Positions 1 to 50,092 of a DNA stretch of 50,092 bases are shown here, piece after piece. Position 1 is the stretch's first letter, and each line of letters starts with the position of its first letter. A model generated the notes under the pieces. The model did not search any database. It was not told where the DNA came from and saw only the letters and a list, made by a program, of their open reading frames with translations. Source of the stretch: Clostridia bacterium (lineage in GTDB: Bacteria > Bacillota > Clostridia > Oscillospirales > CAG-272); assembly GCA_017387685.1 (NCBI GenBank), contig JAFOEU010000092.1:1-50092 (forward strand), written 5' to 3'. Both the position numbers and the translations under genes were made by a program.

Positions 1-2264
1 GCGGTGTAGCCTTCTACAGCATCCTCGGTGATGGTGTAAACGATCTCGGTGCCGTTTTCGTACTTGGGAAGGTTCTCGAAGGTGTACTGCCAAGCGGTCT
101 CGGCGGTTACGTTGGTTTCTGCAATCTCCTTGCCGTTAGCAAGAAGGTTGATGGTGATGCTCTCGGGACGCTTGCCGTCCTGGTTGTCAGCATCGTTCCA
201 GGTCTTGGTGCCGGAAACGTTGATGGTTTCGGGGATGTAGATATTGGTTATATCATAACCGTTGATTACTGTTGTATAACCATCAACCGGATCTTCCGTA
301 ACAGTGTAAACTATTTCGTCACCGTCTCTGTATGCGGGAAGATCATAGAAGGCATAATTCCAACCGCTGAGTCTACTCTCATAAACTGTTATTGAAGCGA
401 CTTCACGATCACCGTCCCAAAGACGGATGACAATACACTCAGGACGCATGCCGGCGAAATTATCATTATCGATCCATGTCTTGGTTCCAAAGATATTGAT
501 AAGGTGTTCGATTCCTTCTACTTCGTATCTTACGGTAGGAACAGGGAATATTACGGGATGGCCGGGCTTACCGTTGCTGTCGAGGGGGAAGAAAGTAGCG
601 GAATTGTTGGTAGGAACAGTATAAGTGCCGCTGATTTCGGACTTTTCGGTCAGCTGCAATTTGTAGGTAAGGTGAGCAAGCTTTTCGGTGGTAACGTCTT
701 CGCCGAAGGTCCAAACAAAGTGCTCGGTGGTTTCGCCGTCACCGTAGGAATAATCAAGCCAGAAGGTGGGCTCGGTTGCGCCGGGGGCGGTGAAGGTGTA
801 GGAGCTACCGAATGCGGTGTCTGCTACCATAGCGGTAGTGTAACCGTATCCGCCAACAACAAGCTTGATGCAATCAGCATTTTCGATGAATTCGAAGTTG
901 CCGTGCTCGTTCTTTCCGATATAGTCTATAACCCTAGAGCCTGCGGAGCAGGTGTAGATCATATCGTCGTGAATGGAGGAGAAGAAGTTTGCCTTCAAGG
1001 TGGTCATCGCATAGTTGTAATTGCCTTCGTATCCCTCGTAGAATACAACCTTGCCGTTTGCGTCACGGAGATACTCCCAGACAACGGGAGCCTTGCCCTG
1101 ACCTGAAAGCTCTGCAAGGTAATCCATGAATGCGTGGCCTACCTGAATGGTGGAGCTGCCGGTATAACCCTTGCTTGCGATATTTTCGGAGCCGTTCTGA
1201 TAATTGGGAGCCTCGCTGCAGATCGAATAGCAATTGTAGCCTGCGCCGATCAGCTGCTTCCAGACCTGAATGCACTCGTACTGAGCGCGCTCGTAGTTGA
1301 GAGCGTTCTGAGGATTGCCTGCGGAGCCGATACCGTCAATGGTGCCGGTGATAAAGTTTGTTGCAACGGGCTTGGGATCAACGATCGCGTTTCCGTATCT
1401 TGCATTGGAAAGCTTCAACGCTCTGAGATCCTTGCCGTTATTGGCAGACCAAGCTACGTATGCGCCGTTGTCTCTGGTGTCGAAATGAGGTGTATAAACG
1501 TACTTATCTCCGTCCGCTGCGATCCAACCCTCAATAGCGGAAAGGAAGTCTGCATAGCTGTTGTTATAGATTGCGGGGATCATATAAAGGGAGGTGTTTC
1601 CGCAGCGCTGGGACTGCCAGAGGTAGTGACCCCAGTAATAGTAGTAGTTACCGTCGGTTCCTTTTACCTTGTTGACAACGGTAGCCTGCTCGCCGTTTGC
1701 ATCGTCGAACCAATACGTACGGCCGGTTGCGAGTACGAAAACGTACTTGTTTTCTGCATCAGCCAAGGGTTCTTTTGCGAGCATATTCTGTGCTTCGAGG
1801 AGCTGGCTGTGAAGATTTGTGCAGCCGCCGGGAAGATCGTTGATAGAATCAAGCTTCTCTGCGATGAAGCTCATATAGGTGTCGGGATCAAGAACCGCTT
1901 CATCGCTGTTGAGGTCAAGGACGAGCTCCTTGCCCTTTTCAAGGGAGAGGATGCCTACTCTTACAACGGCTTTTCCAATCTTCATAGCGGGCTCGAATAC
2001 GCTTATAGCGGACTCGATGGTTTCCAGGTTGGCGGTCATACCGCCGCCGAGGATGAACACTACGTCGATGTAGCCTTCAACCGTGCCGGGAACGGTCAGC
2101 GTTACGTCGGTCTGATCGAGGGCATCGAGGGGAGTAGCTGTTTTATCGAGATAATTTATTAAGTAGTCGGCTTGAGCCGTAGTAGCATTTATTGTAGGAA
2201 CCAGCATGCTGATCAGCATAGCAAGCACAAGCATTACGGATGTGAATCTAAAGTATCCTTTCAT
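1..2264 (-). CDS. Secreted VWA-like / Cna-B surface protein (C-terminus beyond window)
   Basis: Partial gene; the first 754 codons are visible and the 3' end lies outside the window. The ATG at 2264 follows an AAGGAG ribosome site and begins a signal peptide of about 27 residues. Residues about 60-400 form a VWA-like fold starting DVVFIL, but the usual DxSxS metal site reads GGGMT and the later TDG reads ATGR, so the MIDAS metal site looks lost. From about residue 585 two Cna-B repeats begin (GTKTW...RPE...YTVTED pattern), a fold known in pilins and stalk regions, often with internal Lys-Asn bonds. The VWA-like part closely matches the second one in the 3003-6185 protein (shared GHYLWQSQR, NPQNALNYERAQYE). 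Role inferred: adhesin or surface stalk. A cell-wall anchor may exist downstream but is not visible. Confidence 0.85.
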   Translation of the reverse strand, partial: MKGYFRFTSVMLVLAMLISMLVPTINATTAQADYLINYLDKTATPLDALDQTDVTLTVPGTVEGYIDVVFILGGGMTANLETIESAISVFEPAMKIGKAVVRVGILSLEKGKELVLDLNSDEAVLDPDTYMSFIAEKLDSINDLPGGCTNLHSQLLEAQNMLAKEPLADAENKYVFVLATGRTYWFDDANGEQATVVNKVKGTDGNYYYYWGHYLWQSQRCGNTSLYMIPAIYNNSYADFLSAIEGWIAADGDKYVYTPHFDTRDNGAYVAWSANNGKDLRALKLSNARYGNAIVDPKPVATNFITGTIDGIGSAGNPQNALNYERAQYECIQVWKQLIGAGYNCYSICSEAPNYQNGSENIASKGYTGSSTIQVGHAFMDYLAELSGQGKAPVVWEYLRDANGKVVFYEGYEGNYNYAMTTLKANFFSSIHDDMIYTCSAGSRVIDYIGKNEHGNFEFIENADCIKLVVGGYGYTTAMVADTAFGSSYTFTAPGATEPTFWLDYSYGDGETTEHFVWTFGEDVTTEKLAHLTYKLQLTEKSEISGTYTVPTNNSATFFPLDSNGKPGHPVIFPVPTVRYEVEGIEHLINIFGTKTWIDNDNFAGMRPECIVIRLWDGDREVASITVYESRLSGWNYAFYDLPAYRDGDEIVYTVTEDPVDGYTTVINGYDITNIYIPETINVSGTKTWNDADNQDGKRPESITINLLANGKEIAETNVTAETAWQYTFENLPKYENGTEIVYTITEDAVEGYT

Positions 2265-2331
2265 TGTGATTTCTCCTTATTTAAATGAATTGTTTTTAAA
2301 TTGTTGTACCCCTTTTGGAGCTTACAATTAT

Positions 2332-2366
2332 ATTATACACCCCTTTGGTTATAAAATCGGTTATAT
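2332..2366 (-). promoter_or_regulatory. TAACC-repeat promoter of the VWA/Cna-B gene
   Basis: Read on the minus strand: TAACC, 7 bases, TAACC, 9 bases, TATAAT (-10 at 2332-2337). There is no TTGACA-like -35; the direct repeats, 12 bp apart, occupy that place. The same layout occurs at 2850-2884 and 6318-6352. The predicted leader is about 60 nt. Confidence 0.65.
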
Positions 2367-2398
2367 TTATATATATAATACAAAAATTATGACAAATC

Positions 2399-2809
2399 TT
2401 ATAACTTTTCTAAGGACAAAGCGCTGTTTATGAGAAGGAGCAGCTCAAGGACGCTTCTGAAGCGCTCTTCCTGCTTGCCCTCGTGCCAGAATACAGAGCC
2501 CTGCCAGCTTGCGTTCTGACGGAAAAGGATCTTCAGGGAGAAGGTGGCGAGCTTGCCGTCCTTGCGCTCTATCTGAGTGGCTTCGACAACCGGGCGCTCT
2601 TCGATGGGACGGAAGAGGCGCCTGCAGGTATAAGCCTGCGGCTGATTCTTTCCCCCTAAAGCTGTTTCCATATTCAATAATAGATCGATCGTGCTCTGGA
2701 ACGAAAGACCGTCGGTATAGAAAGAGTTGTATAAGCGGCCGGAAAGACACTTATCTTTATATTCATCTACACATATTGTAGTAGTATCAAAAATTCCTTC
2801 TTGGTACAT
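2399..2809 (-). CDS. Conserved hypothetical protein (Clostridia family)
   Basis: A 136-aa protein with no signal peptide or membrane segment. The C-terminal half carries the pattern KLATFSLKILFRQNASWQG...WxEGKQEExFRSVLELLLLxxSAL, which I recall as a widespread but unnamed protein of Clostridia; no function is known to me. It starts with the ATG at 2809 after AAAGGAGC. It sits alone between the two VWA-like genes, on the same strand, and has its own copy of their TAACC-repeat promoter with a leader of only about 35 nt. That shared promoter suggests common control with the surface proteins, so a cytoplasmic partner or regulator role is possible but unproven. Confidence 0.75.
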   Translation of the reverse strand: MYQEGIFDTTTICVDEYKDKCLSGRLYNSFYTDGLSFQSTIDLLLNMETALGGKNQPQAYTCRRLFRPIEERPVVEATQIERKDGKLATFSLKILFRQNASWQGSVFWHEGKQEERFRSVLELLLLINSALSLEKL

Positions 2810-2849
2810 AATATATGCTCCTTTAAATGATAATATTTATCCGATGCTA

Positions 2850-2884
2850 ATTATATCACTTTACGGTGACATTATCGGTTATAT
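2850..2884 (-). promoter_or_regulatory. TAACC-repeat promoter of the 136-aa gene
   Basis: Minus strand: TAACC, 7 bases, TCACC, 9 bases, TATAAT (-10 at 2850-2855). The architecture is the same as at 2332-2366 and 6318-6352, and no -35 hexamer is recognisable. Confidence 0.65.
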
Positions 2885-2904
2885 TTTAACTTTGAATGAA
2901 AATT

Positions 2905-2955
2905 TTACAAAAAAGTAACCCACCGAGCCCGACTTGAGTCGGGCTCGGTGGGTTA
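2905..2955 (-). terminator. Rho-independent terminator of the tandem VWA-like gene
   Basis: A perfect 18-bp stem (2916-2933 with 2938-2955, loop of 4) is followed on the minus strand by a T-rich tract. It lies 48 bp past the stop codon of the 3003-6185 gene. Confidence 0.9.
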
Positions 2956-3002
2956 TTTAATTAACCTGTTTGAAAAACTTTCGTAAAGCGGAGCTTTAAT
3001 TA

Positions 3003-6000
3003 TCAGTCGAGGTTAAGAGTAACGACTTCGGTGGTAGTGGAGTTGTTGTACTGGTCGGTAATTACACAGTAAACCTGCATGCCGTCGTAATCGCTGCTCA
3101 TAACTGCTCTGAAATCTGCACCGGTAAAGCTGGAGAGAGTGAACTCATCACTGCCCTGGTTCTTGTAGTACCACTTATAGGTAAGAGCATCGCCTTCAGC
3201 ATCAACGGAAACGGATGCAACCGCGTTCTTTGCTGCGGAGTTTCTGAGAGAGAGAGTAGAGGAGCCGAGAGCCTCGCCGCTTGTTTCAAGCTTTGTGGCG
3301 TCGATAGTTTCAAAGTAAACGGGAGTTTCGAAATCAGTTGCGATAGGATTATTGTTCTCATCGAAAACGTAAGTGAAGAGAACGGGAGCGTATTCCTGTC
3401 CGTCAGCCTTTGCGAGGAAGTCCATGAAGCTATGACCGAGCTGGATGGTGGAGGTACCGGTGTAACCTGCACCGCGCTTAATGTATTCGGAGCCATTCTG
3501 GTATGCAGGAGATTCGGTACAGAAAGCATAGCAGTTGTAAAGCTCTGCCATTTCTACATATTCCTGATATGCCTCGTACTGAGCGCGTTCGTAGTTGAGA
3601 GCGTTCTGAGGATTATTTCCGGAGCCGATTGCTGCGATGCCGGAGTTGGTGAGATCCTTGAGGAGCCAACCGTAGCGGCTGCCTGCGATTCCGTGAGCTC
3701 TGAGGTCAGTGCTGTTGTCAGCCATAAAGTTGTTGAACCACTGAGGATTATCTGCGTCATAAGCGTTGGTGAAGCTGTAAGCGTAGGTATCGCCGTCTGC
3801 TGCAACCCACTTTTCAACGTCTGCCCAGTAAGATTCGAAGTTGTTATTGTATCTGTCGGGGATCATGTAGAGCGAGGTGTGACGACCGCGCTGAGACTGC
3901 CAGAGGTAGTGACCCCAGTAGTAGTAAGAGTTGCCGTTGTGATCGAGCTTGTTAACGATAGTAGTGGGGATACCCTTCTCGTTATCGTAGTTGTAGGTAC
4001 GGCCGGTAGCGAATACGTAGAAGAACTTGTTAGCATCAGGAACGGAGGTGTCATTCTCAAGCATTTCGTGCGCTGCGACGATGTTACCGTGGAGGTTGGT
4101 AGGACCTGCGGGCATTTTCTGAATAGCTTCAAGACCGGCCTGAATGATATCGGTGTAGTTTGAGGAAGTGAGTTCGGTGAGCTCCATAGCCACGTCATCA
4201 TAGTGCTCAACAGCAATGAGACCGAGCTTAACGTTGATGCCGGCGGTTACGAGAGGTTCAACGAGGGAAACGATGGAGTTGTAGGTGTTCTTATAAGTGT
4301 GGTCAGCATCGTACTTTGCAATACCTGCACCAAGTGCGAGAACGATGTCAACGTCGTAGGGCTTTACTTCGTAAGTTACATTAGGTACGGGGAAAGGAAC
4401 GGGGGTGCCGAACTTACCATCGCTATCCTTGGGGTAGAGAGTAGCGGAAAGGTTGGTGTCGACAGTATAGGTGCCTGCTTCTTTTGATTTGTCTATCAAC
4501 TTCAACTTATAGGTGAGTGCGGTGATCTTTTCGAGGGAAGCGTAATCACCGAATGTCCAAATGAACCTTTCGGTATCCTTGCCGTTGCCGCGATAATAAT
4601 CAAGAAGGAAATCCTTTTCGCCGTCAGCAACGAGCTTATAGGAAGCGGTAGCGCCTTCCTTGGTATCAATCTGCTCAGCTTTATAGGTGACATCGCCACG
4701 AACCATAGAGATGGTAGCGGGATCGGTGACGAATTCGAAGTTGCCCTGATCGGGACGGTTGTAACCGATGTAATCTTCTACATAGGAGCCTGCGGCACAA
4801 GTGAAGAGAATCTTGTTTTCAATCGAGTCAAAGAAAGAGAGGTCAGCTTCGTTGTAGTTAACGGTGTTTTCACCGCCCATCATACACATAAAGTTGTAAC
4901 CAATCTGGTTAGATTCGAGCCAAGTGGTTTCGCTACCGGGTTCGGGGGTTTTACCAATTGCAATTGCGTAGCAATTGAAGCCAAGACCATCGAGGGTAAT
5001 GTTATTGCCATTTTTATCCTTCAGCAGAGTTGTAACAGACTCACCGATGGGTGTCTCCATCTGACGGTAAACCATCAGCGCTTCGTACTGACCGCGCTCA
5101 TAGTTCAGTGCATGTGCCGCTGCAGGGGTGGTGAGGGGATTTGCACCTCCGGTGAATTTAGGTACAACAACACTCTTTGCAATTTCTATGTTTTTTGCAG
5201 TTGAAATGGCGTAGCCCCAAGGTTTACTTTCTTTACCAGTTACATTGGAAATGGCGAAATCGCCATAGTTCTTTTCGTAAGGAGTAAAGACGTAGTTGTT
5301 CTGGTCTGCTGCGATCCAACTCTCGATATAAGACCAATAATTGTTCCAAGATGCAGTATAAACAACGTTTTTGTTTTCATCCTTGACATGAAATGCGGTA
5401 GGAATCACGTAACCATTGCTAGTATTGCCGTGTTTGTTACGAGCATAGAGCCAATACTTGTTACCTGTCATATATTTGCCATTATCTGCATGGGTACCGG
5501 CAATGGTAGAAGGTTCTCCAGCGTCGTTGTCAAACCAATAAGCTAATCCTGTAGAGATTACGATCATATGTTTACGGTCGGCGGGAACAGTTGTATCTGC
5601 AGCCAGCATATCGCGAGCAGTGATCAACGAGCTTTCCAGGTTGACACCGTCGTATACAGTCTCAGCTCTTTCCAAAGCTTTGGCAATGATAAATTCCATA
5701 TCATTCTCGAGCTCGGGGGTTTCTGCGATCCAATCGGCAAGCTTAGCTTCATACTCGGCAGAGGAGCCGCTGAAGCGGTAGTCTGCTACCTTGTTGCCGG
5801 GAACAGTGTCAATCATTTCTGTCAGATTCAACACAGTTTCTTCCTCGGTGGTGTTTGCAAAGCTGACCATACCGATTTTAATCTTGGTAGGAGTGCCGTC
5901 GACAGCTACGAGCATTTTATGAATCATTTCAACAATATAATTGTAGTTGTTGGCAGGTCCGGCACCGACAATGAATACGATATCGGAGCTCAGGTCAATA

Positions 6001-6185
6001 TCTTTGCCGGGGACAGAGAGAGTCACGTCGACGAAATCGTCATCAAGGTTACTTGCTACCTTGTTGATGGAGTTTGCGCCAATAGATGCCAGTTCTATTC
6101 CATTAGCGTATGCAAACGGAACGGTGCCGAGGCACATTACGAATGCCAGCAGTGCGCAAAGAACTTTTGTGAATTTTTTTGCCAT
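3003..6185 (-). CDS. Secreted protein with two VWA-like domains lacking the metal site
   Basis: A 1060-aa exported protein. The signal peptide is about residues 1-28 (ends AYANG) and the start is supported by AAAGGAG. Two VWA-like domains follow: the first from about residue 60 (DIVFIVGAGPA), the second from about residue 612 (DIVLALGAGIA). In both, the MIDAS aspartate and serines are replaced (D to G, S to G/A), and the second aspartate of TDG is missing (STGLAYWF, ATGRTYNY). The scaffold is otherwise kept, including TNLHG near the MIDAS threonine in domain two. The last ~90 residues (YKWYYKN...YCVITDQ) look like an Ig-type domain. There is no LPXTG, C-terminal membrane segment or dockerin, so it is probably released or held non-covalently. 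It is the likely paralog of the gene ending at position 1. Function unknown; adhesion is a guess. Confidence 0.85.
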   Translation of the reverse strand: MAKKFTKVLCALLAFVMCLGTVPFAYANGIELASIGANSINKVASNLDDDFVDVTLSVPGKDIDLSSDIVFIVGAGPANNYNYIVEMIHKMLVAVDGTPTKIKIGMVSFANTTEEETVLNLTEMIDTVPGNKVADYRFSGSSAEYEAKLADWIAETPELENDMEFIIAKALERAETVYDGVNLESSLITARDMLAADTTVPADRKHMIVISTGLAYWFDNDAGEPSTIAGTHADNGKYMTGNKYWLYARNKHGNTSNGYVIPTAFHVKDENKNVVYTASWNNYWSYIESWIAADQNNYVFTPYEKNYGDFAISNVTGKESKPWGYAISTAKNIEIAKSVVVPKFTGGANPLTTPAAAHALNYERGQYEALMVYRQMETPIGESVTTLLKDKNGNNITLDGLGFNCYAIAIGKTPEPGSETTWLESNQIGYNFMCMMGGENTVNYNEADLSFFDSIENKILFTCAAGSYVEDYIGYNRPDQGNFEFVTDPATISMVRGDVTYKAEQIDTKEGATASYKLVADGEKDFLLDYYRGNGKDTERFIWTFGDYASLEKITALTYKLKLIDKSKEAGTYTVDTNLSATLYPKDSDGKFGTPVPFPVPNVTYEVKPYDVDIVLALGAGIAKYDADHTYKNTYNSIVSLVEPLVTAGINVKLGLIAVEHYDDVAMELTELTSSNYTDIIQAGLEAIQKMPAGPTNLHGNIVAAHEMLENDTSVPDANKFFYVFATGRTYNYDNEKGIPTTIVNKLDHNGNSYYYWGHYLWQSQRGRHTSLYMIPDRYNNNFESYWADVEKWVAADGDTYAYSFTNAYDADNPQWFNNFMADNSTDLRAHGIAGSRYGWLLKDLTNSGIAAIGSGNNPQNALNYERAQYEAYQEYVEMAELYNCYAFCTESPAYQNGSEYIKRGAGYTGTSTIQLGHSFMDFLAKADGQEYAPVLFTYVFDENNNPIATDFETPVYFETIDATKLETSGEALGSSTLSLRNSAAKNAVASVSVDAEGDALTYKWYYKNQGSDEFTLSSFTGADFRAVMSSDYDGMQVYCVITDQYNNSTTTEVVTLNLD

Positions 6186-6317
6186 GTCTTTATTCTCCTT
6201 TAGAAAAGTTTATTTTTATTTATGACAATCTTTGTTATGCGCAGGTTTTTGAGTTCTTCTGCGCCGACCGCCGCGTTTTTTGATCTCAACGCCTGCGGTT
6301 CTTGTGTTGATGTGACT

Positions 6318-6352
6318 ATTATATACCTTTGCGGTTACAAAACGGGTTATAT
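6318..6352 (-). promoter_or_regulatory. TAACC-repeat promoter of the tandem VWA-like gene
   Basis: Minus strand: TAACC (6349-6345), 7 bases, TAACC (6337-6333), 9 bases, TATAAT (6323-6318). The predicted leader to the ATG at 6185 is about 125 nt and contains GC-rich inverted segments, one pairing 6240-6245 with 6292-6297. Confidence 0.65.
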
Positions 6353-6479
6353 TTTGCTCTCTTTCCAATATTTTTTTAAAAAATGTAAGACTTTTTGTAT
6401 TTTATTGTCATTAAATATCAAATTGTTTATTTTTGAGGGTGCCAAAGGCACTTTTGCCGCCTTTGGGGACTTGAGGATA

Positions 6480-6512
6480 ACAAAAAACTCCCGATTTGCT
6501 TGAATCGGGAGG
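6480..6512 (-). terminator. Terminator after the glycosidase-like gene
   Basis: A 9-bp stem (6488-6496 with 6503-6511) with an AT extension is followed on the minus strand by TTTTTTG. It lies just past the stop of the 6535-7548 gene. Confidence 0.85.
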
Positions 6513-6534
6513 TTTTCATCCTATTATATTATAT

Positions 6535-7548
6535 TCAGTTGAATTTCTTGAAATTCTCAGCTCTGATCGCGTCGAAGTGGCGGGAGCGGACTCGGCGGAA
6601 CGCCTCGCAGGTTGCCGCCCACGCGCGCTCGCAGCATTCACTCTTGTAGGTGTTCGACTCGCTTCCGCGGAACGCCCAAGAAATAAGAGTTCTCGCGCCC
6701 GCATCGTATGCGGCATCGGCGGCGACGATGATCTCGTCCTCCTTGCCGTGGGGAATATCGTAGCCCTGAATCCAGATGTGATTCTGCTTGCCGAGGGCGT
6801 CGGTCTCCGCGATGATCTGCTTGGTCGATTTATAAACGTACTCGTAAGGATCGCGCTTGCCGCTCTTCGGGTGCCAATAGGGATCGATGCCGAAATCATT
6901 GAGTGTAGGGATGGTCATTATCTGCTTCGCGTAATCAAGGGTGTGAAGCATCACGCACGCGCTGTTCTCGATGCCCATTGATGCCGCGTAGGAGCAGACG
7001 GTGTCAAAATAGGCGAGAAGGGAATTGACACGGAATTCCTTCATCTCCTCGGTCATTTCCTTCGGCATCGGGTGACCGTACTTTTCCTCAAAGAGCTTTT
7101 GGCAGGTCGGGCAGCAGCAGGAGAAAATTTCGCCCTTATTCTTAAAGTGCGGCTCGTCCCAAAAAATCTTCTTTCCGCCGAAGGATGCGACCGCCTCGAT
7201 CCAATTCTTCGTGAACGCGACGAAGGCGGGGGAGTTGTAGCAGGCGGATACGGGATCGATCGAGCCGTCCGAATATACCTGATGCGCCTCGGGGTGGTAC
7301 TGAAGGAAGTGCGATTTGTCGCCGGGAGGGCCTCCGATGCCCCAGTTGTCGATCCAGACCTCAAGGCCGTTGTATTCCGAGATCTTGCAGATCTCGCTCA
7401 TAACGCCGAGGTGGCGATCCCAGTCGTTGTGCGAGAACATATGAACGACAACGTCCATATTCATGCGCGCCATTTCAGCCATATCGTCGGCAACGTGGCG
7501 GAGGATTCGGTTGCCGTGGTATGCGGCGCCGGTTCGGATTCTTTCCAT
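6535..7548 (-). CDS. TIM-barrel glycosidase-like protein
   Basis: A 337-aa cytoplasmic protein without a signal peptide. The order of aromatic and acidic motifs suggests a glycoside-hydrolase-type TIM barrel: FWDEPHF at 129-135 with a candidate catalytic Glu132, IDPYWH near 220, and IWIQGYDIP near 250. A cysteine cluster, CCCPTC at 144-149, follows the catalytic-type motif; I recall a similar cluster in unassigned GH-like proteins, where it could bind zinc. The start is supported by AAGGAG 8 nt upstream of the ATG. It is the last gene of a run with ttcA, a HAD phosphatase and trmN6, separated from ttcA by 11 nt. The GH family and substrate cannot be named from sequence alone. Confidence 0.6.
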   Translation of the reverse strand: MERIRTGAAYHGNRILRHVADDMAEMARMNMDVVVHMFSHNDWDRHLGVMSEICKISEYNGLEVWIDNWGIGGPPGDKSHFLQYHPEAHQVYSDGSIDPVSACYNSPAFVAFTKNWIEAVASFGGKKIFWDEPHFKNKGEIFSCCCPTCQKLFEEKYGHPMPKEMTEEMKEFRVNSLLAYFDTVCSYAASMGIENSACVMLHTLDYAKQIMTIPTLNDFGIDPYWHPKSGKRDPYEYVYKSTKQIIAETDALGKQNHIWIQGYDIPHGKEDEIIVAADAAYDAGARTLISWAFRGSESNTYKSECCERAWAATCEAFRRVRSRHFDAIRAENFKKFN

Positions 7549-7559
7549 AGCGTACTCCT

Positions 7560-8324
7560 TTATTCGTCTGATTCTTCGTAAGCCTTGTAGCCCTGCATTT
7601 TTGAGATCGGCTTGAAGCCATCGATCTCGCCGCGCTGTATCGCACCGAAAATGCGGTAGCGCAGACCCTTGTTCTGACGCTCGATCGAGGCGAGCAGCTG
7701 CTTCATGTTTTCGCGCTCGGTGTTGCCGTCCGCGGGACAGGTGGACGTGACCACGGGAAGGTCGGTTTTCGACGCGAAATAGCGGACGTCCTTTTCGGGC
7801 ATATAGATGAGGGGACGGATGACGGTTATATCCATCCTCGAGAGATAAGTGACGGGCGAGAATGTGCCGATCCTGCCCTCGAAAAAGAGATTGAGCATAA
7901 AGGTTTCCACAACGTCATCAAAATGGTGGCCAAGGGCAACCTTATTGCATTTTTCCTCGACCGCCGCGGTGTTGAGCGCACCTCGGCGCATTTTGGCGCA
8001 GAGAGAGCAGGGGTTCGGCTCCTTGCGGACGTTGAAGATTATGTTTGAGATCTCGGTCTTGACGATCTTGTATTCAACCCCGAGCTCCTCGCAGTATTTG
8101 GCAACGCCCGAAAAATCCATTCCCTCAAGTCCCATATCAATGCTCAGGGCGAGGATTTCGAATTTTTTGGGATAAAATCTGCGGAGACCGGCAAGGGCGG
8201 TCAAAAGCGCAAGTGAATCCTTGCCGCCCGAGATACCGACGGCAATGCGGTCGCCGTCCTCGATCATATTGTAATCGTCAACTGCGCGGCGCGCGTAGCT
8301 GAGAAGTCTTTTGGTGTCGCTCAT
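7560..8324 (-). CDS. ttcA: TtcA-type tRNA 2-thiocytidine synthetase
   Basis: A 254-aa PP-loop ATPase. The ATP-binding SGGKDS lies at residues 32-37, the family CxxC motif reads CSLC at 106-109 in PNPCSLCAKMRRG, and GHHFDD is at 132-137. TtcA proteins thiolate C32 of some tRNAs using an [4Fe-4S] cluster held by cysteines. The second CxxC of the E. coli enzyme appears here only as a single Cys in STCPADGN near residue 200, so the cluster ligands may differ. The start codon overlaps the stop of the upstream HAD gene by 4 nt, implying translational coupling. A related tRNA thiolase (TtuA-like) is the main alternative. Confidence 0.8.
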   Translation of the reverse strand: MSDTKRLLSYARRAVDDYNMIEDGDRIAVGISGGKDSLALLTALAGLRRFYPKKFEILALSIDMGLEGMDFSGVAKYCEELGVEYKIVKTEISNIIFNVRKEPNPCSLCAKMRRGALNTAAVEEKCNKVALGHHFDDVVETFMLNLFFEGRIGTFSPVTYLSRMDITVIRPLIYMPEKDVRYFASKTDLPVVTSTCPADGNTERENMKQLLASIERQNKGLRYRIFGAIQRGEIDGFKPISKMQGYKAYEESDE

Positions 8325-8974
8325 TCAAAGAGATACCTTTCAAGTGAAGCCGTATCGTAGAAAACGACGTCGGCGTTATTTTTCATAAATTCGCGGCAAA
8401 GCCTACTCGGCTGAGCCCAAAGCGCGGCGGCAAAGGTCACTCCCGCGTTTCTTGCCATATCGTAGCCGTGCTTCAGATCGTCGATGACGAGGATGTCGGA
8501 GAGATCAAGCGAGAATTTCTTCGCAATATCAAGGACGGGGAAGGGAGCGGGCTTGCGCTTGCCCTCACCCGCATCCCAACCGTATACGGCGTCGGGTGCG
8601 GAATTGAAGTTCGCCTTCCAATCGCGGAGGATGTTGTCGGTCTCGGAATGCGAAACGGTGCAAACGATGCCGCCCGCCGCGCGGTGGCGTTCGATTATCC
8701 TTCCCATACCTTCGCAGGCGTTGGGGATGATGTTTGCGACGAATCTCTTCCAATTATTATATTCATATTTCATTTCGTCGGCATCAAGCGTGAGGATCTC
8801 CTTGCAGTAATCGAAAAAGCCGGGATCAAAGCAGTAGTCCATAAATTCCTCGTAATCGGGACGGATACCCGGGCGCAGATGCGAGAGCGTGTCGAGTAGG
8901 GCGGGATAGTTGACCTCGACGGTCGAGTTGACGGTCGTATCGTCGTGGTCAAGGATCAGGCATTTATATTTCAT
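8321..8974 (-). CDS. HAD-family phosphatase
   Basis: A 217-aa haloacid-dehalogenase-type hydrolase. Motif I is LDHDDT at 8-13 (nucleophile Asp9, acid/base Asp11), motif II is VSHS at 107-110, the motif III lysine is in KRKPAP near 140, and motif IV is VIDD at 163-166. An alpha-helical cap lies between motifs I and II, as in the phosphoglycolate phosphatase (PGP/Gph) branch. It is cytoplasmic, and its substrate cannot be read from sequence. It overlaps both neighbours by 4 nt (ATGA-type), so it is co-translated with trmN6 and ttcA. Confidence 0.85.
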   Translation of the reverse strand: MKYKCLILDHDDTTVNSTVEVNYPALLDTLSHLRPGIRPDYEEFMDYCFDPGFFDYCKEILTLDADEMKYEYNNWKRFVANIIPNACEGMGRIIERHRAAGGIVCTVSHSETDNILRDWKANFNSAPDAVYGWDAGEGKRKPAPFPVLDIAKKFSLDLSDILVIDDLKHGYDMARNAGVTFAAALWAQPSRLCREFMKNNADVVFYDTASLERYLFE

Positions 8975-9726
8975 ATATCAAAAGACGTCTTTTCATAGAT
9001 TTTTTCGATCCGCTCAGTGCGGATGCGGGGGTTGACGATCTCGTCGGTGTATAGGAAGAGCGGGGGCTCAAATTCAAGCAGCGGAGCGCCGCCGAATTTT
9101 GCCTCTACGAGCACGAATGCGGGCTTGGACTTGGTATCTGCAAATACCGTGCAGATACGCTTGGGCTCGAGCCTTGCCCCTCTCATTGCGCAGAAAAGAT
9201 CGACGAGGCGGTCGGGGCGGTAAACGCAAACGAACGTGCCGCCGTAACGGAGAAGCCTTGCCGCCGCGGAGCAGAAATCGGCGATTCCGCCGTGTATCTC
9301 GTGGCGTGCCGATTGACGGATCGAATCGGGACTTTCGGGACCGGGGTGCGCGAAATAGGGCGGATTCGAGAAAACGCAATCGAATTCGCCGCCGAGGGCG
9401 TCGGCGCGCGCATCTCGGATATCGATGTTATGCACCGTCATACGGTCGCAGAGAGCGTTGAGAGCGACGTTTCGTGCGGCGAGGTCGGCACTTCCCTTTT
9501 CGATCTCGAGTGCGCAGACGTGGTCGAATTTTTCAAAAGCCGCAGCAAGAAGCGATACTACTCCCGTGCCGCAACCAAGCTCGCAGGCTCTCTTGCCACG
9601 GCGCAAACGCGCGGCGAGAAGATAGGAGTCCGAGCCCCAGGCAAGCCCCTTGCCGTTCGATATCATTTTCACCCGTTCGCCCACCGCGACGACGGTTTCG
9701 TTTTCCGAAAGATTTATATTTTTCAT
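8971..9726 (-). CDS. tRNA1(Val) (adenine-N6)-methyltransferase-like
   Basis: A 251-aa class I SAM-dependent methyltransferase. The SAM-binding motif ELGCGTG is at 49-55, an acidic residue ends strand 2 (ALEIEKG), and the amino-methylase motif NPPY is at 121-124, which marks N6-adenine or similar targets. The overall size and the N-terminal WGSDSYLLA segment match the TrmN6/YfiC family, which methylates A37 of tRNA-Val. It is first in the run trmN6-HAD-ttcA-glycosidase, overlapping the HAD gene by 4 nt, and two of these genes modify tRNA. Another N6-methylase substrate is possible. Confidence 0.75.
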   Translation of the reverse strand: MKNINLSENETVVAVGERVKMISNGKGLAWGSDSYLLAARLRRGKRACELGCGTGVVSLLAAAFEKFDHVCALEIEKGSADLAARNVALNALCDRMTVHNIDIRDARADALGGEFDCVFSNPPYFAHPGPESPDSIRQSARHEIHGGIADFCSAAARLLRYGGTFVCVYRPDRLVDLFCAMRGARLEPKRICTVFADTKSKPAFVLVEAKFGGAPLLEFEPPLFLYTDEIVNPRIRTERIEKIYEKTSFDI

Positions 9727-9747
9727 AACAAAATGTTCCTTAGGGTC

Positions 9748-9778
9748 AAAAAAAGCGGAGCGTGTACTCCGCTTTTTA
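9748..9778 (-). terminator. Terminator after ferredoxin gene
   Basis: The stem AGCGGAG/CTCCGCT (9754-9760 with 9767-9773) is flanked by A and T runs and lies 15 nt past the ferredoxin stop. It may allow some read-through into trmN6, for which I see no separate promoter. Confidence 0.8.
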
Positions 9779-9791
9779 TGTGTGGGCTGAA

Positions 9792-9962
9792 TTACTCAGC
9801 CTTGGGAGCCTCAACAGGGCAAGTATCTGCGCAAGAACCGCAGTCAATGCACTTGTCGGGATCGATAACGTACTTGCCGTCCTGCTCGCTGATAGCCTCA
9901 ACGGGGCACTCCTCAGCGCAAGCGCCGCAAGCGATGCAATCATCAGTAATCTTGTATGCCAT
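9792..9962 (-). CDS. 2[4Fe-4S] ferredoxin
   Basis: A 56-aa protein (MAYKITDDC start, ending APKAE). It carries two classic cluster motifs, CIACGACAEECP and CIDCGSCADTCP, each CxxCxxCxxxCP, so it should hold two [4Fe-4S] clusters and act as a soluble low-potential electron carrier, as in other clostridial ferredoxins. The ATG at 9962 follows CGGAGG at good spacing. It is transcribed alone between ricT and the tRNA-modification run. TtcA downstream is an iron-sulfur enzyme needing electrons, so a link is possible, but general redox service is more likely. Confidence 0.95.
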   Translation of the reverse strand: MAYKITDDCIACGACAEECPVEAISEQDGKYVIDPDKCIDCGSCADTCPVEAPKAE

Positions 9963-10072
9963 TGTGACACCTCCGTAAGTTGTTGTGGCTATATTGTATC
10001 ACAAAATTATCAAAAAGAAAATAGGTTTTGCAAAAAAAGTTTGAAAAATTACAAAAAATTTTTGGAAATGGC

Positions 10073-11458
10073 TTATTCGTTTCCTTCTGTATCGTCTGAG
10101 TGCTTCTTTTCAGCCCTTTTTAAGATGCGTAAAGTGCTCATATGGTAGATTTTGGGAACAATATCCTGATCTCCGCTGAGCTTTACCTTGACCTTACCCG
10201 AGATCGGGAAGAGGTCTATGACGGTGCCTTTTCCGTCGGGAGTTTCGACGAAGGAGTCAACGGGAGGCATCAGCGCAAGCTCGCGCTCGTAAGCATCCTG
10301 CTCGTAGCGCAGACAGCACATAAGTCTGCCGCATGTGCCGGATATCTTTGCGGCGTTGATCGAAAGACCCTGTTCCTTTGCCATCTTGATCGAAACCTGA
10401 ACGAAATTGGGAAGGAAGCCGGCACAGCAGAGCTTGCGTCCGCAAACTCCGAAGCCGCCGATCATTCTCGCCTCGTCGCGGATACCGATCTGACGAAGCT
10501 CGATGCGGGTGCGGAATACTGATGCAAGATCCTTGACGAGCGCACGGAAGTCAACTCTGCCCGCGCTCGTGAAGAAGAATATCAGCTTTGTATTATCAAA
10601 GGTGTACTGTGAGTCAACGAGCTTCATATCGAGCCCGTGGTCTGCGATCTTGGTAAGGCAGATCTTGAAAGCCTCATGCTGACGGCGGCGGTTATCCTCG
10701 TGGTGAGCCTCGTCTTCCTTGGTTGCCTCTCTGATGACGGGACGGAGGGGGGCAACGATCTGATCCTCGGGGACCTTGCGGTTGGCGATCACGATCTCGC
10801 CGAACTCAAGTCCCTGCGCGGTTTCTACGATAGCGTGTGAGCCCAGACGGAACGTCTTTCCTGCGGGATCGAAATAGTAGACCTTGCTACCGTGCTCAAA
10901 GCGGATGCCAACGATCTCAGGACCCTCGATTTCCTTGGACTCTTCGGGGATGAAGTCCGCGAAGACCGCGTCGAGCGTGGGATCGGGGGGCATCTTGTCG
11001 AGCTCTGCGTCATCGGTCTTGCTGATAGAGAGAAAATCAGATTCGGATTTTGAACGCGCGGGGAGAAAATCAAGCTCGTCATCGGGAGCGGTTGCGAGAA
11101 GCTCGGCCTGCGGACGCGACTTGTCGCGGACCGCCGGGCGGTTCTGGTATTTCCCCTGAGCCTTGGGAGCTTCCTCCTTGGGGGCAGTGGGCTTGGCAGC
11201 CTGCTCCGGCTGCGGCTTGCGAGCGTCGTTGTGCTTTTTATTCTTGTTCTTGTTGTTATTGCTGTTTTGCGGCTGTGTGTTGTTCTTTACGTTTTCGATA
11301 GCGGCCGCACCCGCATCGTTCTGCACTCCGTCGGGCTTTTGCTGATTCTGCGGACGGTGACCCTTGTGGTGCTTTTTATTATGATGATAATGCTTTTTGC
11401 CGCCCTTTCCTGCATCGGAGGCAGCGGCAGGAGCATTTTTCTTGTTTTCGTTATCCAA
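10073..11458 (-). CDS. ricT: RicT/YaaT PSP1-domain protein with long N-terminal extension
   Basis: A 461-aa protein. Residues about 180-430 are the PSP1/RicT domain with its typical cysteines (FGVCGRKLCC, Cys339/344/345, and GTCGRLMCC, Cys376/381/382). In Bacillus subtilis RicT works with RicA and RicF, binds Fe-S clusters and promotes RNase Y-dependent mRNA processing and sporulation phosphorelay. About 178 residues precede the domain here, low in complexity and rich in Lys, His, Asn, Gln and Pro; the Bacillus protein is only about 275 aa in total. The start is TTG at 11458, preceded by AAGGAG with 8-nt spacing. It lies 17 nt after holB, the usual neighbour order. Confidence 0.9.
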   Translation of the reverse strand: MDNENKKNAPAAASDAGKGGKKHYHHNKKHHKGHRPQNQQKPDGVQNDAGAAAIENVKNNTQPQNSNNNKNKNKKHNDARKPQPEQAAKPTAPKEEAPKAQGKYQNRPAVRDKSRPQAELLATAPDDELDFLPARSKSESDFLSISKTDDAELDKMPPDPTLDAVFADFIPEESKEIEGPEIVGIRFEHGSKVYYFDPAGKTFRLGSHAIVETAQGLEFGEIVIANRKVPEDQIVAPLRPVIREATKEDEAHHEDNRRRQHEAFKICLTKIADHGLDMKLVDSQYTFDNTKLIFFFTSAGRVDFRALVKDLASVFRTRIELRQIGIRDEARMIGGFGVCGRKLCCAGFLPNFVQVSIKMAKEQGLSINAAKISGTCGRLMCCLRYEQDAYERELALMPPVDSFVETPDGKGTVIDLFPISGKVKVKLSGDQDIVPKIYHMSTLRILKRAEKKHSDDTEGNE

Positions 11459-11475
11459 AATATTTTCTCCTTATG

Positions 11476-12510
11476 TTAAAATTTCGAGATCATCGAAATC
11501 AGTGTGAGTCTTGTGTTCATATTTCTTTCGAGCGAGGTGATCGCTTCAAGAAGTGCATCGGATATCGTCAAAAGACGTCGCAGTGACATACTGTCGGAAA
11601 GCTCAAGGGCGCGTTCGCGGTCGGAGTAGAAGCGGAGCGGTGCATCCTGATCGCGCTTGATCAGAACGAGATCGCGGATTGCCATTGAGAAGGACGAAAG
11701 CTGCTCCTTGGCATTCTCTCGGTCGGAGGTGCAGACGTCGGTGACGTGGATCAGCAGCTGTGCTTTTTTTGCCGTGTTAGCGGCGAGTTCACAAAACTTT
11801 TCAGTCGCGCGGCGGCACTCGGTGATTTTCGCAGCCTCCTTGCCCGAAAGCAGATCGATGGCAAGTCCCGCGGAGCCGTCGGCACTCATTATGACGTCAT
11901 CGAAAAGCGAGGGATCGGTGCGCTTTTTCAGCTCAAGCGACGGGTCTGCTGTGAGCATCGCGCGCTCGGTATCCTCGGGCGAGAGCGGCTTCATACGGAT
12001 GATCGGCGCGCGGCTCTTGATCGTTTCGAGCATCAGCGCGGAGTTTTCGCAGAGAAGCAGTATGAATGCGTATGCGGGCGGTTCTTCGAGCGTGAGCAAG
12101 AGCGCATTCTGCGCCTGAACCGTCATCGTGTGCGCGTCGTTTATGATGTATATCTTTCGTTCAAGATCATTCGGATAGATGTGAACGTCGCGGCGAAGCT
12201 CGCGGATTGCGTCAACGCCGACGGATGCCTTGCCGTCCGTGCCGATCTCGATGAGGTCGGGGCACGCCCCGCGCGAGATGTTGCGGCAGTTTCGGCATTC
12301 ACCGCAGGGAAGCGCGGGAGCATCGGGATTGGTGCGGTTTTCGCAAACGAGAGCCTTGGCAAGCTCTATCGCGAGCGTACGCTTGCCCGTGCCGTAAGCA
12401 CCCTCGATGATGTAGGCGTGCGGCAGATCGGGATTTTCGGAAAGAAGCGACCGCGCAAGCCGCGCGCAAAGCTCCTCATTTCCGATTATCTTCGGAAAAA
12501 TCTCCTTCAA
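11476..12510 (-). CDS. holB: DNA polymerase III delta' subunit
   Basis: A clamp-loader subunit of the AAA+ type. Walker A is GAYGTGKRT at about 37-45, a zinc-binding cluster CGECRNC is near residue 75, and the region IYIINDAHTMTVQAQNALLLTLEEPP is typical of the DnaX/HolB fold. The most upstream possible start is a TTG at 12528 with no ribosome site; I chose the TTG at 12510 because AAAGGA lies 9 nt before it, giving MKEIFPKIIG. It precedes ricT as in many Firmicutes and has its own sigma-A promoter. Confidence 0.9.
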   Translation of the reverse strand: MKEIFPKIIGNEELCARLARSLLSENPDLPHAYIIEGAYGTGKRTLAIELAKALVCENRTNPDAPALPCGECRNCRNISRGACPDLIEIGTDGKASVGVDAIRELRRDVHIYPNDLERKIYIINDAHTMTVQAQNALLLTLEEPPAYAFILLLCENSALMLETIKSRAPIIRMKPLSPEDTERAMLTADPSLELKKRTDPSLFDDVIMSADGSAGLAIDLLSGKEAAKITECRRATEKFCELAANTAKKAQLLIHVTDVCTSDRENAKEQLSSFSMAIRDLVLIKRDQDAPLRFYSDRERALELSDSMSLRRLLTISDALLEAITSLERNMNTRLTLISMISKF

Positions 12511-12546
12511 CGCCTCACATCCTTTCAAAATAGTTATACATAATAT

Positions 12547-12575
12547 ATTATATCATTAAATTTCGGGTTTGTCAA
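12547..12575 (-). promoter_or_regulatory. Sigma-A promoter of holB-ricT
   Basis: Minus strand TTGACA (12575-12570), 17-bp spacer, TATAAT (12552-12547). Confidence 0.85.
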
Positions 12576-12585
12576 GGATAACTTG

Positions 12586-12613
12586 AAAAAGGGCACGGCA
12601 AATGCCGTACCCT
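12586..12613 (-). terminator. Terminator after TraX gene
   Basis: A 10-bp stem with one G-T pair (12591-12600 with 12603-12612) is followed on the minus strand by TTTTT. It ends the TraX transcript just upstream of the holB promoter. Confidence 0.85.
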
Positions 12614-12618
12614 TATAA

Positions 12619-13377
12619 TCAAAACGCCAATCTGTAAATAAGATAGATCGCCGCCATATGCGCGGGATAGAACCAATAGAAGGCGTGCTTCAAAATCTTG
12701 CTGTTCGCGCCCTTTTTGCCGTTGTAAAGACCGATGGGGATCATGGCAAGCACTCCGAAGCCTTGGCTCGGGAAGAAGAATCCGTGACCTGCGATGGAAA
12801 GGTCGAAGCCCTGTCCCTTGAAGGTGACGATAAAGAGCATCACGAGCGAGGCAAGCTGAAGCACCCAACCGAACTTGACGTCGCGGAAGATGTAGAATGC
12901 TATGATAACGAGTATTCCCATCGCGCCGTAGTCAACGAAGCCGACCGTTCCGATAAGGAGGAAGAGCAGAACCTTCAAGATAGAGAGTATGCTTTTTTTA
13001 GCGATCTGCTTTTTCGTTTCATCCGAGCCAAATGCCTGCTTGATTCGGTCGATCTCCCTTATCGAGAGCAGACCGAGTGCCAAGGTGAACATTACGTTCT
13101 GATGGAAAGGGTAGATGAAGGATCCCGACGACATCAGATTGAAGGGGATCTCGGATATCAAGCCGAAGATCAAAAGTCTTTTGACGTATTTTTTGAAATC
13201 GGACGTGTGAACGTACCCCTCCGCGATCATAAAAGCGAAGATCGGAAAGGCGATTCTTCCGACGTAGGTCATCCAGTCGTTTCCGGGCACGATGGTCGCC
13301 CAAAGATGATCGAGCAGCATAAGCACCATCGCAAGAATTTTGAGTGTGTTTGAATTGATAAATTTAAGTTTTTTCAT
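12619..13377 (-). CDS. TraX family membrane protein
   Basis: A 252-aa polytopic membrane protein with about seven to eight hydrophobic segments. The N-terminal KILAMVLMLLDHLW, then GRIAFPIFAFMIAEGY and LISEIPFNL, are typical of the TraX family, named after the F-plasmid pilin acetylase. Chromosomal members in Firmicutes are common and their substrate is unknown; an acyltransferase role is plausible. It starts 1 nt after the stop of the upstream lipoprotein gene, so it is probably coupled to it. No conjugation genes are nearby, so this is not evidence of a plasmid or ICE. Confidence 0.85.
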   Translation of the reverse strand: MKKLKFINSNTLKILAMVLMLLDHLWATIVPGNDWMTYVGRIAFPIFAFMIAEGYVHTSDFKKYVKRLLIFGLISEIPFNLMSSGSFIYPFHQNVMFTLALGLLSIREIDRIKQAFGSDETKKQIAKKSILSILKVLLFLLIGTVGFVDYGAMGILVIIAFYIFRDVKFGWVLQLASLVMLFIVTFKGQGFDLSIAGHGFFFPSQGFGVLAMIPIGLYNGKKGANSKILKHAFYWFYPAHMAAIYLIYRLAF

Positions 13378-13378
13378 T

Positions 13379-13939
13379 TTATTTTTCCGAGTTTACAAAA
13401 ATTGCATCGTAAGCGTAGCAGTTGCGAATTTCATCGTCCGCGATCTCCACAAGAACGAACCATCCCGCCATATCATCGGTAACAACTTTCGGATGATTCG
13501 CCTGCTCAACGTAAACGCAGAGCGAAGTGTCGTTTGCTTCAATTTTGTGCACGCAGAATCTTAATGAACCGCTGTTTGCGGGGACGTAGACAGCCAACAA
13601 GGAATTATCTTTGAAAAAGCCTTCTCTGTCCCACTGCGCTTTGGTCAAAGCCTCGTTGAAAGAGAGCACGCTGTTGTAGCCCTGATCCAAAGCTAAAACG
13701 CCATCGTACTTTGCCTTGAATTGGTTCAGATCATCCAAAGTATCGAATTTGAAGATCGGCAGATGGTTGCCGTTTTCGTTTGCAAGCTGTCCTTTGTTGA
13801 GCGCACCGTCCGCGATCGCGGGATCGTCCGACCAACCCGCATACGCCATGGTGTTTCCGTAACCGGGGTCAACGGGAAAGCACGCCACAAGCCCCAAAAG
13901 ACAAAGCGGAGCAAGAATTAATGCTATCAGTTTTTTCAT
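13379..13939 (-). CDS. Putative lipoprotein of unknown function
   Basis: A 186-aa protein with a lipoprotein signal (MKKLIALIL...LVAC, modified Cys at about residue 20). The mature part has no domain I recognise; two cysteines near residues 128 and 141 could form a disulfide. The ATG at 13939 follows TAAGGAG. It is separated from the GntR-ABC operon upstream by the 14014-14192 repeat pair, and its own promoter is unclear. It is coupled to the TraX gene downstream. Confidence 0.75.
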   Translation of the reverse strand: MKKLIALILAPLCLLGLVACFPVDPGYGNTMAYAGWSDDPAIADGALNKGQLANENGNHLPIFKFDTLDDLNQFKAKYDGVLALDQGYNSVLSFNEALTKAQWDREGFFKDNSLLAVYVPANSGSLRFCVHKIEANDTSLCVYVEQANHPKVVTDDMAGWFVLVEIADDEIRNCYAYDAIFVNSEK

Positions 13940-14013
13940 GTGAAGGCTCCTTAATGATTGATTGTAGATAAAATTGCGAAGCAGAAATAAAACTAACCGT
14001 TAGTACAACAGTA

Positions 14014-14057
14014 CGTGTCATCCTGAGCGAAGCGTAGCGTAGTCGAAGGATCTCGCG
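14014..14057 (+). repeat. Dispersed repeat, copy 1 of an inverted pair
   Basis: The unit starts CGTGTCATCCTGAGCG and ends GTCGAAGGATCTCGCG. It is matched in opposite orientation at 14159-14192, apart from an 11-base insertion here. The unit resembles a chromosomal repeat I have seen scattered in intergenic DNA of many gut bacteria. Confidence 0.8.
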
Positions 14058-14158
14058 TAGCGGGTCAATATGGAAGTTTGCTGTAAATTTCATCAATATG
14101 AATCGTTGAAAATACTACATTGATGCCGCTCACATCAAAACCGAGCTGCCGGACGCTT

Positions 14159-14192
14159 CGCGAGATCCTTCGACTGCGCTCAGGATGACACG
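14159..14192 (-). repeat. Dispersed repeat, copy 2 of an inverted pair
   Basis: Reverse complement of the unit at 14014-14057 without the 11-base insertion. The two could pair into a long hairpin across about 180 bp, ending the GntR-ABC operon transcript. Confidence 0.8.
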
Positions 14193-14251
14193 TTCCGGAG
14201 TTTTGCGGTAAAATAGAATAAGCGACTCGCAATTTGATTAGATTTACAACC

Positions 14252-14650
14252 TTAATACCCTTGATCAACGATCTCCCACTCGCCGCCGTTCGTGCGGACG
14301 AGGATGAATTTCCAGTTTTCGTATTCCGAGCCGGCGTTTTGTGTGGGGGTGTTTGAGAAATGGCTGACGTAATAATCGGTCATAAAGACGATGACCTCGT
14401 CGGCACCGTTTCTGTCAGCCCAATCGCGATAATCGGAGATCTTGCTGTCGCCGATATAGGAAAGCGAGAGGAGAATTCTATCGCTTTTGCCCTGAAATTC
14501 TTCAAGAACGACTTCCATTGCCGATGTGATATCGCGGTCGGTGTAGATTTCGGATGAAAATTCCTCGATATCAACGAAATTCAGCGTACCGCAGGAGGTG
14601 AGGGAGAGAATCAAAGCGCACAAAAGAAGAACTGCAATTGTTTTTTTCAT
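14252..14650 (-). CDS. Small lipoprotein, DUF4829-like
   Basis: A 132-aa protein with a lipoprotein signal ending LTSC (Cys at residue 20). The mature domain has YIGDSKISDYRDWADRNGADEVIVFM and ends W(E/K)FILVRTNGGEWEIVDQGY, a pattern I associate with the DUF4829 family of Firmicutes surface lipoproteins (function unknown). The ATG follows AAAGGAG. It is the last gene of the GntR-ABC operon, 23 nt after the preceding gene. Confidence 0.75.
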   Translation of the reverse strand: MKKTIAVLLLCALILSLTSCGTLNFVDIEEFSSEIYTDRDITSAMEVVLEEFQGKSDRILLSLSYIGDSKISDYRDWADRNGADEVIVFMTDYYVSHFSNTPTQNAGSEYENWKFILVRTNGGEWEIVDQGY

Positions 14651-14673
14651 TTATTTTCTCCTTTCGGCGTTTG

Positions 14674-14940
14674 TCAGTGCCTGATCTCCCAAAGATCGTT
14701 GATCGATTTGAAATTATCGGGGAAAAGGTAGAAGCACGTATTTTCGTATTTATCGAGCTTCATCTCGCCCGACGACCAATCGGATTTGTATCGGTTCCAT
14801 TTGACGACCGCGTAGGTAAGAGAAGTGAATTTTTGCGTACCGCCGTCATCGTAGCTTCTGTAACCGAAGGGGACGAAAAAAACTATGACGAGCGCGAGAG
14901 CTATAATTACAGCTAAAAGCTTTTTATTGATGTTTTTCAT
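14674..14940 (-). CDS. Small membrane-anchored exported protein
   Basis: An 88-aa protein with one N-terminal hydrophobic segment (about residues 7-26), then a short outward domain. The stretch YRSYDDGGTxxFxxLTYAVVKWNR is one I recall in many small exported clostridial proteins with no known role. There is no lipobox cysteine. The start abuts the stop of the upstream gene (GGAGGTGGATAAATG), so the two are coupled. Confidence 0.7.
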   Translation of the reverse strand: MKNINKKLLAVIIALALVIVFFVPFGYRSYDDGGTQKFTSLTYAVVKWNRYKSDWSSGEMKLDKYENTCFYLFPDNFKSINDLWEIRH

Positions 14941-15327
14941 TTATCCACCTCCGACTATCGAGAACGATACCGCCGAGGTATTTCCCTCGCTGTCGAATGT
15001 GATTATCAAGCGGTGGGGATTAGATGGGTCGGGATATTGGTGGCAGTCGTATCTCCAGACCGATTCGTACGCGCCGAGAAGCTCATCTTTGGATGCTTCT
15101 TTGTTGGATATATCAACCGTTTTCAGTTCCCCGTCAGCACCCGTAAAGCTTCGCGGATAACCGAGTTTGGTGAGAACTTCTTCCTTTTCCAATCCGAGAT
15201 TATGTCGGCTTTCGGCAAAGGATTTGTATTTTTTATACGAGCTTGTCGTAAACGCGTATTCCATACAACCGCAGAGAAGTAACGATGCGGCGATGAGTAT
15301 TATGAGAAATAATTGTACTTTTTTCAT
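14941..15327 (-). CDS. Small lipoprotein, possibly BamE/SmpA-like fold
   Basis: About 128 aa with a lipoprotein signal (LLLCGC, Cys near residue 21). The stretch NLGLEKEEVLTKLGYPRSF resembles the helix-turn of SmpA/BamE-type lipoproteins, where a small domain binds peptides or envelope partners; this is only a fold-level hint. The ATG at 15327 overlaps the upstream stop as TGATG. A GTG three bases earlier is also possible. Confidence 0.7.
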   Translation of the reverse strand: MKKVQLFLIILIAASLLLCGCMEYAFTTSSYKKYKSFAESRHNLGLEKEEVLTKLGYPRSFTGADGELKTVDISNKEASKDELLGAYESVWRYDCHQYPDPSNPHRLIITFDSEGNTSAVSFSIVGGG

Positions 15328-15689
15328 CACTCGTCACTCCTTTTAACTATGGTGATTCCTCCGTCCACACTTTCAAGCAACAGGTATTCTGTGCTGCTTT
15401 TTGGCTCGAGTCTCCAACGGTAGACGCCGAGGTTTCCGTTGGAATCTGCACCTTCAATCTGCTTACCCTTGATAAAGGGAATGACAACGGAGCCGGGGCT
15501 GACCCAATCGAGACTGTGATATTTGGTCTCTTCGCCGTCGATAGTCAGGTTGTAAATATAAATGACGGACGCACGGGCGACAAAGGGATTTTCATAAAGC
15601 GGACGAAGCATCAGCACGATGACGGCGACCAGCGATAGGATCATAACGACCGCAAGCGCGGGCAAAAGATACTTGTTTGTTTTTGTCAT
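15327..15689 (-). CDS. Small membrane-anchored protein of unknown function
   Basis: About 120 aa with one N-terminal membrane segment (after KTNKYLLPA) and an extracytoplasmic domain of about 85 residues with no family I know. I prefer the ATG at 15689, 8 nt after GGGAG, over an upstream TTG that would overlap the previous gene by 4 nt. It is an internal gene of the GntR-ABC operon. Confidence 0.65.
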   Translation of the reverse strand: MTKTNKYLLPALAVVMILSLVAVIVLMLRPLYENPFVARASVIYIYNLTIDGEETKYHSLDWVSPGSVVIPFIKGKQIEGADSNGNLGVYRWRLEPKSSTEYLLLESVDGGITIVKRSDE

Positions 15690-15703
15690 TTTATTCGCTC
15701 CCT

Positions 15704-16087
15704 TCAATTCTTTTTAGGCTTTGGTTCACCGATCTCCCAGATTATCCAATAGATCTTGTTGTCACGGTCTACGTATATTTTGCTGTTTTCGTTTTCAAAG
15801 ATATAGAGTGCCCCCAGTTGGTCCTTAAAGGTGTATCCACCGTATGATAGCATATATTCCTCTATAGCTGCGTAACCGCCGCTGTTGTGTCGGGTCATCA
15901 TTATCAGCGGGTCGCTGTTAATTTCAATACATACATTGTCGGAAAAGATGGATGCAAACGCACCGAAGCCTACGGCGAGAAAATTGGACGTATAGAAATA
16001 ATGATGCGAAATTAATGCGCCGGCTGACGCTATAATAATGGCGAAGGTAAGAAGGACGATCAAAACTGTTATATTGGATTGTTTCAT
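15704..16087 (-). CDS. Small membrane-anchored protein of unknown function
   Basis: 127 aa with an N-terminal hydrophobic anchor (about residues 7-28), then an outward domain rich in Tyr and Ile and a basic tail ending PKKN. No family recognised. The ATG follows GAGGTGA. It lies 9 nt after the preceding gene in the operon. Confidence 0.7.
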   Translation of the reverse strand: MKQSNITVLIVLLTFAIIIASAGALISHHYFYTSNFLAVGFGAFASIFSDNVCIEINSDPLIMMTRHNSGGYAAIEEYMLSYGGYTFKDQLGALYIFENENSKIYVDRDNKIYWIIWEIGEPKPKKN

Positions 16088-16096
16088 AATTTCACC

Positions 16097-16546
16097 TCAA
16101 TGTCCCTTGATATCAAGCGGATTGCTCATCGGGTGTTCGCCTTGGTAGAACCAGACGACGTAATAATCGGGCGAGAGGTTCTCGAAGGAAAGATGCGCGT
16201 GCTCCGCATAATCCAAGTCGATCTCGCGCTTTTCCTGCTTGTAATAATTCATAACGTCGAAATCCTTATTCAGCGACACAAGAGTATCGAGCACGTCGGG
16301 ATTTTCGGCTTTGACAAGAACGGCACCGAAATAGTTAATTCCGTTTCCGTTGCCGTTTAGCTTACCATAGTCGGACACGGTTTCAACGATCTCGATCCCC
16401 TTCGCCGCGCGGAGCTCGGATTTGAAATCCGAGACGAGCCCGCGCAGAATGAAGGAATTCCAGTAGAAAAGGAGCGCGATCACCGTGCCGAGGACGAGCA
16501 GGACGAGCATTATAATGCCGAAAGTTCTGATTACGTTTGAGTTCAT
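16097..16546 (-). CDS. Small membrane-anchored protein of unknown function
   Basis: 149 aa with one N-terminal membrane segment (about residues 8-30), then an extracytoplasmic domain ending YYVVWFYQGEHPMSNPLDI. There is no lipobox and no known family. Its ATG overlaps the stop of the upstream lipoprotein gene by 4 nt, so it should be made in step with it. Confidence 0.7.
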   Translation of the reverse strand: MNSNVIRTFGIIMLVLLVLGTVIALLFYWNSFILRGLVSDFKSELRAAKGIEIVETVSDYGKLNGNGNGINYFGAVLVKAENPDVLDTLVSLNKDFDVMNYYKQEKREIDLDYAEHAHLSFENLSPDYYVVWFYQGEHPMSNPLDIKGH

Positions 16547-17454
16547 TGTTTATCTCCCTGCCATTCCCAAATCAAATTCAGAATTTTTTCTGCGTATTCG
16601 CCTTGAATGACGCTGAAATTTCCACCTCCGACGGACGAGCTACTGTAAAGCTCCGTGCTGTCAGTCTTTCTGAAAAGCTGGTCGCACCACACTATATTAT
16701 CGCTTTCTTCAAAGCGAACGATGATATAGAAATCTGTTCCGAAGGTTTCGGTTATGCCGGTCAGACCGAAGGTGTCGGTGAAGTCATCGGTCGGTGTGGG
16801 TGAATAATAGCTTTCAATGAAAGCATAGAGAAGCTCCGCGTCGTGTTCTCTGTCAAAGGTGCAGATACGGTATTCTTCGGTGTCAAAGAGCGACATCTGA
16901 CTTACCGCAAGCTGTTCAAGTGTGATATAGCTTTTGTTATTCGTTTTTTCGATGTGCTTTGCATCGGTCGCGGTTGCGTAATTCGTTTCCCACGGCGAAT
17001 GCCCCTTGTCGGATGCGATCACCGAAATGCTCTTGACCGTCCAATCCTTCATTAGATCGGGCGCATCCTTGTGACGGGCTACGTATACCCAACTGTAAGA
17101 GCATTCAAGGATAGGAAAGCGGTGTCTTTGTGTATTTGATACCGCGATAAATTCCTTGTTCTCAAATCCGTCGATCATCGAGAAACGCTCGTAGGCGCGT
17201 CTACCGTCAATTTTGCTTTCTTTCTCCGCCTCCCATTCGGAAGCGGAGTAGAATGCGTAGCGGAGATCGAAGCTATAGTCTTCTTCATAGGTCTTGAAGA
17301 AGTCTTCGTCGAAATTTTCCGAATAGTCGGGAACTTGATCTATATTGAACAAAATAGCGGAATCAAAATAGACATAAGGGTTGTATACCACGCCGCACGA
17401 GGTCAGCGAAAGGCAGAGGCAGAGCGTAAGGATTAAAGTGACTGCCCGTTTCAT
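16543..17454 (-). CDS. Lipoprotein of the GntR-ABC operon
   Basis: A 303-aa lipoprotein (signal ending LTSC, Cys at about residue 20). The mature region is acidic and aromatic with no domain I recognise, and only a few cysteines. It starts 1 nt after the permease stop, so it is probably the direct partner of the transporter, as a surface sensor, substrate-binding or protective protein. Its larger size sets it apart from the five smaller exported proteins that follow. Confidence 0.75.
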   Translation of the reverse strand: MKRAVTLILTLCLCLSLTSCGVVYNPYVYFDSAILFNIDQVPDYSENFDEDFFKTYEEDYSFDLRYAFYSASEWEAEKESKIDGRRAYERFSMIDGFENKEFIAVSNTQRHRFPILECSYSWVYVARHKDAPDLMKDWTVKSISVIASDKGHSPWETNYATATDAKHIEKTNNKSYITLEQLAVSQMSLFDTEEYRICTFDREHDAELLYAFIESYYSPTPTDDFTDTFGLTGITETFGTDFYIIVRFEESDNIVWCDQLFRKTDSTELYSSSSVGGGNFSVIQGEYAEKILNLIWEWQGDKQ

Positions 17455-17455
17455 T

Positions 17456-18526
17456 TTACCACGCCCCCAGTCCCATAAGGAAGCAGATGAAGCAGGCTGC
17501 GATGACTACGATATCAAAGACCTTCAGCTTGACGCTTCGGCGGTAGATGATGTAGCCCACCGTCGAGAAGATCAGCGCAAAGATGGCGATTATCGCGGTT
17601 GCGCCCTCAAATGCCCAGTAGATCAGCAAGAACGAGCCGACGGGGAGAAGGCTGACGTAGGAGAAGGGAGTGTTTGATATTTCGCCCGCGCTTTCGGCAC
17701 GCTTTTTGTTGAAGAACCAAAGCAGTCCCGCAACGAAAAGTGCGGTCAGAAGCGGCACGAGAATCATGTAGATCAGCATCGCGTAAGGATTGTCGGTGCC
17801 GAGGTCGGGGACGGGATGATAAGAGCTTCCTCTTGAAATATCCGAGAAATATTCGCATATCTGAACGAGCGGCATCCAAAGGATAGTCAGGAGGGTTTCG
17901 CTGTCGATATTCAGATTGAACATTTCCGAGAATGTCAACAGAACAACGCAGATGATAAACTGCCACGCTCCGGCGGTGAGAAATCCGTCGACCGACGAAT
18001 TGCATACCGAGAAGAAGAAGGCGTTGACCGAATAGTAGAAGAGCGAGCAGAGAAGCGAGATGAAGAAGAAGGACCACAGCGCGCCGAAGCCTATCTTGTC
18101 TGCGCAGGGCAACAGGGCTATCGTGTACCAGATGAAGGACACGGTATAAGCCGCGAGGAACTGCACGAATCCGTTGATCAAATGAACCGAGATCAGCGTG
18201 GTGCGCGAGATCGGGAATGAGAACGCCGAATCGAGATATTTGCGGTTGTTGAAGCAGGCGAGCTCGAGCATCGGCAGAAGTGCGGTGAGTATAGCGGAGA
18301 AGGCTACGAAAACGCCGAGGCTGGGGTTGAGCGTCCACTCATAAGGTTCGAACTGACCGTAGATTGCATAGTAGGTATTATTTTCGTATTCCTTTTGTCT
18401 TTGATAGGTTTCATTTACCCCTTGAACCACCATTGTGACGATGACAAGGCATATAAAGGTTATGATCGCGGTGCGGATGAGTGATTCCTTCGCGTGCTGT
18501 CTGAAATAACGGAGTGCGGTCTTCAT
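17456..18526 (-). CDS. ABC transporter permease (YtrC/ABC-2 type)
   Basis: A 356-aa membrane protein with an N-terminal segment at about 17-37 and at least six further hydrophobic helices. It lacks FtsX-type large loops and resembles ABC-2 type permeases paired with YtrB-like ATPases. FPISRTTLISVHLINGF is typical of such permeases near the second helix. The ATG follows AAAGGAGG and overlaps the ATPase stop by 4 nt. In this family the transporters often export antimicrobials or sense envelope stress; the substrate here is unknown. Confidence 0.85.
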   Translation of the reverse strand: MKTALRYFRQHAKESLIRTAIITFICLVIVTMVVQGVNETYQRQKEYENNTYYAIYGQFEPYEWTLNPSLGVFVAFSAILTALLPMLELACFNNRKYLDSAFSFPISRTTLISVHLINGFVQFLAAYTVSFIWYTIALLPCADKIGFGALWSFFFISLLCSLFYYSVNAFFFSVCNSSVDGFLTAGAWQFIICVVLLTFSEMFNLNIDSETLLTILWMPLVQICEYFSDISRGSSYHPVPDLGTDNPYAMLIYMILVPLLTALFVAGLLWFFNKKRAESAGEISNTPFSYVSLLPVGSFLLIYWAFEGATAIIAIFALIFSTVGYIIYRRSVKLKVFDIVVIAACFICFLMGLGAW

Positions 18527-19398
18527 TTTCTGCCTCCTTTCACGTCGGTGATGAAGATGTCTTCGAATGTGAGCTTTTCCTGCTCGATAACGGCGGGTTT
18601 CAGCTTCATAAGCTCTGCGTAAGACGCCTCGGCGTCGCCCTCGATGGTTACGGTGACAAATTTGCCCTTTATCTCAATGTCGCGGACGTTGAGATTCGAG
18701 AATGCGATCGCCGTTTTCTCCTCGGTGAAGGCAAGACGGAAGCGGCAGTATCTCGCCGCGTGCTCCTCAAGAGAGCCTTGCGAGGAAACGGTGCGGTTGT
18801 CGATGAGGGCGTAAAGGTCGCAGAAGGTTTCAAGCTCGGAGAGCGCGTGGGACGAGATAACGACGGTCGAATCGTTTTCCTCGACCGCGCGGTTGATCTC
18901 CTCGATTACGGTCTTTTTCGTGAACGCGTCAAGACCGTCGAAAGCCTCGTCGAGGAGGAGATATTTCGGTCTTGCCGAGAGGGCGAGCGCGATATAGAAC
19001 TGTCGGCGCATACCCTTGGAGAAATTGCGCTGATGCGCGTTTTCATCGAGCTTGAAGCGCTCGAGCAGACGGCGGTAAAGCTCGCGGTCGAGGTTGGGGT
19101 AGAAGGTCAGATAGGTGTCAAAAATGCCCTTGCCCGTAGTCTGTCCCGCGTAAAAGGGATCGTCGGGTAGGAAGAAAACGTCCTCGCGCACCGCGGGGAG
19201 GGTCGCCTCCTTTCCGTCGTAGAGAACGGCACCGATGTCGGGAACGTAAACGCCCGACATCAGACGCAGAAGCGTCGATTTGCCCGAGCCGTTCGTGCCG
19301 ACCAGACCGAGCACCTTGCCGTCGGGAACGGTGAGTTTGATGTTTTCAAGAATGAGATTCCCGCCGAGAGAATGAGAATTGATATTGATCGAGATCAT
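18523..19398 (-). CDS. ABC transporter ATP-binding protein (YtrB type)
   Basis: 291 aa. Walker A is GTNGSGKST at 34-42, the signature is FSKGMRRQ at 126-133 (SKGM in place of SGGQ, usual in the YtrB/YxlF branch), and Walker B is LLLDEAFDGLD at 147-157. The Q-loop Gln is not obvious in FLPDDPFYAG, also common in this branch. The C-terminal ~80 residues are an accessory domain. It couples ATP hydrolysis to the adjacent permease and overlaps both neighbours by 4 nt. Confidence 0.9.
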   Translation of the reverse strand: MISININSHSLGGNLILENIKLTVPDGKVLGLVGTNGSGKSTLLRLMSGVYVPDIGAVLYDGKEATLPAVREDVFFLPDDPFYAGQTTGKGIFDTYLTFYPNLDRELYRRLLERFKLDENAHQRNFSKGMRRQFYIALALSARPKYLLLDEAFDGLDAFTKKTVIEEINRAVEENDSTVVISSHALSELETFCDLYALIDNRTVSSQGSLEEHAARYCRFRLAFTEEKTAIAFSNLNVRDIEIKGKFVTVTIEGDAEASYAELMKLKPAVIEQEKLTFEDIFITDVKGGRK

Positions 19399-19751
19399 TT
19401 GCCGTACACCTCCTCAATAAGTGTCGCGAGTGCCGCACGAGTGAGTCCTTTGTCCTTAAGGGAAGAGAGAACCTCGCGCGCTTCGATTGTCAGTGTGGTT
19501 TCGTGTTCGTTTCCGCTTTCGGGCGAGGAAACGTAGACGCCCTTTTTGGGCAGGGTGTAGATCAGCCCGCGCTCCTCAAGATAGGAATACGCGCGCGCCA
19601 TGGTGTTTGGGTTGATGCCCATTTCCTGTGCCGCCGCGCGGACGGATGGGAGCTTTTCGCCCGCCGCCAGAATGCCGAGCTTGATGTAAGACTCGTATTT
19701 TTCCGCAACCTCAAGATATATCTCCCGCTTGCCCGTGAAATTTGCCTGCAC
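19395..19751 (-). CDS. GntR-family regulator, YtrA subfamily
   Basis: A 118-aa repressor-type protein. Residues about 10-75 form the winged helix-turn-helix (GEKLPSVRAAAQEMGINPNTMARAYSYLEERG), and the short C-terminal tail without a ligand domain defines the YtrA subfamily, whose genes sit beside ABC transporters. The start is GTG at 19751 after GAGGTGA. It is first in a ten-gene operon and probably autoregulates through CTGT repeats next to its promoter. Confidence 0.9.
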   Translation of the reverse strand: MQANFTGKREIYLEVAEKYESYIKLGILAAGEKLPSVRAAAQEMGINPNTMARAYSYLEERGLIYTLPKKGVYVSSPESGNEHETTLTIEAREVLSSLKDKGLTRAALATLIEEVYGK

Positions 19752-19767
19752 TTATATCACCTCGTTT

Positions 19768-19798
19768 CTGTGTGAACTGTGTTATCTGTATTAACTGT
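19768..19798 (-). promoter_or_regulatory. Likely GntR operator: CTGT direct repeats
   Basis: Four CTGT units (plus-strand starts 19768, 19777, 19786, 19795) are spaced exactly 9 bp apart. They cover the transcription start region of the GntR operon. Confidence 0.6.
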
Positions 19799-19827
19799 AT
19801 TATATCACAGCAATACAGCTTTGTCAA
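19799..19827 (-). promoter_or_regulatory. Sigma-A promoter of the GntR-ABC operon
   Basis: Minus strand TTGACA (19827-19822), 17-bp spacer, TATAAT (19804-19799): a consensus promoter, strong unless repressed. Confidence 0.9.
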
Positions 19828-20245
19828 TAGCTTTTTCAAAAAATATTTCGCCGCCGGCTAAATACCGGAACTTTATTTTATCTCATTTTTATCTCTATGC
19901 AGAAATAAAATTATCAGCCGTAGGGGACGGCGCCCCCGACGTCCCGGACTGCACGTAATTATATAATTGACTGTGTTCAGGCGTATTAATAAAATTATAT
20001 CCGTAGGGACCGACGTCCTCGGCGGTCCGTGGGCACAAAATTATTTATGTGTCGAAAACCAAGTGAGATTTTCTTGATTATGTGCACATCTAAAATATGA
20101 TTGGGCTCGGACCGCCGGGGACGTCGGTCCCTACTGATCTTGATATAATTAGGTGCAGAATATGCTCGTTTTATCGACCATTGACAACACCAAAAGTTTG
20201 GTATATAATATTAGCAGAAACGCAAACTCCGATTGCTGCGACACA
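19828..20245. other. Gene-free spacer with dispersed GC-rich repeats
   Basis: No coding region can be supported here. The stretch is AT-rich except for three GC-rich repeat copies: about 19916-19948 and 20001-20031 in one orientation, and 20105-20134 inverted. Their shared core reads GTAGGGACCGACGTC then CGGCGGTCC, with variation. Confidence 0.7.
20001..20134. repeat. Inverted pair of GTAGGGACCGACGTC repeats
   Basis: The copy at 20001-20029 and its reverse complement at 20107-20134 match over about 26 bases with one or two differences. A third, more diverged copy lies at 19917-19948. They resemble intergenic repeat units common in gut Clostridia genomes. Confidence 0.7.
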
Positions 20246-20280
20246 AAAACCGACCTACTCGCAACGAGCAGGTCGGTTTT
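20246..20280 (-). terminator. Terminator of the feo operon
   Basis: A 16-bp stem with one mismatch (20246-20261 with 20265-20280) is followed on the minus strand by TTTTTGTGT, just past the small Cys-rich gene. Confidence 0.85.
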
Positions 20281-20284
20281 GTGG

Positions 20285-20443
20285 TTATTTATTTTTTCCG
20301 CCGCAGTTACCCGAGCAACTCTTTGAGTGCGGGCAGCCGATGCATTTTACGCCCTTTTTCTTCTGTGCGCGAAGATAGAGGCAGATCGCGCCGATGATGA
20401 CGGCGATTATTGCGATTACGATTATATCGGTAAGATTTATCAT
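20285..20443 (-). CDS. FeoB-associated Cys-rich membrane protein
   Basis: A 52-aa protein with one N-terminal membrane helix (IIVIAIIAVIIGAICLYL) and a short tail with four cysteines after the helix (KCIGCPHSKSCSGNCGG). This matches the small FeoB-associated protein family of Clostridia, thought to assist ferrous iron uptake. The ATG at 20443 lies 9 nt after the feoB stop, in the same operon. Confidence 0.9.
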   Translation of the reverse strand: MINLTDIIVIAIIAVIIGAICLYLRAQKKKGVKCIGCPHSKSCSGNCGGKNK

Positions 20444-20452
20444 TTCATTAAA

Positions 20453-22465
20453 TTACGCATTGCGCTTTTTGTTTTTTGCGATGAGTACTGCAACGATGGC
20501 GATCATCACGGCAACCGCGATTGCGCCGCCGATAGTGCCGCCGATGTTAAGCGCGGAGGGGGCGGTGATGAGCGTGCCGACGGTGTTAACGAGGTAGCCG
20601 ATGGTGAAGCCCATTCCGAGCTGGAGTGCGATTCCGCTCCAGAGCCATTTCGCGCTCTTGAGCTCGGAGTTCATCGAGCCGATCGCCGCGAAGCAGGGGG
20701 GAGAGAAGAGGTTGAACATAAGGTATGCGAGTGCCGCCGCCTTGGTGATCGCGATGATTCCCGCAACCTCTGCGCCCGAGCCCTCGATCATTTCAAGGTC
20801 CTCGACGTTGATGAGGTTTTCAAGACCGACAAAGCATACCGCAAGCGTGCCGACGACGTTTTCCTTCGCGATAAATCCGGTCACAGCCGCTGCCGCAAGC
20901 TGCCAGGAGACAACGCCGACTACGGGAACGAGGAGGTAAGCGAAGGGGGATGCGATAGATGCGAGTATCGAGCTGTCCGCGCTTTCGGCAACCTTGAAGG
21001 ACCAGTCAAACGTCTGCATAACCTGAACTGCGGTGTTGCAAAGAAGGATGATGGTTGCCGCCTTGACTATGTATTCCCATCCTCTGCCGCACATCGAGAT
21101 GAAGGCGCGAACGAAGGAAGGCACTTTGTATTCGGGGAGCTCCATAATGAAGAAGGATCTCTTCTTTTTGTTGCCCGTGATGCCGTTTACGAGGAGCGCG
21201 GCAATGAAGATCACTACGATACCCGAGAGGTACATAGTCCAGCTGACCCATCCCGCGTTGTCGAAGAATGCGCCCGCGAAGAGCGAGATGACGGGGATCT
21301 TTGCGCCGCAAGGCATAAAGGGAGTGATCATTGCGGTAGCGCGGCGTTCGCGCTCGTCGCGGATGGTTCGGCAAGCCATAACGCCGGGAACGGCGCATCC
21401 GATACCGATAACGAAGGGGATGACCGACTTTCCGGAAAGTCCGACCTTCTTGAAGATGGGGTCGAGAACTACCGAAACTCGCGCCATATATCCGCAATCC
21501 TCAAGCAGGGCGATGAGGAAGTACATTACCATAACGAGGGGGAGAAAGCCTACAACAGCTCCGACACCGCCGATGATGCCGTCAACCACGAGGGCGTAGA
21601 CGATGGGTGATGCGTCGACCATAAGAGAGCCGACCCATTCGCCGAACATATCGATAAGAGTTACAAGACCGGGGATGGTGGTGCCGTTTTCGAATTCATA
21701 TCCTTCAGCGATCCAAGTTCCGAGCCAGGTCTGCGAGATCTGGAAGACGAGGAACATAACGATCGCGAAGATCGGAATGCCGAGCCACTTGTTGGTGAGA
21801 ATATCATCGATAACGTCGCCGAAGTTGCGCTGATTGGTCTTGACCGCGCGGCGCTCGACCTCCTTGACGATCTTGTTGACAAATTCAAAACGCTTGCGGT
21901 CCGCCGCCTGAACCGACGCCTTGTCGGTCATATTGACTCCCGACTCCGAGTAGGGAGCACTCTGCTTCTTTCCGATGTTTGAAATTACCGCGTCGATTAC
22001 GGCTTTAAGTCCGTCAGCGGAGGTTGCGGTGGTGTTGATAACGGGACAGCCTAGCTTTGCGGAAAGTTTGTCCGAGTCGATGTCCGTCTTCTTTTTCTCA
22101 TTGATATCGCTCTTGTTGAGCGCAACGACAACGGGAATGCCGAGCTCAAGGAGCTGGGTGGTGAAGAAAAGACTGCGGCTGAGGTTGGTCGCGTCGACGA
22201 TATTGATGATCGCGTCGGGCTCGGAGTTCTTAACGTATTCGCTCGTTACGCTCTCCTCGCTTGTGAACGGGGACATCGAATAAGCACCGGGGAGGTCAAC
22301 GGCGATAAGCTGTTCTTCTCCCGAATAAAAGGATTTTTTGATCGCGTGCTCTTTTTTGTCAACCGTTACGCCCGCCCAGTTGCCGACCTTTTCGCTCGAG
22401 CCGGTGAGGGCGTTGAACATCGTTGTTTTTCCCGAGTTGGGGTTTCCAGTCAAAGCAATTCTCAT
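20453..22465 (-). CDS. feoB: Ferrous iron transporter FeoB
   Basis: A 670-aa Fe(II) transporter. The N-terminal GTPase has G1 GNPNSGKT at 8-15, G3 DLPG at about 58-61 and G4 NKSD near 117. A helical guanine-dissociation-inhibitor region follows, then a membrane domain of about nine to eleven helices with the Gate motifs (PFVIGIGCAVPGVMACRT and the second repeat with FSPPCFAAI). Length and motif order are normal for the family. The ATG at 22465 follows AAGGAGG. A DtxR-type palindrome lies between feoA and this gene, so feoB may also have its own iron-controlled promoter. Confidence 0.97.
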   Translation of the reverse strand: MRIALTGNPNSGKTTMFNALTGSSEKVGNWAGVTVDKKEHAIKKSFYSGEEQLIAVDLPGAYSMSPFTSEESVTSEYVKNSEPDAIINIVDATNLSRSLFFTTQLLELGIPVVVALNKSDINEKKKTDIDSDKLSAKLGCPVINTTATSADGLKAVIDAVISNIGKKQSAPYSESGVNMTDKASVQAADRKRFEFVNKIVKEVERRAVKTNQRNFGDVIDDILTNKWLGIPIFAIVMFLVFQISQTWLGTWIAEGYEFENGTTIPGLVTLIDMFGEWVGSLMVDASPIVYALVVDGIIGGVGAVVGFLPLVMVMYFLIALLEDCGYMARVSVVLDPIFKKVGLSGKSVIPFVIGIGCAVPGVMACRTIRDERERRATAMITPFMPCGAKIPVISLFAGAFFDNAGWVSWTMYLSGIVVIFIAALLVNGITGNKKKRSFFIMELPEYKVPSFVRAFISMCGRGWEYIVKAATIILLCNTAVQVMQTFDWSFKVAESADSSILASIASPFAYLLVPVVGVVSWQLAAAAVTGFIAKENVVGTLAVCFVGLENLINVEDLEMIEGSGAEVAGIIAITKAAALAYLMFNLFSPPCFAAIGSMNSELKSAKWLWSGIALQLGMGFTIGYLVNTVGTLITAPSALNIGGTIGGAIAVAVMIAIVAVLIAKNKKRNA

Positions 22466-22512
22466 TAAGGGAATTACCTCCTTATGTAAATAAATATTAT
22501 ACTGATCGAATG

Positions 22513-22530
22513 AGTTAGCTAAGGCTAACT
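22513..22530. promoter_or_regulatory. DtxR-type palindrome between feoA and feoB
   Basis: AGTTAGC, 4 bases, GCTAACT: a perfect inverted repeat. It fits the TTAGGnnAnCCTAA-like boxes bound by DtxR/IdeR iron repressors better than a Fur box. Confidence 0.6.
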
Positions 22531-22566
22531 GAATGCCGTGAGAATTGGCAGAGCCATTTCCCGATT

Positions 22567-22779
22567 TTAAATCAGAATAGCATCTGCCAACTGATTATCA
22601 ATGCTGTATCTGCCGTCCTTGATGGAAACAGTGCAGCCCTTGCGTCTTTTTTTGACAACGGTGATCGTCTCGCCGCTGTAGCAACCGAGAGAGAAGAGGA
22701 AGGCGTTGAGCTCCTCATCGTCGGTCTTGATTTCTTTGATTATATATTCCTTGCCTTCAATAGCATCTATAAGCGTCAT
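22567..22779 (-). CDS. feoA: FeoA iron-transport accessory protein
   Basis: A 70-aa SH3-like protein that assists FeoB at the cytoplasmic side. LFSLGCYSGETITVVKKRRKGCTVSIKDGRYSID is the typical FeoA core. An in-frame ATG at 22824 would place the N-terminus inside the upstream palindrome and lacks a ribosome site. I chose the ATG at 22779 (MTLIDAIEG), 7 nt after GGTGA. It is followed by feoB about 100 nt downstream. Confidence 0.9.
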   Translation of the reverse strand: MTLIDAIEGKEYIIKEIKTDDEELNAFLFSLGCYSGETITVVKKRRKGCTVSIKDGRYSIDNQLADAILI

Positions 22780-22813
22780 TTGTTTCACCGTAAATAATAA
22801 AATATCAAGCTGT

Positions 22814-22835
22814 TCAGTTAGCATATGCTAACTGA
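22814..22835. promoter_or_regulatory. DtxR-type palindrome in the feoA leader
   Basis: A perfect 22-bp palindrome centred on GCATATGC, with TTAGC/GCTAA arms as at 22513-22530. It lies about 25-45 bp downstream of the predicted feoA start point, so bound repressor could block elongation. Confidence 0.65.
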
Positions 22836-22867
22836 TGCGCAAAATAAAAATGTTTTTTACACACATA

Positions 22868-22896
22868 ATTATACACTAAAGCGGTGAATTTGTCAA
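22868..22896 (-). promoter_or_regulatory. Sigma-A promoter of feoA
   Basis: Minus strand TTGACA (22896-22891), 17-bp spacer, TATAAT (22873-22868). Confidence 0.88.
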
Positions 22897-23014
22897 CCTG
22901 TTTTGTTATAATTTTGTAAATTCGGCGAAAAAGACAATCTGAAAAATTTTTGTAAGCTTGGCTTTTGGTAAATATGCGCATGTGAAAAGATAACCTCACT
23001 TACCGCGTCTTAAT

Positions 23015-23177
23015 CACGCCGAAGGCGTGTATGGAATCCGCAACTTGTTGCGGTATGGAATCAGCTCGCAGAGCTGTATGTAATCAAGCCGCGGATAATG
23101 CACCTTCGGTGATGCCATACCGCTTCGCGGATGCCATGCACGCTGACGCGTGATTCCATGCCAAGCCTGCGGCTTGG
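23015..23177. repeat. Array of short hairpins joined by conserved 7-8 base linkers
   Basis: Clear stem-loops lie at 23015-23029, 23038-23053, 23062-23076, 23101-23111, 23120-23130, 23139-23152 and 23161-23177, with a possibly truncated one near 23085-23094. The linkers are TATGGAAT, TATGGAAT and TATGTAAT on the left, then ATGCCAT, ATGCCAT and ATTCCAT on the right; the last is near-complementary to the first. It has no coding potential and no direct-repeat/spacer pattern. Confidence 0.75.
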
Positions 23178-23218
23178 ATAAAAATAAAGCCCGAACGAAG
23201 TTCGGGCTTTATTTTTAT
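23178..23218 (-). terminator. Strong hairpin terminator next to tRNA remnant
   Basis: A perfect 19-bp stem (23178-23196 with 23200-23218) with a GAA loop and AT-rich base. On the minus strand it directly follows the 3' tRNA-Lys remnant, just as the intact tRNA is followed by its own terminator. Confidence 0.8.
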
Positions 23219-23244
23219 GGTGACCCATCGGAGACTCAGAACTC
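23219..23244 (-). pseudogene. 3' remnant of a tRNA-Lys gene
   Basis: About 25 bases match the 3' end (T-arm and acceptor strand) of the intact tRNA-Lys at 23392-23464, with a single inserted base, followed by unrelated sequence. Confidence 0.75.
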
Positions 23245-23246
23245 AT

Positions 23247-23322
23247 GTGTGCGCGTGGATGCGGTGCTAAAATGAAGTTACTGCTACGCGCACACTATGG
23301 CGAGTTTGCTTTGCAAACTCGC
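23247..23322. repeat. Two further hairpins between tRNA remnant and tRNA
   Basis: GTGTGCGCGT pairs with its complement at 23286-23295 across a 29-nt loop. After a TATG linker, GCGAGTTTGC (23300-23309) pairs perfectly with 23313-23322. The style is the same as the array at 23015-23177. Confidence 0.7.
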
Positions 23323-23346
23323 GGAGCTCATCGTCATAAGAGTTAG

Positions 23347-23390
23347 CATAATAAAAAGGTACAACGCAAGCGTTGCACCTTTTTATTATG
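23347..23390 (-). terminator. Terminator after tRNA-Lys
   Basis: A 21-bp stem with one mismatch (23347-23367 with 23370-23390) whose minus-strand 3' arm is T-rich; it starts directly at the tRNA 3' end. Confidence 0.85.
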
Positions 23391-23391
23391 G

Positions 23392-23464
23392 TGACCCATC
23401 GGAGACTCGAACTCCGGACCCTTTGATTAAAAGTCAAATGCTCTACCGTCTGAGCTAATGGGTC
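23392..23464 (-). tRNA. tRNA-Lys (anticodon TTT)
   Basis: A 73-nt cloverleaf: acceptor GACCCAT pairs with ATGGGTC, the D-loop contains TTAGCTCAG, the anticodon loop is CTTTTAA with TTT at its centre, and the T-arm is GGAGTTCGAGTCTCC. The discriminator base is A and CCA is not encoded. Confidence 0.97.
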
Positions 23465-23480
23465 TTTTTAAGACCAATAT

Positions 23481-23509
23481 ATGATACCACATTTTGGTCC
23501 GTTTGTCAA
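23481..23509 (-). promoter_or_regulatory. Promoter of tRNA-Lys
   Basis: Minus strand TTGACA (23509-23504), 17-bp spacer, TATCAT (23486-23481), about 15 bp upstream of the mature 5' end. Confidence 0.85.
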
Positions 23510-23562
23510 CACTTTTTTGGAAAAATCTTTGCGGAATTTCAAAAAAGTATTGCTCATACATC

Positions 23563-24441
23563 TCAATCTTTGTATTTGTAGTAGTCGGATGCATCGTATA
23601 GGCGAAGTCTGCCGGTGTCGGAATATATCTCAAAAGTCACAAGTGGCGTGGAGGATAGACCGTTTTTTTCGTAGCATACAGTGCGGTAAACGTTGCCGTC
23701 CCTCGTTGTCTTGCACTCACCGAGGGCGAGCTTTTCTTTTTTGATTATTAACTCAACCCGTCTTTCGGCTTCGTTTGGAGAGATCGAGTAGCGCTCGTCG
23801 GTTTCTCTGTCGAAACAGTACATCACCACTCTCGGAGCTTCCCCTGACACCATTACGAAGACGTTTTCTCCCGAATATGCGAATGACAGTGGTTCCCTGC
23901 AGTTGCATTCGTCAAACGCCGCGTTCGGACAGGCGAAGTCTTGGGCGCGCTGAAGCGCGATGCTTGGGCGATCCTTGCCGAGCCTTTTCACTATTTGTGA
24001 GTCAATAAGATTTTCTGTTTTTTCTTCTTCGGTACTGATCGAGGTATCTTCCTCGCTTATCTCCCGCAGTGCATTTTTGTCGCCTCTCGCTGCTTTTTTG
24101 ACAGCGTCGACGAGCCTTTGGCAATCTTCAGCGTTGCCGCACGAGCATATTCTTTGGATCTCGCGGTATATCTCGCCGCAATCTCCGAGCGCCGCACGCG
24201 ACAGATATGCTTCCACCTTGCCCGCGGCGCGGTTGAGCTCCGCCTCGTCTCCTTCGTTCATAGCGCTCATCATTTCATCCGCCGCCGCGCAAAGATCGTA
24301 CCGTATCATTTCAAGCTCTGCTTGAATATATCTCGTTTTTTCAGCGCGTGCGCGCCCGACCGTGAGGGCGGTGCCGAAAAGCAGAGCTGCCGCAGCAATT
24401 ACGGTTGTATATATGAGTGCCGCTTTTTTTATCGAATGCAT
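23563..24441 (-). CDS. Membrane-anchored protein, possibly PepSY/YpeB-like
   Basis: A 292-aa protein with one N-terminal membrane segment (about residues 7-27), a helical region of about 70 residues, then an acidic hinge (EEDTSISTEEEKTEN). The C-terminal half (RAQDF... FAYSGENVFVMVSGEAPRVVMYCFDRE... SPNEAERRVELIIKKEKL) has the helix-then-strands rhythm of PepSY domains. The layout recalls the germination protein YpeB (anchor, helical part, PepSY repeats), but it is shorter and no SleB gene is adjacent, so the assignment is weak. The ATG follows AGAGGTGATATA. Confidence 0.6.
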   Translation of the reverse strand: MHSIKKAALIYTTVIAAAALLFGTALTVGRARAEKTRYIQAELEMIRYDLCAAADEMMSAMNEGDEAELNRAAGKVEAYLSRAALGDCGEIYREIQRICSCGNAEDCQRLVDAVKKAARGDKNALREISEEDTSISTEEEKTENLIDSQIVKRLGKDRPSIALQRAQDFACPNAAFDECNCREPLSFAYSGENVFVMVSGEAPRVVMYCFDRETDERYSISPNEAERRVELIIKKEKLALGECKTTRDGNVYRTVCYEKNGLSSTPLVTFEIYSDTGRLRLYDASDYYKYKD

Positions 24442-24505
24442 TATATCACCTCTTTTTCATTATTATTTAACGATCGATCGGCGATCATACTGAAAATTTC
24501 TGCAT

Positions 24506-24544
24506 AAAAACGGCGATGCACCGTCGGTAGAACGGCGCATCGCG
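24506..24544 (-). terminator. Terminator of the PHP / AI-2E transporter unit
   Basis: A 12-bp stem (24513-24524 with 24532-24543) with a G-T pair is followed on the minus strand by TTTTT. Confidence 0.85.
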
Positions 24545-24552
24545 TCGGAATT

Positions 24553-25902
24553 TTATTTTTTCTTCTTTTTCTTTTTGGACTTTGTGCTTGTCTGCGGCTT
24601 GGGGGCGGGCTCGGGGGTGGCAGGCTCTGCGATCGGCTCGGGGAGGAGAGTACCTTGCTCTGTCCCTGCTTCTTTTGCGGTGAGCTTTTCCTCGATATCC
24701 TCGCCTATCAGCTTATACGCGGCAGCTGCGAGCGGAACTCCGATGAGCATTCCGGGAATACCCATTACTCCACCGCCGATTGTCGCGGCGGCAAGGACGT
24801 AGAAGCCCGGCAGACCGATAGATTCGCCGACGACCTTGGGGTAGATGAGGTTGCCCTCAATCTGCTGGAGGACGATGAGGAATACTATGAAGAGAAGCGC
24901 CTTGACGGGTGATTCGGTCAGTATCATTATCGATCCGATCGCACCGCCGATATAGGCACCCGCAACGGGAATGAGCGCGGTGAATCCGATCAGCGCACCG
25001 ATCATGGTTGCATAAGGAAATCTGAATATCCACATACCGAGAGTGCAGAGAACGCCGAGAACGATAGCCTCCTTGCACTGACCGACTATGAAGCTCTCAA
25101 AGCTGTCCTTGAGAGTTGAAACGATGTGATTGAACTTTTTGCGACCCGAAAGCTTGATATAGCATTTTTCAAAGCGAATGATCTGCGAGGCGATCTTTTC
25201 CTTGCCCGAAAGCAGATAGATCGAGAAGATCAGGCTGACAACTGCCGTGACGATTCCCGAGAAGACCGAGGTAACAGTTGAAACTACTATATCAAACACG
25301 CTTCCGATGCCCGACGAAACTATATCGAATATCTTCATTAGATTGGATTTCCAATCTATGCTTGTAAGCTCCGCCATAATATCCTCGGGGAGGATCTGTG
25401 TACTTTGCAGCCACTTAATTATTCTGCCGATCATCGGCGGTACTTCCGCGATTATGATCTCAATACAGGAAACGAGCTGAGGTGCTATCAGACGTACGAT
25501 CAGCGCCACTATGCTGAACAAGAGTATGAATGCAAGCACCATACATACCGCGCGCCGTGTCAGCTTGACTATCTTTTTCTTCGATTTCGGGAAATAAAGC
25601 TGTTCAAGGCTTCTCATAAGGATGTTGACGAGAAAAGCAATGACCGCTCCTATGACGAGGGGTTCTGCTGCTTTGAAGAGCCCGCTGATGAACTTGGCTA
25701 CCTGCGGCCAATATCTTATGCAGAGATAGACGGCAAAAACGGCGATCGCGAGCTTCACGCAGGTTGCTGTCTCAACGCGAAAGCTTGTTCTGACCTTCTT
25801 GATAGATTCGTGATCGTGTCTGTCGCCGTCGAAAAACTGCTCGAATTTAGAATTGCCGCGGGCTTGATTTTCTTCTTTTGGGATTTTATCTTTTTCTTCC
25901 AT
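24553..25902 (-). CDS. AI-2E family transporter
   Basis: A 449-aa membrane protein of the AI-2E (PerM/YdbI) family, about 7-8 helices. The first lies at about 50-70, then VIGAVIAFLVNILMRSLEQ, the re-entrant and C-terminal regions GFTALIPVAGAYIGGAIGS and QQIEGNLIYPKVVGESIGLPG, all typical of the family. Members export small molecules or act as Na+/H+ antiporters; naming after the quorum signal does not prove that substrate. The C-terminus carries a Pro/Glu-rich tail ending in a run of lysines. It lies 15 nt after the PHP gene and is probably co-transcribed with it. Confidence 0.9.
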   Translation of the reverse strand: MEEKDKIPKEENQARGNSKFEQFFDGDRHDHESIKKVRTSFRVETATCVKLAIAVFAVYLCIRYWPQVAKFISGLFKAAEPLVIGAVIAFLVNILMRSLEQLYFPKSKKKIVKLTRRAVCMVLAFILLFSIVALIVRLIAPQLVSCIEIIIAEVPPMIGRIIKWLQSTQILPEDIMAELTSIDWKSNLMKIFDIVSSGIGSVFDIVVSTVTSVFSGIVTAVVSLIFSIYLLSGKEKIASQIIRFEKCYIKLSGRKKFNHIVSTLKDSFESFIVGQCKEAIVLGVLCTLGMWIFRFPYATMIGALIGFTALIPVAGAYIGGAIGSIMILTESPVKALLFIVFLIVLQQIEGNLIYPKVVGESIGLPGFYVLAAATIGGGVMGIPGMLIGVPLAAAAYKLIGEDIEEKLTAKEAGTEQGTLLPEPIAEPATPEPAPKPQTSTKSKKKKKKK

Positions 25903-25917
25903 ATTATTAAGCTCCGA

Positions 25918-27333
25918 TCAGATCTGTCGTGTGATCTTCTCCGAATGGTACGCGCTGCCCTTACCCGTGGGGCCTGCAAGCTGAACCTCGCGCCACTTGT
26001 CCTCGTATTCCTTGATCTCGTCGGAAACGGGGATGTATTCACGCTTTCCGAAGAACTCGGTCTTGAAGGACTCTGTCTGCTCGACCTGCGCCTCGATCAG
26101 CGATGCGGGAGCAAGACCCATAAGGTAGCTTCTCATTGCGATGCCCTCGCCCGCGCAGATGCGCTGAAGCTTGGGGAAATAGTTGGTCAGAAGGAACTGA
26201 GCGTAATAAACGAGGCGGAGATCGCCGTAGCAGCGGTACTGACGCTTGTATTCGTCGCCCGTTGCTTCAACTGCAACGGTTCTGCCCGCCTTCAGCGCAT
26301 CCATGATGGACTCGACGCTGTTATCCTTGGCAAAGCAGACGGTGAAAAGATGCGGGAAGGTTTCTGCACCCACGATACCGTGAACGTCACTCGATCCGAC
26401 AACGGGGAATTTTACTCCCTCGGAGAGAAGCTCGGCGCGGAGATTGATCGAGAAGTTGATACCGATCTGTCCCATACCGCCGACGAGCTCGTAGGCATCG
26501 TACATTCCGCTCTTGAGGATGATGCGCGCAAACTGTTCCTGAACGTTGAAAACTCTCGATCCGCCCGGCTTCCAGAAGGGATGGGGGAATATGGCAAGTC
26601 CGCCCGCCTCGTGAACGCGGTCGGTGATCCACATCTGACGCGAATATCTCTCGCGGTACTGCTCGGGAACGTCAGCGGGAACCTTTTCGATATATTCGTC
26701 AGCCTCGGCGCGGCATTTTGCCTCGTCCTTGCAGTAGAGCGCGGCAACGCTCGACTTACCGCCGACGTGAACCGTGTGGATCATACATCCGGGGAAGTGG
26801 ATCTCCTCGCCGGGAACGTGGGTGATTCCGAGCTTGACTCCCTCGAAAGCCTCGTCCATTTCAAGACCGGGATAGTAGCGGTTGTGGTCGGTTAGAGCCA
26901 TAAAATCATAGCCCTGCTCGCGGTAGTGACCGAGGAGAGCACCGGGATCGCGCTTTGCATCCGAGCGGTAGCTGTGACCGTGGAAATCTCCGCGAAGGGG
27001 AGAGAGCTCGTAAAGATCTTTTGCAAGCGAGTAGATGAAGAACTCGGCAACCTTCTTTGCATCCTTTTCAAGAATGAGAAGGTATTCCTGCTCGCGGTCG
27101 AAGGTGTAATTGAATTTAAGAATACCGTCTGCGGCAGTGACCGCTACGGAATGCTTGGTCGTGGGGGTGAAGTAGCAGACCTCATCGTCATCTGCGCAGA
27201 TAATGTGAACGGTATATTCCACGCCTTCAAAGAAAAGAAACGCGCGCTCATTCGGAACGATCTTTATCTCGGTTTCTTTGCCCATTTCCGCAACTGCAGG
27301 AACTACGCGGTAGTTGGTTACTGTCGGAAGCAT
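25918..27333 (-). CDS. PHP-domain phosphoesterase
   Basis: About 471 aa, cytoplasmic. An N-terminal beta-rich domain (residues 1-~110) precedes a PHP metal-dependent hydrolase domain with its motifs in order: GDFHGHSYRSD (about 115-125), ALTDHN (about 150), PGEEIHFPG and HTVHVGG (about 178-195), and GSSDVHG (about 340). These histidines and aspartates bind the catalytic metals. Related proteins are annotated as putative phosphoesterases acting on nucleotides or sugar phosphates. A GTG at 27345 is too close to the ribosome site, so I chose the ATG at 27333 after AAGGAG. Confidence 0.85.
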   Translation of the reverse strand: MLPTVTNYRVVPAVAEMGKETEIKIVPNERAFLFFEGVEYTVHIICADDDEVCYFTPTTKHSVAVTAADGILKFNYTFDREQEYLLILEKDAKKVAEFFIYSLAKDLYELSPLRGDFHGHSYRSDAKRDPGALLGHYREQGYDFMALTDHNRYYPGLEMDEAFEGVKLGITHVPGEEIHFPGCMIHTVHVGGKSSVAALYCKDEAKCRAEADEYIEKVPADVPEQYRERYSRQMWITDRVHEAGGLAIFPHPFWKPGGSRVFNVQEQFARIILKSGMYDAYELVGGMGQIGINFSINLRAELLSEGVKFPVVGSSDVHGIVGAETFPHLFTVCFAKDNSVESIMDALKAGRTVAVEATGDEYKRQYRCYGDLRLVYYAQFLLTNYFPKLQRICAGEGIAMRSYLMGLAPASLIEAQVEQTESFKTEFFGKREYIPVSDEIKEYEDKWREVQLAGPTGKGSAYHSEKITRQI

Positions 27334-27365
27334 TTTCTTGCACACTCCTTAATGTTATTATACCA

Positions 27366-27394
27366 ATTATAGCACTATATTTTCCCGATGTCAA
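27366..27394 (-). promoter_or_regulatory. Sigma-A promoter of the PHP gene
   Basis: Minus strand TTGACA (27394-27389), 17-bp spacer, TATAAT (27371-27366). It is divergent from the kinase promoter at 27432. Confidence 0.9.
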
Positions 27395-27431
27395 GAATAA
27401 TGGGGAATCATAAACAAAATTTAATAAAAAC

Positions 27432-27460
27432 TTGACTTCACATCGCTTCTGTGCTATAAT
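27432..27460 (+). promoter_or_regulatory. Sigma-A promoter of the BadF-type kinase gene
   Basis: TTGACT (27432-27437), 17-bp spacer, TATAAT (27455-27460). Confidence 0.88.
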
Positions 27461-27492
27461 TTGACTTAATAACCACCTTGGAGGAAAAAGTT

Positions 27493-28434
27493 ATGGCATA
27501 TAGATATCTCGCCGCCGTTGATATGGGCGGTACTAAGGCAGAGGGCGTTGTTTTCAGAGAGGACGGCGAGGTCGTTTGCCGCGTTGTCGAAAAGGGAGGC
27601 GCTCCCTTTGATAACGGAGTTGACTATTCGATTTCAAATCTTTGCAAGTGTATTGACGGACTTATTGCGGGCTCACCCGAAATGCCCGTCAGCCTATATA
27701 TCGGCGCGGCGGCTTGCGAGTATTTTTTGCCGCAGTTCAACGAGGCGCTTTCAAGATACAGCTTTGATAAAATGCGCATCGAGGGCGACGGTCCTGCGCT
27801 CATTTCGGGAATATTCGGGCATACCGACGGCGCCGGTATGATCTGCGGAACGGGCTCATCGCTATACGTCCGCAAGGGCGATGATTACTACCACATCGGC
27901 GGCGGAGGACATATGATCGACAGCTGCGGAAGCGGATACGTCCTTGCAAGACGCGCCATCCGCGCCGCGCTTCGCGCCGTTGACGGAAGTGAGGTTCATA
28001 CGATGCTCGTCGAGATGCTTGAAGAAGCCGCAGGCTTCCCGCTTTGGTACAGACTCGACAAGGTCTACGAGGGAGGACGCTCCTATATCGCATCCTTCGC
28101 GCACGTTCTTTTCGAGGCGAGAAACAAGGGCGACACGGTCGCGCGCCGCATCTTCAACGAGGGCGCGGCAGAGCTTGCGGACGTCATCTGGGCGGAATAT
28201 AACAAAAACGGCGGACCGTTCCGCCTCATTCTCAACGGCGGAATCTTCCGTAACTATCCCGAATACGCGGCGGCAGTCAAGGCTCTCGCACCGCAGGATA
28301 TGAACATCGTCTTCGGCGAGGTCGAGCCCGTCTACGGCTGCTCGGTCGAGTCGCTCTACAATATCGGCATCCACGCGGACGAGAACTTCCGCGAGAGGTT
28401 TATGAAGAGCTATATGGCGGCTAAAAATGCATAA
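27493..28434 (+). CDS. BadF/BadG-family ATPase, N-acetylglucosamine kinase-like
   Basis: 313 aa with the actin-like ATPase fold: DMGGTK at 10-15 (phosphate 1), CGTGSS near 119-124 (phosphate 2), GGGGHMIDSCGSGY just after, and an adenosine motif LILNGGIF near 255. This matches the BcrAD/BadFG family, whose Firmicutes members are mostly GlcNAc or related amino-sugar kinases. The ATG at 27493 has GGAGG about 9 nt upstream; a TTG at 27478 is too early. Neighbouring genes for sugar isomerase/epimerases support a sugar role. Confidence 0.8.
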   Translation: MAYRYLAAVDMGGTKAEGVVFREDGEVVCRVVEKGGAPFDNGVDYSISNLCKCIDGLIAGSPEMPVSLYIGAAACEYFLPQFNEALSRYSFDKMRIEGDGPALISGIFGHTDGAGMICGTGSSLYVRKGDDYYHIGGGGHMIDSCGSGYVLARRAIRAALRAVDGSEVHTMLVEMLEEAAGFPLWYRLDKVYEGGRSYIASFAHVLFEARNKGDTVARRIFNEGAAELADVIWAEYNKNGGPFRLILNGGIFRNYPEYAAAVKALAPQDMNIVFGEVEPVYGCSVESLYNIGIHADENFRERFMKSYMAAKNA

Positions 28435-28454
28435 TGCAAAATGCTGAATTGTGT

Positions 28455-28825
28455 GTGCGAACATAGACGTCCTTGGTGTCCCCTCATCACCCGCTACGTC
28501 AGAACCCCAAAAACGCGCAAGCGCGTTTCCGGGAACCCGACGGCGGGAGCTTCTCCCAGGAGAAGCCGTGAGAACTGTTAATACCGTTGTGTTTTTCTAA
28601 ATATCGTATCTGAATATAATAAAACAAGGAATATTTATCGAGATAAATGTGCTCAACACAATGTAAAGAGCAAATTGATTTCAATAAAATATTCCTTGTT
28701 TTTCGATTATTGCAATACGATATTCATTAGTAATAAACTCAGCTGACAACACCCATAGGCTTCTCCTGGGAGAAGCTCCCGCCGCAGCGGGTGATGAGGG
28801 GACACCAAGAAAGCTATGTTCGCAC
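28455..28825. mobile_element. MITE-like foldback element, 371 bp
   Basis: The terminal inverted repeats begin GTGCGAACATAG and continue TTGGTGTCCCCTCATCACCCGCT, then CGGCGGGAGCTTCTCCC...GAGAAGCC; the right copy is at 28758-28825. The left arm carries a 45-base insertion (about 28496-28540) with its own small hairpin. Inner segments also pair: AAACAAGGAATATTT (28624-28638) with a complement near 28686-28700, and ATATCGTAT with ATACGATAT. The whole can fold into one long hairpin. No gene is inside. It sits exactly between two convergent genes. Confidence 0.7.
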
Positions 28826-28832
28826 AAGCTTT

Positions 28833-29732
28833 TTACTGAACAATCAGTGCTTCGAGCTTTTTGAAAATAGTGCCTACAAACTCCGCAGCATCTTTCTGAA
28901 GCGCTTTTGGCATATTTGTGAGGTACTGATCTGCCTGAAGAACAGCATATCCGTCAAATCCGATGCGTGCAACGGCGGGCATGATGGCCTCCCACTTGAT
29001 ATTGCCTCCGCCGATCATCGGGGGGAGTCCCGCGTCGGTATGACCGCGGCTGTCGCTGATATGCATAAGGACGAGCTTATCGCCGATCTTTTCGATCGCG
29101 CGAGCCTGATCCATCGTTATCGGATGCGCGTGACCGCAGTTCCAGCACACTCCCGCGCCGAGGGCATCGGCAAGGAGGATGACTTCCTCCGCGCTCTCGC
29201 CGAAGCGGCGGCGCAGGCGGTATTGGCTCGAATAATATACGTTCTCAACCGCAAGCTTGAAGGTGAGGGCTTCCTTAAAAAGCTCAATGTAGTCAAGAAG
29301 CGGCTTGTAATGCTCAAGGTTGGTGCGCATATTGACTTCTCTGTCGTATTCGCCGTTTATATGATCGTCAACGGGATGGATGACGAGCACTTCTGCACCG
29401 AGCAGATGCGCCATCTTTGCCGCGGCGACGGCATCGGCGCGCGCCTTTTCTATTTCTTCCTTAGATGCGCCGCGCTCGGGCATATAGAGTGTGGGATCGT
29501 GCGGAGCGTGAACCGAGGAAACGGTCATTCCCGCCGCGTTTATCTTCTTTCTGAGCTCGGTGAAGCGAATTCCGGCGAATTCGTCGCAGAACAGCTCTGC
29601 GCCGAGACCGCGCGAAAGATCGATCTCGACCGCATTCATACCCGCGGCTTTGATGAGATCAAGACTTTCTTCAAGTGTGAGAGCTCCCTCACGGGAACGC
29701 TCTGCGAAATTCAAGGACGAAGCAAATTTCAT
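28833..29732 (-). CDS. Sugar phosphate isomerase/epimerase (TIM barrel)
   Basis: 299 aa of the xylose-isomerase-like TIM-barrel family. The family landmarks are present: EIDLS near residue 36, SVHAPHD near 74, VLVIHPVDD near 118, a metal-ligand Glu in LAVENV near 162, CWNCGHAHP near 197, HISDSRG near 225 and a final acidic/aromatic motif. Such enzymes isomerise or epimerise keto- and aldo-sugars; the substrate is not readable. The 3' end lies 8 bp from the foldback element, which probably ends its transcript. Confidence 0.85.
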   Translation of the reverse strand: MKFASSLNFAERSREGALTLEESLDLIKAAGMNAVEIDLSRGLGAELFCDEFAGIRFTELRKKINAAGMTVSSVHAPHDPTLYMPERGASKEEIEKARADAVAAAKMAHLLGAEVLVIHPVDDHINGEYDREVNMRTNLEHYKPLLDYIELFKEALTFKLAVENVYYSSQYRLRRRFGESAEEVILLADALGAGVCWNCGHAHPITMDQARAIEKIGDKLVLMHISDSRGHTDAGLPPMIGGGNIKWEAIMPAVARIGFDGYAVLQADQYLTNMPKALQKDAAEFVGTIFKKLEALIVQ

Positions 29733-29763
29733 TTTGTTTCTCGCTTTCGTAAGTATATGACCT

Positions 29764-29792
29764 ATTATAACTTAAATTTAATAAAAAATCAA
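29764..29792 (-). promoter_or_regulatory. Promoter of the 28833-29732 isomerase gene
   Basis: Minus strand TTGATT (29792-29787), 17-bp spacer, TATAAT (29769-29764). Confidence 0.8.
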
Positions 29793-29810
29793 GTATTTGT
29801 CGCGAAATCA

Positions 29811-29839
29811 TTGACATTTTATCAAAAAAGTAATATAAT
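29811..29839 (+). promoter_or_regulatory. Sigma-A promoter of the propeller-like surface gene
   Basis: TTGACA (29811-29816), 17-bp spacer, TATAAT (29834-29839). Confidence 0.9.
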
Positions 29840-29871
29840 GAACGTAACCTATTTTTGAAAGGAGAAATTCC

Positions 29872-31272
29872 ATGAAAAAGCTTATCACCCTCGTCCTCAC
29901 CCTTGCTCTTGTAGCATCTCTTTTCGTTCTGCCCTCCGCGGCTATCACCGAATCCGAGGTTGCTGCTCTTAAGTACACACTTATTATGCAGTCCTCCAAC
30001 GGATTGACTTATACCGGAGACGACGTGCTCTTCTATGCTAAATATCAGATGCGTGGAATGGCTATCTCTCAGGACGGCAAATATGCCTTCGGTGGCTACC
30101 TCAATCCAAGCGGATCTTCAGCTATCGAAATGACTGAGATCGCAACCGGTAAGGCAGTTGCGGGAATTCAGTTCATCCAGCCCGAAAACGGCAAATCCTC
30201 CTACCCCAAGGGACTTGCAACCGATGACAGAGGTTACCTCTACGCCGGACTTGCATACAACCCCAACAATACCCGCGCCGATCTCGCTACCTATTCTTTC
30301 GCTGACGGCAAGCTCACTCAGGTTGGCTATGGCAATGTTATTATGACTGATGCCTCCACCAAGACCGGTGTCAACGGTATCGCAGTTGAAAACGTCAACG
30401 GTACATACTACGCATACGTTGTTGTAAATTACGATGTTGACTACCTCGTTCGTATGAACGTTAACGATCCCGCAAATCCCGTTGTTGATACCGCGTTCGG
30501 TAATAACGGTATGATAGACCTCAAGCAGGCTCCCTACAGCGTTAGCGATGCCAACTATCTCGATGTTGACACCGACGGTACCATCTACCTCTCTTGTAAT
30601 ACTGCCACCGAAAAGAAGCTCATCGTTATCTCCTCTGACGGCTCAATGATCCTCAACGAGGTCGTTCACGATACCGCATACGGCGTTGCACTCTGGGAAA
30701 ATTATCTTTTCATTACTACTCAGAAAACCGGCAAGGTCGGTATCTATGACAAGGCAACCCTCGCTCCCGTTGCCCAGCTTGAGGTTACCGTTGATAATAT
30801 CGTTCTTCCTATTGACCGCGATGATATCCTTCTCAACACCGGCGTTAACTCCTTCTGTAACGTAGCAGTTGTTGGCGATATCCTTTACCTCGGCGACCAG
30901 GGAAGCGGCGCGACCGGACTTGACCAGATCTTCGCGGCAGGCCTCACCGCAGACGCGGCTGCAAAGGTTGAATCCTATGCAAAGGGCATCCACGACCGTC
31001 TCGCTCTGGCATATCCCGAAAAGACCGAAGCCCCCGAGACCACCAAGGCACCCGAAACCGAGCCCGTTACCGAACCCGTAACGGAGCCTGCTACCGAAGC
31101 ACCCGCGCAGACCGAAGCGCCCGCGCAGACCGAAGCGCCCGCACAGACCGAGGCTCCTTCCGTCACCGAAGCGCCTGCCGTAGAGAAGCAGGGCTGCGGC
31201 TCTATGATCGCAGGATCGGTTGCAGTATTCGTACTCCTCGGAGCAGCAATCGTTTTCAAGAAGAAAGACTGA
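29872..31272 (+). CDS. Secreted propeller-like protein with GC...KKKD membrane tail
   Basis: 466 aa. A signal peptide (about 1-24) is followed by about 350 residues of repeating strands (SQDGKYAFGGY, TDDRGYLYAGL, DTDGTIYLSC, YGVALWENYLFITT) that look like a beta-propeller of the NHL/lactonase type. Then comes a Thr/Glu/Pro/Ala linker with repeated TEAPAQ units, then a 26-residue tail: GCGS, hydrophobic stretch with LLGAA, ending FKKKD. The same tail closes the proteins at 41543-43534 and 47764-49536. There is no LPXTG. It is likely exported and held at the membrane or wall. The ATG follows AAAGGAG. Confidence 0.85.
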   Translation: MKKLITLVLTLALVASLFVLPSAAITESEVAALKYTLIMQSSNGLTYTGDDVLFYAKYQMRGMAISQDGKYAFGGYLNPSGSSAIEMTEIATGKAVAGIQFIQPENGKSSYPKGLATDDRGYLYAGLAYNPNNTRADLATYSFADGKLTQVGYGNVIMTDASTKTGVNGIAVENVNGTYYAYVVVNYDVDYLVRMNVNDPANPVVDTAFGNNGMIDLKQAPYSVSDANYLDVDTDGTIYLSCNTATEKKLIVISSDGSMILNEVVHDTAYGVALWENYLFITTQKTGKVGIYDKATLAPVAQLEVTVDNIVLPIDRDDILLNTGVNSFCNVAVVGDILYLGDQGSGATGLDQIFAAGLTADAAAKVESYAKGIHDRLALAYPEKTEAPETTKAPETEPVTEPVTEPATEAPAQTEAPAQTEAPAQTEAPSVTEAPAVEKQGCGSMIAGSVAVFVLLGAAIVFKKKD

Positions 31273-31281
31273 ATATAAACT

Positions 31282-31317
31282 AAAACGAACCGCCCGAGGG
31301 CGGTTCGTTTTGTTTTA
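31282..31317. terminator. Bidirectional terminator between convergent genes
   Basis: A 14-bp perfect stem (31282-31295 with 31298-31311) with A-rich and T-rich flanks serves the plus-strand surface gene and probably the minus-strand isomerase gene. Confidence 0.9.
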
Positions 31318-32127
31318 TAGATCATTAAGCGTCGAGATGCGCTTTATTCTGTCGTAAGAGGTTGCGATGAACTCCTCGGGGGTGAGCTCCTTGTAATCTG
31401 CTCTTGCTTTTTGGTAGACCTCAAGCACGAGCGGTCCTGCGTAGCTGTATTTATCGAGCTTGCGCATCATAGTGTGATAATCAAAAGTGCCGTCAAAGGG
31501 AAGCCAATGCGAATCAGGGTCGGTGGATTTGTCACCGAAGGGACGGCTCATGTTATCGTGGATATGAGTCGCTACGATCTTATTCGTAAATATATCGATC
31601 CACGGAACGGTCTTGGTATAGCAATGCTCGTGTCCGCAGTCGTAGCAGAAGCGGACGTTGTCGCAGTGCTCGTAGCGATCGGTAAGGTAGGCAAGATTGC
31701 CGACCATACGAAGGTTTTCGAAAGCAAGAGTTACGCCCTTTTCTACCGCATGCTCAACGAGCGCGTCGAAGCGGGAGAGACCGAGATCGTTCACGGGAGG
31801 AGCTTGCCAGCCGCTCGAAACGTGAGTAATTACCGCGCCAACCTCACAAGCTGCGGCAAGATCGATCGACTCGATGATCCCGTCGTAGATTCCGTGATAG
31901 TCCTCGCCCGCAAGCCACATATTGTTGATTCCGCTGTAAGGCGCGTGGAGATAGGGAAAATCCATGCCGTAAGCAACAGCCTTTTCCTTTATCGCACTGA
32001 GCATCTCAATGGGGCGTTTGCTCATGGTGAATACCTCAAAGCCCGTCTGATGTGCGATATCGAGCGTTACGGATTCGTCAAATCCGCCGCCGATACAGTC
32101 AATATTGATACCAAGCTTTCTTTTCAT
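31315..32127 (-). CDS. Sugar phosphate isomerase/epimerase (TIM barrel), second gene
   Basis: 270 aa of the same AP-endonuclease-2/xylose-isomerase-like superfamily as the 28833 gene but not a close copy. Landmarks are FPYLHAPYSG near 57, VITHVSSGW near 98, LAFENLRM with the metal-ligand Glu near 134, CYDCGHEH near 160, ATHIHDN near 185 and LVLEVY near 233. Its substrate is unknown. It starts with ATG after GAGGGAATAAA, 17 nt after the asnA stop, so the two probably share a transcript. Confidence 0.85.
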   Translation of the reverse strand: MKRKLGINIDCIGGGFDESVTLDIAHQTGFEVFTMSKRPIEMLSAIKEKAVAYGMDFPYLHAPYSGINNMWLAGEDYHGIYDGIIESIDLAAACEVGAVITHVSSGWQAPPVNDLGLSRFDALVEHAVEKGVTLAFENLRMVGNLAYLTDRYEHCDNVRFCYDCGHEHCYTKTVPWIDIFTNKIVATHIHDNMSRPFGDKSTDPDSHWLPFDGTFDYHTMMRKLDKYSYAGPLVLEVYQKARADYKELTPEEFIATSYDRIKRISTLNDL

Positions 32128-32144
32128 TTTTATTCCCTCATTTA

Positions 32145-33152
32145 TTAGAGAAGTTCGATTCCGTTCTTCTTGCAGAGCTCAACGTCCTCTGCGGGCCAAC
32201 AGGATGCCTGAACCTCGCCGATGTGAGCCTTGCGCAGGAAGAACATACACATTCTCGACTGACCGATACCGCCGCCGATGGTGAGGGGGAGCTTATCTTC
32301 AAGAAGATCGCGGTGGTAGGGAAGCTTTGCGCGATCGGTAAAGCCCGAGATCTCAAGCTGACGGCGAAGTGCCTCGGCGTCAACTCGGATGCCCATGCTC
32401 GAGAGCTCAAGAGCTATGTCGAGAACGGGATAGTAAACGATGATATCTCCGTTGAGCGACCAATCGTCGTAGTCGGGCGCGCGTCCGTCGTGCGGCTTGC
32501 CCGAGAGGGGAAGTGCACCGCCTATCTGCTCAAGGAAGAGCGCACCGTACTCCTTCGCCGCGCGGTATTCGCGCTCCTTAGGGCAAAGATCGGGGTATTT
32601 CGCTTCAAGCTCCGCGGAGGTGATAAAGGTTATCTCCTCGGGGAGCAGATGACCGATGAAGTTGTAGTCATCGGCTATGTAATTCTCGGTCTGACGGAGT
32701 GCATCATAGATGTAGCGAACGGTTCTGTGGAGATAATCGCGCGTGCGCTCGTTCGGACGGAGGATCTTTTCCCAATCCCACTGATCGACGAAGATCGAAT
32801 GGATATTGTCGGTCTCCTCGTCGCGGCGGATCGCGTTCATATCGGTATAAAGTCCCTCACCGGGAGCAAAGCCGTACTTCTGAAGCGCGACTCTCTTCCA
32901 CTTTGCAAGCGACTGAACTATCTCAAACGTGCCCTCGGAGTATCCCATATCGAATGCAACGGGACGCTCGCGTCCGCTGAGGTTATCGTTGAGACCCGAT
33001 GCGGCATCAACGAAAAGGGGCGCGGAAACACGGCGCAGATTCAGTTGGTTTGCAAGATTGGACTGAAAGAAATCCTTTATTTTTTTGATCGCGATCTGCG
33101 TTTGTCTTGCTGTCAGATGCGAGGAGTATCCCTCGGGAATCTGTATGGGCAT
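32145..33152 (-). CDS. asnA: Aspartate-ammonia ligase (asparagine synthetase A)
   Basis: An AsnA-type, class II tRNA-synthetase-like enzyme that makes asparagine from aspartate and ammonia with ATP. Typical segments are [25 protein letters not shown] near the N-terminus, [25 protein letters not shown], and the C-terminal [28 protein letters not shown]. The length (335 aa) is normal. A GTG at 33167 lies on the ribosome site itself; the ATG at 33152 (MPIQIPEGY) is 10 nt after AGGTG. It is the first gene of a pair with the downstream isomerase. Confidence 0.95.
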
Positions 33153-33185
33153 TGGTCTGCACCTCACTTCTTAAAATAATAAATA

Positions 33186-33214
33186 ATTATATCACAACAA
33201 TCCCAAATTGTCAA
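33186..33214 (-). promoter_or_regulatory. Sigma-A promoter of asnA
   Basis: Minus strand TTGACA (33214-33209), 17-bp spacer, TATAAT (33191-33186). Confidence 0.9.
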
Positions 33215-33217
33215 GCA

Positions 33218-34000
33218 TTAAATATCCGCAAGCATATAGGGCTTGAGCTGACCGTTGGTTTCCGCGGCTACCGCGCCGAACACCTTGACGGCGGTGCGGA
33301 GCTCGTCCATCTCACCGATGGTCCAGATGCCGATGTTGCCGTACTTGCGGACCTCTTCGCAGAAAGCTTCGTCTGCGAATCTTCCCTTGAACCACGCGGT
33401 CGACTTGTTAGCGTAGGGAATCCAGTAGGTAACTCTGCCGGGCGCCGCCTTGCTTGTATATTCAAGCGCTTCACGGGTCATAAGACCGTCGTAGTGCATA
33501 TGCGCCTCGGGGAATTTCTCCGCAAGCCAAGCAAAATAGGGAAGGGTCTTGCAGGTGAAGCCGACCTTCGATCCCATATCCGCCGCCTTAACGGTTTCGC
33601 AAAAGATCTCAAACTGCTCCTCGTTGAAGCCCTGAAAAACGTTGTCGAGCTTGACGTCAACGCCCGTGGGCTTGAGTGTTTCGAGAGTCTCTGCGAGAGT
33701 GGGAATGCGAACTCCGCGGAACTGCTCTCCCTTGAAAAGTCCCGCATCAAGTGCCTTGATCTCGTCAAGAGTGAGCGCGGTGGATGCGATTTTTTCATCA
33801 AACGCGCTACCGTCATCTCTGCGGCAGGTGCGGTTTATCGTGCCGTCGTGAAGCATAATGCAGACGTTGTCCTTGGTGAACTTACAGTCCATTTCGACTA
33901 TCTTATAACCCTGCTCAACTGCTGCGAGGTAAGAAACAAGAGTATTTTCGGGATAAGAAACGCTATCTCCGCGATGCGCCTGAAATTTGAAATCGTACAT
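33218..34000 (-). CDS. Glycerophosphodiester phosphodiesterase
   Basis: A 260-aa GDPD-family TIM barrel, cytoplasmic (no signal). Catalytic motifs are AHRGDSVSYPENT at 8-20 (catalytic His9, metal Glu18), VEMDCKFTKD near 35-44 (metal Glu and Asp) and MLHDG near 50-54 (second catalytic His). A Lys near 117 in VDVKLDN also fits the family. It releases glycerol-3-phosphate from glycerophosphodiesters. The ATG follows TGGAGG. It is monocistronic; its 3' end abuts the asnA promoter. Confidence 0.92.
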   Translation of the reverse strand: MYDFKFQAHRGDSVSYPENTLVSYLAAVEQGYKIVEMDCKFTKDNVCIMLHDGTINRTCRRDDGSAFDEKIASTALTLDEIKALDAGLFKGEQFRGVRIPTLAETLETLKPTGVDVKLDNVFQGFNEEQFEIFCETVKAADMGSKVGFTCKTLPYFAWLAEKFPEAHMHYDGLMTREALEYTSKAAPGRVTYWIPYANKSTAWFKGRFADEAFCEEVRKYGNIGIWTIGEMDELRTAVKVFGAVAAETNGQLKPYMLADI

Positions 34001-34029
34001 AACGGTACCTCCAAAAATAATATAATATG

Positions 34030-34058
34030 ATTATACAATCATTCGGGGCAAAAGTCAA
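34030..34058 (-). promoter_or_regulatory. Sigma-A promoter of the GDPD gene
   Basis: Minus strand TTGACT (34058-34053), 17-bp spacer, TATAAT (34035-34030). Confidence 0.88.
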
Positions 34059-34087
34059 GCGAAAATGACGCTTTCCCCGCGTTTAAA

Positions 34088-34131
34088 TCAAAAATCCCGG
34101 ATATAATGAATTCCTTCAAAATATCCGGGAT
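34088..34131 (-). terminator. Terminator of the FtsX-type ABC operon
   Basis: An 11-bp stem (34094-34104 with 34121-34131) is followed on the minus strand by TTTTTG. Confidence 0.8.
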
Positions 34132-34169
34132 AATTTACTTATTATTAATTTGTATGGCACGAATCGCCC

Positions 34170-35081
34170 TTACAGCTCCCATGTAGCGAGCCATTCCGCA
34201 AATTCCGTATAGGTCGCCTGCATCAATACCTCAAACTCCTCTGCACGGTTCATTATGTACTGAGTTCTGCCGTCACCGAACTGACCTGAATATTCTGCAA
34301 CAGCCGTGTAGTTGCCCGCTTCTATCTCGGCTTCGACCTGTGCGGCAAGCGCCTCGGCTTTTCGGATATTCTCAACAAGAGCGGTGAAGTCGGTCTTGCT
34401 CACGCTTTCAATCGTCGCGATCAGATTGTCAAAGTAATCTTCTTTATATCCGTAATTGTACTGTGCACCGTCGGTCTGGTAGAAGTACTTTGCATCGTCG
34501 GGGTAGAGATAGTCTCCTCCTCCCTCAAACTGTGCCGTGTAAGTCGGCCAGAAGCAAAGGAAGTTGAGGTATTCATACATCTGATAGATATCCGCGATGA
34601 CGTTGGTCGAGGCAAGCTGCTGCCAGAGCTGTATCTTGGGATCAAGCTTGTCGGTATCGAGGATGGTGTAGGTCGCATCCTTGATGCGGTATGTGTATTC
34701 ATATCCGAATTCGTCGGTGTAGTCGCCGAATTCGAGCACTCCCGTCACCTGAATCGCACGGTCGGTGAACTCAAATCCTTCAGCGGATTTCGCATAGACC
34801 GCCATAGTGTTAGCAAGCTGAGTGGTGTTCGGAACGCAGAAGGGGCAGCTCTGGTAGGGAAGATTCATCAGATACATAAATGATCCCGAAATCGGCGAGA
34901 GCGTCGACATATATCCGATTATAGAAACCGTCTTGCCGTCGAGCTTTTCCATCTCCTCAACGCTTTGCGCCTGAGAGAATGAAAGAAGCTGAGCTCCGTC
35001 GGTCGATCCATCCTTTTCACAGGATGCGAGGGGCAGAATTGCGAAAACGAGTGCCAGAATAAATGCAAGCGTTCTTTTCAT
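34170..35081 (-). CDS. Lipoprotein of the metal-type ABC operon (CPFC motif)
   Basis: A 303-aa lipoprotein, signal ending PLASC with modified Cys21. Residues about 45-150 read LDGKTVSIIGYM...LPYQSCPFC...VTGVLEF, which recalls DUF3299-like small domains attached to zinc-regulated ABC transporters; the CPFC at 79-82 could bind metal or be redox-active. The C-terminal ~120 residues are helical. An upstream ATG at 35123 would add 14 residues before the signal; I chose 35081, where TAATG overlaps the permease stop. Function inferred: extracytoplasmic partner of the transporter. Confidence 0.75.
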   Translation of the reverse strand: MKRTLAFILALVFAILPLASCEKDGSTDGAQLLSFSQAQSVEEMEKLDGKTVSIIGYMSTLSPISGSFMYLMNLPYQSCPFCVPNTTQLANTMAVYAKSAEGFEFTDRAIQVTGVLEFGDYTDEFGYEYTYRIKDATYTILDTDKLDPKIQLWQQLASTNVIADIYQMYEYLNFLCFWPTYTAQFEGGGDYLYPDDAKYFYQTDGAQYNYGYKEDYFDNLIATIESVSKTDFTALVENIRKAEALAAQVEAEIEAGNYTAVAEYSGQFGDGRTQYIMNRAEEFEVLMQATYTEFAEWLATWEL

Positions 35082-36259
35082 TAGTCGGAAAGTCCGTCCT
35101 TTCTTGACATGTTGAGCGTGCATACCACGGTGGGAATAACGCTGATCGTAAATATCAGCGCCATAATGGCAAGCTCAAGCGGATAAATTTTAGAACTGTT
35201 AAGAACGATACCCATCGAAGCCACGAACTCGCCCATAAGAATGAGGCAAAGTCTCGATGCCGCAAAGGCAAGCACGGTCGAGATAAGACCGATGATACCG
35301 TTCTGCAGGATGTAAAGCATATTGATCTTGCTCATACCGATTCCGATCAGGCGCATCAGCGAGATCTCCTTCTTCGAATCGTACATATTGAGCAAGGTGA
35401 TGACCGAAATGATGAAAATGTTCATTATTAATATAATGATGCAAAGGATGTAAACGATCTTCGAACTCATATCAACGTTCTCAAGTACCTCGCGAAGCAC
35501 CTCGGAGGGGTTGATGACGAGCAGGGAAGCATCCGCGCCGTATTCGGTCTTGACGGCATTGTAGTGGTTGAAGCTCTTGGTCTTTACAAGGATCGCACAG
35601 ATCTCGCCGTGCTCCTCGTGCTCGTGCTCTTCTTGAGTGTGCTCCTCTTCGCCGCCGTGATCGTGTGTTGCCCAAACGGTTTCAACCGCGGTGAAGATCA
35701 CGTTATCGTATGAGGTGTTAGTCTGCTTGAGGATTCCGACTACACGGAGCGGATTCTGCTCGTGCGCGTGACCGCCCTCGGCAAGTCCGTGCGAGGTAAC
35801 GAGCTCGTCGCCAAGCGAAAGACCGTATTTTTTTGCGACAGCTGAACCGAGAACGCATTCAAAACGTTCGTCGAACATCTCGCCGTCCGAAAGCGCACGC
35901 CCTTCAAGGAAGACGGGCTCGGTGCCCACGATCTTAGCCCCGTTGTAAGAGTCGCCCATAGTGAAGGGAACGACCGCGTTGATTCGCATATCCGCGCGCA
36001 GATTCTCAACGTATTCGTAAGAGATCGTGCCGAGGGGCTTGTCGGTGAAGAACATCGTGTTCATCGCAAGCTGTGTCGAGCTGCCCGCGGGACCGATGAT
36101 GATGTCGTAATAAGCCGCCGTGCTCTTGAAGCCGTCGTCGACCTGCTCGGAAATATTGTAGGCGAGAAGCGCAACGCAGGCGGAAATAACTATCGAAATA
36201 ACAATGAGGACGATCTTTACCTTCTTGATCGCCATATTCTTTATCGCAAACTTAAACAT
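35081..36259 (-). CDS. FtsX/MacB-like ABC permease with His-rich outer loop
   Basis: 392 aa: one N-terminal helix (about 12-34), a large extracytoplasmic domain (35-~265), then three C-terminal helices, the FtsX/MacB plan. The outer domain starts AYYDIIIGPAGSSTQLAMNTMFF, a segment I recall from permeases in zinc-responsive clusters. Histidines cluster at 163-166 (GHAH) and 199-217 (HDHGG, then HxQEEHEHEEH), a likely metal-binding loop. This type of transporter extracts or moves lipoproteins or envelope molecules rather than importing ions. The start overlaps the ATPase stop by 8 nt. Confidence 0.85.
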   Translation of the reverse strand: MFKFAIKNMAIKKVKIVLIVISIVISACVALLAYNISEQVDDGFKSTAAYYDIIIGPAGSSTQLAMNTMFFTDKPLGTISYEYVENLRADMRINAVVPFTMGDSYNGAKIVGTEPVFLEGRALSDGEMFDERFECVLGSAVAKKYGLSLGDELVTSHGLAEGGHAHEQNPLRVVGILKQTNTSYDNVIFTAVETVWATHDHGGEEEHTQEEHEHEEHGEICAILVKTKSFNHYNAVKTEYGADASLLVINPSEVLREVLENVDMSSKIVYILCIIILIMNIFIISVITLLNMYDSKKEISLMRLIGIGMSKINMLYILQNGIIGLISTVLAFAASRLCLILMGEFVASMGIVLNSSKIYPLELAIMALIFTISVIPTVVCTLNMSRKDGLSD

Positions 36260-36893
36260 CTCTTCTGCCTCCCGTCACTTCGTTCATGTCAATAGTGCAG
36301 TCGAAATATTTGCCGAGACGCTCGTCGTGCGTGACTGCAATGAGAGTCTTTCCCTTCGAAATCTCTATAAGCTGCTTGATAACAGCCTCGCCGATCGCGA
36401 AGTTGAGGTTTCCCGTCGGCTCGTCCGCGAGAATGATGTCGGGCTTTTTGACGATCGCACGCGCAATCGCAACTCTCTGTCGCTCTCCGCCCGAAAGATG
36501 CTTGACCTTTTTATTCTTCTTGTCAAGAATACCGAGAGAGTCGAGAACCTCGTCGGCAGCCGAAGTGTCAACACGCTCGAGCTTGAGAATATTGATGTTG
36601 TCAATGACCGTCATCTCGGGGATGAGCTTGAAATCCTGAAAAATGTATCCTATTTTATTAATACGGAATTTATCCTTCTCCTTTTGCGACTTCGAGGACA
36701 TCTCCTCGCCGTTGATCTCGATCGAGCCCGACTCGGGGGAGAGAATTCCCGCTATCATATTAAGTAAGGTAGATTTTCCGCATCCGGAAGCTCCGAGGAG
36801 CATATAGGACTTGCCGTCCTCAAAAACGAGATCGCGGTAATCGATCGCCGTCTCGTTCTGAAAGTGTTTTGAAAGATTGGTTGTTTTTATCAT
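36252..36893 (-). CDS. ABC ATPase, LolD/MacB type
   Basis: 213 aa. Walker A is GASGCGKST near 35-43, the Q-loop is in YIFQDF near 85, the signature is LSGGERQRVAIARA near 130-143, and Walker B is ILADEPTGNL near 155-164, a sequence typical of the LolD/FtsE/MacB branch. The upstream ATG at 36938 lacks a ribosome site; the ATG at 36893 (MIKTTNLSKHF) follows AAAGGAG. It drives the adjacent FtsX-like permease. Confidence 0.92.
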   Translation of the reverse strand: MIKTTNLSKHFQNETAIDYRDLVFEDGKSYMLLGASGCGKSTLLNMIAGILSPESGSIEINGEEMSSKSQKEKDKFRINKIGYIFQDFKLIPEMTVIDNINILKLERVDTSAADEVLDSLGILDKKNKKVKHLSGGERQRVAIARAIVKKPDIILADEPTGNLNFAIGEAVIKQLIEISKGKTLIAVTHDERLGKYFDCTIDMNEVTGGRRDV

Positions 36894-36944
36894 TTTGTAA
36901 CTCCTTTGAAATTCGATTGTCTCTGTGTTGAATTTCAAAGAGAT

Positions 36945-37247
36945 TTACGATAATATTTCGTTCTTGAGCGTTACGGGAGAAGGTGAGAGGTGAGCTCTGA
37001 AGAGAGTGGGCAGTATGCCGCAAATTCGAAGGTGAGCTGTAATCACGGCACAAGCGATCAAGGCTATGATACAGCCGTCACGCAATGCCGAAATAGCGTT
37101 AGCGGTAACGCATAGAGCACATTCCGCCCTTGAGCAGGAGTGGTCGTGCTCGCCGTAAACGTCAAGAAGAGGCGAAAACAGCAAAAAAGCCAACAGTATC
37201 AGCGCAAAAGCAAGCGCCAACAGTCTTTTGGTTTCAAAAATCGCCAT
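36945..37247 (-). CDS. Small membrane protein with His/Cys metal-type motif
   Basis: A 100-aa protein: a hydrophobic helix at about 8-29, an exposed stretch GEHDHSCSRAECALC (His34, His36, Cys38, Cys43, Cys46), then a second hydrophobic region at about 55-80. The His-His-Cys-Cys-Cys arrangement suggests metal binding outside the membrane. I recall similar small proteins beside zinc transport genes in Clostridia. The ATG at 37247 follows GGAGGTAGAAAT; the longer reading to 37382 has no such site. It is first in the ABC operon. Confidence 0.75.
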   Translation of the reverse strand: MAIFETKRLLALAFALILLAFLLFSPLLDVYGEHDHSCSRAECALCVTANAISALRDGCIIALIACAVITAHLRICGILPTLFRAHLSPSPVTLKNEILS

Positions 37248-37278
37248 ATTTCTACCTCCTTTGTGAGTATTCGATATA

Positions 37279-37307
37279 ATTATAGCACAAAAAGAGCACA
37301 AAGTCAA
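37279..37307 (-). promoter_or_regulatory. Sigma-A promoter of the FtsX-type ABC operon
   Basis: Minus strand TTGACT (37307-37302), 17-bp spacer, TATAAT (37284-37279). No clear Zur or Fur box is visible around it. Confidence 0.88.
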
Positions 37308-37528
37308 TCTCTGCTCGAGTGAAGCTTGTGTGAAAATTAATATAATATTAATACAATATAAACCGTAAACGCGCGCCTGCACGTGTTTATTAATAATGAA
37401 GAAAAAAGTGCCGGAGACCCAAAAAAGGAATAAATGATAAATTATAGAAAAAAGTGGATATTAGCGGTAGAGCGGATATAAACTCATACATATTTTTTTC
37501 TTTTTACCAAGAATTTTTTCAAAAGGTA

Positions 37529-37557
37529 TTGACAAAAAGACAAAAGTGGTGTAAAAT
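37529..37557 (+). promoter_or_regulatory. Promoter of the dockerin protein gene
   Basis: TTGACA (37529-37534), 17-bp spacer, TAAAAT (37552-37557). It leaves an untranslated leader of about 150 nt with several inverted segments. Confidence 0.8.
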
Positions 37558-37713
37558 ATGTTACGTGATGTTATGCTATGCCGAAGTGTATCAATTGACG
37601 CTTGGTATACGGGGGCGGCGAGCATTGTGTCCGGACGTAAAACGGACGCGGTTCTTGTCGAAAGCATGGCATGACGAACCCCAAAAAATACATTTTTTCG
37701 AAAGGAAGAAAAC

Positions 37714-40700
37714 ATGAAAAAGATTTTTGCGTTTATCCTGGCAACAATCATGGTAATGTCGCTCGTCCCTGCGTCTGTCTTTGCGGCTTTTACCAAGTGC
37801 CCGGCTACACACACCAAGGACAACTCCTCGTGCACTGTTGTTAAGGTAGTTGATCCCACCTGCCAGTCCACCGGTTACACTCTCTATTCTTGTAACGCGT
37901 GTGGCGAGCAGTTCCCCGATGATGTCAAGAAGGCATCCAGCCACAAGTGGGTTTCCGACCCCAAGAATGCTCACCTCGACATCGAAGCTAACTGTCTCTA
38001 CGAGAAGAGCGGCTCTATCCACCAGATCTGTTCTTACTGTAAGAAGACTCAGGTTAAGACTGTTGATTACAAGTCTACTGAAGTTCACAAGCTTGTTAAG
38101 GTTTCCGGCGTAGGCTGTGAGGAACTCTACAAGTGTACCATTTGTGGCGATCAGGGCTACATCAAGGACAAGAAGCTTAACCCAACCGCTGCTCATACCA
38201 TTGAGTTCAAGAAGATCATCACCGAGCCCTACTGGGCAGACGGCGAAGCTCACAATGGTCTTGCTCTTTATGCATGTAAGATCTCTGGATGTGTATACGA
38301 GAAGGAAGTTATTGTAATGTGCCCCGATTGTACTCATCCTAGCTACACCAAGATTGTAACTGAGAAGAATGCAACTTGCACTGTAGATGGAACCTATGGA
38401 GTACACAAGTGTGACGACTGTGGCGCTCTTTACTACGATTCCAACCTCAAGACTGACAAGACCGAACTCGCTGCTCTTACTGATGTAAATGGTGATAAGG
38501 CTATCACCACTGATGACGCCATCATTAAGGCTCTTGGTCACACCCTTCCTGCTGCAAACCAGATTACCCTTATCGGTTGCACCAGAAGCTACACTTGTAC
38601 CACTTGCAAGGAAGCTGTTATCGAAGAGTTCCATGCAAACATCATCAACACCACTACTGTTGATCCTACCTGCGTAACCTTCGGTATTACCTACAAAGCA
38701 TGTACTCTTTGCGGAACTCAGTGGCCTGAGCTCACCGATCCGCTTGGACACACCGATGACGAAGTTATCATCCCCTCCAACTGCGCAGTTCAGGGTGGTA
38801 GATACACTGTATGTACTCGTCCCGGCTGTCCTCTTGTTGAAGTAACTCTCAACAACGATCCTTCCGGCAACAAGTACAAGGTTGTTGGCGTTGAGCTCTT
38901 CCCCCTCGATAAGAGCGAGCACGACCTCTACAACATCGGCACTGAAGGCTTCGAGACCAAGCCCAGCTGCACCACTTCCGGTCTTAAGATTACTGCATGC
39001 CGTAACGGTTGTGTAGACTATCTCTCTCCCAAGGTTGAGTACCAGGCAGCTACGAACCACAACTTCGTAACCTACCGTACCACTCATAACTGCTCTACTG
39101 CTACCGCTACCCTCTTCTCTTGGACCGGTAGAACCTACCTCAAGTGTACCAACTGCGGTCTCAATACATATGATGATTATGCAGCTCTTGGTTACACCTC
39201 TGCTTACTATGTAGATACCAGAGATTCTGTTATCAAGTTCGAGTTCTCCAGCCTTGCTGAGGCTCAGGAGTATCACGGTGTAGCAATTAACTACTGGACC
39301 TACAACTCTTCTAAGAAGACCGTAAGCATTTCCAAGACTGAGACTCGTAAGGAAGCTAAGCACGAGCTCAAGTTCATCTCCACTGTTCCTTCTACTTGCA
39401 AGGCACAGGGCTATGATCTCTACCAGTGTACCGGTTGCGGTCAGCAGGCTAAGATCATGAAGGCAACTGTAAAGCACACCAACGGCACCTTCGTAAAGGG
39501 TACCGCTGCTACCTGTAACACTGCAGGTGTTCGCGAGTCTTGGCTCTGCGGCGTTTGCGGCGTAAACTTCTACTACGATTACGACGGCAAGCAGAAGACT
39601 GGTTCTCTCGTTATTAATCCTTGTGGTAACTACGACACTCTTAAGCCTGTTACAAACTGCAAGGGTACCAAGTCCTACCAGTGTACTGTTTGTAACACCT
39701 TCTACTCCAACTTCGATTGTAAGACCACAGTAGCTCCCATCGACGCTACCAACCACAATTGGCAGAACGCTTACAAGGGCACTGCTGCTACTTGTAACAC
39801 CACCGGTGTTCTCGAGGTTAGATACTGTAAGGATTGCGTACTTCTCGAAGTAAATGCACTCTATGAGTATGCAGGCGAGATCGAAAGACTCTCCTTCGGC
39901 TCTTGGGCAGGCGCATACAAGAAGTCCGCTAAGGCAGTTTCTATTGACAACCTCCTCGTTGTTTCCAAGCCCGTTACCGTATCCATCGCTAAGAGCGGTG
40001 CTGTAACCTTCCTCTGCGACACTGTTACCACTTCTACCTGCCCCGTAGTAGTTAACAAGTTCGAGCACACCAAGCCCACTCTTGCTAAGGCAGTTGAATG
40101 GGAATCCGCAGTTACCTCCGAGAGAGTAGAAGATACCTCTAAGGATCACACCAAGCCCATGTTCACTAAGAACTACTGTGAGGCTTGTGCATACGAGTTC
40201 ATCACCAACTATGTTGGCGCATACGCTGGTCACATCAATGATAAGGGCAACCTCATCACCACTAAGTGTGACAACGAAGGCGTAAAGGGCAACCGCGTTT
40301 GCCAGCTCTGTCTTAAGGCAGGCAAGACCGAGGCTGAGGCTACCATCACTGTAGCTCACACCTGGTCTTCTGAGACCAAGTCCACCATGACTTGCCAGGC
40401 TGATGGCTATACCTACAAGTACTGTCTCGAGTGCGGTCACTACAACATCTCCGGTGCTACTCCCGCAAACGCAGACTCCTACCACAAGTCAATCAAGAAT
40501 GACCCCAAGAAGATGGAGCTCGTTGGTACTATTGCTGACTACGCTCACGATGGTTCCTACTACTATGCATGCCCTGAGTGCGGCAAGAAGCTCACCGATA
40601 CCACTAAGGGTAAGGTAAAGGGCACTGGTCTTGAGATTTACCTCTCTACTGATGCTGATCTTTACATCCCTGGTTCTACCGTTAAGGTAACTGTTACTCT

Positions 40701-41493
40701 CGACTCTGCAAACGGCGTAAACGTTTGGGCTCTTGGATTCCCTGTAATCTTTGATGCTGACGTATTCGAGTTTGTTGGCTACGAGTTCAACACTGCTGAA
40801 AGCGCATTCCAGACCTTCGCAGTTACCGAAGTTGCTGGTGGCTACAATACCTTCGACGTAATGTTCCACTCTGGCAAGGTAACTGACGGTCAGTTCAAGG
40901 ATTCCGGCGTTCTTCACATCGTTGCTAATGCTGATTCTGATACTCTCATCAAGGGCGAGCAGACTCTTGTAACTCTCGAGTTCAAGGTTGTTGCTGCTGA
41001 GGCTGTTGAAGATGCAACCTTCGCTGTTGCTGCTACCGAAGTAGCTACTGGCGGCGTTCTTGGTAAGAAGCTCACCGAGATCTATCCTGACTATGCAACT
41101 GATCCTATGTTCGTTGCACAGTATGGTAACCTCTACGATGTAGTTGTTGACTCCACCATCAAGACTATCGCTATCGAAGTTATCAATGCAAACGGCAAGC
41201 CTGTTGCAGCTGTTTACAACAAGACCAACGAGTCCGCTCCTGTTGATATCGCAGCATTCCTTGACCTCGATGATAAGCCCGGCATCACCCTTGCTGATGC
41301 ATACGAGCTCTACTACCTCATTTACAACAATGAGTACGATGTAAAGGCTGACGCAAACTTCGACGGTAAGGTTAACGGTCAGGACCTCAGCATTCTCTAC
41401 GCTGTTTACACCGGTGTTATTACCGTTGAGCAGCTCATTGCTCCCGATGCTGAACTTCCCGAAGGCTGGTACGCAGGTCTCGGCGTAAAATAA
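37714..41493 (+). CDS. Secreted Cys-module protein with cohesin-like domain and dockerin
   Basis: 1259 aa. The signal peptide is about 1-22 (ends FAAF). Residues about 25-965 hold roughly 18 modules of the form A-T-C-x5-G-x5-C-x2-C-G followed by GH or SHKW, the zinc-ribbon-like repeat seen in many gut Firmicutes surface proteins. Residues about 970-1125 are a beta-sandwich resembling cohesin (PGSTVKVTVTLDSANGVNVWALGFPVIFDADVFEFV split over strands). Residues about 1175-1243 are a dockerin: a weak first EF-hand (DLDDKPGITLAD) and a good second one (DANFDGKVNGQD). An extra EF-hand-like DVNGDKAITTDD sits near 258. There is no membrane tail. The ATG follows GAAAGGAAG. The next gene, 49 nt on, has a cohesin-like domain and a membrane tail. 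Codon use is strongly biased, suggesting high expression. Confidence 0.85.
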   Translation: MKKIFAFILATIMVMSLVPASVFAAFTKCPATHTKDNSSCTVVKVVDPTCQSTGYTLYSCNACGEQFPDDVKKASSHKWVSDPKNAHLDIEANCLYEKSGSIHQICSYCKKTQVKTVDYKSTEVHKLVKVSGVGCEELYKCTICGDQGYIKDKKLNPTAAHTIEFKKIITEPYWADGEAHNGLALYACKISGCVYEKEVIVMCPDCTHPSYTKIVTEKNATCTVDGTYGVHKCDDCGALYYDSNLKTDKTELAALTDVNGDKAITTDDAIIKALGHTLPAANQITLIGCTRSYTCTTCKEAVIEEFHANIINTTTVDPTCVTFGITYKACTLCGTQWPELTDPLGHTDDEVIIPSNCAVQGGRYTVCTRPGCPLVEVTLNNDPSGNKYKVVGVELFPLDKSEHDLYNIGTEGFETKPSCTTSGLKITACRNGCVDYLSPKVEYQAATNHNFVTYRTTHNCSTATATLFSWTGRTYLKCTNCGLNTYDDYAALGYTSAYYVDTRDSVIKFEFSSLAEAQEYHGVAINYWTYNSSKKTVSISKTETRKEAKHELKFISTVPSTCKAQGYDLYQCTGCGQQAKIMKATVKHTNGTFVKGTAATCNTAGVRESWLCGVCGVNFYYDYDGKQKTGSLVINPCGNYDTLKPVTNCKGTKSYQCTVCNTFYSNFDCKTTVAPIDATNHNWQNAYKGTAATCNTTGVLEVRYCKDCVLLEVNALYEYAGEIERLSFGSWAGAYKKSAKAVSIDNLLVVSKPVTVSIAKSGAVTFLCDTVTTSTCPVVVNKFEHTKPTLAKAVEWESAVTSERVEDTSKDHTKPMFTKNYCEACAYEFITNYVGAYAGHINDKGNLITTKCDNEGVKGNRVCQLCLKAGKTEAEATITVAHTWSSETKSTMTCQADGYTYKYCLECGHYNISGATPANADSYHKSIKNDPKKMELVGTIADYAHDGSYYYACPECGKKLTDTTKGKVKGTGLEIYLSTDADLYIPGSTVKVTVTLDSANGVNVWALGFPVIFDADVFEFVGYEFNTAESAFQTFAVTEVAGGYNTFDVMFHSGKVTDGQFKDSGVLHIVANADSDTLIKGEQTLVTLEFKVVAAEAVEDATFAVAATEVATGGVLGKKLTEIYPDYATDPMFVAQYGNLYDVVVDSTIKTIAIEVINANGKPVAAVYNKTNESAPVDIAAFLDLDDKPGITLADAYELYYLIYNNEYDVKADANFDGKVNGQDLSILYAVYTGVITVEQLIAPDAELPEGWYAGLGVK

Positions 41494-41542
41494 TAATAAT
41501 TAGTTGATCTACAAATTACAATAATAGAACAAGGAGAAACAA

Positions 41543-43534
41543 GTGAAAAGAATAGTTTCTATACTCTTCGTCTTGTGTCTCATAGCTGCTCTTGCGTTGT
41601 CAATAAATGCTGAATCAACCAATAAACTGACATATACAGTGGGGGCTTCGGCCTCCACTGTATCTGCAAATACCGAATTTACAATTTTAGTAAAGGTTAC
41701 CGAAAATACCGGTGTTTGCTTTGTTAAAGCAGTGGTTAAGTATGATTCATCGGTATTGACCTATGTTAGCGGCTCGAAAGACACAACCGCATTCACGGGT
41801 GCAACACTCGATATTAATAATCCCAGAAAGGGCGAAGTAATCGTATCCCTCGGTGGAATCAGCGCATTCTTCTCCCCTAATCCCACAGTTTATTCCCAGA
41901 CAGGCGAATTCGTCTCGTTAAAATTTTCCGTAAATGAAAATGCTCCTGTTGGAAAAACTGAAATTTCTATTACAACCGATAGCGGTGATGTTGTTATCAC
42001 CAAGGATTCTGTTCCGAATTATAATTATGATATCAAAAATGCTTCCACAACTGTTACAGTAACAAGCGGAGCAGCTCATACCTGTAAACCCGGCACGGCT
42101 GTTAAGGAAAATGAAGTTGCAGCTACATGTACTATTGATGGCAGCTATGATTCCGTAGTAAAGTGTACCATTTGTAACGCAGAGATTACAAGAGACAAGA
42201 TCACAGTTCCTAAGCTCGGACACAAAGAAAGCGGCGAACTTAAGGAGAATGAAGTTGCTGCATCCTGCATTTCTGTAGGTAAGTACGATTCTGTGATCAG
42301 ATGTACCGTTTGTAACACAATAATTTCGAAAACAACAGTTGTCGTTCCGATTAACGATAATCATACACCCGGCGCAGCTAAAAAGGAAAACGAAAAAGCA
42401 GGTGACTGCAAAACCGCCTCCTCTTATGACATGGTCGTTTACTGTACTGTTTGCTCTAAGGAGATCAGCCGTAAGACTGAGACTGGATCAAAGGGTGCTC
42501 ATGTTGCCGGTATTCCCGAAGTAAATTACGTTGAATCCACATGCACAAAGAAGGGTTCGATCACTGAGATCTCTAAGTGTAGCTTATGCGGCGTAGAGCT
42601 TGATAAAAAGGTTACCGAGCTTGATCTTGTTGATCATATCAACTCTGCTCCGGTTAAGGAGAATGTTGTTGAAGCAACCTGCACCAAGAGCGGAAGCTAC
42701 CTTAGCGTAGTTAAGTGTGCTACTTGTGGCACTCGCATTTCATCCGAAGTTATTCAGGTTGATAAGCTTGCTCACATTCCTTCTAAGGCTGTAGAAGAGA
42801 ATCGCAAGGAACCCGCAAACTGCGGTACCGTAGGTTCTTACGACTCTGTCGTTTATTGTACGGCATGTAAGATTGAGATCAGCAGAGTGACGCAGTCGAT
42901 CGATCCTCCCGCGCATACTCCCGGTCATGAACCTACAGAGACCACCGCTCAGATCTGTATAGTATGTAATACAGTTCTTAAGCCCGCGCTAGGTCACACT
43001 CACCACTGGAGTTCTGCTCTTACCGGAGATTCGACTGGTCATTGGATCGCATGTTCAGGCTGCTCCGAAAAGAAAAATTTTGCAAGCCACAAGTATGATA
43101 ATAATTGTGATGCAACCTGCAATGATTGTAATGTTCAGAGAACTCCCGGCGACCACGTTTTCGGTCCTTGGGCTACTATCAAAGAGGCTACAACCTCTGC
43201 TGAAGGTCAGCGCGAGCGCAAGTGCAACGTATGCGGATACACTGAGACTGATATTATTCCGAAGAAGGTAGAAGAAACAACTGTTGCACCTCCCGTGACA
43301 ACAAATCCCCCCGAAACTACCGAGGCTCCTGTAGTTACTACTGAGCCTGTGGAAACCACCGGAGAACCTGAAGTAACGACTTCCCCTGAAACTACCGAGA
43401 CTCCCGCTGTTACAACTAAACCCGATGATACAACCGAACCCAAGAAGGAAGAAGGTTGTAAGTCTGCGGTTTCTGTTGGCGTAGCATTCATTGCTATTCT
43501 CGGCAGTGCAATTATTTTGAAAAAGAGAGACTAA
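41543..43534 (+). CDS. Membrane-tailed cohesin-like / Cys-module surface protein
   Basis: 663 aa from a GTG start after AAGGAG. The signal peptide is about 1-24. Residues about 28-175 form a cohesin-like beta-sandwich (VSANTEFTILVKVTEN, VVKYDSSVLTYVSG, GEFVSLKFSV). Residues about 180-560 carry about eight modules with CxxC pairs (VKCTICNAEI, IRCTVCNTII, SKCSLCGVEL, VKCATCGTRI and others), each preceded by a KENEVAATC-type segment. A Thr/Pro/Glu linker follows, then the GCKS...LGSA...LKKRD tail shared with two other proteins here. No LPXTG. It is probably co-transcribed with the dockerin protein (no terminator in the 49-nt gap) and could be its surface receptor. Confidence 0.85.
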   Translation: MKRIVSILFVLCLIAALALSINAESTNKLTYTVGASASTVSANTEFTILVKVTENTGVCFVKAVVKYDSSVLTYVSGSKDTTAFTGATLDINNPRKGEVIVSLGGISAFFSPNPTVYSQTGEFVSLKFSVNENAPVGKTEISITTDSGDVVITKDSVPNYNYDIKNASTTVTVTSGAAHTCKPGTAVKENEVAATCTIDGSYDSVVKCTICNAEITRDKITVPKLGHKESGELKENEVAASCISVGKYDSVIRCTVCNTIISKTTVVVPINDNHTPGAAKKENEKAGDCKTASSYDMVVYCTVCSKEISRKTETGSKGAHVAGIPEVNYVESTCTKKGSITEISKCSLCGVELDKKVTELDLVDHINSAPVKENVVEATCTKSGSYLSVVKCATCGTRISSEVIQVDKLAHIPSKAVEENRKEPANCGTVGSYDSVVYCTACKIEISRVTQSIDPPAHTPGHEPTETTAQICIVCNTVLKPALGHTHHWSSALTGDSTGHWIACSGCSEKKNFASHKYDNNCDATCNDCNVQRTPGDHVFGPWATIKEATTSAEGQRERKCNVCGYTETDIIPKKVEETTVAPPVTTNPPETTEAPVVTTEPVETTGEPEVTTSPETTETPAVTTKPDDTTEPKKEEGCKSAVSVGVAFIAILGSAIILKKRD

Positions 43535-43550
43535 TCGATCTTCCTTTCAA

Positions 43551-43586
43551 CCCCCGGCACCCTCAGGGTGACGGGGGACTTTTTTG
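43551..43586 (+). terminator. Terminator of the dockerin-cohesin pair
   Basis: CCCCCG...CACCC pairs with GGGTG...CGGGGG across a short loop, followed by CTTTTTTG. Confidence 0.88.
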
Positions 43587-43604
43587 TAAATTTACTTTTT
43601 GTGA

Positions 43605-43633
43605 TTGACATTCAATTAAAAATATGATATACT
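43605..43633 (+). promoter_or_regulatory. Promoter of the nucleotide-hydrolase operon
   Basis: TTGACA (43605-43610), 17-bp spacer, TATACT (43628-43633). Confidence 0.85.
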
Positions 43634-43690
43634 AAAATATAAACGCGTTCAAATGTAGCGCGGGAAATTACTGTCAATTATTGGTGAAAT

Positions 43691-44890
43691 ATGTTGAAAT
43701 ATGAAACACTGTCGGATGCTTTGAGCCGCCGAATCGAGGCAGAGAAGAGAACGGGCAGTTTTGAGAGAATGGGATTTGACAGCGCCGCTATAACTCGGCG
43801 CTCGAGTCTCGCAAAGGACACGGGAAGCGTATGGCGCCCGCCATTCGTCCACGATATCGACAAGATATTGCATTGCCCGTATTACAATAGATATACAGAC
43901 AAAACGCAGGTGTTCTCGCTGATTAAAAACGATGATATCACTCGCCGTAGCTTGCACGTTCAGCTTGTTTCGCGCATAGCGAGAACGATTGGCGGCGCGC
44001 TGAATCTGAATCTCGACCTGATCGAAGCGATTGCACTCGGTCACGATATGGGACATCCGCCCTTTGCACACACGGGCGAATGCTACCTCGACGAGATATA
44101 TTATGCCTACACGGGCAGACATTTTATGCACAATATCCATTCCGTTCGCGTGCTCGACGAGCAGTTCCCGCTGAATATCAGCCTTCAAACACTCTCGGGC
44201 ATCGCGTTTCACGACGGTGAAATGGAGCTTGAGGAGTACGTTCCATCCGAGCTTAAAAGCTTTGAGGAGTTCGATTGGATAATCGAGCGTTGCTATACCG
44301 ATCGAAAATTTGCCGCTAAGCAGTTACCGTCAACTCTTGAAGGCTGTGTTGTCCGTCTTGCTGACATTATCGCATACCTCGGCAAGGACCGTCAGGATGC
44401 CGCGCGTGCTAAGGTGGTGTCGGAGGATGCATTTGAAAATCACGATATCGGTTCGATAAATGCTGAGATCATCAACAATCTCGTTGTGAACATTATTGAA
44501 AACAGCTACGGCAAACCCTACATCAAGCTCGACTCTAAGCATTTCAAGGCACTTAAAGCATCGAAACGTGATAATTACAGTTTGATCTATGAAAGTGCCG
44601 CAACTCGCGCGAAGCTTGATATTACCGCAAAGCCGATGATGCGTGATCTTTACCGCCGTCTGCGCGAAGATCTCATCAAGGGTGATCGCACTTCACCGAT
44701 ATTTGTTCACCACATCGACTATATTAACAAGTCCTATTACAAGCGTAGGCGACCGTATGAGGAGAGCGATCCGGATCAGATCGTTGTCGACTACATCGCG
44801 GGAATGACCGATAATTACTTTATCGAGCTCCACCAACACCTTTTCCCCGAAAGCAATTATAAAGTAGAATATAAAGGATATTTTGATTGA
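43691..44890 (+). CDS. dGTP triphosphohydrolase-like HD protein
   Basis: 399 aa of the HD superfamily, dGTPase branch. ILHCPYYNRYTDKTQVF, then SLHVQLVSRIARTI, the HD motif ALGHDMGHPPFAHTGE (HD pair 118-119), and TLSGIAFHDGE near 175 follow the order of deoxynucleotide triphosphohydrolases. Such enzymes cleave dNTPs to nucleosides and triphosphate and control dNTP pools. The first two HD-site histidines are present. The ATG follows GGTGAAAT. It is first of four overlapping genes, and the next start overlaps its stop (TGATG). Confidence 0.85.
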   Translation: MLKYETLSDALSRRIEAEKRTGSFERMGFDSAAITRRSSLAKDTGSVWRPPFVHDIDKILHCPYYNRYTDKTQVFSLIKNDDITRRSLHVQLVSRIARTIGGALNLNLDLIEAIALGHDMGHPPFAHTGECYLDEIYYAYTGRHFMHNIHSVRVLDEQFPLNISLQTLSGIAFHDGEMELEEYVPSELKSFEEFDWIIERCYTDRKFAAKQLPSTLEGCVVRLADIIAYLGKDRQDAARAKVVSEDAFENHDIGSINAEIINNLVVNIIENSYGKPYIKLDSKHFKALKASKRDNYSLIYESAATRAKLDITAKPMMRDLYRRLREDLIKGDRTSPIFVHHIDYINKSYYKRRRPYEESDPDQIVVDYIAGMTDNYFIELHQHLFPESNYKVEYKGYFD

Positions 44891-45831
44891 TGTACAGAGA
44901 AATTCTGCAGGAGATCCTGCAATATGATAAGATTATAATCCACCGCCATACCAATCCCGACGGCGATGCGCTCGGAAGTCAGATCGGTCTGCGACTGATA
45001 CTTGAGGAAAACTTCCCCGAGAAAAAGATATACACCGTCGGCGACCACGCAAAAAGATACTCGTTTATGGCACGTTCCAAGATGGATGAGATCGATGATA
45101 CGGTTTATGAGGGCGCGCTTGCGATCATTCTTGATACTTCCGCAAAGTCGCTGATCAGCGACGAGCGTTATACCCTGGCGGCGCGTACCGTGCGAATGGA
45201 CCATCACATTTTCTGCGAGAAGATCGCGGACGTCGAGCTGACAGACATATCCTTTGAAAGCTGTGCGGGACTCGTTGCGGCGTTTGCAAAGGAGTGCGGA
45301 CTCCGTCTGACTCCCCTTGCGGCAAAGTCGCTCTACACCGGAATGATCACGGATTCGGGCAGATTCCGTTACGATTCGACCTCCTCGCAGACCTTCCTCA
45401 TTGCCGCTTATCTGTTTGAGCAGGAATTCGACACAAACGATATCTACCGCAATCTTTACGCCGACGATTTTGCACACATCAGGCTCAAGGCTGAATTCGT
45501 TTTGAAGATCAAGTTCACCGAGCACAAGGTCGCGTATATTTATACCACGCTCGAAGATGCAAAGGCGACGGGTGCGGATACCTTCGCGATCTCGCGCGGA
45601 ATGGTTGGAACTATGGCTGAGATCCGCGGAATCGATATCTGGGTGAACTTCACCGAGACCGAGGACGGTGTCCTCTGCGAGATCCGTTCAAGCAAATATA
45701 ACATCAATCCCATCGCCGTCAAGTACGGCGGCGGAGGTCACAAGAAGGCAAGCGGCGCGACCGTTGCCGATATGGAAGAGGCAATGCGAATGCTTGCCGA
45801 TCTCGATAAAATGTCGGAGGTAGGAGAATGA
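44890..45831 (+). CDS. DHH phosphoesterase, NrnA-type (first copy)
   Basis: 313 aa, cytoplasmic. DHH-family motifs are RHTNPDGDALGS at 19-30, ILDTS near 80-84, MDHHIF at 103-108, TDSGRFRYDS at about 154-163, and the C-terminal DHHA1 nucleic-acid-binding motif GGGHKKASG near 290. NrnA enzymes degrade short RNA oligomers and convert pAp to AMP. I chose the ATG at 44890 over a TTG three bases earlier. Its stop overlaps the next DHH gene by 4 nt. Confidence 0.9.
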   Translation: MYREILQEILQYDKIIIHRHTNPDGDALGSQIGLRLILEENFPEKKIYTVGDHAKRYSFMARSKMDEIDDTVYEGALAIILDTSAKSLISDERYTLAARTVRMDHHIFCEKIADVELTDISFESCAGLVAAFAKECGLRLTPLAAKSLYTGMITDSGRFRYDSTSSQTFLIAAYLFEQEFDTNDIYRNLYADDFAHIRLKAEFVLKIKFTEHKVAYIYTTLEDAKATGADTFAISRGMVGTMAEIRGIDIWVNFTETEDGVLCEIRSSKYNINPIAVKYGGGGHKKASGATVADMEEAMRMLADLDKMSEVGE

Positions 45832-46808
45832 ACAGAGAAATTATGACGGCAGTCCTCGACAAGATCAAGGAGTACAATAAAATAATCCTTTTCCGCCACA
45901 TCCGTCCCGACGGCGACTGTGTCGGATCGACCGACGGCCTTCGCGAGCTTATCCGCGCGAGCTTCCCCGAAAAGGAGGTTTATATTGCCGATTGGCAGAA
46001 ATGCGATTACCTTGCGTTTCTGAACGACGCCGCGGGCGAGATCGACGAGTCGGTCTATGCAGATGCGCTTGCGATCGTGCTCGACACGGCAACGCAGGAG
46101 AGAATTTCGAATCAGAAATTCACTCTCTGCCGCGAGATTATCAAGATTGACCACCACATTCCCGTTGACGATTACGGCAATATGCGCTGGGTTGAGGAGC
46201 ATAGCTCGTCGACTTGCGAGATGCTGGCACGCTTTTACGCAGAGTTTTGCGATCAGCTGAAGCTTACAAAGGAAGCGGCGACCTTTATCTACACGGGAAT
46301 GGTCACCGATTCGGGCAGATTCCGTTTCCGCAGCGTTTCGGGAGACACGATGCGTGCGGCGGCTCTTATGCTCGAAGCGGGAATCGACACCGACCGCCTT
46401 TACGCAAATCTTTATATCGACGACTTTGATCAGCTCAAGTTCAAATCGCACGTATATAATAAGATGAAGATAACCGAAAACGGCGTGGCTTATATTCACG
46501 TCACCGAGAAGATGCAGGAGAAGTTTGCGCTGACATCTGAGCATGCAAGCGCGAGCGTTTCATATCTCGATTCGATCCGCGGAAGCCTTATTTGGCTTGC
46601 CTTTATTGACAATGCCGACGGCACGATCCGCGTGCGCCTGCGCTCGAGATTTTTGCCGATCAACAAGCTTGCCGAAAAATACCGCGGCGGCGGACATGAC
46701 TGCGCGAGCGGTGCGACGCTTCATAAAAAGAGCGAGATAAAGAAGCTTCTCTCCGAAGCTGACGAAATGCTTAAGAATTATAAGGAAAATAACGAGGGTT
46801 GGATATGA
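45828..46808 (+). CDS. DHH phosphoesterase, NrnA-type (second copy)
   Basis: 326 aa, paralog of the preceding gene with the same motif order: RHIRPDGDCVGS at 23-34, VLDTA, IDHHIP near 109, TDSGRFRFRS near 157, GGGHDCASG near 300. All metal-binding positions seem intact, so both copies should be active. Divergence between them is high (I estimate well under half the residues identical), so the duplication is old and the substrates may differ. It is coupled to its neighbours by ATGA overlaps on both sides. Confidence 0.88.
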   Translation: MNREIMTAVLDKIKEYNKIILFRHIRPDGDCVGSTDGLRELIRASFPEKEVYIADWQKCDYLAFLNDAAGEIDESVYADALAIVLDTATQERISNQKFTLCREIIKIDHHIPVDDYGNMRWVEEHSSSTCEMLARFYAEFCDQLKLTKEAATFIYTGMVTDSGRFRFRSVSGDTMRAAALMLEAGIDTDRLYANLYIDDFDQLKFKSHVYNKMKITENGVAYIHVTEKMQEKFALTSEHASASVSYLDSIRGSLIWLAFIDNADGTIRVRLRSRFLPINKLAEKYRGGGHDCASGATLHKKSEIKKLLSEADEMLKNYKENNEGWI

Positions 46809-47518
46809 AAATACTGATTACAAATGATGACGGAATCGAATCCGAGGGCATACGCGCGCTCGTTGATTGGGCTCGCAATTACGGTGAGGTCTACGTCTTT
46901 GCGCCGAACGTGGAGCAGAGCGGAAAGAGCGTGAGCGTTGAGCTTCGCCATCCCTTCCGCGTGGAAAAGGTTGATTATCCCGGGGCTACCGAGGCTTATG
47001 CGGTCTATTCCACACCCGCCGACTGCGTGCGCTTTGCGGTGCTCGGCTTTGGAATGAAGTTCGATCTTGTTCTTTCGGGCGTAAATAAGGGACAAAACCT
47101 CGGTCACGACGTCAATTATTCGGGCACAGCGGGTGCGGTTACCGAGGCGGCGATGCACGGTATCAGAGGCGTTGCGGTTTCCGCAAGCAAGAAGTCTCTC
47201 GCGAATGCTGTTGCGAATTTTGATAAGGTATATAATTACTTCATCGAAAACCACCTTTTCGACGTCTGCAAGACCTATAACGTGAATTTCCCCTCGAAGG
47301 AGGTTCGCGGAATTGAGATCACCCGTCTGGGCGGAGTCCGCTTCTCCGACAGATACATCCCGCAAGGCGACGGAACCTATCAGCCCGAGGCTTACGTTTG
47401 CTTTGAGCTGACGGGAGATAAGGGGATCGACCTTGATGCTATCAATCAGGGATATATTTCGGTGACTCCTCTCACCTGGTCGAGAACCGACTACAAGGTG
47501 CTCGAAATGCTCAAATAA
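46805..47518 (+). CDS. surE: SurE 5'/3'-nucleotidase
   Basis: 237 aa. ILITNDDGIESEGI at 3-16 contains the metal-binding NDDG; SGVNKGQNLGHDVNYSGTAGAVTEA near 95-120 is the second family hallmark; the C-terminal ISVTPL closes the fold. SurE hydrolyses nucleoside monophosphates and short polyphosphate. I chose the ATG at 46805, overlapping the upstream stop (ATGA), over a TTG at 46799. It is last of the operon, followed by a hairpin. Confidence 0.95.
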   Translation: MKILITNDDGIESEGIRALVDWARNYGEVYVFAPNVEQSGKSVSVELRHPFRVEKVDYPGATEAYAVYSTPADCVRFAVLGFGMKFDLVLSGVNKGQNLGHDVNYSGTAGAVTEAAMHGIRGVAVSASKKSLANAVANFDKVYNYFIENHLFDVCKTYNVNFPSKEVRGIEITRLGGVRFSDRYIPQGDGTYQPEAYVCFELTGDKGIDLDAINQGYISVTPLTWSRTDYKVLEMLK

Positions 47519-47534
47519 TTGAACCCAATGTTTC

Positions 47535-47578
47535 CCGCCCGAAAAGCCGAATAAAGCTTTTCGGGCGGTTGGCGTTTT
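47535..47578 (+). terminator. Terminator after surE
   Basis: A perfect 13-bp stem (47535-47547 with 47556-47568) is followed by a modest T-rich stretch. Confidence 0.75.
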
Positions 47579-47685
47579 CAACAAAATTTCCTCGTTAAAG
47601 ATGAAACATAAGTGGGAGGATTTGTGTAAATCGTAGAAAACAGTTAAATGGAGCTCAATTTTTCGGGTTTGAAGATAAAAATATA

Positions 47686-47714
47686 TTGACTTTTCTACTA
47701 AAATATTATATAAT
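47686..47714 (+). promoter_or_regulatory. Sigma-A promoter of surface gene copy 1
   Basis: TTGACT (47686-47691), 17-bp spacer, TATAAT (47709-47714), nearly identical to the promoter at 49632-49660. Confidence 0.9.
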
Positions 47715-47727
47715 AATACTAATTCAT

Positions 47728-47744
47728 ACCGAATTACGGTATAA
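47728..47744. promoter_or_regulatory. ATACCG/CGGTAT palindrome in leader of copy 1
   Basis: ATACCG, 5 bases, CGGTAT, just past the predicted start point. It is repeated upstream of copy 2 with a changed 6-base centre, so the arms appear to be under selection. Confidence 0.55.
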
Positions 47745-47763
47745 AAAGAAAGAGGTAAACACA

Positions 47764-49536
47764 ATGAGAAAGACACTCTCCATCCTTCTCTGCGTTATGA
47801 TGCTTCTCTCCGCTTGCGTATTTGCAATTCCCGCAAATGCTGCTCCCGAAGGAACCGCTATCAACACCGCAGACGAATTCCTGGCAATGGTTTCCACCGC
47901 TGCCGACGCAACCGAGCCTACTGCAAAGTACTACCTTGCAGCAGACATCACCCTTCCTGCATCCTATGCAGAGCCCTTCTGGGGTATCCTTGACGGTAAC
48001 GGCAAGACCCTTACCGTAACCAACCCCGTATTTGCTGACTTCTCCGGCGAAGTTAAGAACCTCACCATCAAGGGCGAGATCTACTACACCGACGCTGATG
48101 CAGCAGGCTTCGCAACCACCTCCTCCAGAGGTTACACCGCTATCAACTGCACCAACAATGCAAACGTAACCGTTATGGGTAACGCTAAGCATCTCGGTGG
48201 CTTCTCCGCAAGAATCGTTAACAACGATCTCGGTGAGGCTGCTTGCCGTTTCGTTAACTGCACCAACAACGGTAACATCTACATCGACTCCACCGCAAAC
48301 GAGAAGATGAGAGCCGGCGGTTTCGCAGGTATCATCGACAAGGTTTCTATGATCAACTGCACCAACAACGGTGACGTTTACTCCAAGGGTAACATCTGTA
48401 TCGCAGCAGGCTTCGTAGCTCGTGTTGGTCTTAACGCGGCTATGAACGTAGCTGAGGCTTTCAACTGCGTAAACAACGGTGATGTTAAGGACGAAGAGAC
48501 CTACATCTCCAAGGACGGTGTTGCAGGCGCAGGTACCGGCGGCGGTGACGCAGCAGGTATTTTCGGTCACATCGGTACCAAGAACAACGCGGGCTGGTAC
48601 AAGATCTGGGGCTGCACCAACAACGGTAACATCGTTGGTCCTTACAGAGTAGGTGGTATGGTTGGTTACGTTTACGCTGCCAATTCTACCGCATACGTTG
48701 ATATTCAGTTCTGCCAGCAGAACGGTAACCTCACCTACGGTCGTGTTGCAGGCGGTTCTGCAACTGCTACTAACGACTACTGCGGTCCTTTCGTAGCTTA
48801 CACCAACTCTCCCTTCACCACCATCAAGTACTGTATCGATACCGGCGTTATCACCGCTACCGAGAACACCATCAACGCTAACGACGGTAGATCCTTCGTA
48901 GGTCTTTCCTCCGCTGACGGTACTCAGTACGATATCACCAGCGTATACGTTCTTAATAAGGAACAGTATAAGTGGGTAACCTACTCTCACAACCCCGATT
49001 ACGTAGCTAACTGCCACGGCATCGAAGAGGCTGAGGGCATCGTTGTTACCACTCTCGAAGAGATCAAGTCCGGTAAGGTTGCATACCTCATCAACCAGGC
49101 TTCTCTCAAGGACGAGTATGAGTCTGCAGCAGGCTTCGAGACCTTTGCTCCCGAGGATTATGCTTGGGCAGGCGTTACCGCAGAGAATATGTTCAGCTTC
49201 GGTCAGAAGATCGGCACTGACAATGCTCCCACCGCTAACGTTACCGCTGCAAACTGGATCGTTCTCAACGGCGACAAGTATGAGAACGGCACCAAGGCTG
49301 TAGAAGAAGAGACCACCAAGGCTCCCGAGACCACTAAGGCTCCCGAAGAGACCAAGGCTCCCGAGACCGAGGCTCCCGTAGAGACCGAGGCTCCCGCAGC
49401 TACCGAGGCTCCTGCGGCTACCGAGGCTCCCGCTGACACCGAGCCCGCTAAGTCCGGCTGTGGCTCCTTCGTAGCAGGCGGCGTTGCAATCCTTGCAATT
49501 CTCGGCACTGCTCTCGTTATCAAGAAGAGAGACTAA
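47764..49536 (+). CDS. Secreted NCTNNG-repeat surface protein with GC...KKRD tail
   Basis: 590 aa from the ATG at 47764 after AAAGAGG. The signal peptide ends ANA at about residue 26; an LSAC inside it looks like a lipobox, but the hydrophobic run continues, so type I cleavage is more likely. The middle holds about six GLUG-like repeats (INCTNNANV, VNCTNNGNI, INCTNNGDV, FNCVNNGDV, WGCTNNGNI and a weaker one), a pattern of parallel beta-helix surface proteins. Then come a Thr/Glu/Ala/Pro linker (repeated EAPAAT) and the GCGS...LGTA...IKKRD tail. Codon use is strongly biased. It is duplicated immediately downstream. Confidence 0.88.
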   Translation: MRKTLSILLCVMMLLSACVFAIPANAAPEGTAINTADEFLAMVSTAADATEPTAKYYLAADITLPASYAEPFWGILDGNGKTLTVTNPVFADFSGEVKNLTIKGEIYYTDADAAGFATTSSRGYTAINCTNNANVTVMGNAKHLGGFSARIVNNDLGEAACRFVNCTNNGNIYIDSTANEKMRAGGFAGIIDKVSMINCTNNGDVYSKGNICIAAGFVARVGLNAAMNVAEAFNCVNNGDVKDEETYISKDGVAGAGTGGGDAAGIFGHIGTKNNAGWYKIWGCTNNGNIVGPYRVGGMVGYVYAANSTAYVDIQFCQQNGNLTYGRVAGGSATATNDYCGPFVAYTNSPFTTIKYCIDTGVITATENTINANDGRSFVGLSSADGTQYDITSVYVLNKEQYKWVTYSHNPDYVANCHGIEEAEGIVVTTLEEIKSGKVAYLINQASLKDEYESAAGFETFAPEDYAWAGVTAENMFSFGQKIGTDNAPTANVTAANWIVLNGDKYENGTKAVEEETTKAPETTKAPEETKAPETEAPVETEAPAATEAPAATEAPADTEPAKSGCGSFVAGGVAILAILGTALVIKKRD

Positions 49537-49552
49537 TTACATAAAGTAGCTT

Positions 49553-49585
49553 ATCCTCCTCCCGCATTGGGAGGAGGATTTTTTA
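49553..49585 (+). terminator. Terminator of surface gene copy 1
   Basis: ATCCTCCTCCC (49553-49563) pairs with GGGAGGAGGAT (49569-49579), followed by TTTTTT. Confidence 0.92.
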
Positions 49586-49631
49586 TAACCAAACTGATTT
49601 TGAGAAAATTGCATAAAAATTAAAAATCCTC

Positions 49632-49660
49632 TTGACTTTTCTTTAAAAATATTATATAAT
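49632..49660 (+). promoter_or_regulatory. Sigma-A promoter of surface gene copy 2
   Basis: TTGACT (49632-49637), 17-bp spacer, TATAAT (49655-49660). Confidence 0.9.
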
Positions 49661-49670
49661 ATTTTTAATG

Positions 49671-49688
49671 ATACCGAACCTACGGTAT
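49671..49688. promoter_or_regulatory. ATACCG/CGGTAT palindrome in leader of copy 2
   Basis: ATACCG, 6 bases, CGGTAT, in the same position as at 47728-47744 before the first surface gene. Confidence 0.55.
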
Positions 49689-49710
49689 AAAAAAGAAAGA
49701 GGTAAACACA

Positions 49711-50092
49711 ATGAGAAAGACAATCTCCATCCTTCTTTGCGTTATGATGCTTCTCTCCGCTTGCGTATTTGCAATTCCCGCAAATGCTGCTCCCGAAGGA
49801 ACCGCAATCAGCACCGCAGATGAATTCCTGGCAATGGTTTCCACCGCTGCCGATGCAACCGAGCCTACTGCAAAGTACTACCTTGCAGCAGACATCACCC
49901 TTCCTGCATCCTATGCAGAGCCCTTCTGGGGTATCCTCGACGGTAACGGCAAGACCCTTACCGTAACCAACCCTGTATTTGCTGACTTCTCCGGCGAAGT
50001 TAAGAACCTCACCATCAAGGGCGAGATCTACTACACCGACGCTGATGCAGCAGGCTTCGCAACCACCTCCTCCAGAGGTTACACCGCTATCA
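49711..50092 (+). CDS. Second copy of NCTNNG-repeat surface protein (cut by window end)
   Basis: The visible 127 codons match the gene at 47764 with 8 base changes in 382; only two alter the protein (Leu5 to Ile, Asn34 to Ser). The signal peptide, ribosome site (AAAGAGG) and leader are the same. It has its own promoter after a terminator, so the copies are separate units. The rest, probably with the same tail, lies beyond the window. Confidence 0.92.
   Translation, partial: MRKTISILLCVMMLLSACVFAIPANAAPEGTAISTADEFLAMVSTAADATEPTAKYYLAADITLPASYAEPFWGILDGNGKTLTVTNPVFADFSGEVKNLTIKGEIYYTDADAAGFATTSSRGYTAI

Follow-up and report, generated by a model that had tools for sequence, protein, structure and literature searches.

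Two adjacent genes of a bacterium, probably a gut member of the Clostridia, on the + strand of the window (the whole stretch of 50,092 nt that was analyzed), gene A (37714-41493; 1259 aa) and gene B (41543-43534; 663 aa), appear on balance to encode a non-enzymatic two-piece cell-surface stalk, with B as the anchor and lower part and A as the upper part docking on B.

Organization of the gene pair

Gene A encodes a signal peptide, 16 C-x2-C motifs, a cohesin and then a dockerin, and has no membrane tail. Gene B encodes a signal peptide, a cohesin at its start, 10 C-x2-C motifs, a T/E/P linker and a membrane tail at its end. Both open reading frames, their coordinates, the 49-nt gap between them and the presence of a membrane tail in B only had been given in a preliminary description of this DNA and all check out; its C-x2-C counts (about 18 in A and 8 in B) were inaccurate. 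No enzyme domain was detected in A or B by Pfam, in agreement with the description of the pair as one without enzymes, and no carbohydrate-binding module was detected by the same search.

A promoter-like site (TTGACA-17-TAAAAT, 11/12 matches; 37529..37557, + strand) lies upstream of the operon, and similar sequence precedes A in three relatives (L094, L116 and L118). A terminator-like stem-loop (43560..43577, + strand) follows gene B, and none was seen by the scan between A and B, as had been stated before. The scan as a whole was barely over chance when compared with shuffles (14 promoter-like sites vs 9.5 expected, 8 terminator-like sites vs 5.6), and the stem-loop in particular should be read with this in mind.

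The segment in front of gene A (37556..37695, + strand; 140 nt) is a candidate structured leader RNA with a fold z of -5.69. Its identity across four species is 77.5-91.2 % vs 50.7-57.9 % for the 140 nt before the promoter. The candidate was found in 4 of 146 genomes, with a single copy in each, and had no Rfam match at gathering level (best E-value 1.4; 30.6 bits vs a gathering score of 49).

Cohesins and dockerin

Each protein contains one cohesin. Both the A cohesin (40669..41022, + strand; residues 986-1103; PF00963, E-value 9.2e-7, 29.6 bits) and the B cohesin (41654..41980, + strand; residues 38-146; E-value 2.4e-5, 25.0 bits) exceed the Pfam gathering score of 24.1 bits. The cohesin jelly-roll fold of A was confirmed by fold comparison, with the non-cellulosomal Archaeoglobus cohesin 2xdh among the matches, and a profile built from B and eight relatives (A7) matches solved cohesins (best E-value 1.2e-7). 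The sandwich domains, previously called cohesin-like, are thus cohesins, so a non-cohesin fold is absent for A and, from Pfam and the A7 profile, unlikely for B.

The dockerin of A (41263..41415, + strand; residues 1184-1234) was identified by Pfam, by profiles from relatives and by alignment. Pfam Dockerin_1 (PF00404) covers residues 1206-1228, or 23 of 57 profile positions (E-value 6.9e-4), and its 20.2 bits fall short of the curated cut-off of 22.9 bits. A profile from relatives, iterated on a set that contains A, covers all 51 residues (E-value 2.3e-7). In the alignment the first loop (DLDDKPGITLAD) is degenerate and the second (DANFDGKVNGQD) is intact and canonical, and two helices were modeled in blocks with pLDDT above 90. 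The intact second EF-hand noted earlier is upheld, and the C-terminal domain is a probable dockerin with a Pfam match below cut-off.

A further EF-hand-like loop near residue 258 had also been proposed, and it is present (38482..38517, + strand; residues 257-268, DVNGDKAITTDD). It is uncommon by composition, as the general loop pattern was found in 13 of 5000 shuffles of A residues 1-975. As a second docking site, however, it is weakened: neither dockerin profile (Pfam or our own) scores it, and it is not conserved at that position in the three closest orthologues. The L094 orthologue has another EF-like loop slightly further along.

In this genome (G000), which is 84.7 % complete, no cohesins were found beyond those of A and B, and the dockerin of A was the only one at E ≤ 0.05 with a 40-row profile; further cohesins or dockerins may be missing because of the incompleteness.

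Relatives and the choice of partner

In 24 of 99 loci of relatives a Coh gene comes after a Coh-Doc gene, so the scaffold-pair logic noted in the preliminary description is a recurrent one. The closest A-B architectures are L094, L116, L118, L110, L111 and L089 (B is cut by the contig end in L089 and L111). Four close species have the synteny in common (the ABC and permease genes are missing from it in L116), with A-B gaps of 36-49 nt. One locus (L097) has a three-gene version (Cys-Doc, Coh-Doc and Coh-Cys-membrane tail), the second gene of one of the 24 pairs (L070) has its cohesin near the C-terminus, and five loci show the opposite gene order. Among 89 genomes of relatives, 40 contain both cohesin and dockerin, 2 cohesin only, 8 dockerin only and 39 neither; three dockerins or fewer were found in 20 of the 42 cohesin-bearing genomes.

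With only these two cohesins detected in the genome, binding of the A dockerin to the B cohesin would be the most economical partner assignment. The mirror-tree (tree-distance) correlations (0.41 for the dockerin with the B cohesin and 0.45 with the A cohesin) do not separate the two cohesins.

An open scaffold should be considered as a possible, though rather improbable, alternative. Here the cohesins of A and B would present enzymes or effectors that have dockerins and either escaped detection in the incomplete genome or come from outside, and A would be one cargo among several. Sister species are indeed richer in dockerins (11 in G004, 7 in G012 and 4 in G009), and their dockerin proteins include a subtilase (L128, G004) and a transglutaminase-core protein (L046, G009). 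The single dockerin detected in G000 and the presence of just one cohesin per protein argue against it.

We consider it still less probable that A and B are not mutual partners, their cohesins being adhesin-like sandwiches and the dockerin a cap or a binder of something else. Cohesin-like domains outside cellulosomes are known, as the match to 2xdh illustrates, and the first dockerin loop is degenerate, but the strong co-occurrence of cohesins and dockerins at genome level and the recurrent gene order speak for a partnership.

Cysteine modules

The Cys modules of A (37798..40581, + strand; residues 29-956) contain all 16 CxxC motifs and may form a zinc-stapled stalk. A single Cys lies 5-25 residues upstream in 14 of these motifs and a His 8-33 residues downstream in 11. 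In B (42077..43327, + strand; residues 179-595) six C-x11-CxxC-x15/16-H units are followed by shorter ones, and most C-x2-C modules of the pair present a C...CxxC...H quartet. They were modeled as three-stranded beads or sheets (pLDDT 93).

C1 and the downstream His tend toward joint loss (206 units with both, 10 with C1 only, 55 with His only and 39 with neither), with an odds ratio of 14.6, or 5.1 when only internal units are used. Fisher values for this association overstate independence because units within one protein are repeats, and, of 720 random stretches matched in length, 326 also contain a His.

A profile of the modules matches the Thomasclavelia ramosa IgA protease (9qa6_A; E-value 1.2e-9). 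According to the part of PMC12237041 available to us, the ZBDs of this IgAse consist of elongated subdomains of three strands, have putative interfacial zinc sites and may act as spacers; their sites are mostly two His and two Cys, with one alone of three Cys and one His. By sequence and by their three-stranded subdomains the Cys modules of A and B are homologues of the IgAse-type ZBDs, and ZBD1 and ZBD2 share the Cys/His quartets with them. They differ in extent, since the IgAse has 2-3 subdomains per ZBD after a peptidase (same source), whereas 10-16 units, mostly of three Cys and one His, make up most of each protein here and Pfam shows no peptidase domain in A or B. The modules thus seem to be metal-binding, with zinc itself putative as in the IgAse, and a structural role for the zinc is more probable than metal capture.

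Metal or ligand capture had been suggested for the pair, and of this suggestion the metal-binding appearance stands while capture is weakened by the closest characterized relatives, which are spacer-like with putative structural zinc in the part of PMC12237041 seen. In its specific form, with the modules storing or scavenging zinc at the surface to feed the neighbouring ABC transporter, we regard capture as the least probable of the alternatives: the C-C-C-H quartets, an FtsX/MacB-type permease in the divergent operon (34170-36938) and a permease loop that is variable yet His-rich in all three species where the permease was seen favour it, but L116 keeps the pair and the lipoprotein with no ABC and permease genes found beside them, no such permease was found beside the less closely related pairs L111 and L097 (upstream sequence in L110 and L089, 521 and 344 nt, was too short to judge), and the nearest characterized modules again point to putative structural zinc in spacers.

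C-terminal tail of B

Gene B ends in GCKS, a membrane helix and KKRD (43418..43531, + strand), a C-terminal signal that recurs within this genus. Tails of this MYXO-CTERM-like GC(G/K)S type were observed on many proteins of one subclade. In MYXO-CTERM, as outlined in the accessible portion of PMC11980579, many proteins of a single genome likewise end in a motif that contains GC, its Cys being constant, followed by a membrane helix and a short basic stretch. Unlike that system, the present one is probably from Clostridia and has the motif GC(G/K)S, and the MYXO-CTERM NCBIfam model gave no match among five tails scanned (E-value up to 10). No sortase was found in the subclade, including this genome, and no processing enzyme for the tail was identified.

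Comparison with known systems and proposed stalk

In Ruminococcus flavefaciens the sca cluster contains genes for the Coh-Doc adaptor ScaC and the surface cohesin ScaE; the adaptor there carries enzymes, and anchoring is by sortase. A and B are likewise a clustered Coh-Doc adaptor and surface cohesin, in a genome in which sortase was not found.

Scaffoldin classes in the consulted part of PMC11557425 include monovalent adaptors and non-SLH anchoring scaffoldins, a C-terminal membrane helix being listed among anchoring features. A, with one cohesin and one dockerin (the latter below the Pfam cut-off), has the monovalent-adaptor architecture, and B, with a cohesin and a C-terminal membrane helix, has that of a non-SLH anchoring scaffoldin. 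Unlike these classes, A and B are built on Cys/His beta modules. Of the features of a cellulosome, neither a multi-cohesin scaffoldin nor a dockerin-bearing glycoside hydrolase or other carbohydrate-active enzyme was found in this 84.7 % complete genome. Pairwise Coh-Doc contacts with no classical multi-cohesin scaffoldin are also described for Clostridium perfringens glycoside hydrolases in the portion of PMC12997984 at hand, but those proteins have GH domains, of which Pfam finds none in A or B.

In the stalk that we propose, B would be secreted and held by its GCKS-helix-KKRD tail, with its cohesin outermost on what is presumably a rod of zinc-stapled beta modules. A, secreted with no anchor, would plug its C-terminal dockerin into this cohesin in a calcium-dependent manner, and its N-terminal rod of about 16 modules would lengthen the stalk outward. 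The A cohesin, beside the dockerin at the joint, could stay open to a further dockerin, that of another A or, in sister species, of one of their other dockerin proteins. As this cohesin adjoins the dockerin of its own protein, any binding of A to itself would be likelier to produce basal branches than chains joined end to end. The complete version of this model, a self-assembling non-enzymatic stalk with a cohesin-dockerin joint, about two dozen zinc-braced beads, a MYXO-CTERM-like sortase-independent anchor and an undescribed structured leader RNA in control, is put forward only tentatively.

Most work on cohesins and dockerins concerns their role in holding cellulosomes together. Here all those found belong to one enzyme-free operon. 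Where a genome has a single dockerin and two cohesins, the partner assignment can be tested directly. If the stalk reading is true, cohesin-dockerin docking would also allow surface structures to be extended non-covalently, and the Cys/His repeats, which many of these proteins have, would be structural zinc staples.

Organization of the gene pair

Gene A (37714-41493, + strand, ATG start, 1259 aa) and gene B (41543-43534, + strand, GTG start, 663 aa) are both preceded by a ribosome-binding-like stretch, and their N-termini read as signal peptides. A promoter-like site (37529-37557) lies ahead of gene A and a weak terminator-like stem follows gene B. The preliminary description had claimed a 49-nt spacing without a terminator between the two genes, and both points were borne out by the coordinates and by the terminator-site scan, as none of the terminator-like sites falls between A and B. 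The cohesin-like domains claimed for the two proteins were recovered as Pfam cohesins above the curated cut-off (residues 986-1103 of A and 38-146 of B), and a partial dockerin match, below the curated cut-off, covers residues 1206-1228 of A. The domain order is Cys modules, cohesin and dockerin in A, and cohesin, Cys modules and membrane tail in B. The CxxC motifs number 16 in A and 10 in B, near the approximately 18 and 8 first claimed but not the same.

In the same window, a divergent operon (34170-37382) encodes a lipoprotein, an FtsX/MacB-type permease with a loop that is variable yet His-rich, an ABC ATPase and a small ORF that contains HDHSC. It looks like a metal transport operon. Two tandem, related DHH/DHHA1 phosphoesterase genes were observed at 44887-46808.

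Recurrence in related genomes

Cohesin matches (E ≤ 0.001) were found in at least 75 of 146 genomes. When 100 of at least 108 cohesin-match clusters were sampled, 99 loci contained a cohesin or dockerin ORF according to our own profiles. In 24 of these 99 loci, the gene immediately after a cohesin-dockerin gene shares its strand and has a cohesin as its first detected domain; this cohesin lies near the start of the second gene in 23 pairs and near its end in L070. Five loci (L050, L055, L071, L075 and L084) have the reverse order, a dockerin-less cohesin gene and then a cohesin-dockerin gene. The most window-like loci (L094, L116, L118, L110, L111 and L089) consist of a Cys-rich cohesin-dockerin gene and then a cohesin gene, the second gene of L111 and L089 being cut by the contig end so that its tail is unseen.

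L097 represents a three-gene form: a Cys-rich dockerin protein, a short cohesin-dockerin adaptor and a cohesin-Cys protein with a membrane tail. The first of these contains a stretch aligning with the cohesin of A, yet unscored as a cohesin. L083 is a locus of another congener; there, a gene (7170-10892) encoding a MACPF domain and four Big_3 stretches is immediately upstream of, and slightly overlaps, a pair formed by a cohesin-dockerin gene and a cohesin-Cys-membrane-tail gene. Among the dockerin proteins of two sister species are a subtilase (L128) and one with a transglutaminase core (L046). Because the neighbouring genes vary across loci, we regard the pair as a recurring theme set among changing neighbours. 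The 2749-aa protein of L050 (5282-13531) takes this theme to an extreme: its two cohesins and one dockerin are accompanied by 28 CxxC motifs, and another large cohesin-dockerin-Cys protein follows it. Inspection by eye showed tyrosine-recombinase-like genes upstream of the pair, and in its orientation, in L111 (1939-2778) and L083 (11212-12051), and mobility or phase variation is possible at these two pairs.

In the genome of the window (G000; 2.58 Mb, 116 contigs, 84.7 % complete), Pfam (E ≤ 1) detected exactly two cohesins, those of A and B. Besides that of A, no dockerin was detected in it using Pfam (E ≤ 1) or a 40-dockerin profile (E ≤ 0.05) built from 39 sequences of relatives plus that of A. 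The sister species G004, G009 and G012 have 11, 4 and 7 dockerins, respectively. Cohesin and dockerin show strong co-occurrence over 89 genomes (both 40, cohesin only 2, dockerin only 8, neither 39; cut-offs of E < 1e-5 for dockerin and E ≤ 0.001 for cohesin).

Cys modules

The first six units of B follow the pattern C-x11-CxxC-x15/16-H. In 35 three-module windows, chosen by C-x9-12-CxxC repeating at 38-54 residues, conservation is 90 % or higher at two residues outside the selection pattern, a Gly and the His that follows each unit. Loss of the first Cys tends to go with loss of the downstream His: in the units of 36 proteins both are present in 206, Cys only in 10, His only in 55 and neither in 39 (internal units alone: 178, 6, 41 and 7), p-values overstating the case as the units are related. 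As a chance level for His, 326 of 720 stretches of 22 residues drawn at random from these proteins contain one. The predicted model of three units (pLDDT 93.1) forms three-stranded sheets, and no confident match was obtained when it was compared with solved folds.

By sequence, the Cys-module profile matches IgA protease 9qa6_A (E 1.2e-9). The zinc-binding domains of this protease (ZBD1/ZBD2) are described as elongated three-stranded subdomains without disulfides, with putative zinc sites at the interfaces, mostly of two His and two Cys and in one case of three Cys and one His; they are treated, until validated, as a possibly novel metal-binding fold and, in line with SAXS, may act as spacers (PMC12237041). 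Metal or ligand capture had been suggested for the modules. The ZBD description favours putative structural zinc in a spacer and makes a capture device less likely.

Membrane tail and proposed anchor

The C-terminus of B consists of GCKS, a helix and KKRD, and tails with GC(G/K)S, a membrane helix and a basic end lie at 31156-31269, 43418-43531 and 49420-49533. In the window and 20 further stretches of G000 (L187-L206), 16 distinct GC-x-S tails were found, each after a T/E/A/P-rich linker. A five-tail profile (E ≤ 0.1) has matches in all 13 genus genomes, at the genus maximum in G000 (30), G004 (19), G009 (18) and G012 (25), with 7 in G001; these matches are mixed, six listed ORFs of G000 ending in a TGD-type tail instead. 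Pfam sortase was present in 8 of the 13 genomes and was not detected in G000, G004, G009, G012 and G001 (72-86 % complete).

The B-type tails of this subclade, in which no sortase was found, are MYXO-CTERM-like; in that signal a GC-containing motif, whose Cys is invariant, is followed by a helix and a basic tail (PMC11980579). NCBIfam gave no good fit among five tails (best E 0.026, one tail). MYXO-CTERM is processed by proteases of the CPBP-family kind, which occur in 13 of 13 genus genomes and are not diagnostic. One CPBP-family match (G000:C32 5164-5424), with two GCGS-tailed ORFs (L203) lying about 1.3 kb away, is a candidate processing enzyme of the tails.

Sequence divergence and a conserved leader

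Across the four close species, identity to the window is 86-88 % for the neighbouring HD-domain protein, 48-60 % for B and 28-37 % for A ahead of its cohesin. The 140 nt from the promoter to gene A are 77.5-91.2 % identical and the 140 nt before the promoter 50.7-57.9 %. A conserved, well folded leader (37556-37695) precedes gene A, and its fold beats 200 of 200 shuffles (z -5.69). A covariance model, built from the same four sequences that it recovered and run with stricter filters, found the leader in 4 of 146 genomes, single copy and always ahead of A, confined to four species of one genus. There was no Rfam match, and covariation is thin (changes on both sides in 1 of 41 pairs). The leader is a candidate cis-regulatory RNA.

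Proposed assembly

Among the scaffoldin classes given in PMC11557425, A has the monovalent-adaptor and B the non-SLH-anchoring architecture; scaffoldin-bearing species unlikely to build conventional cellulosomes are also listed there. Mucinolysomes and a pairwise C. perfringens system have been described (PMC12997984). The open-access literature searched yielded no report of a cohesin-dockerin pair whose proteins consist largely of zinc-type repeats.

Mirror-tree analysis of 25 pairs (Spearman 0.41 with the cohesin of B, 0.45 with that of A) did not discriminate the partner cohesin of the dockerin. Among four close species, identity was 27-38 % for A's cohesin, 37-49 % for the dockerin and 45-62 % for the N-terminal 176 residues of B. 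Since A's cohesin is less conserved than the other two, these identities mildly favour B's cohesin as the steady partner. We propose that the dockerin of A would dock onto the cohesin of B, giving a rod in which the Cys array of B would form the lower part and that of A the upper part, and A's own cohesin, next to the dockerin, may offer one further docking site at the joint.
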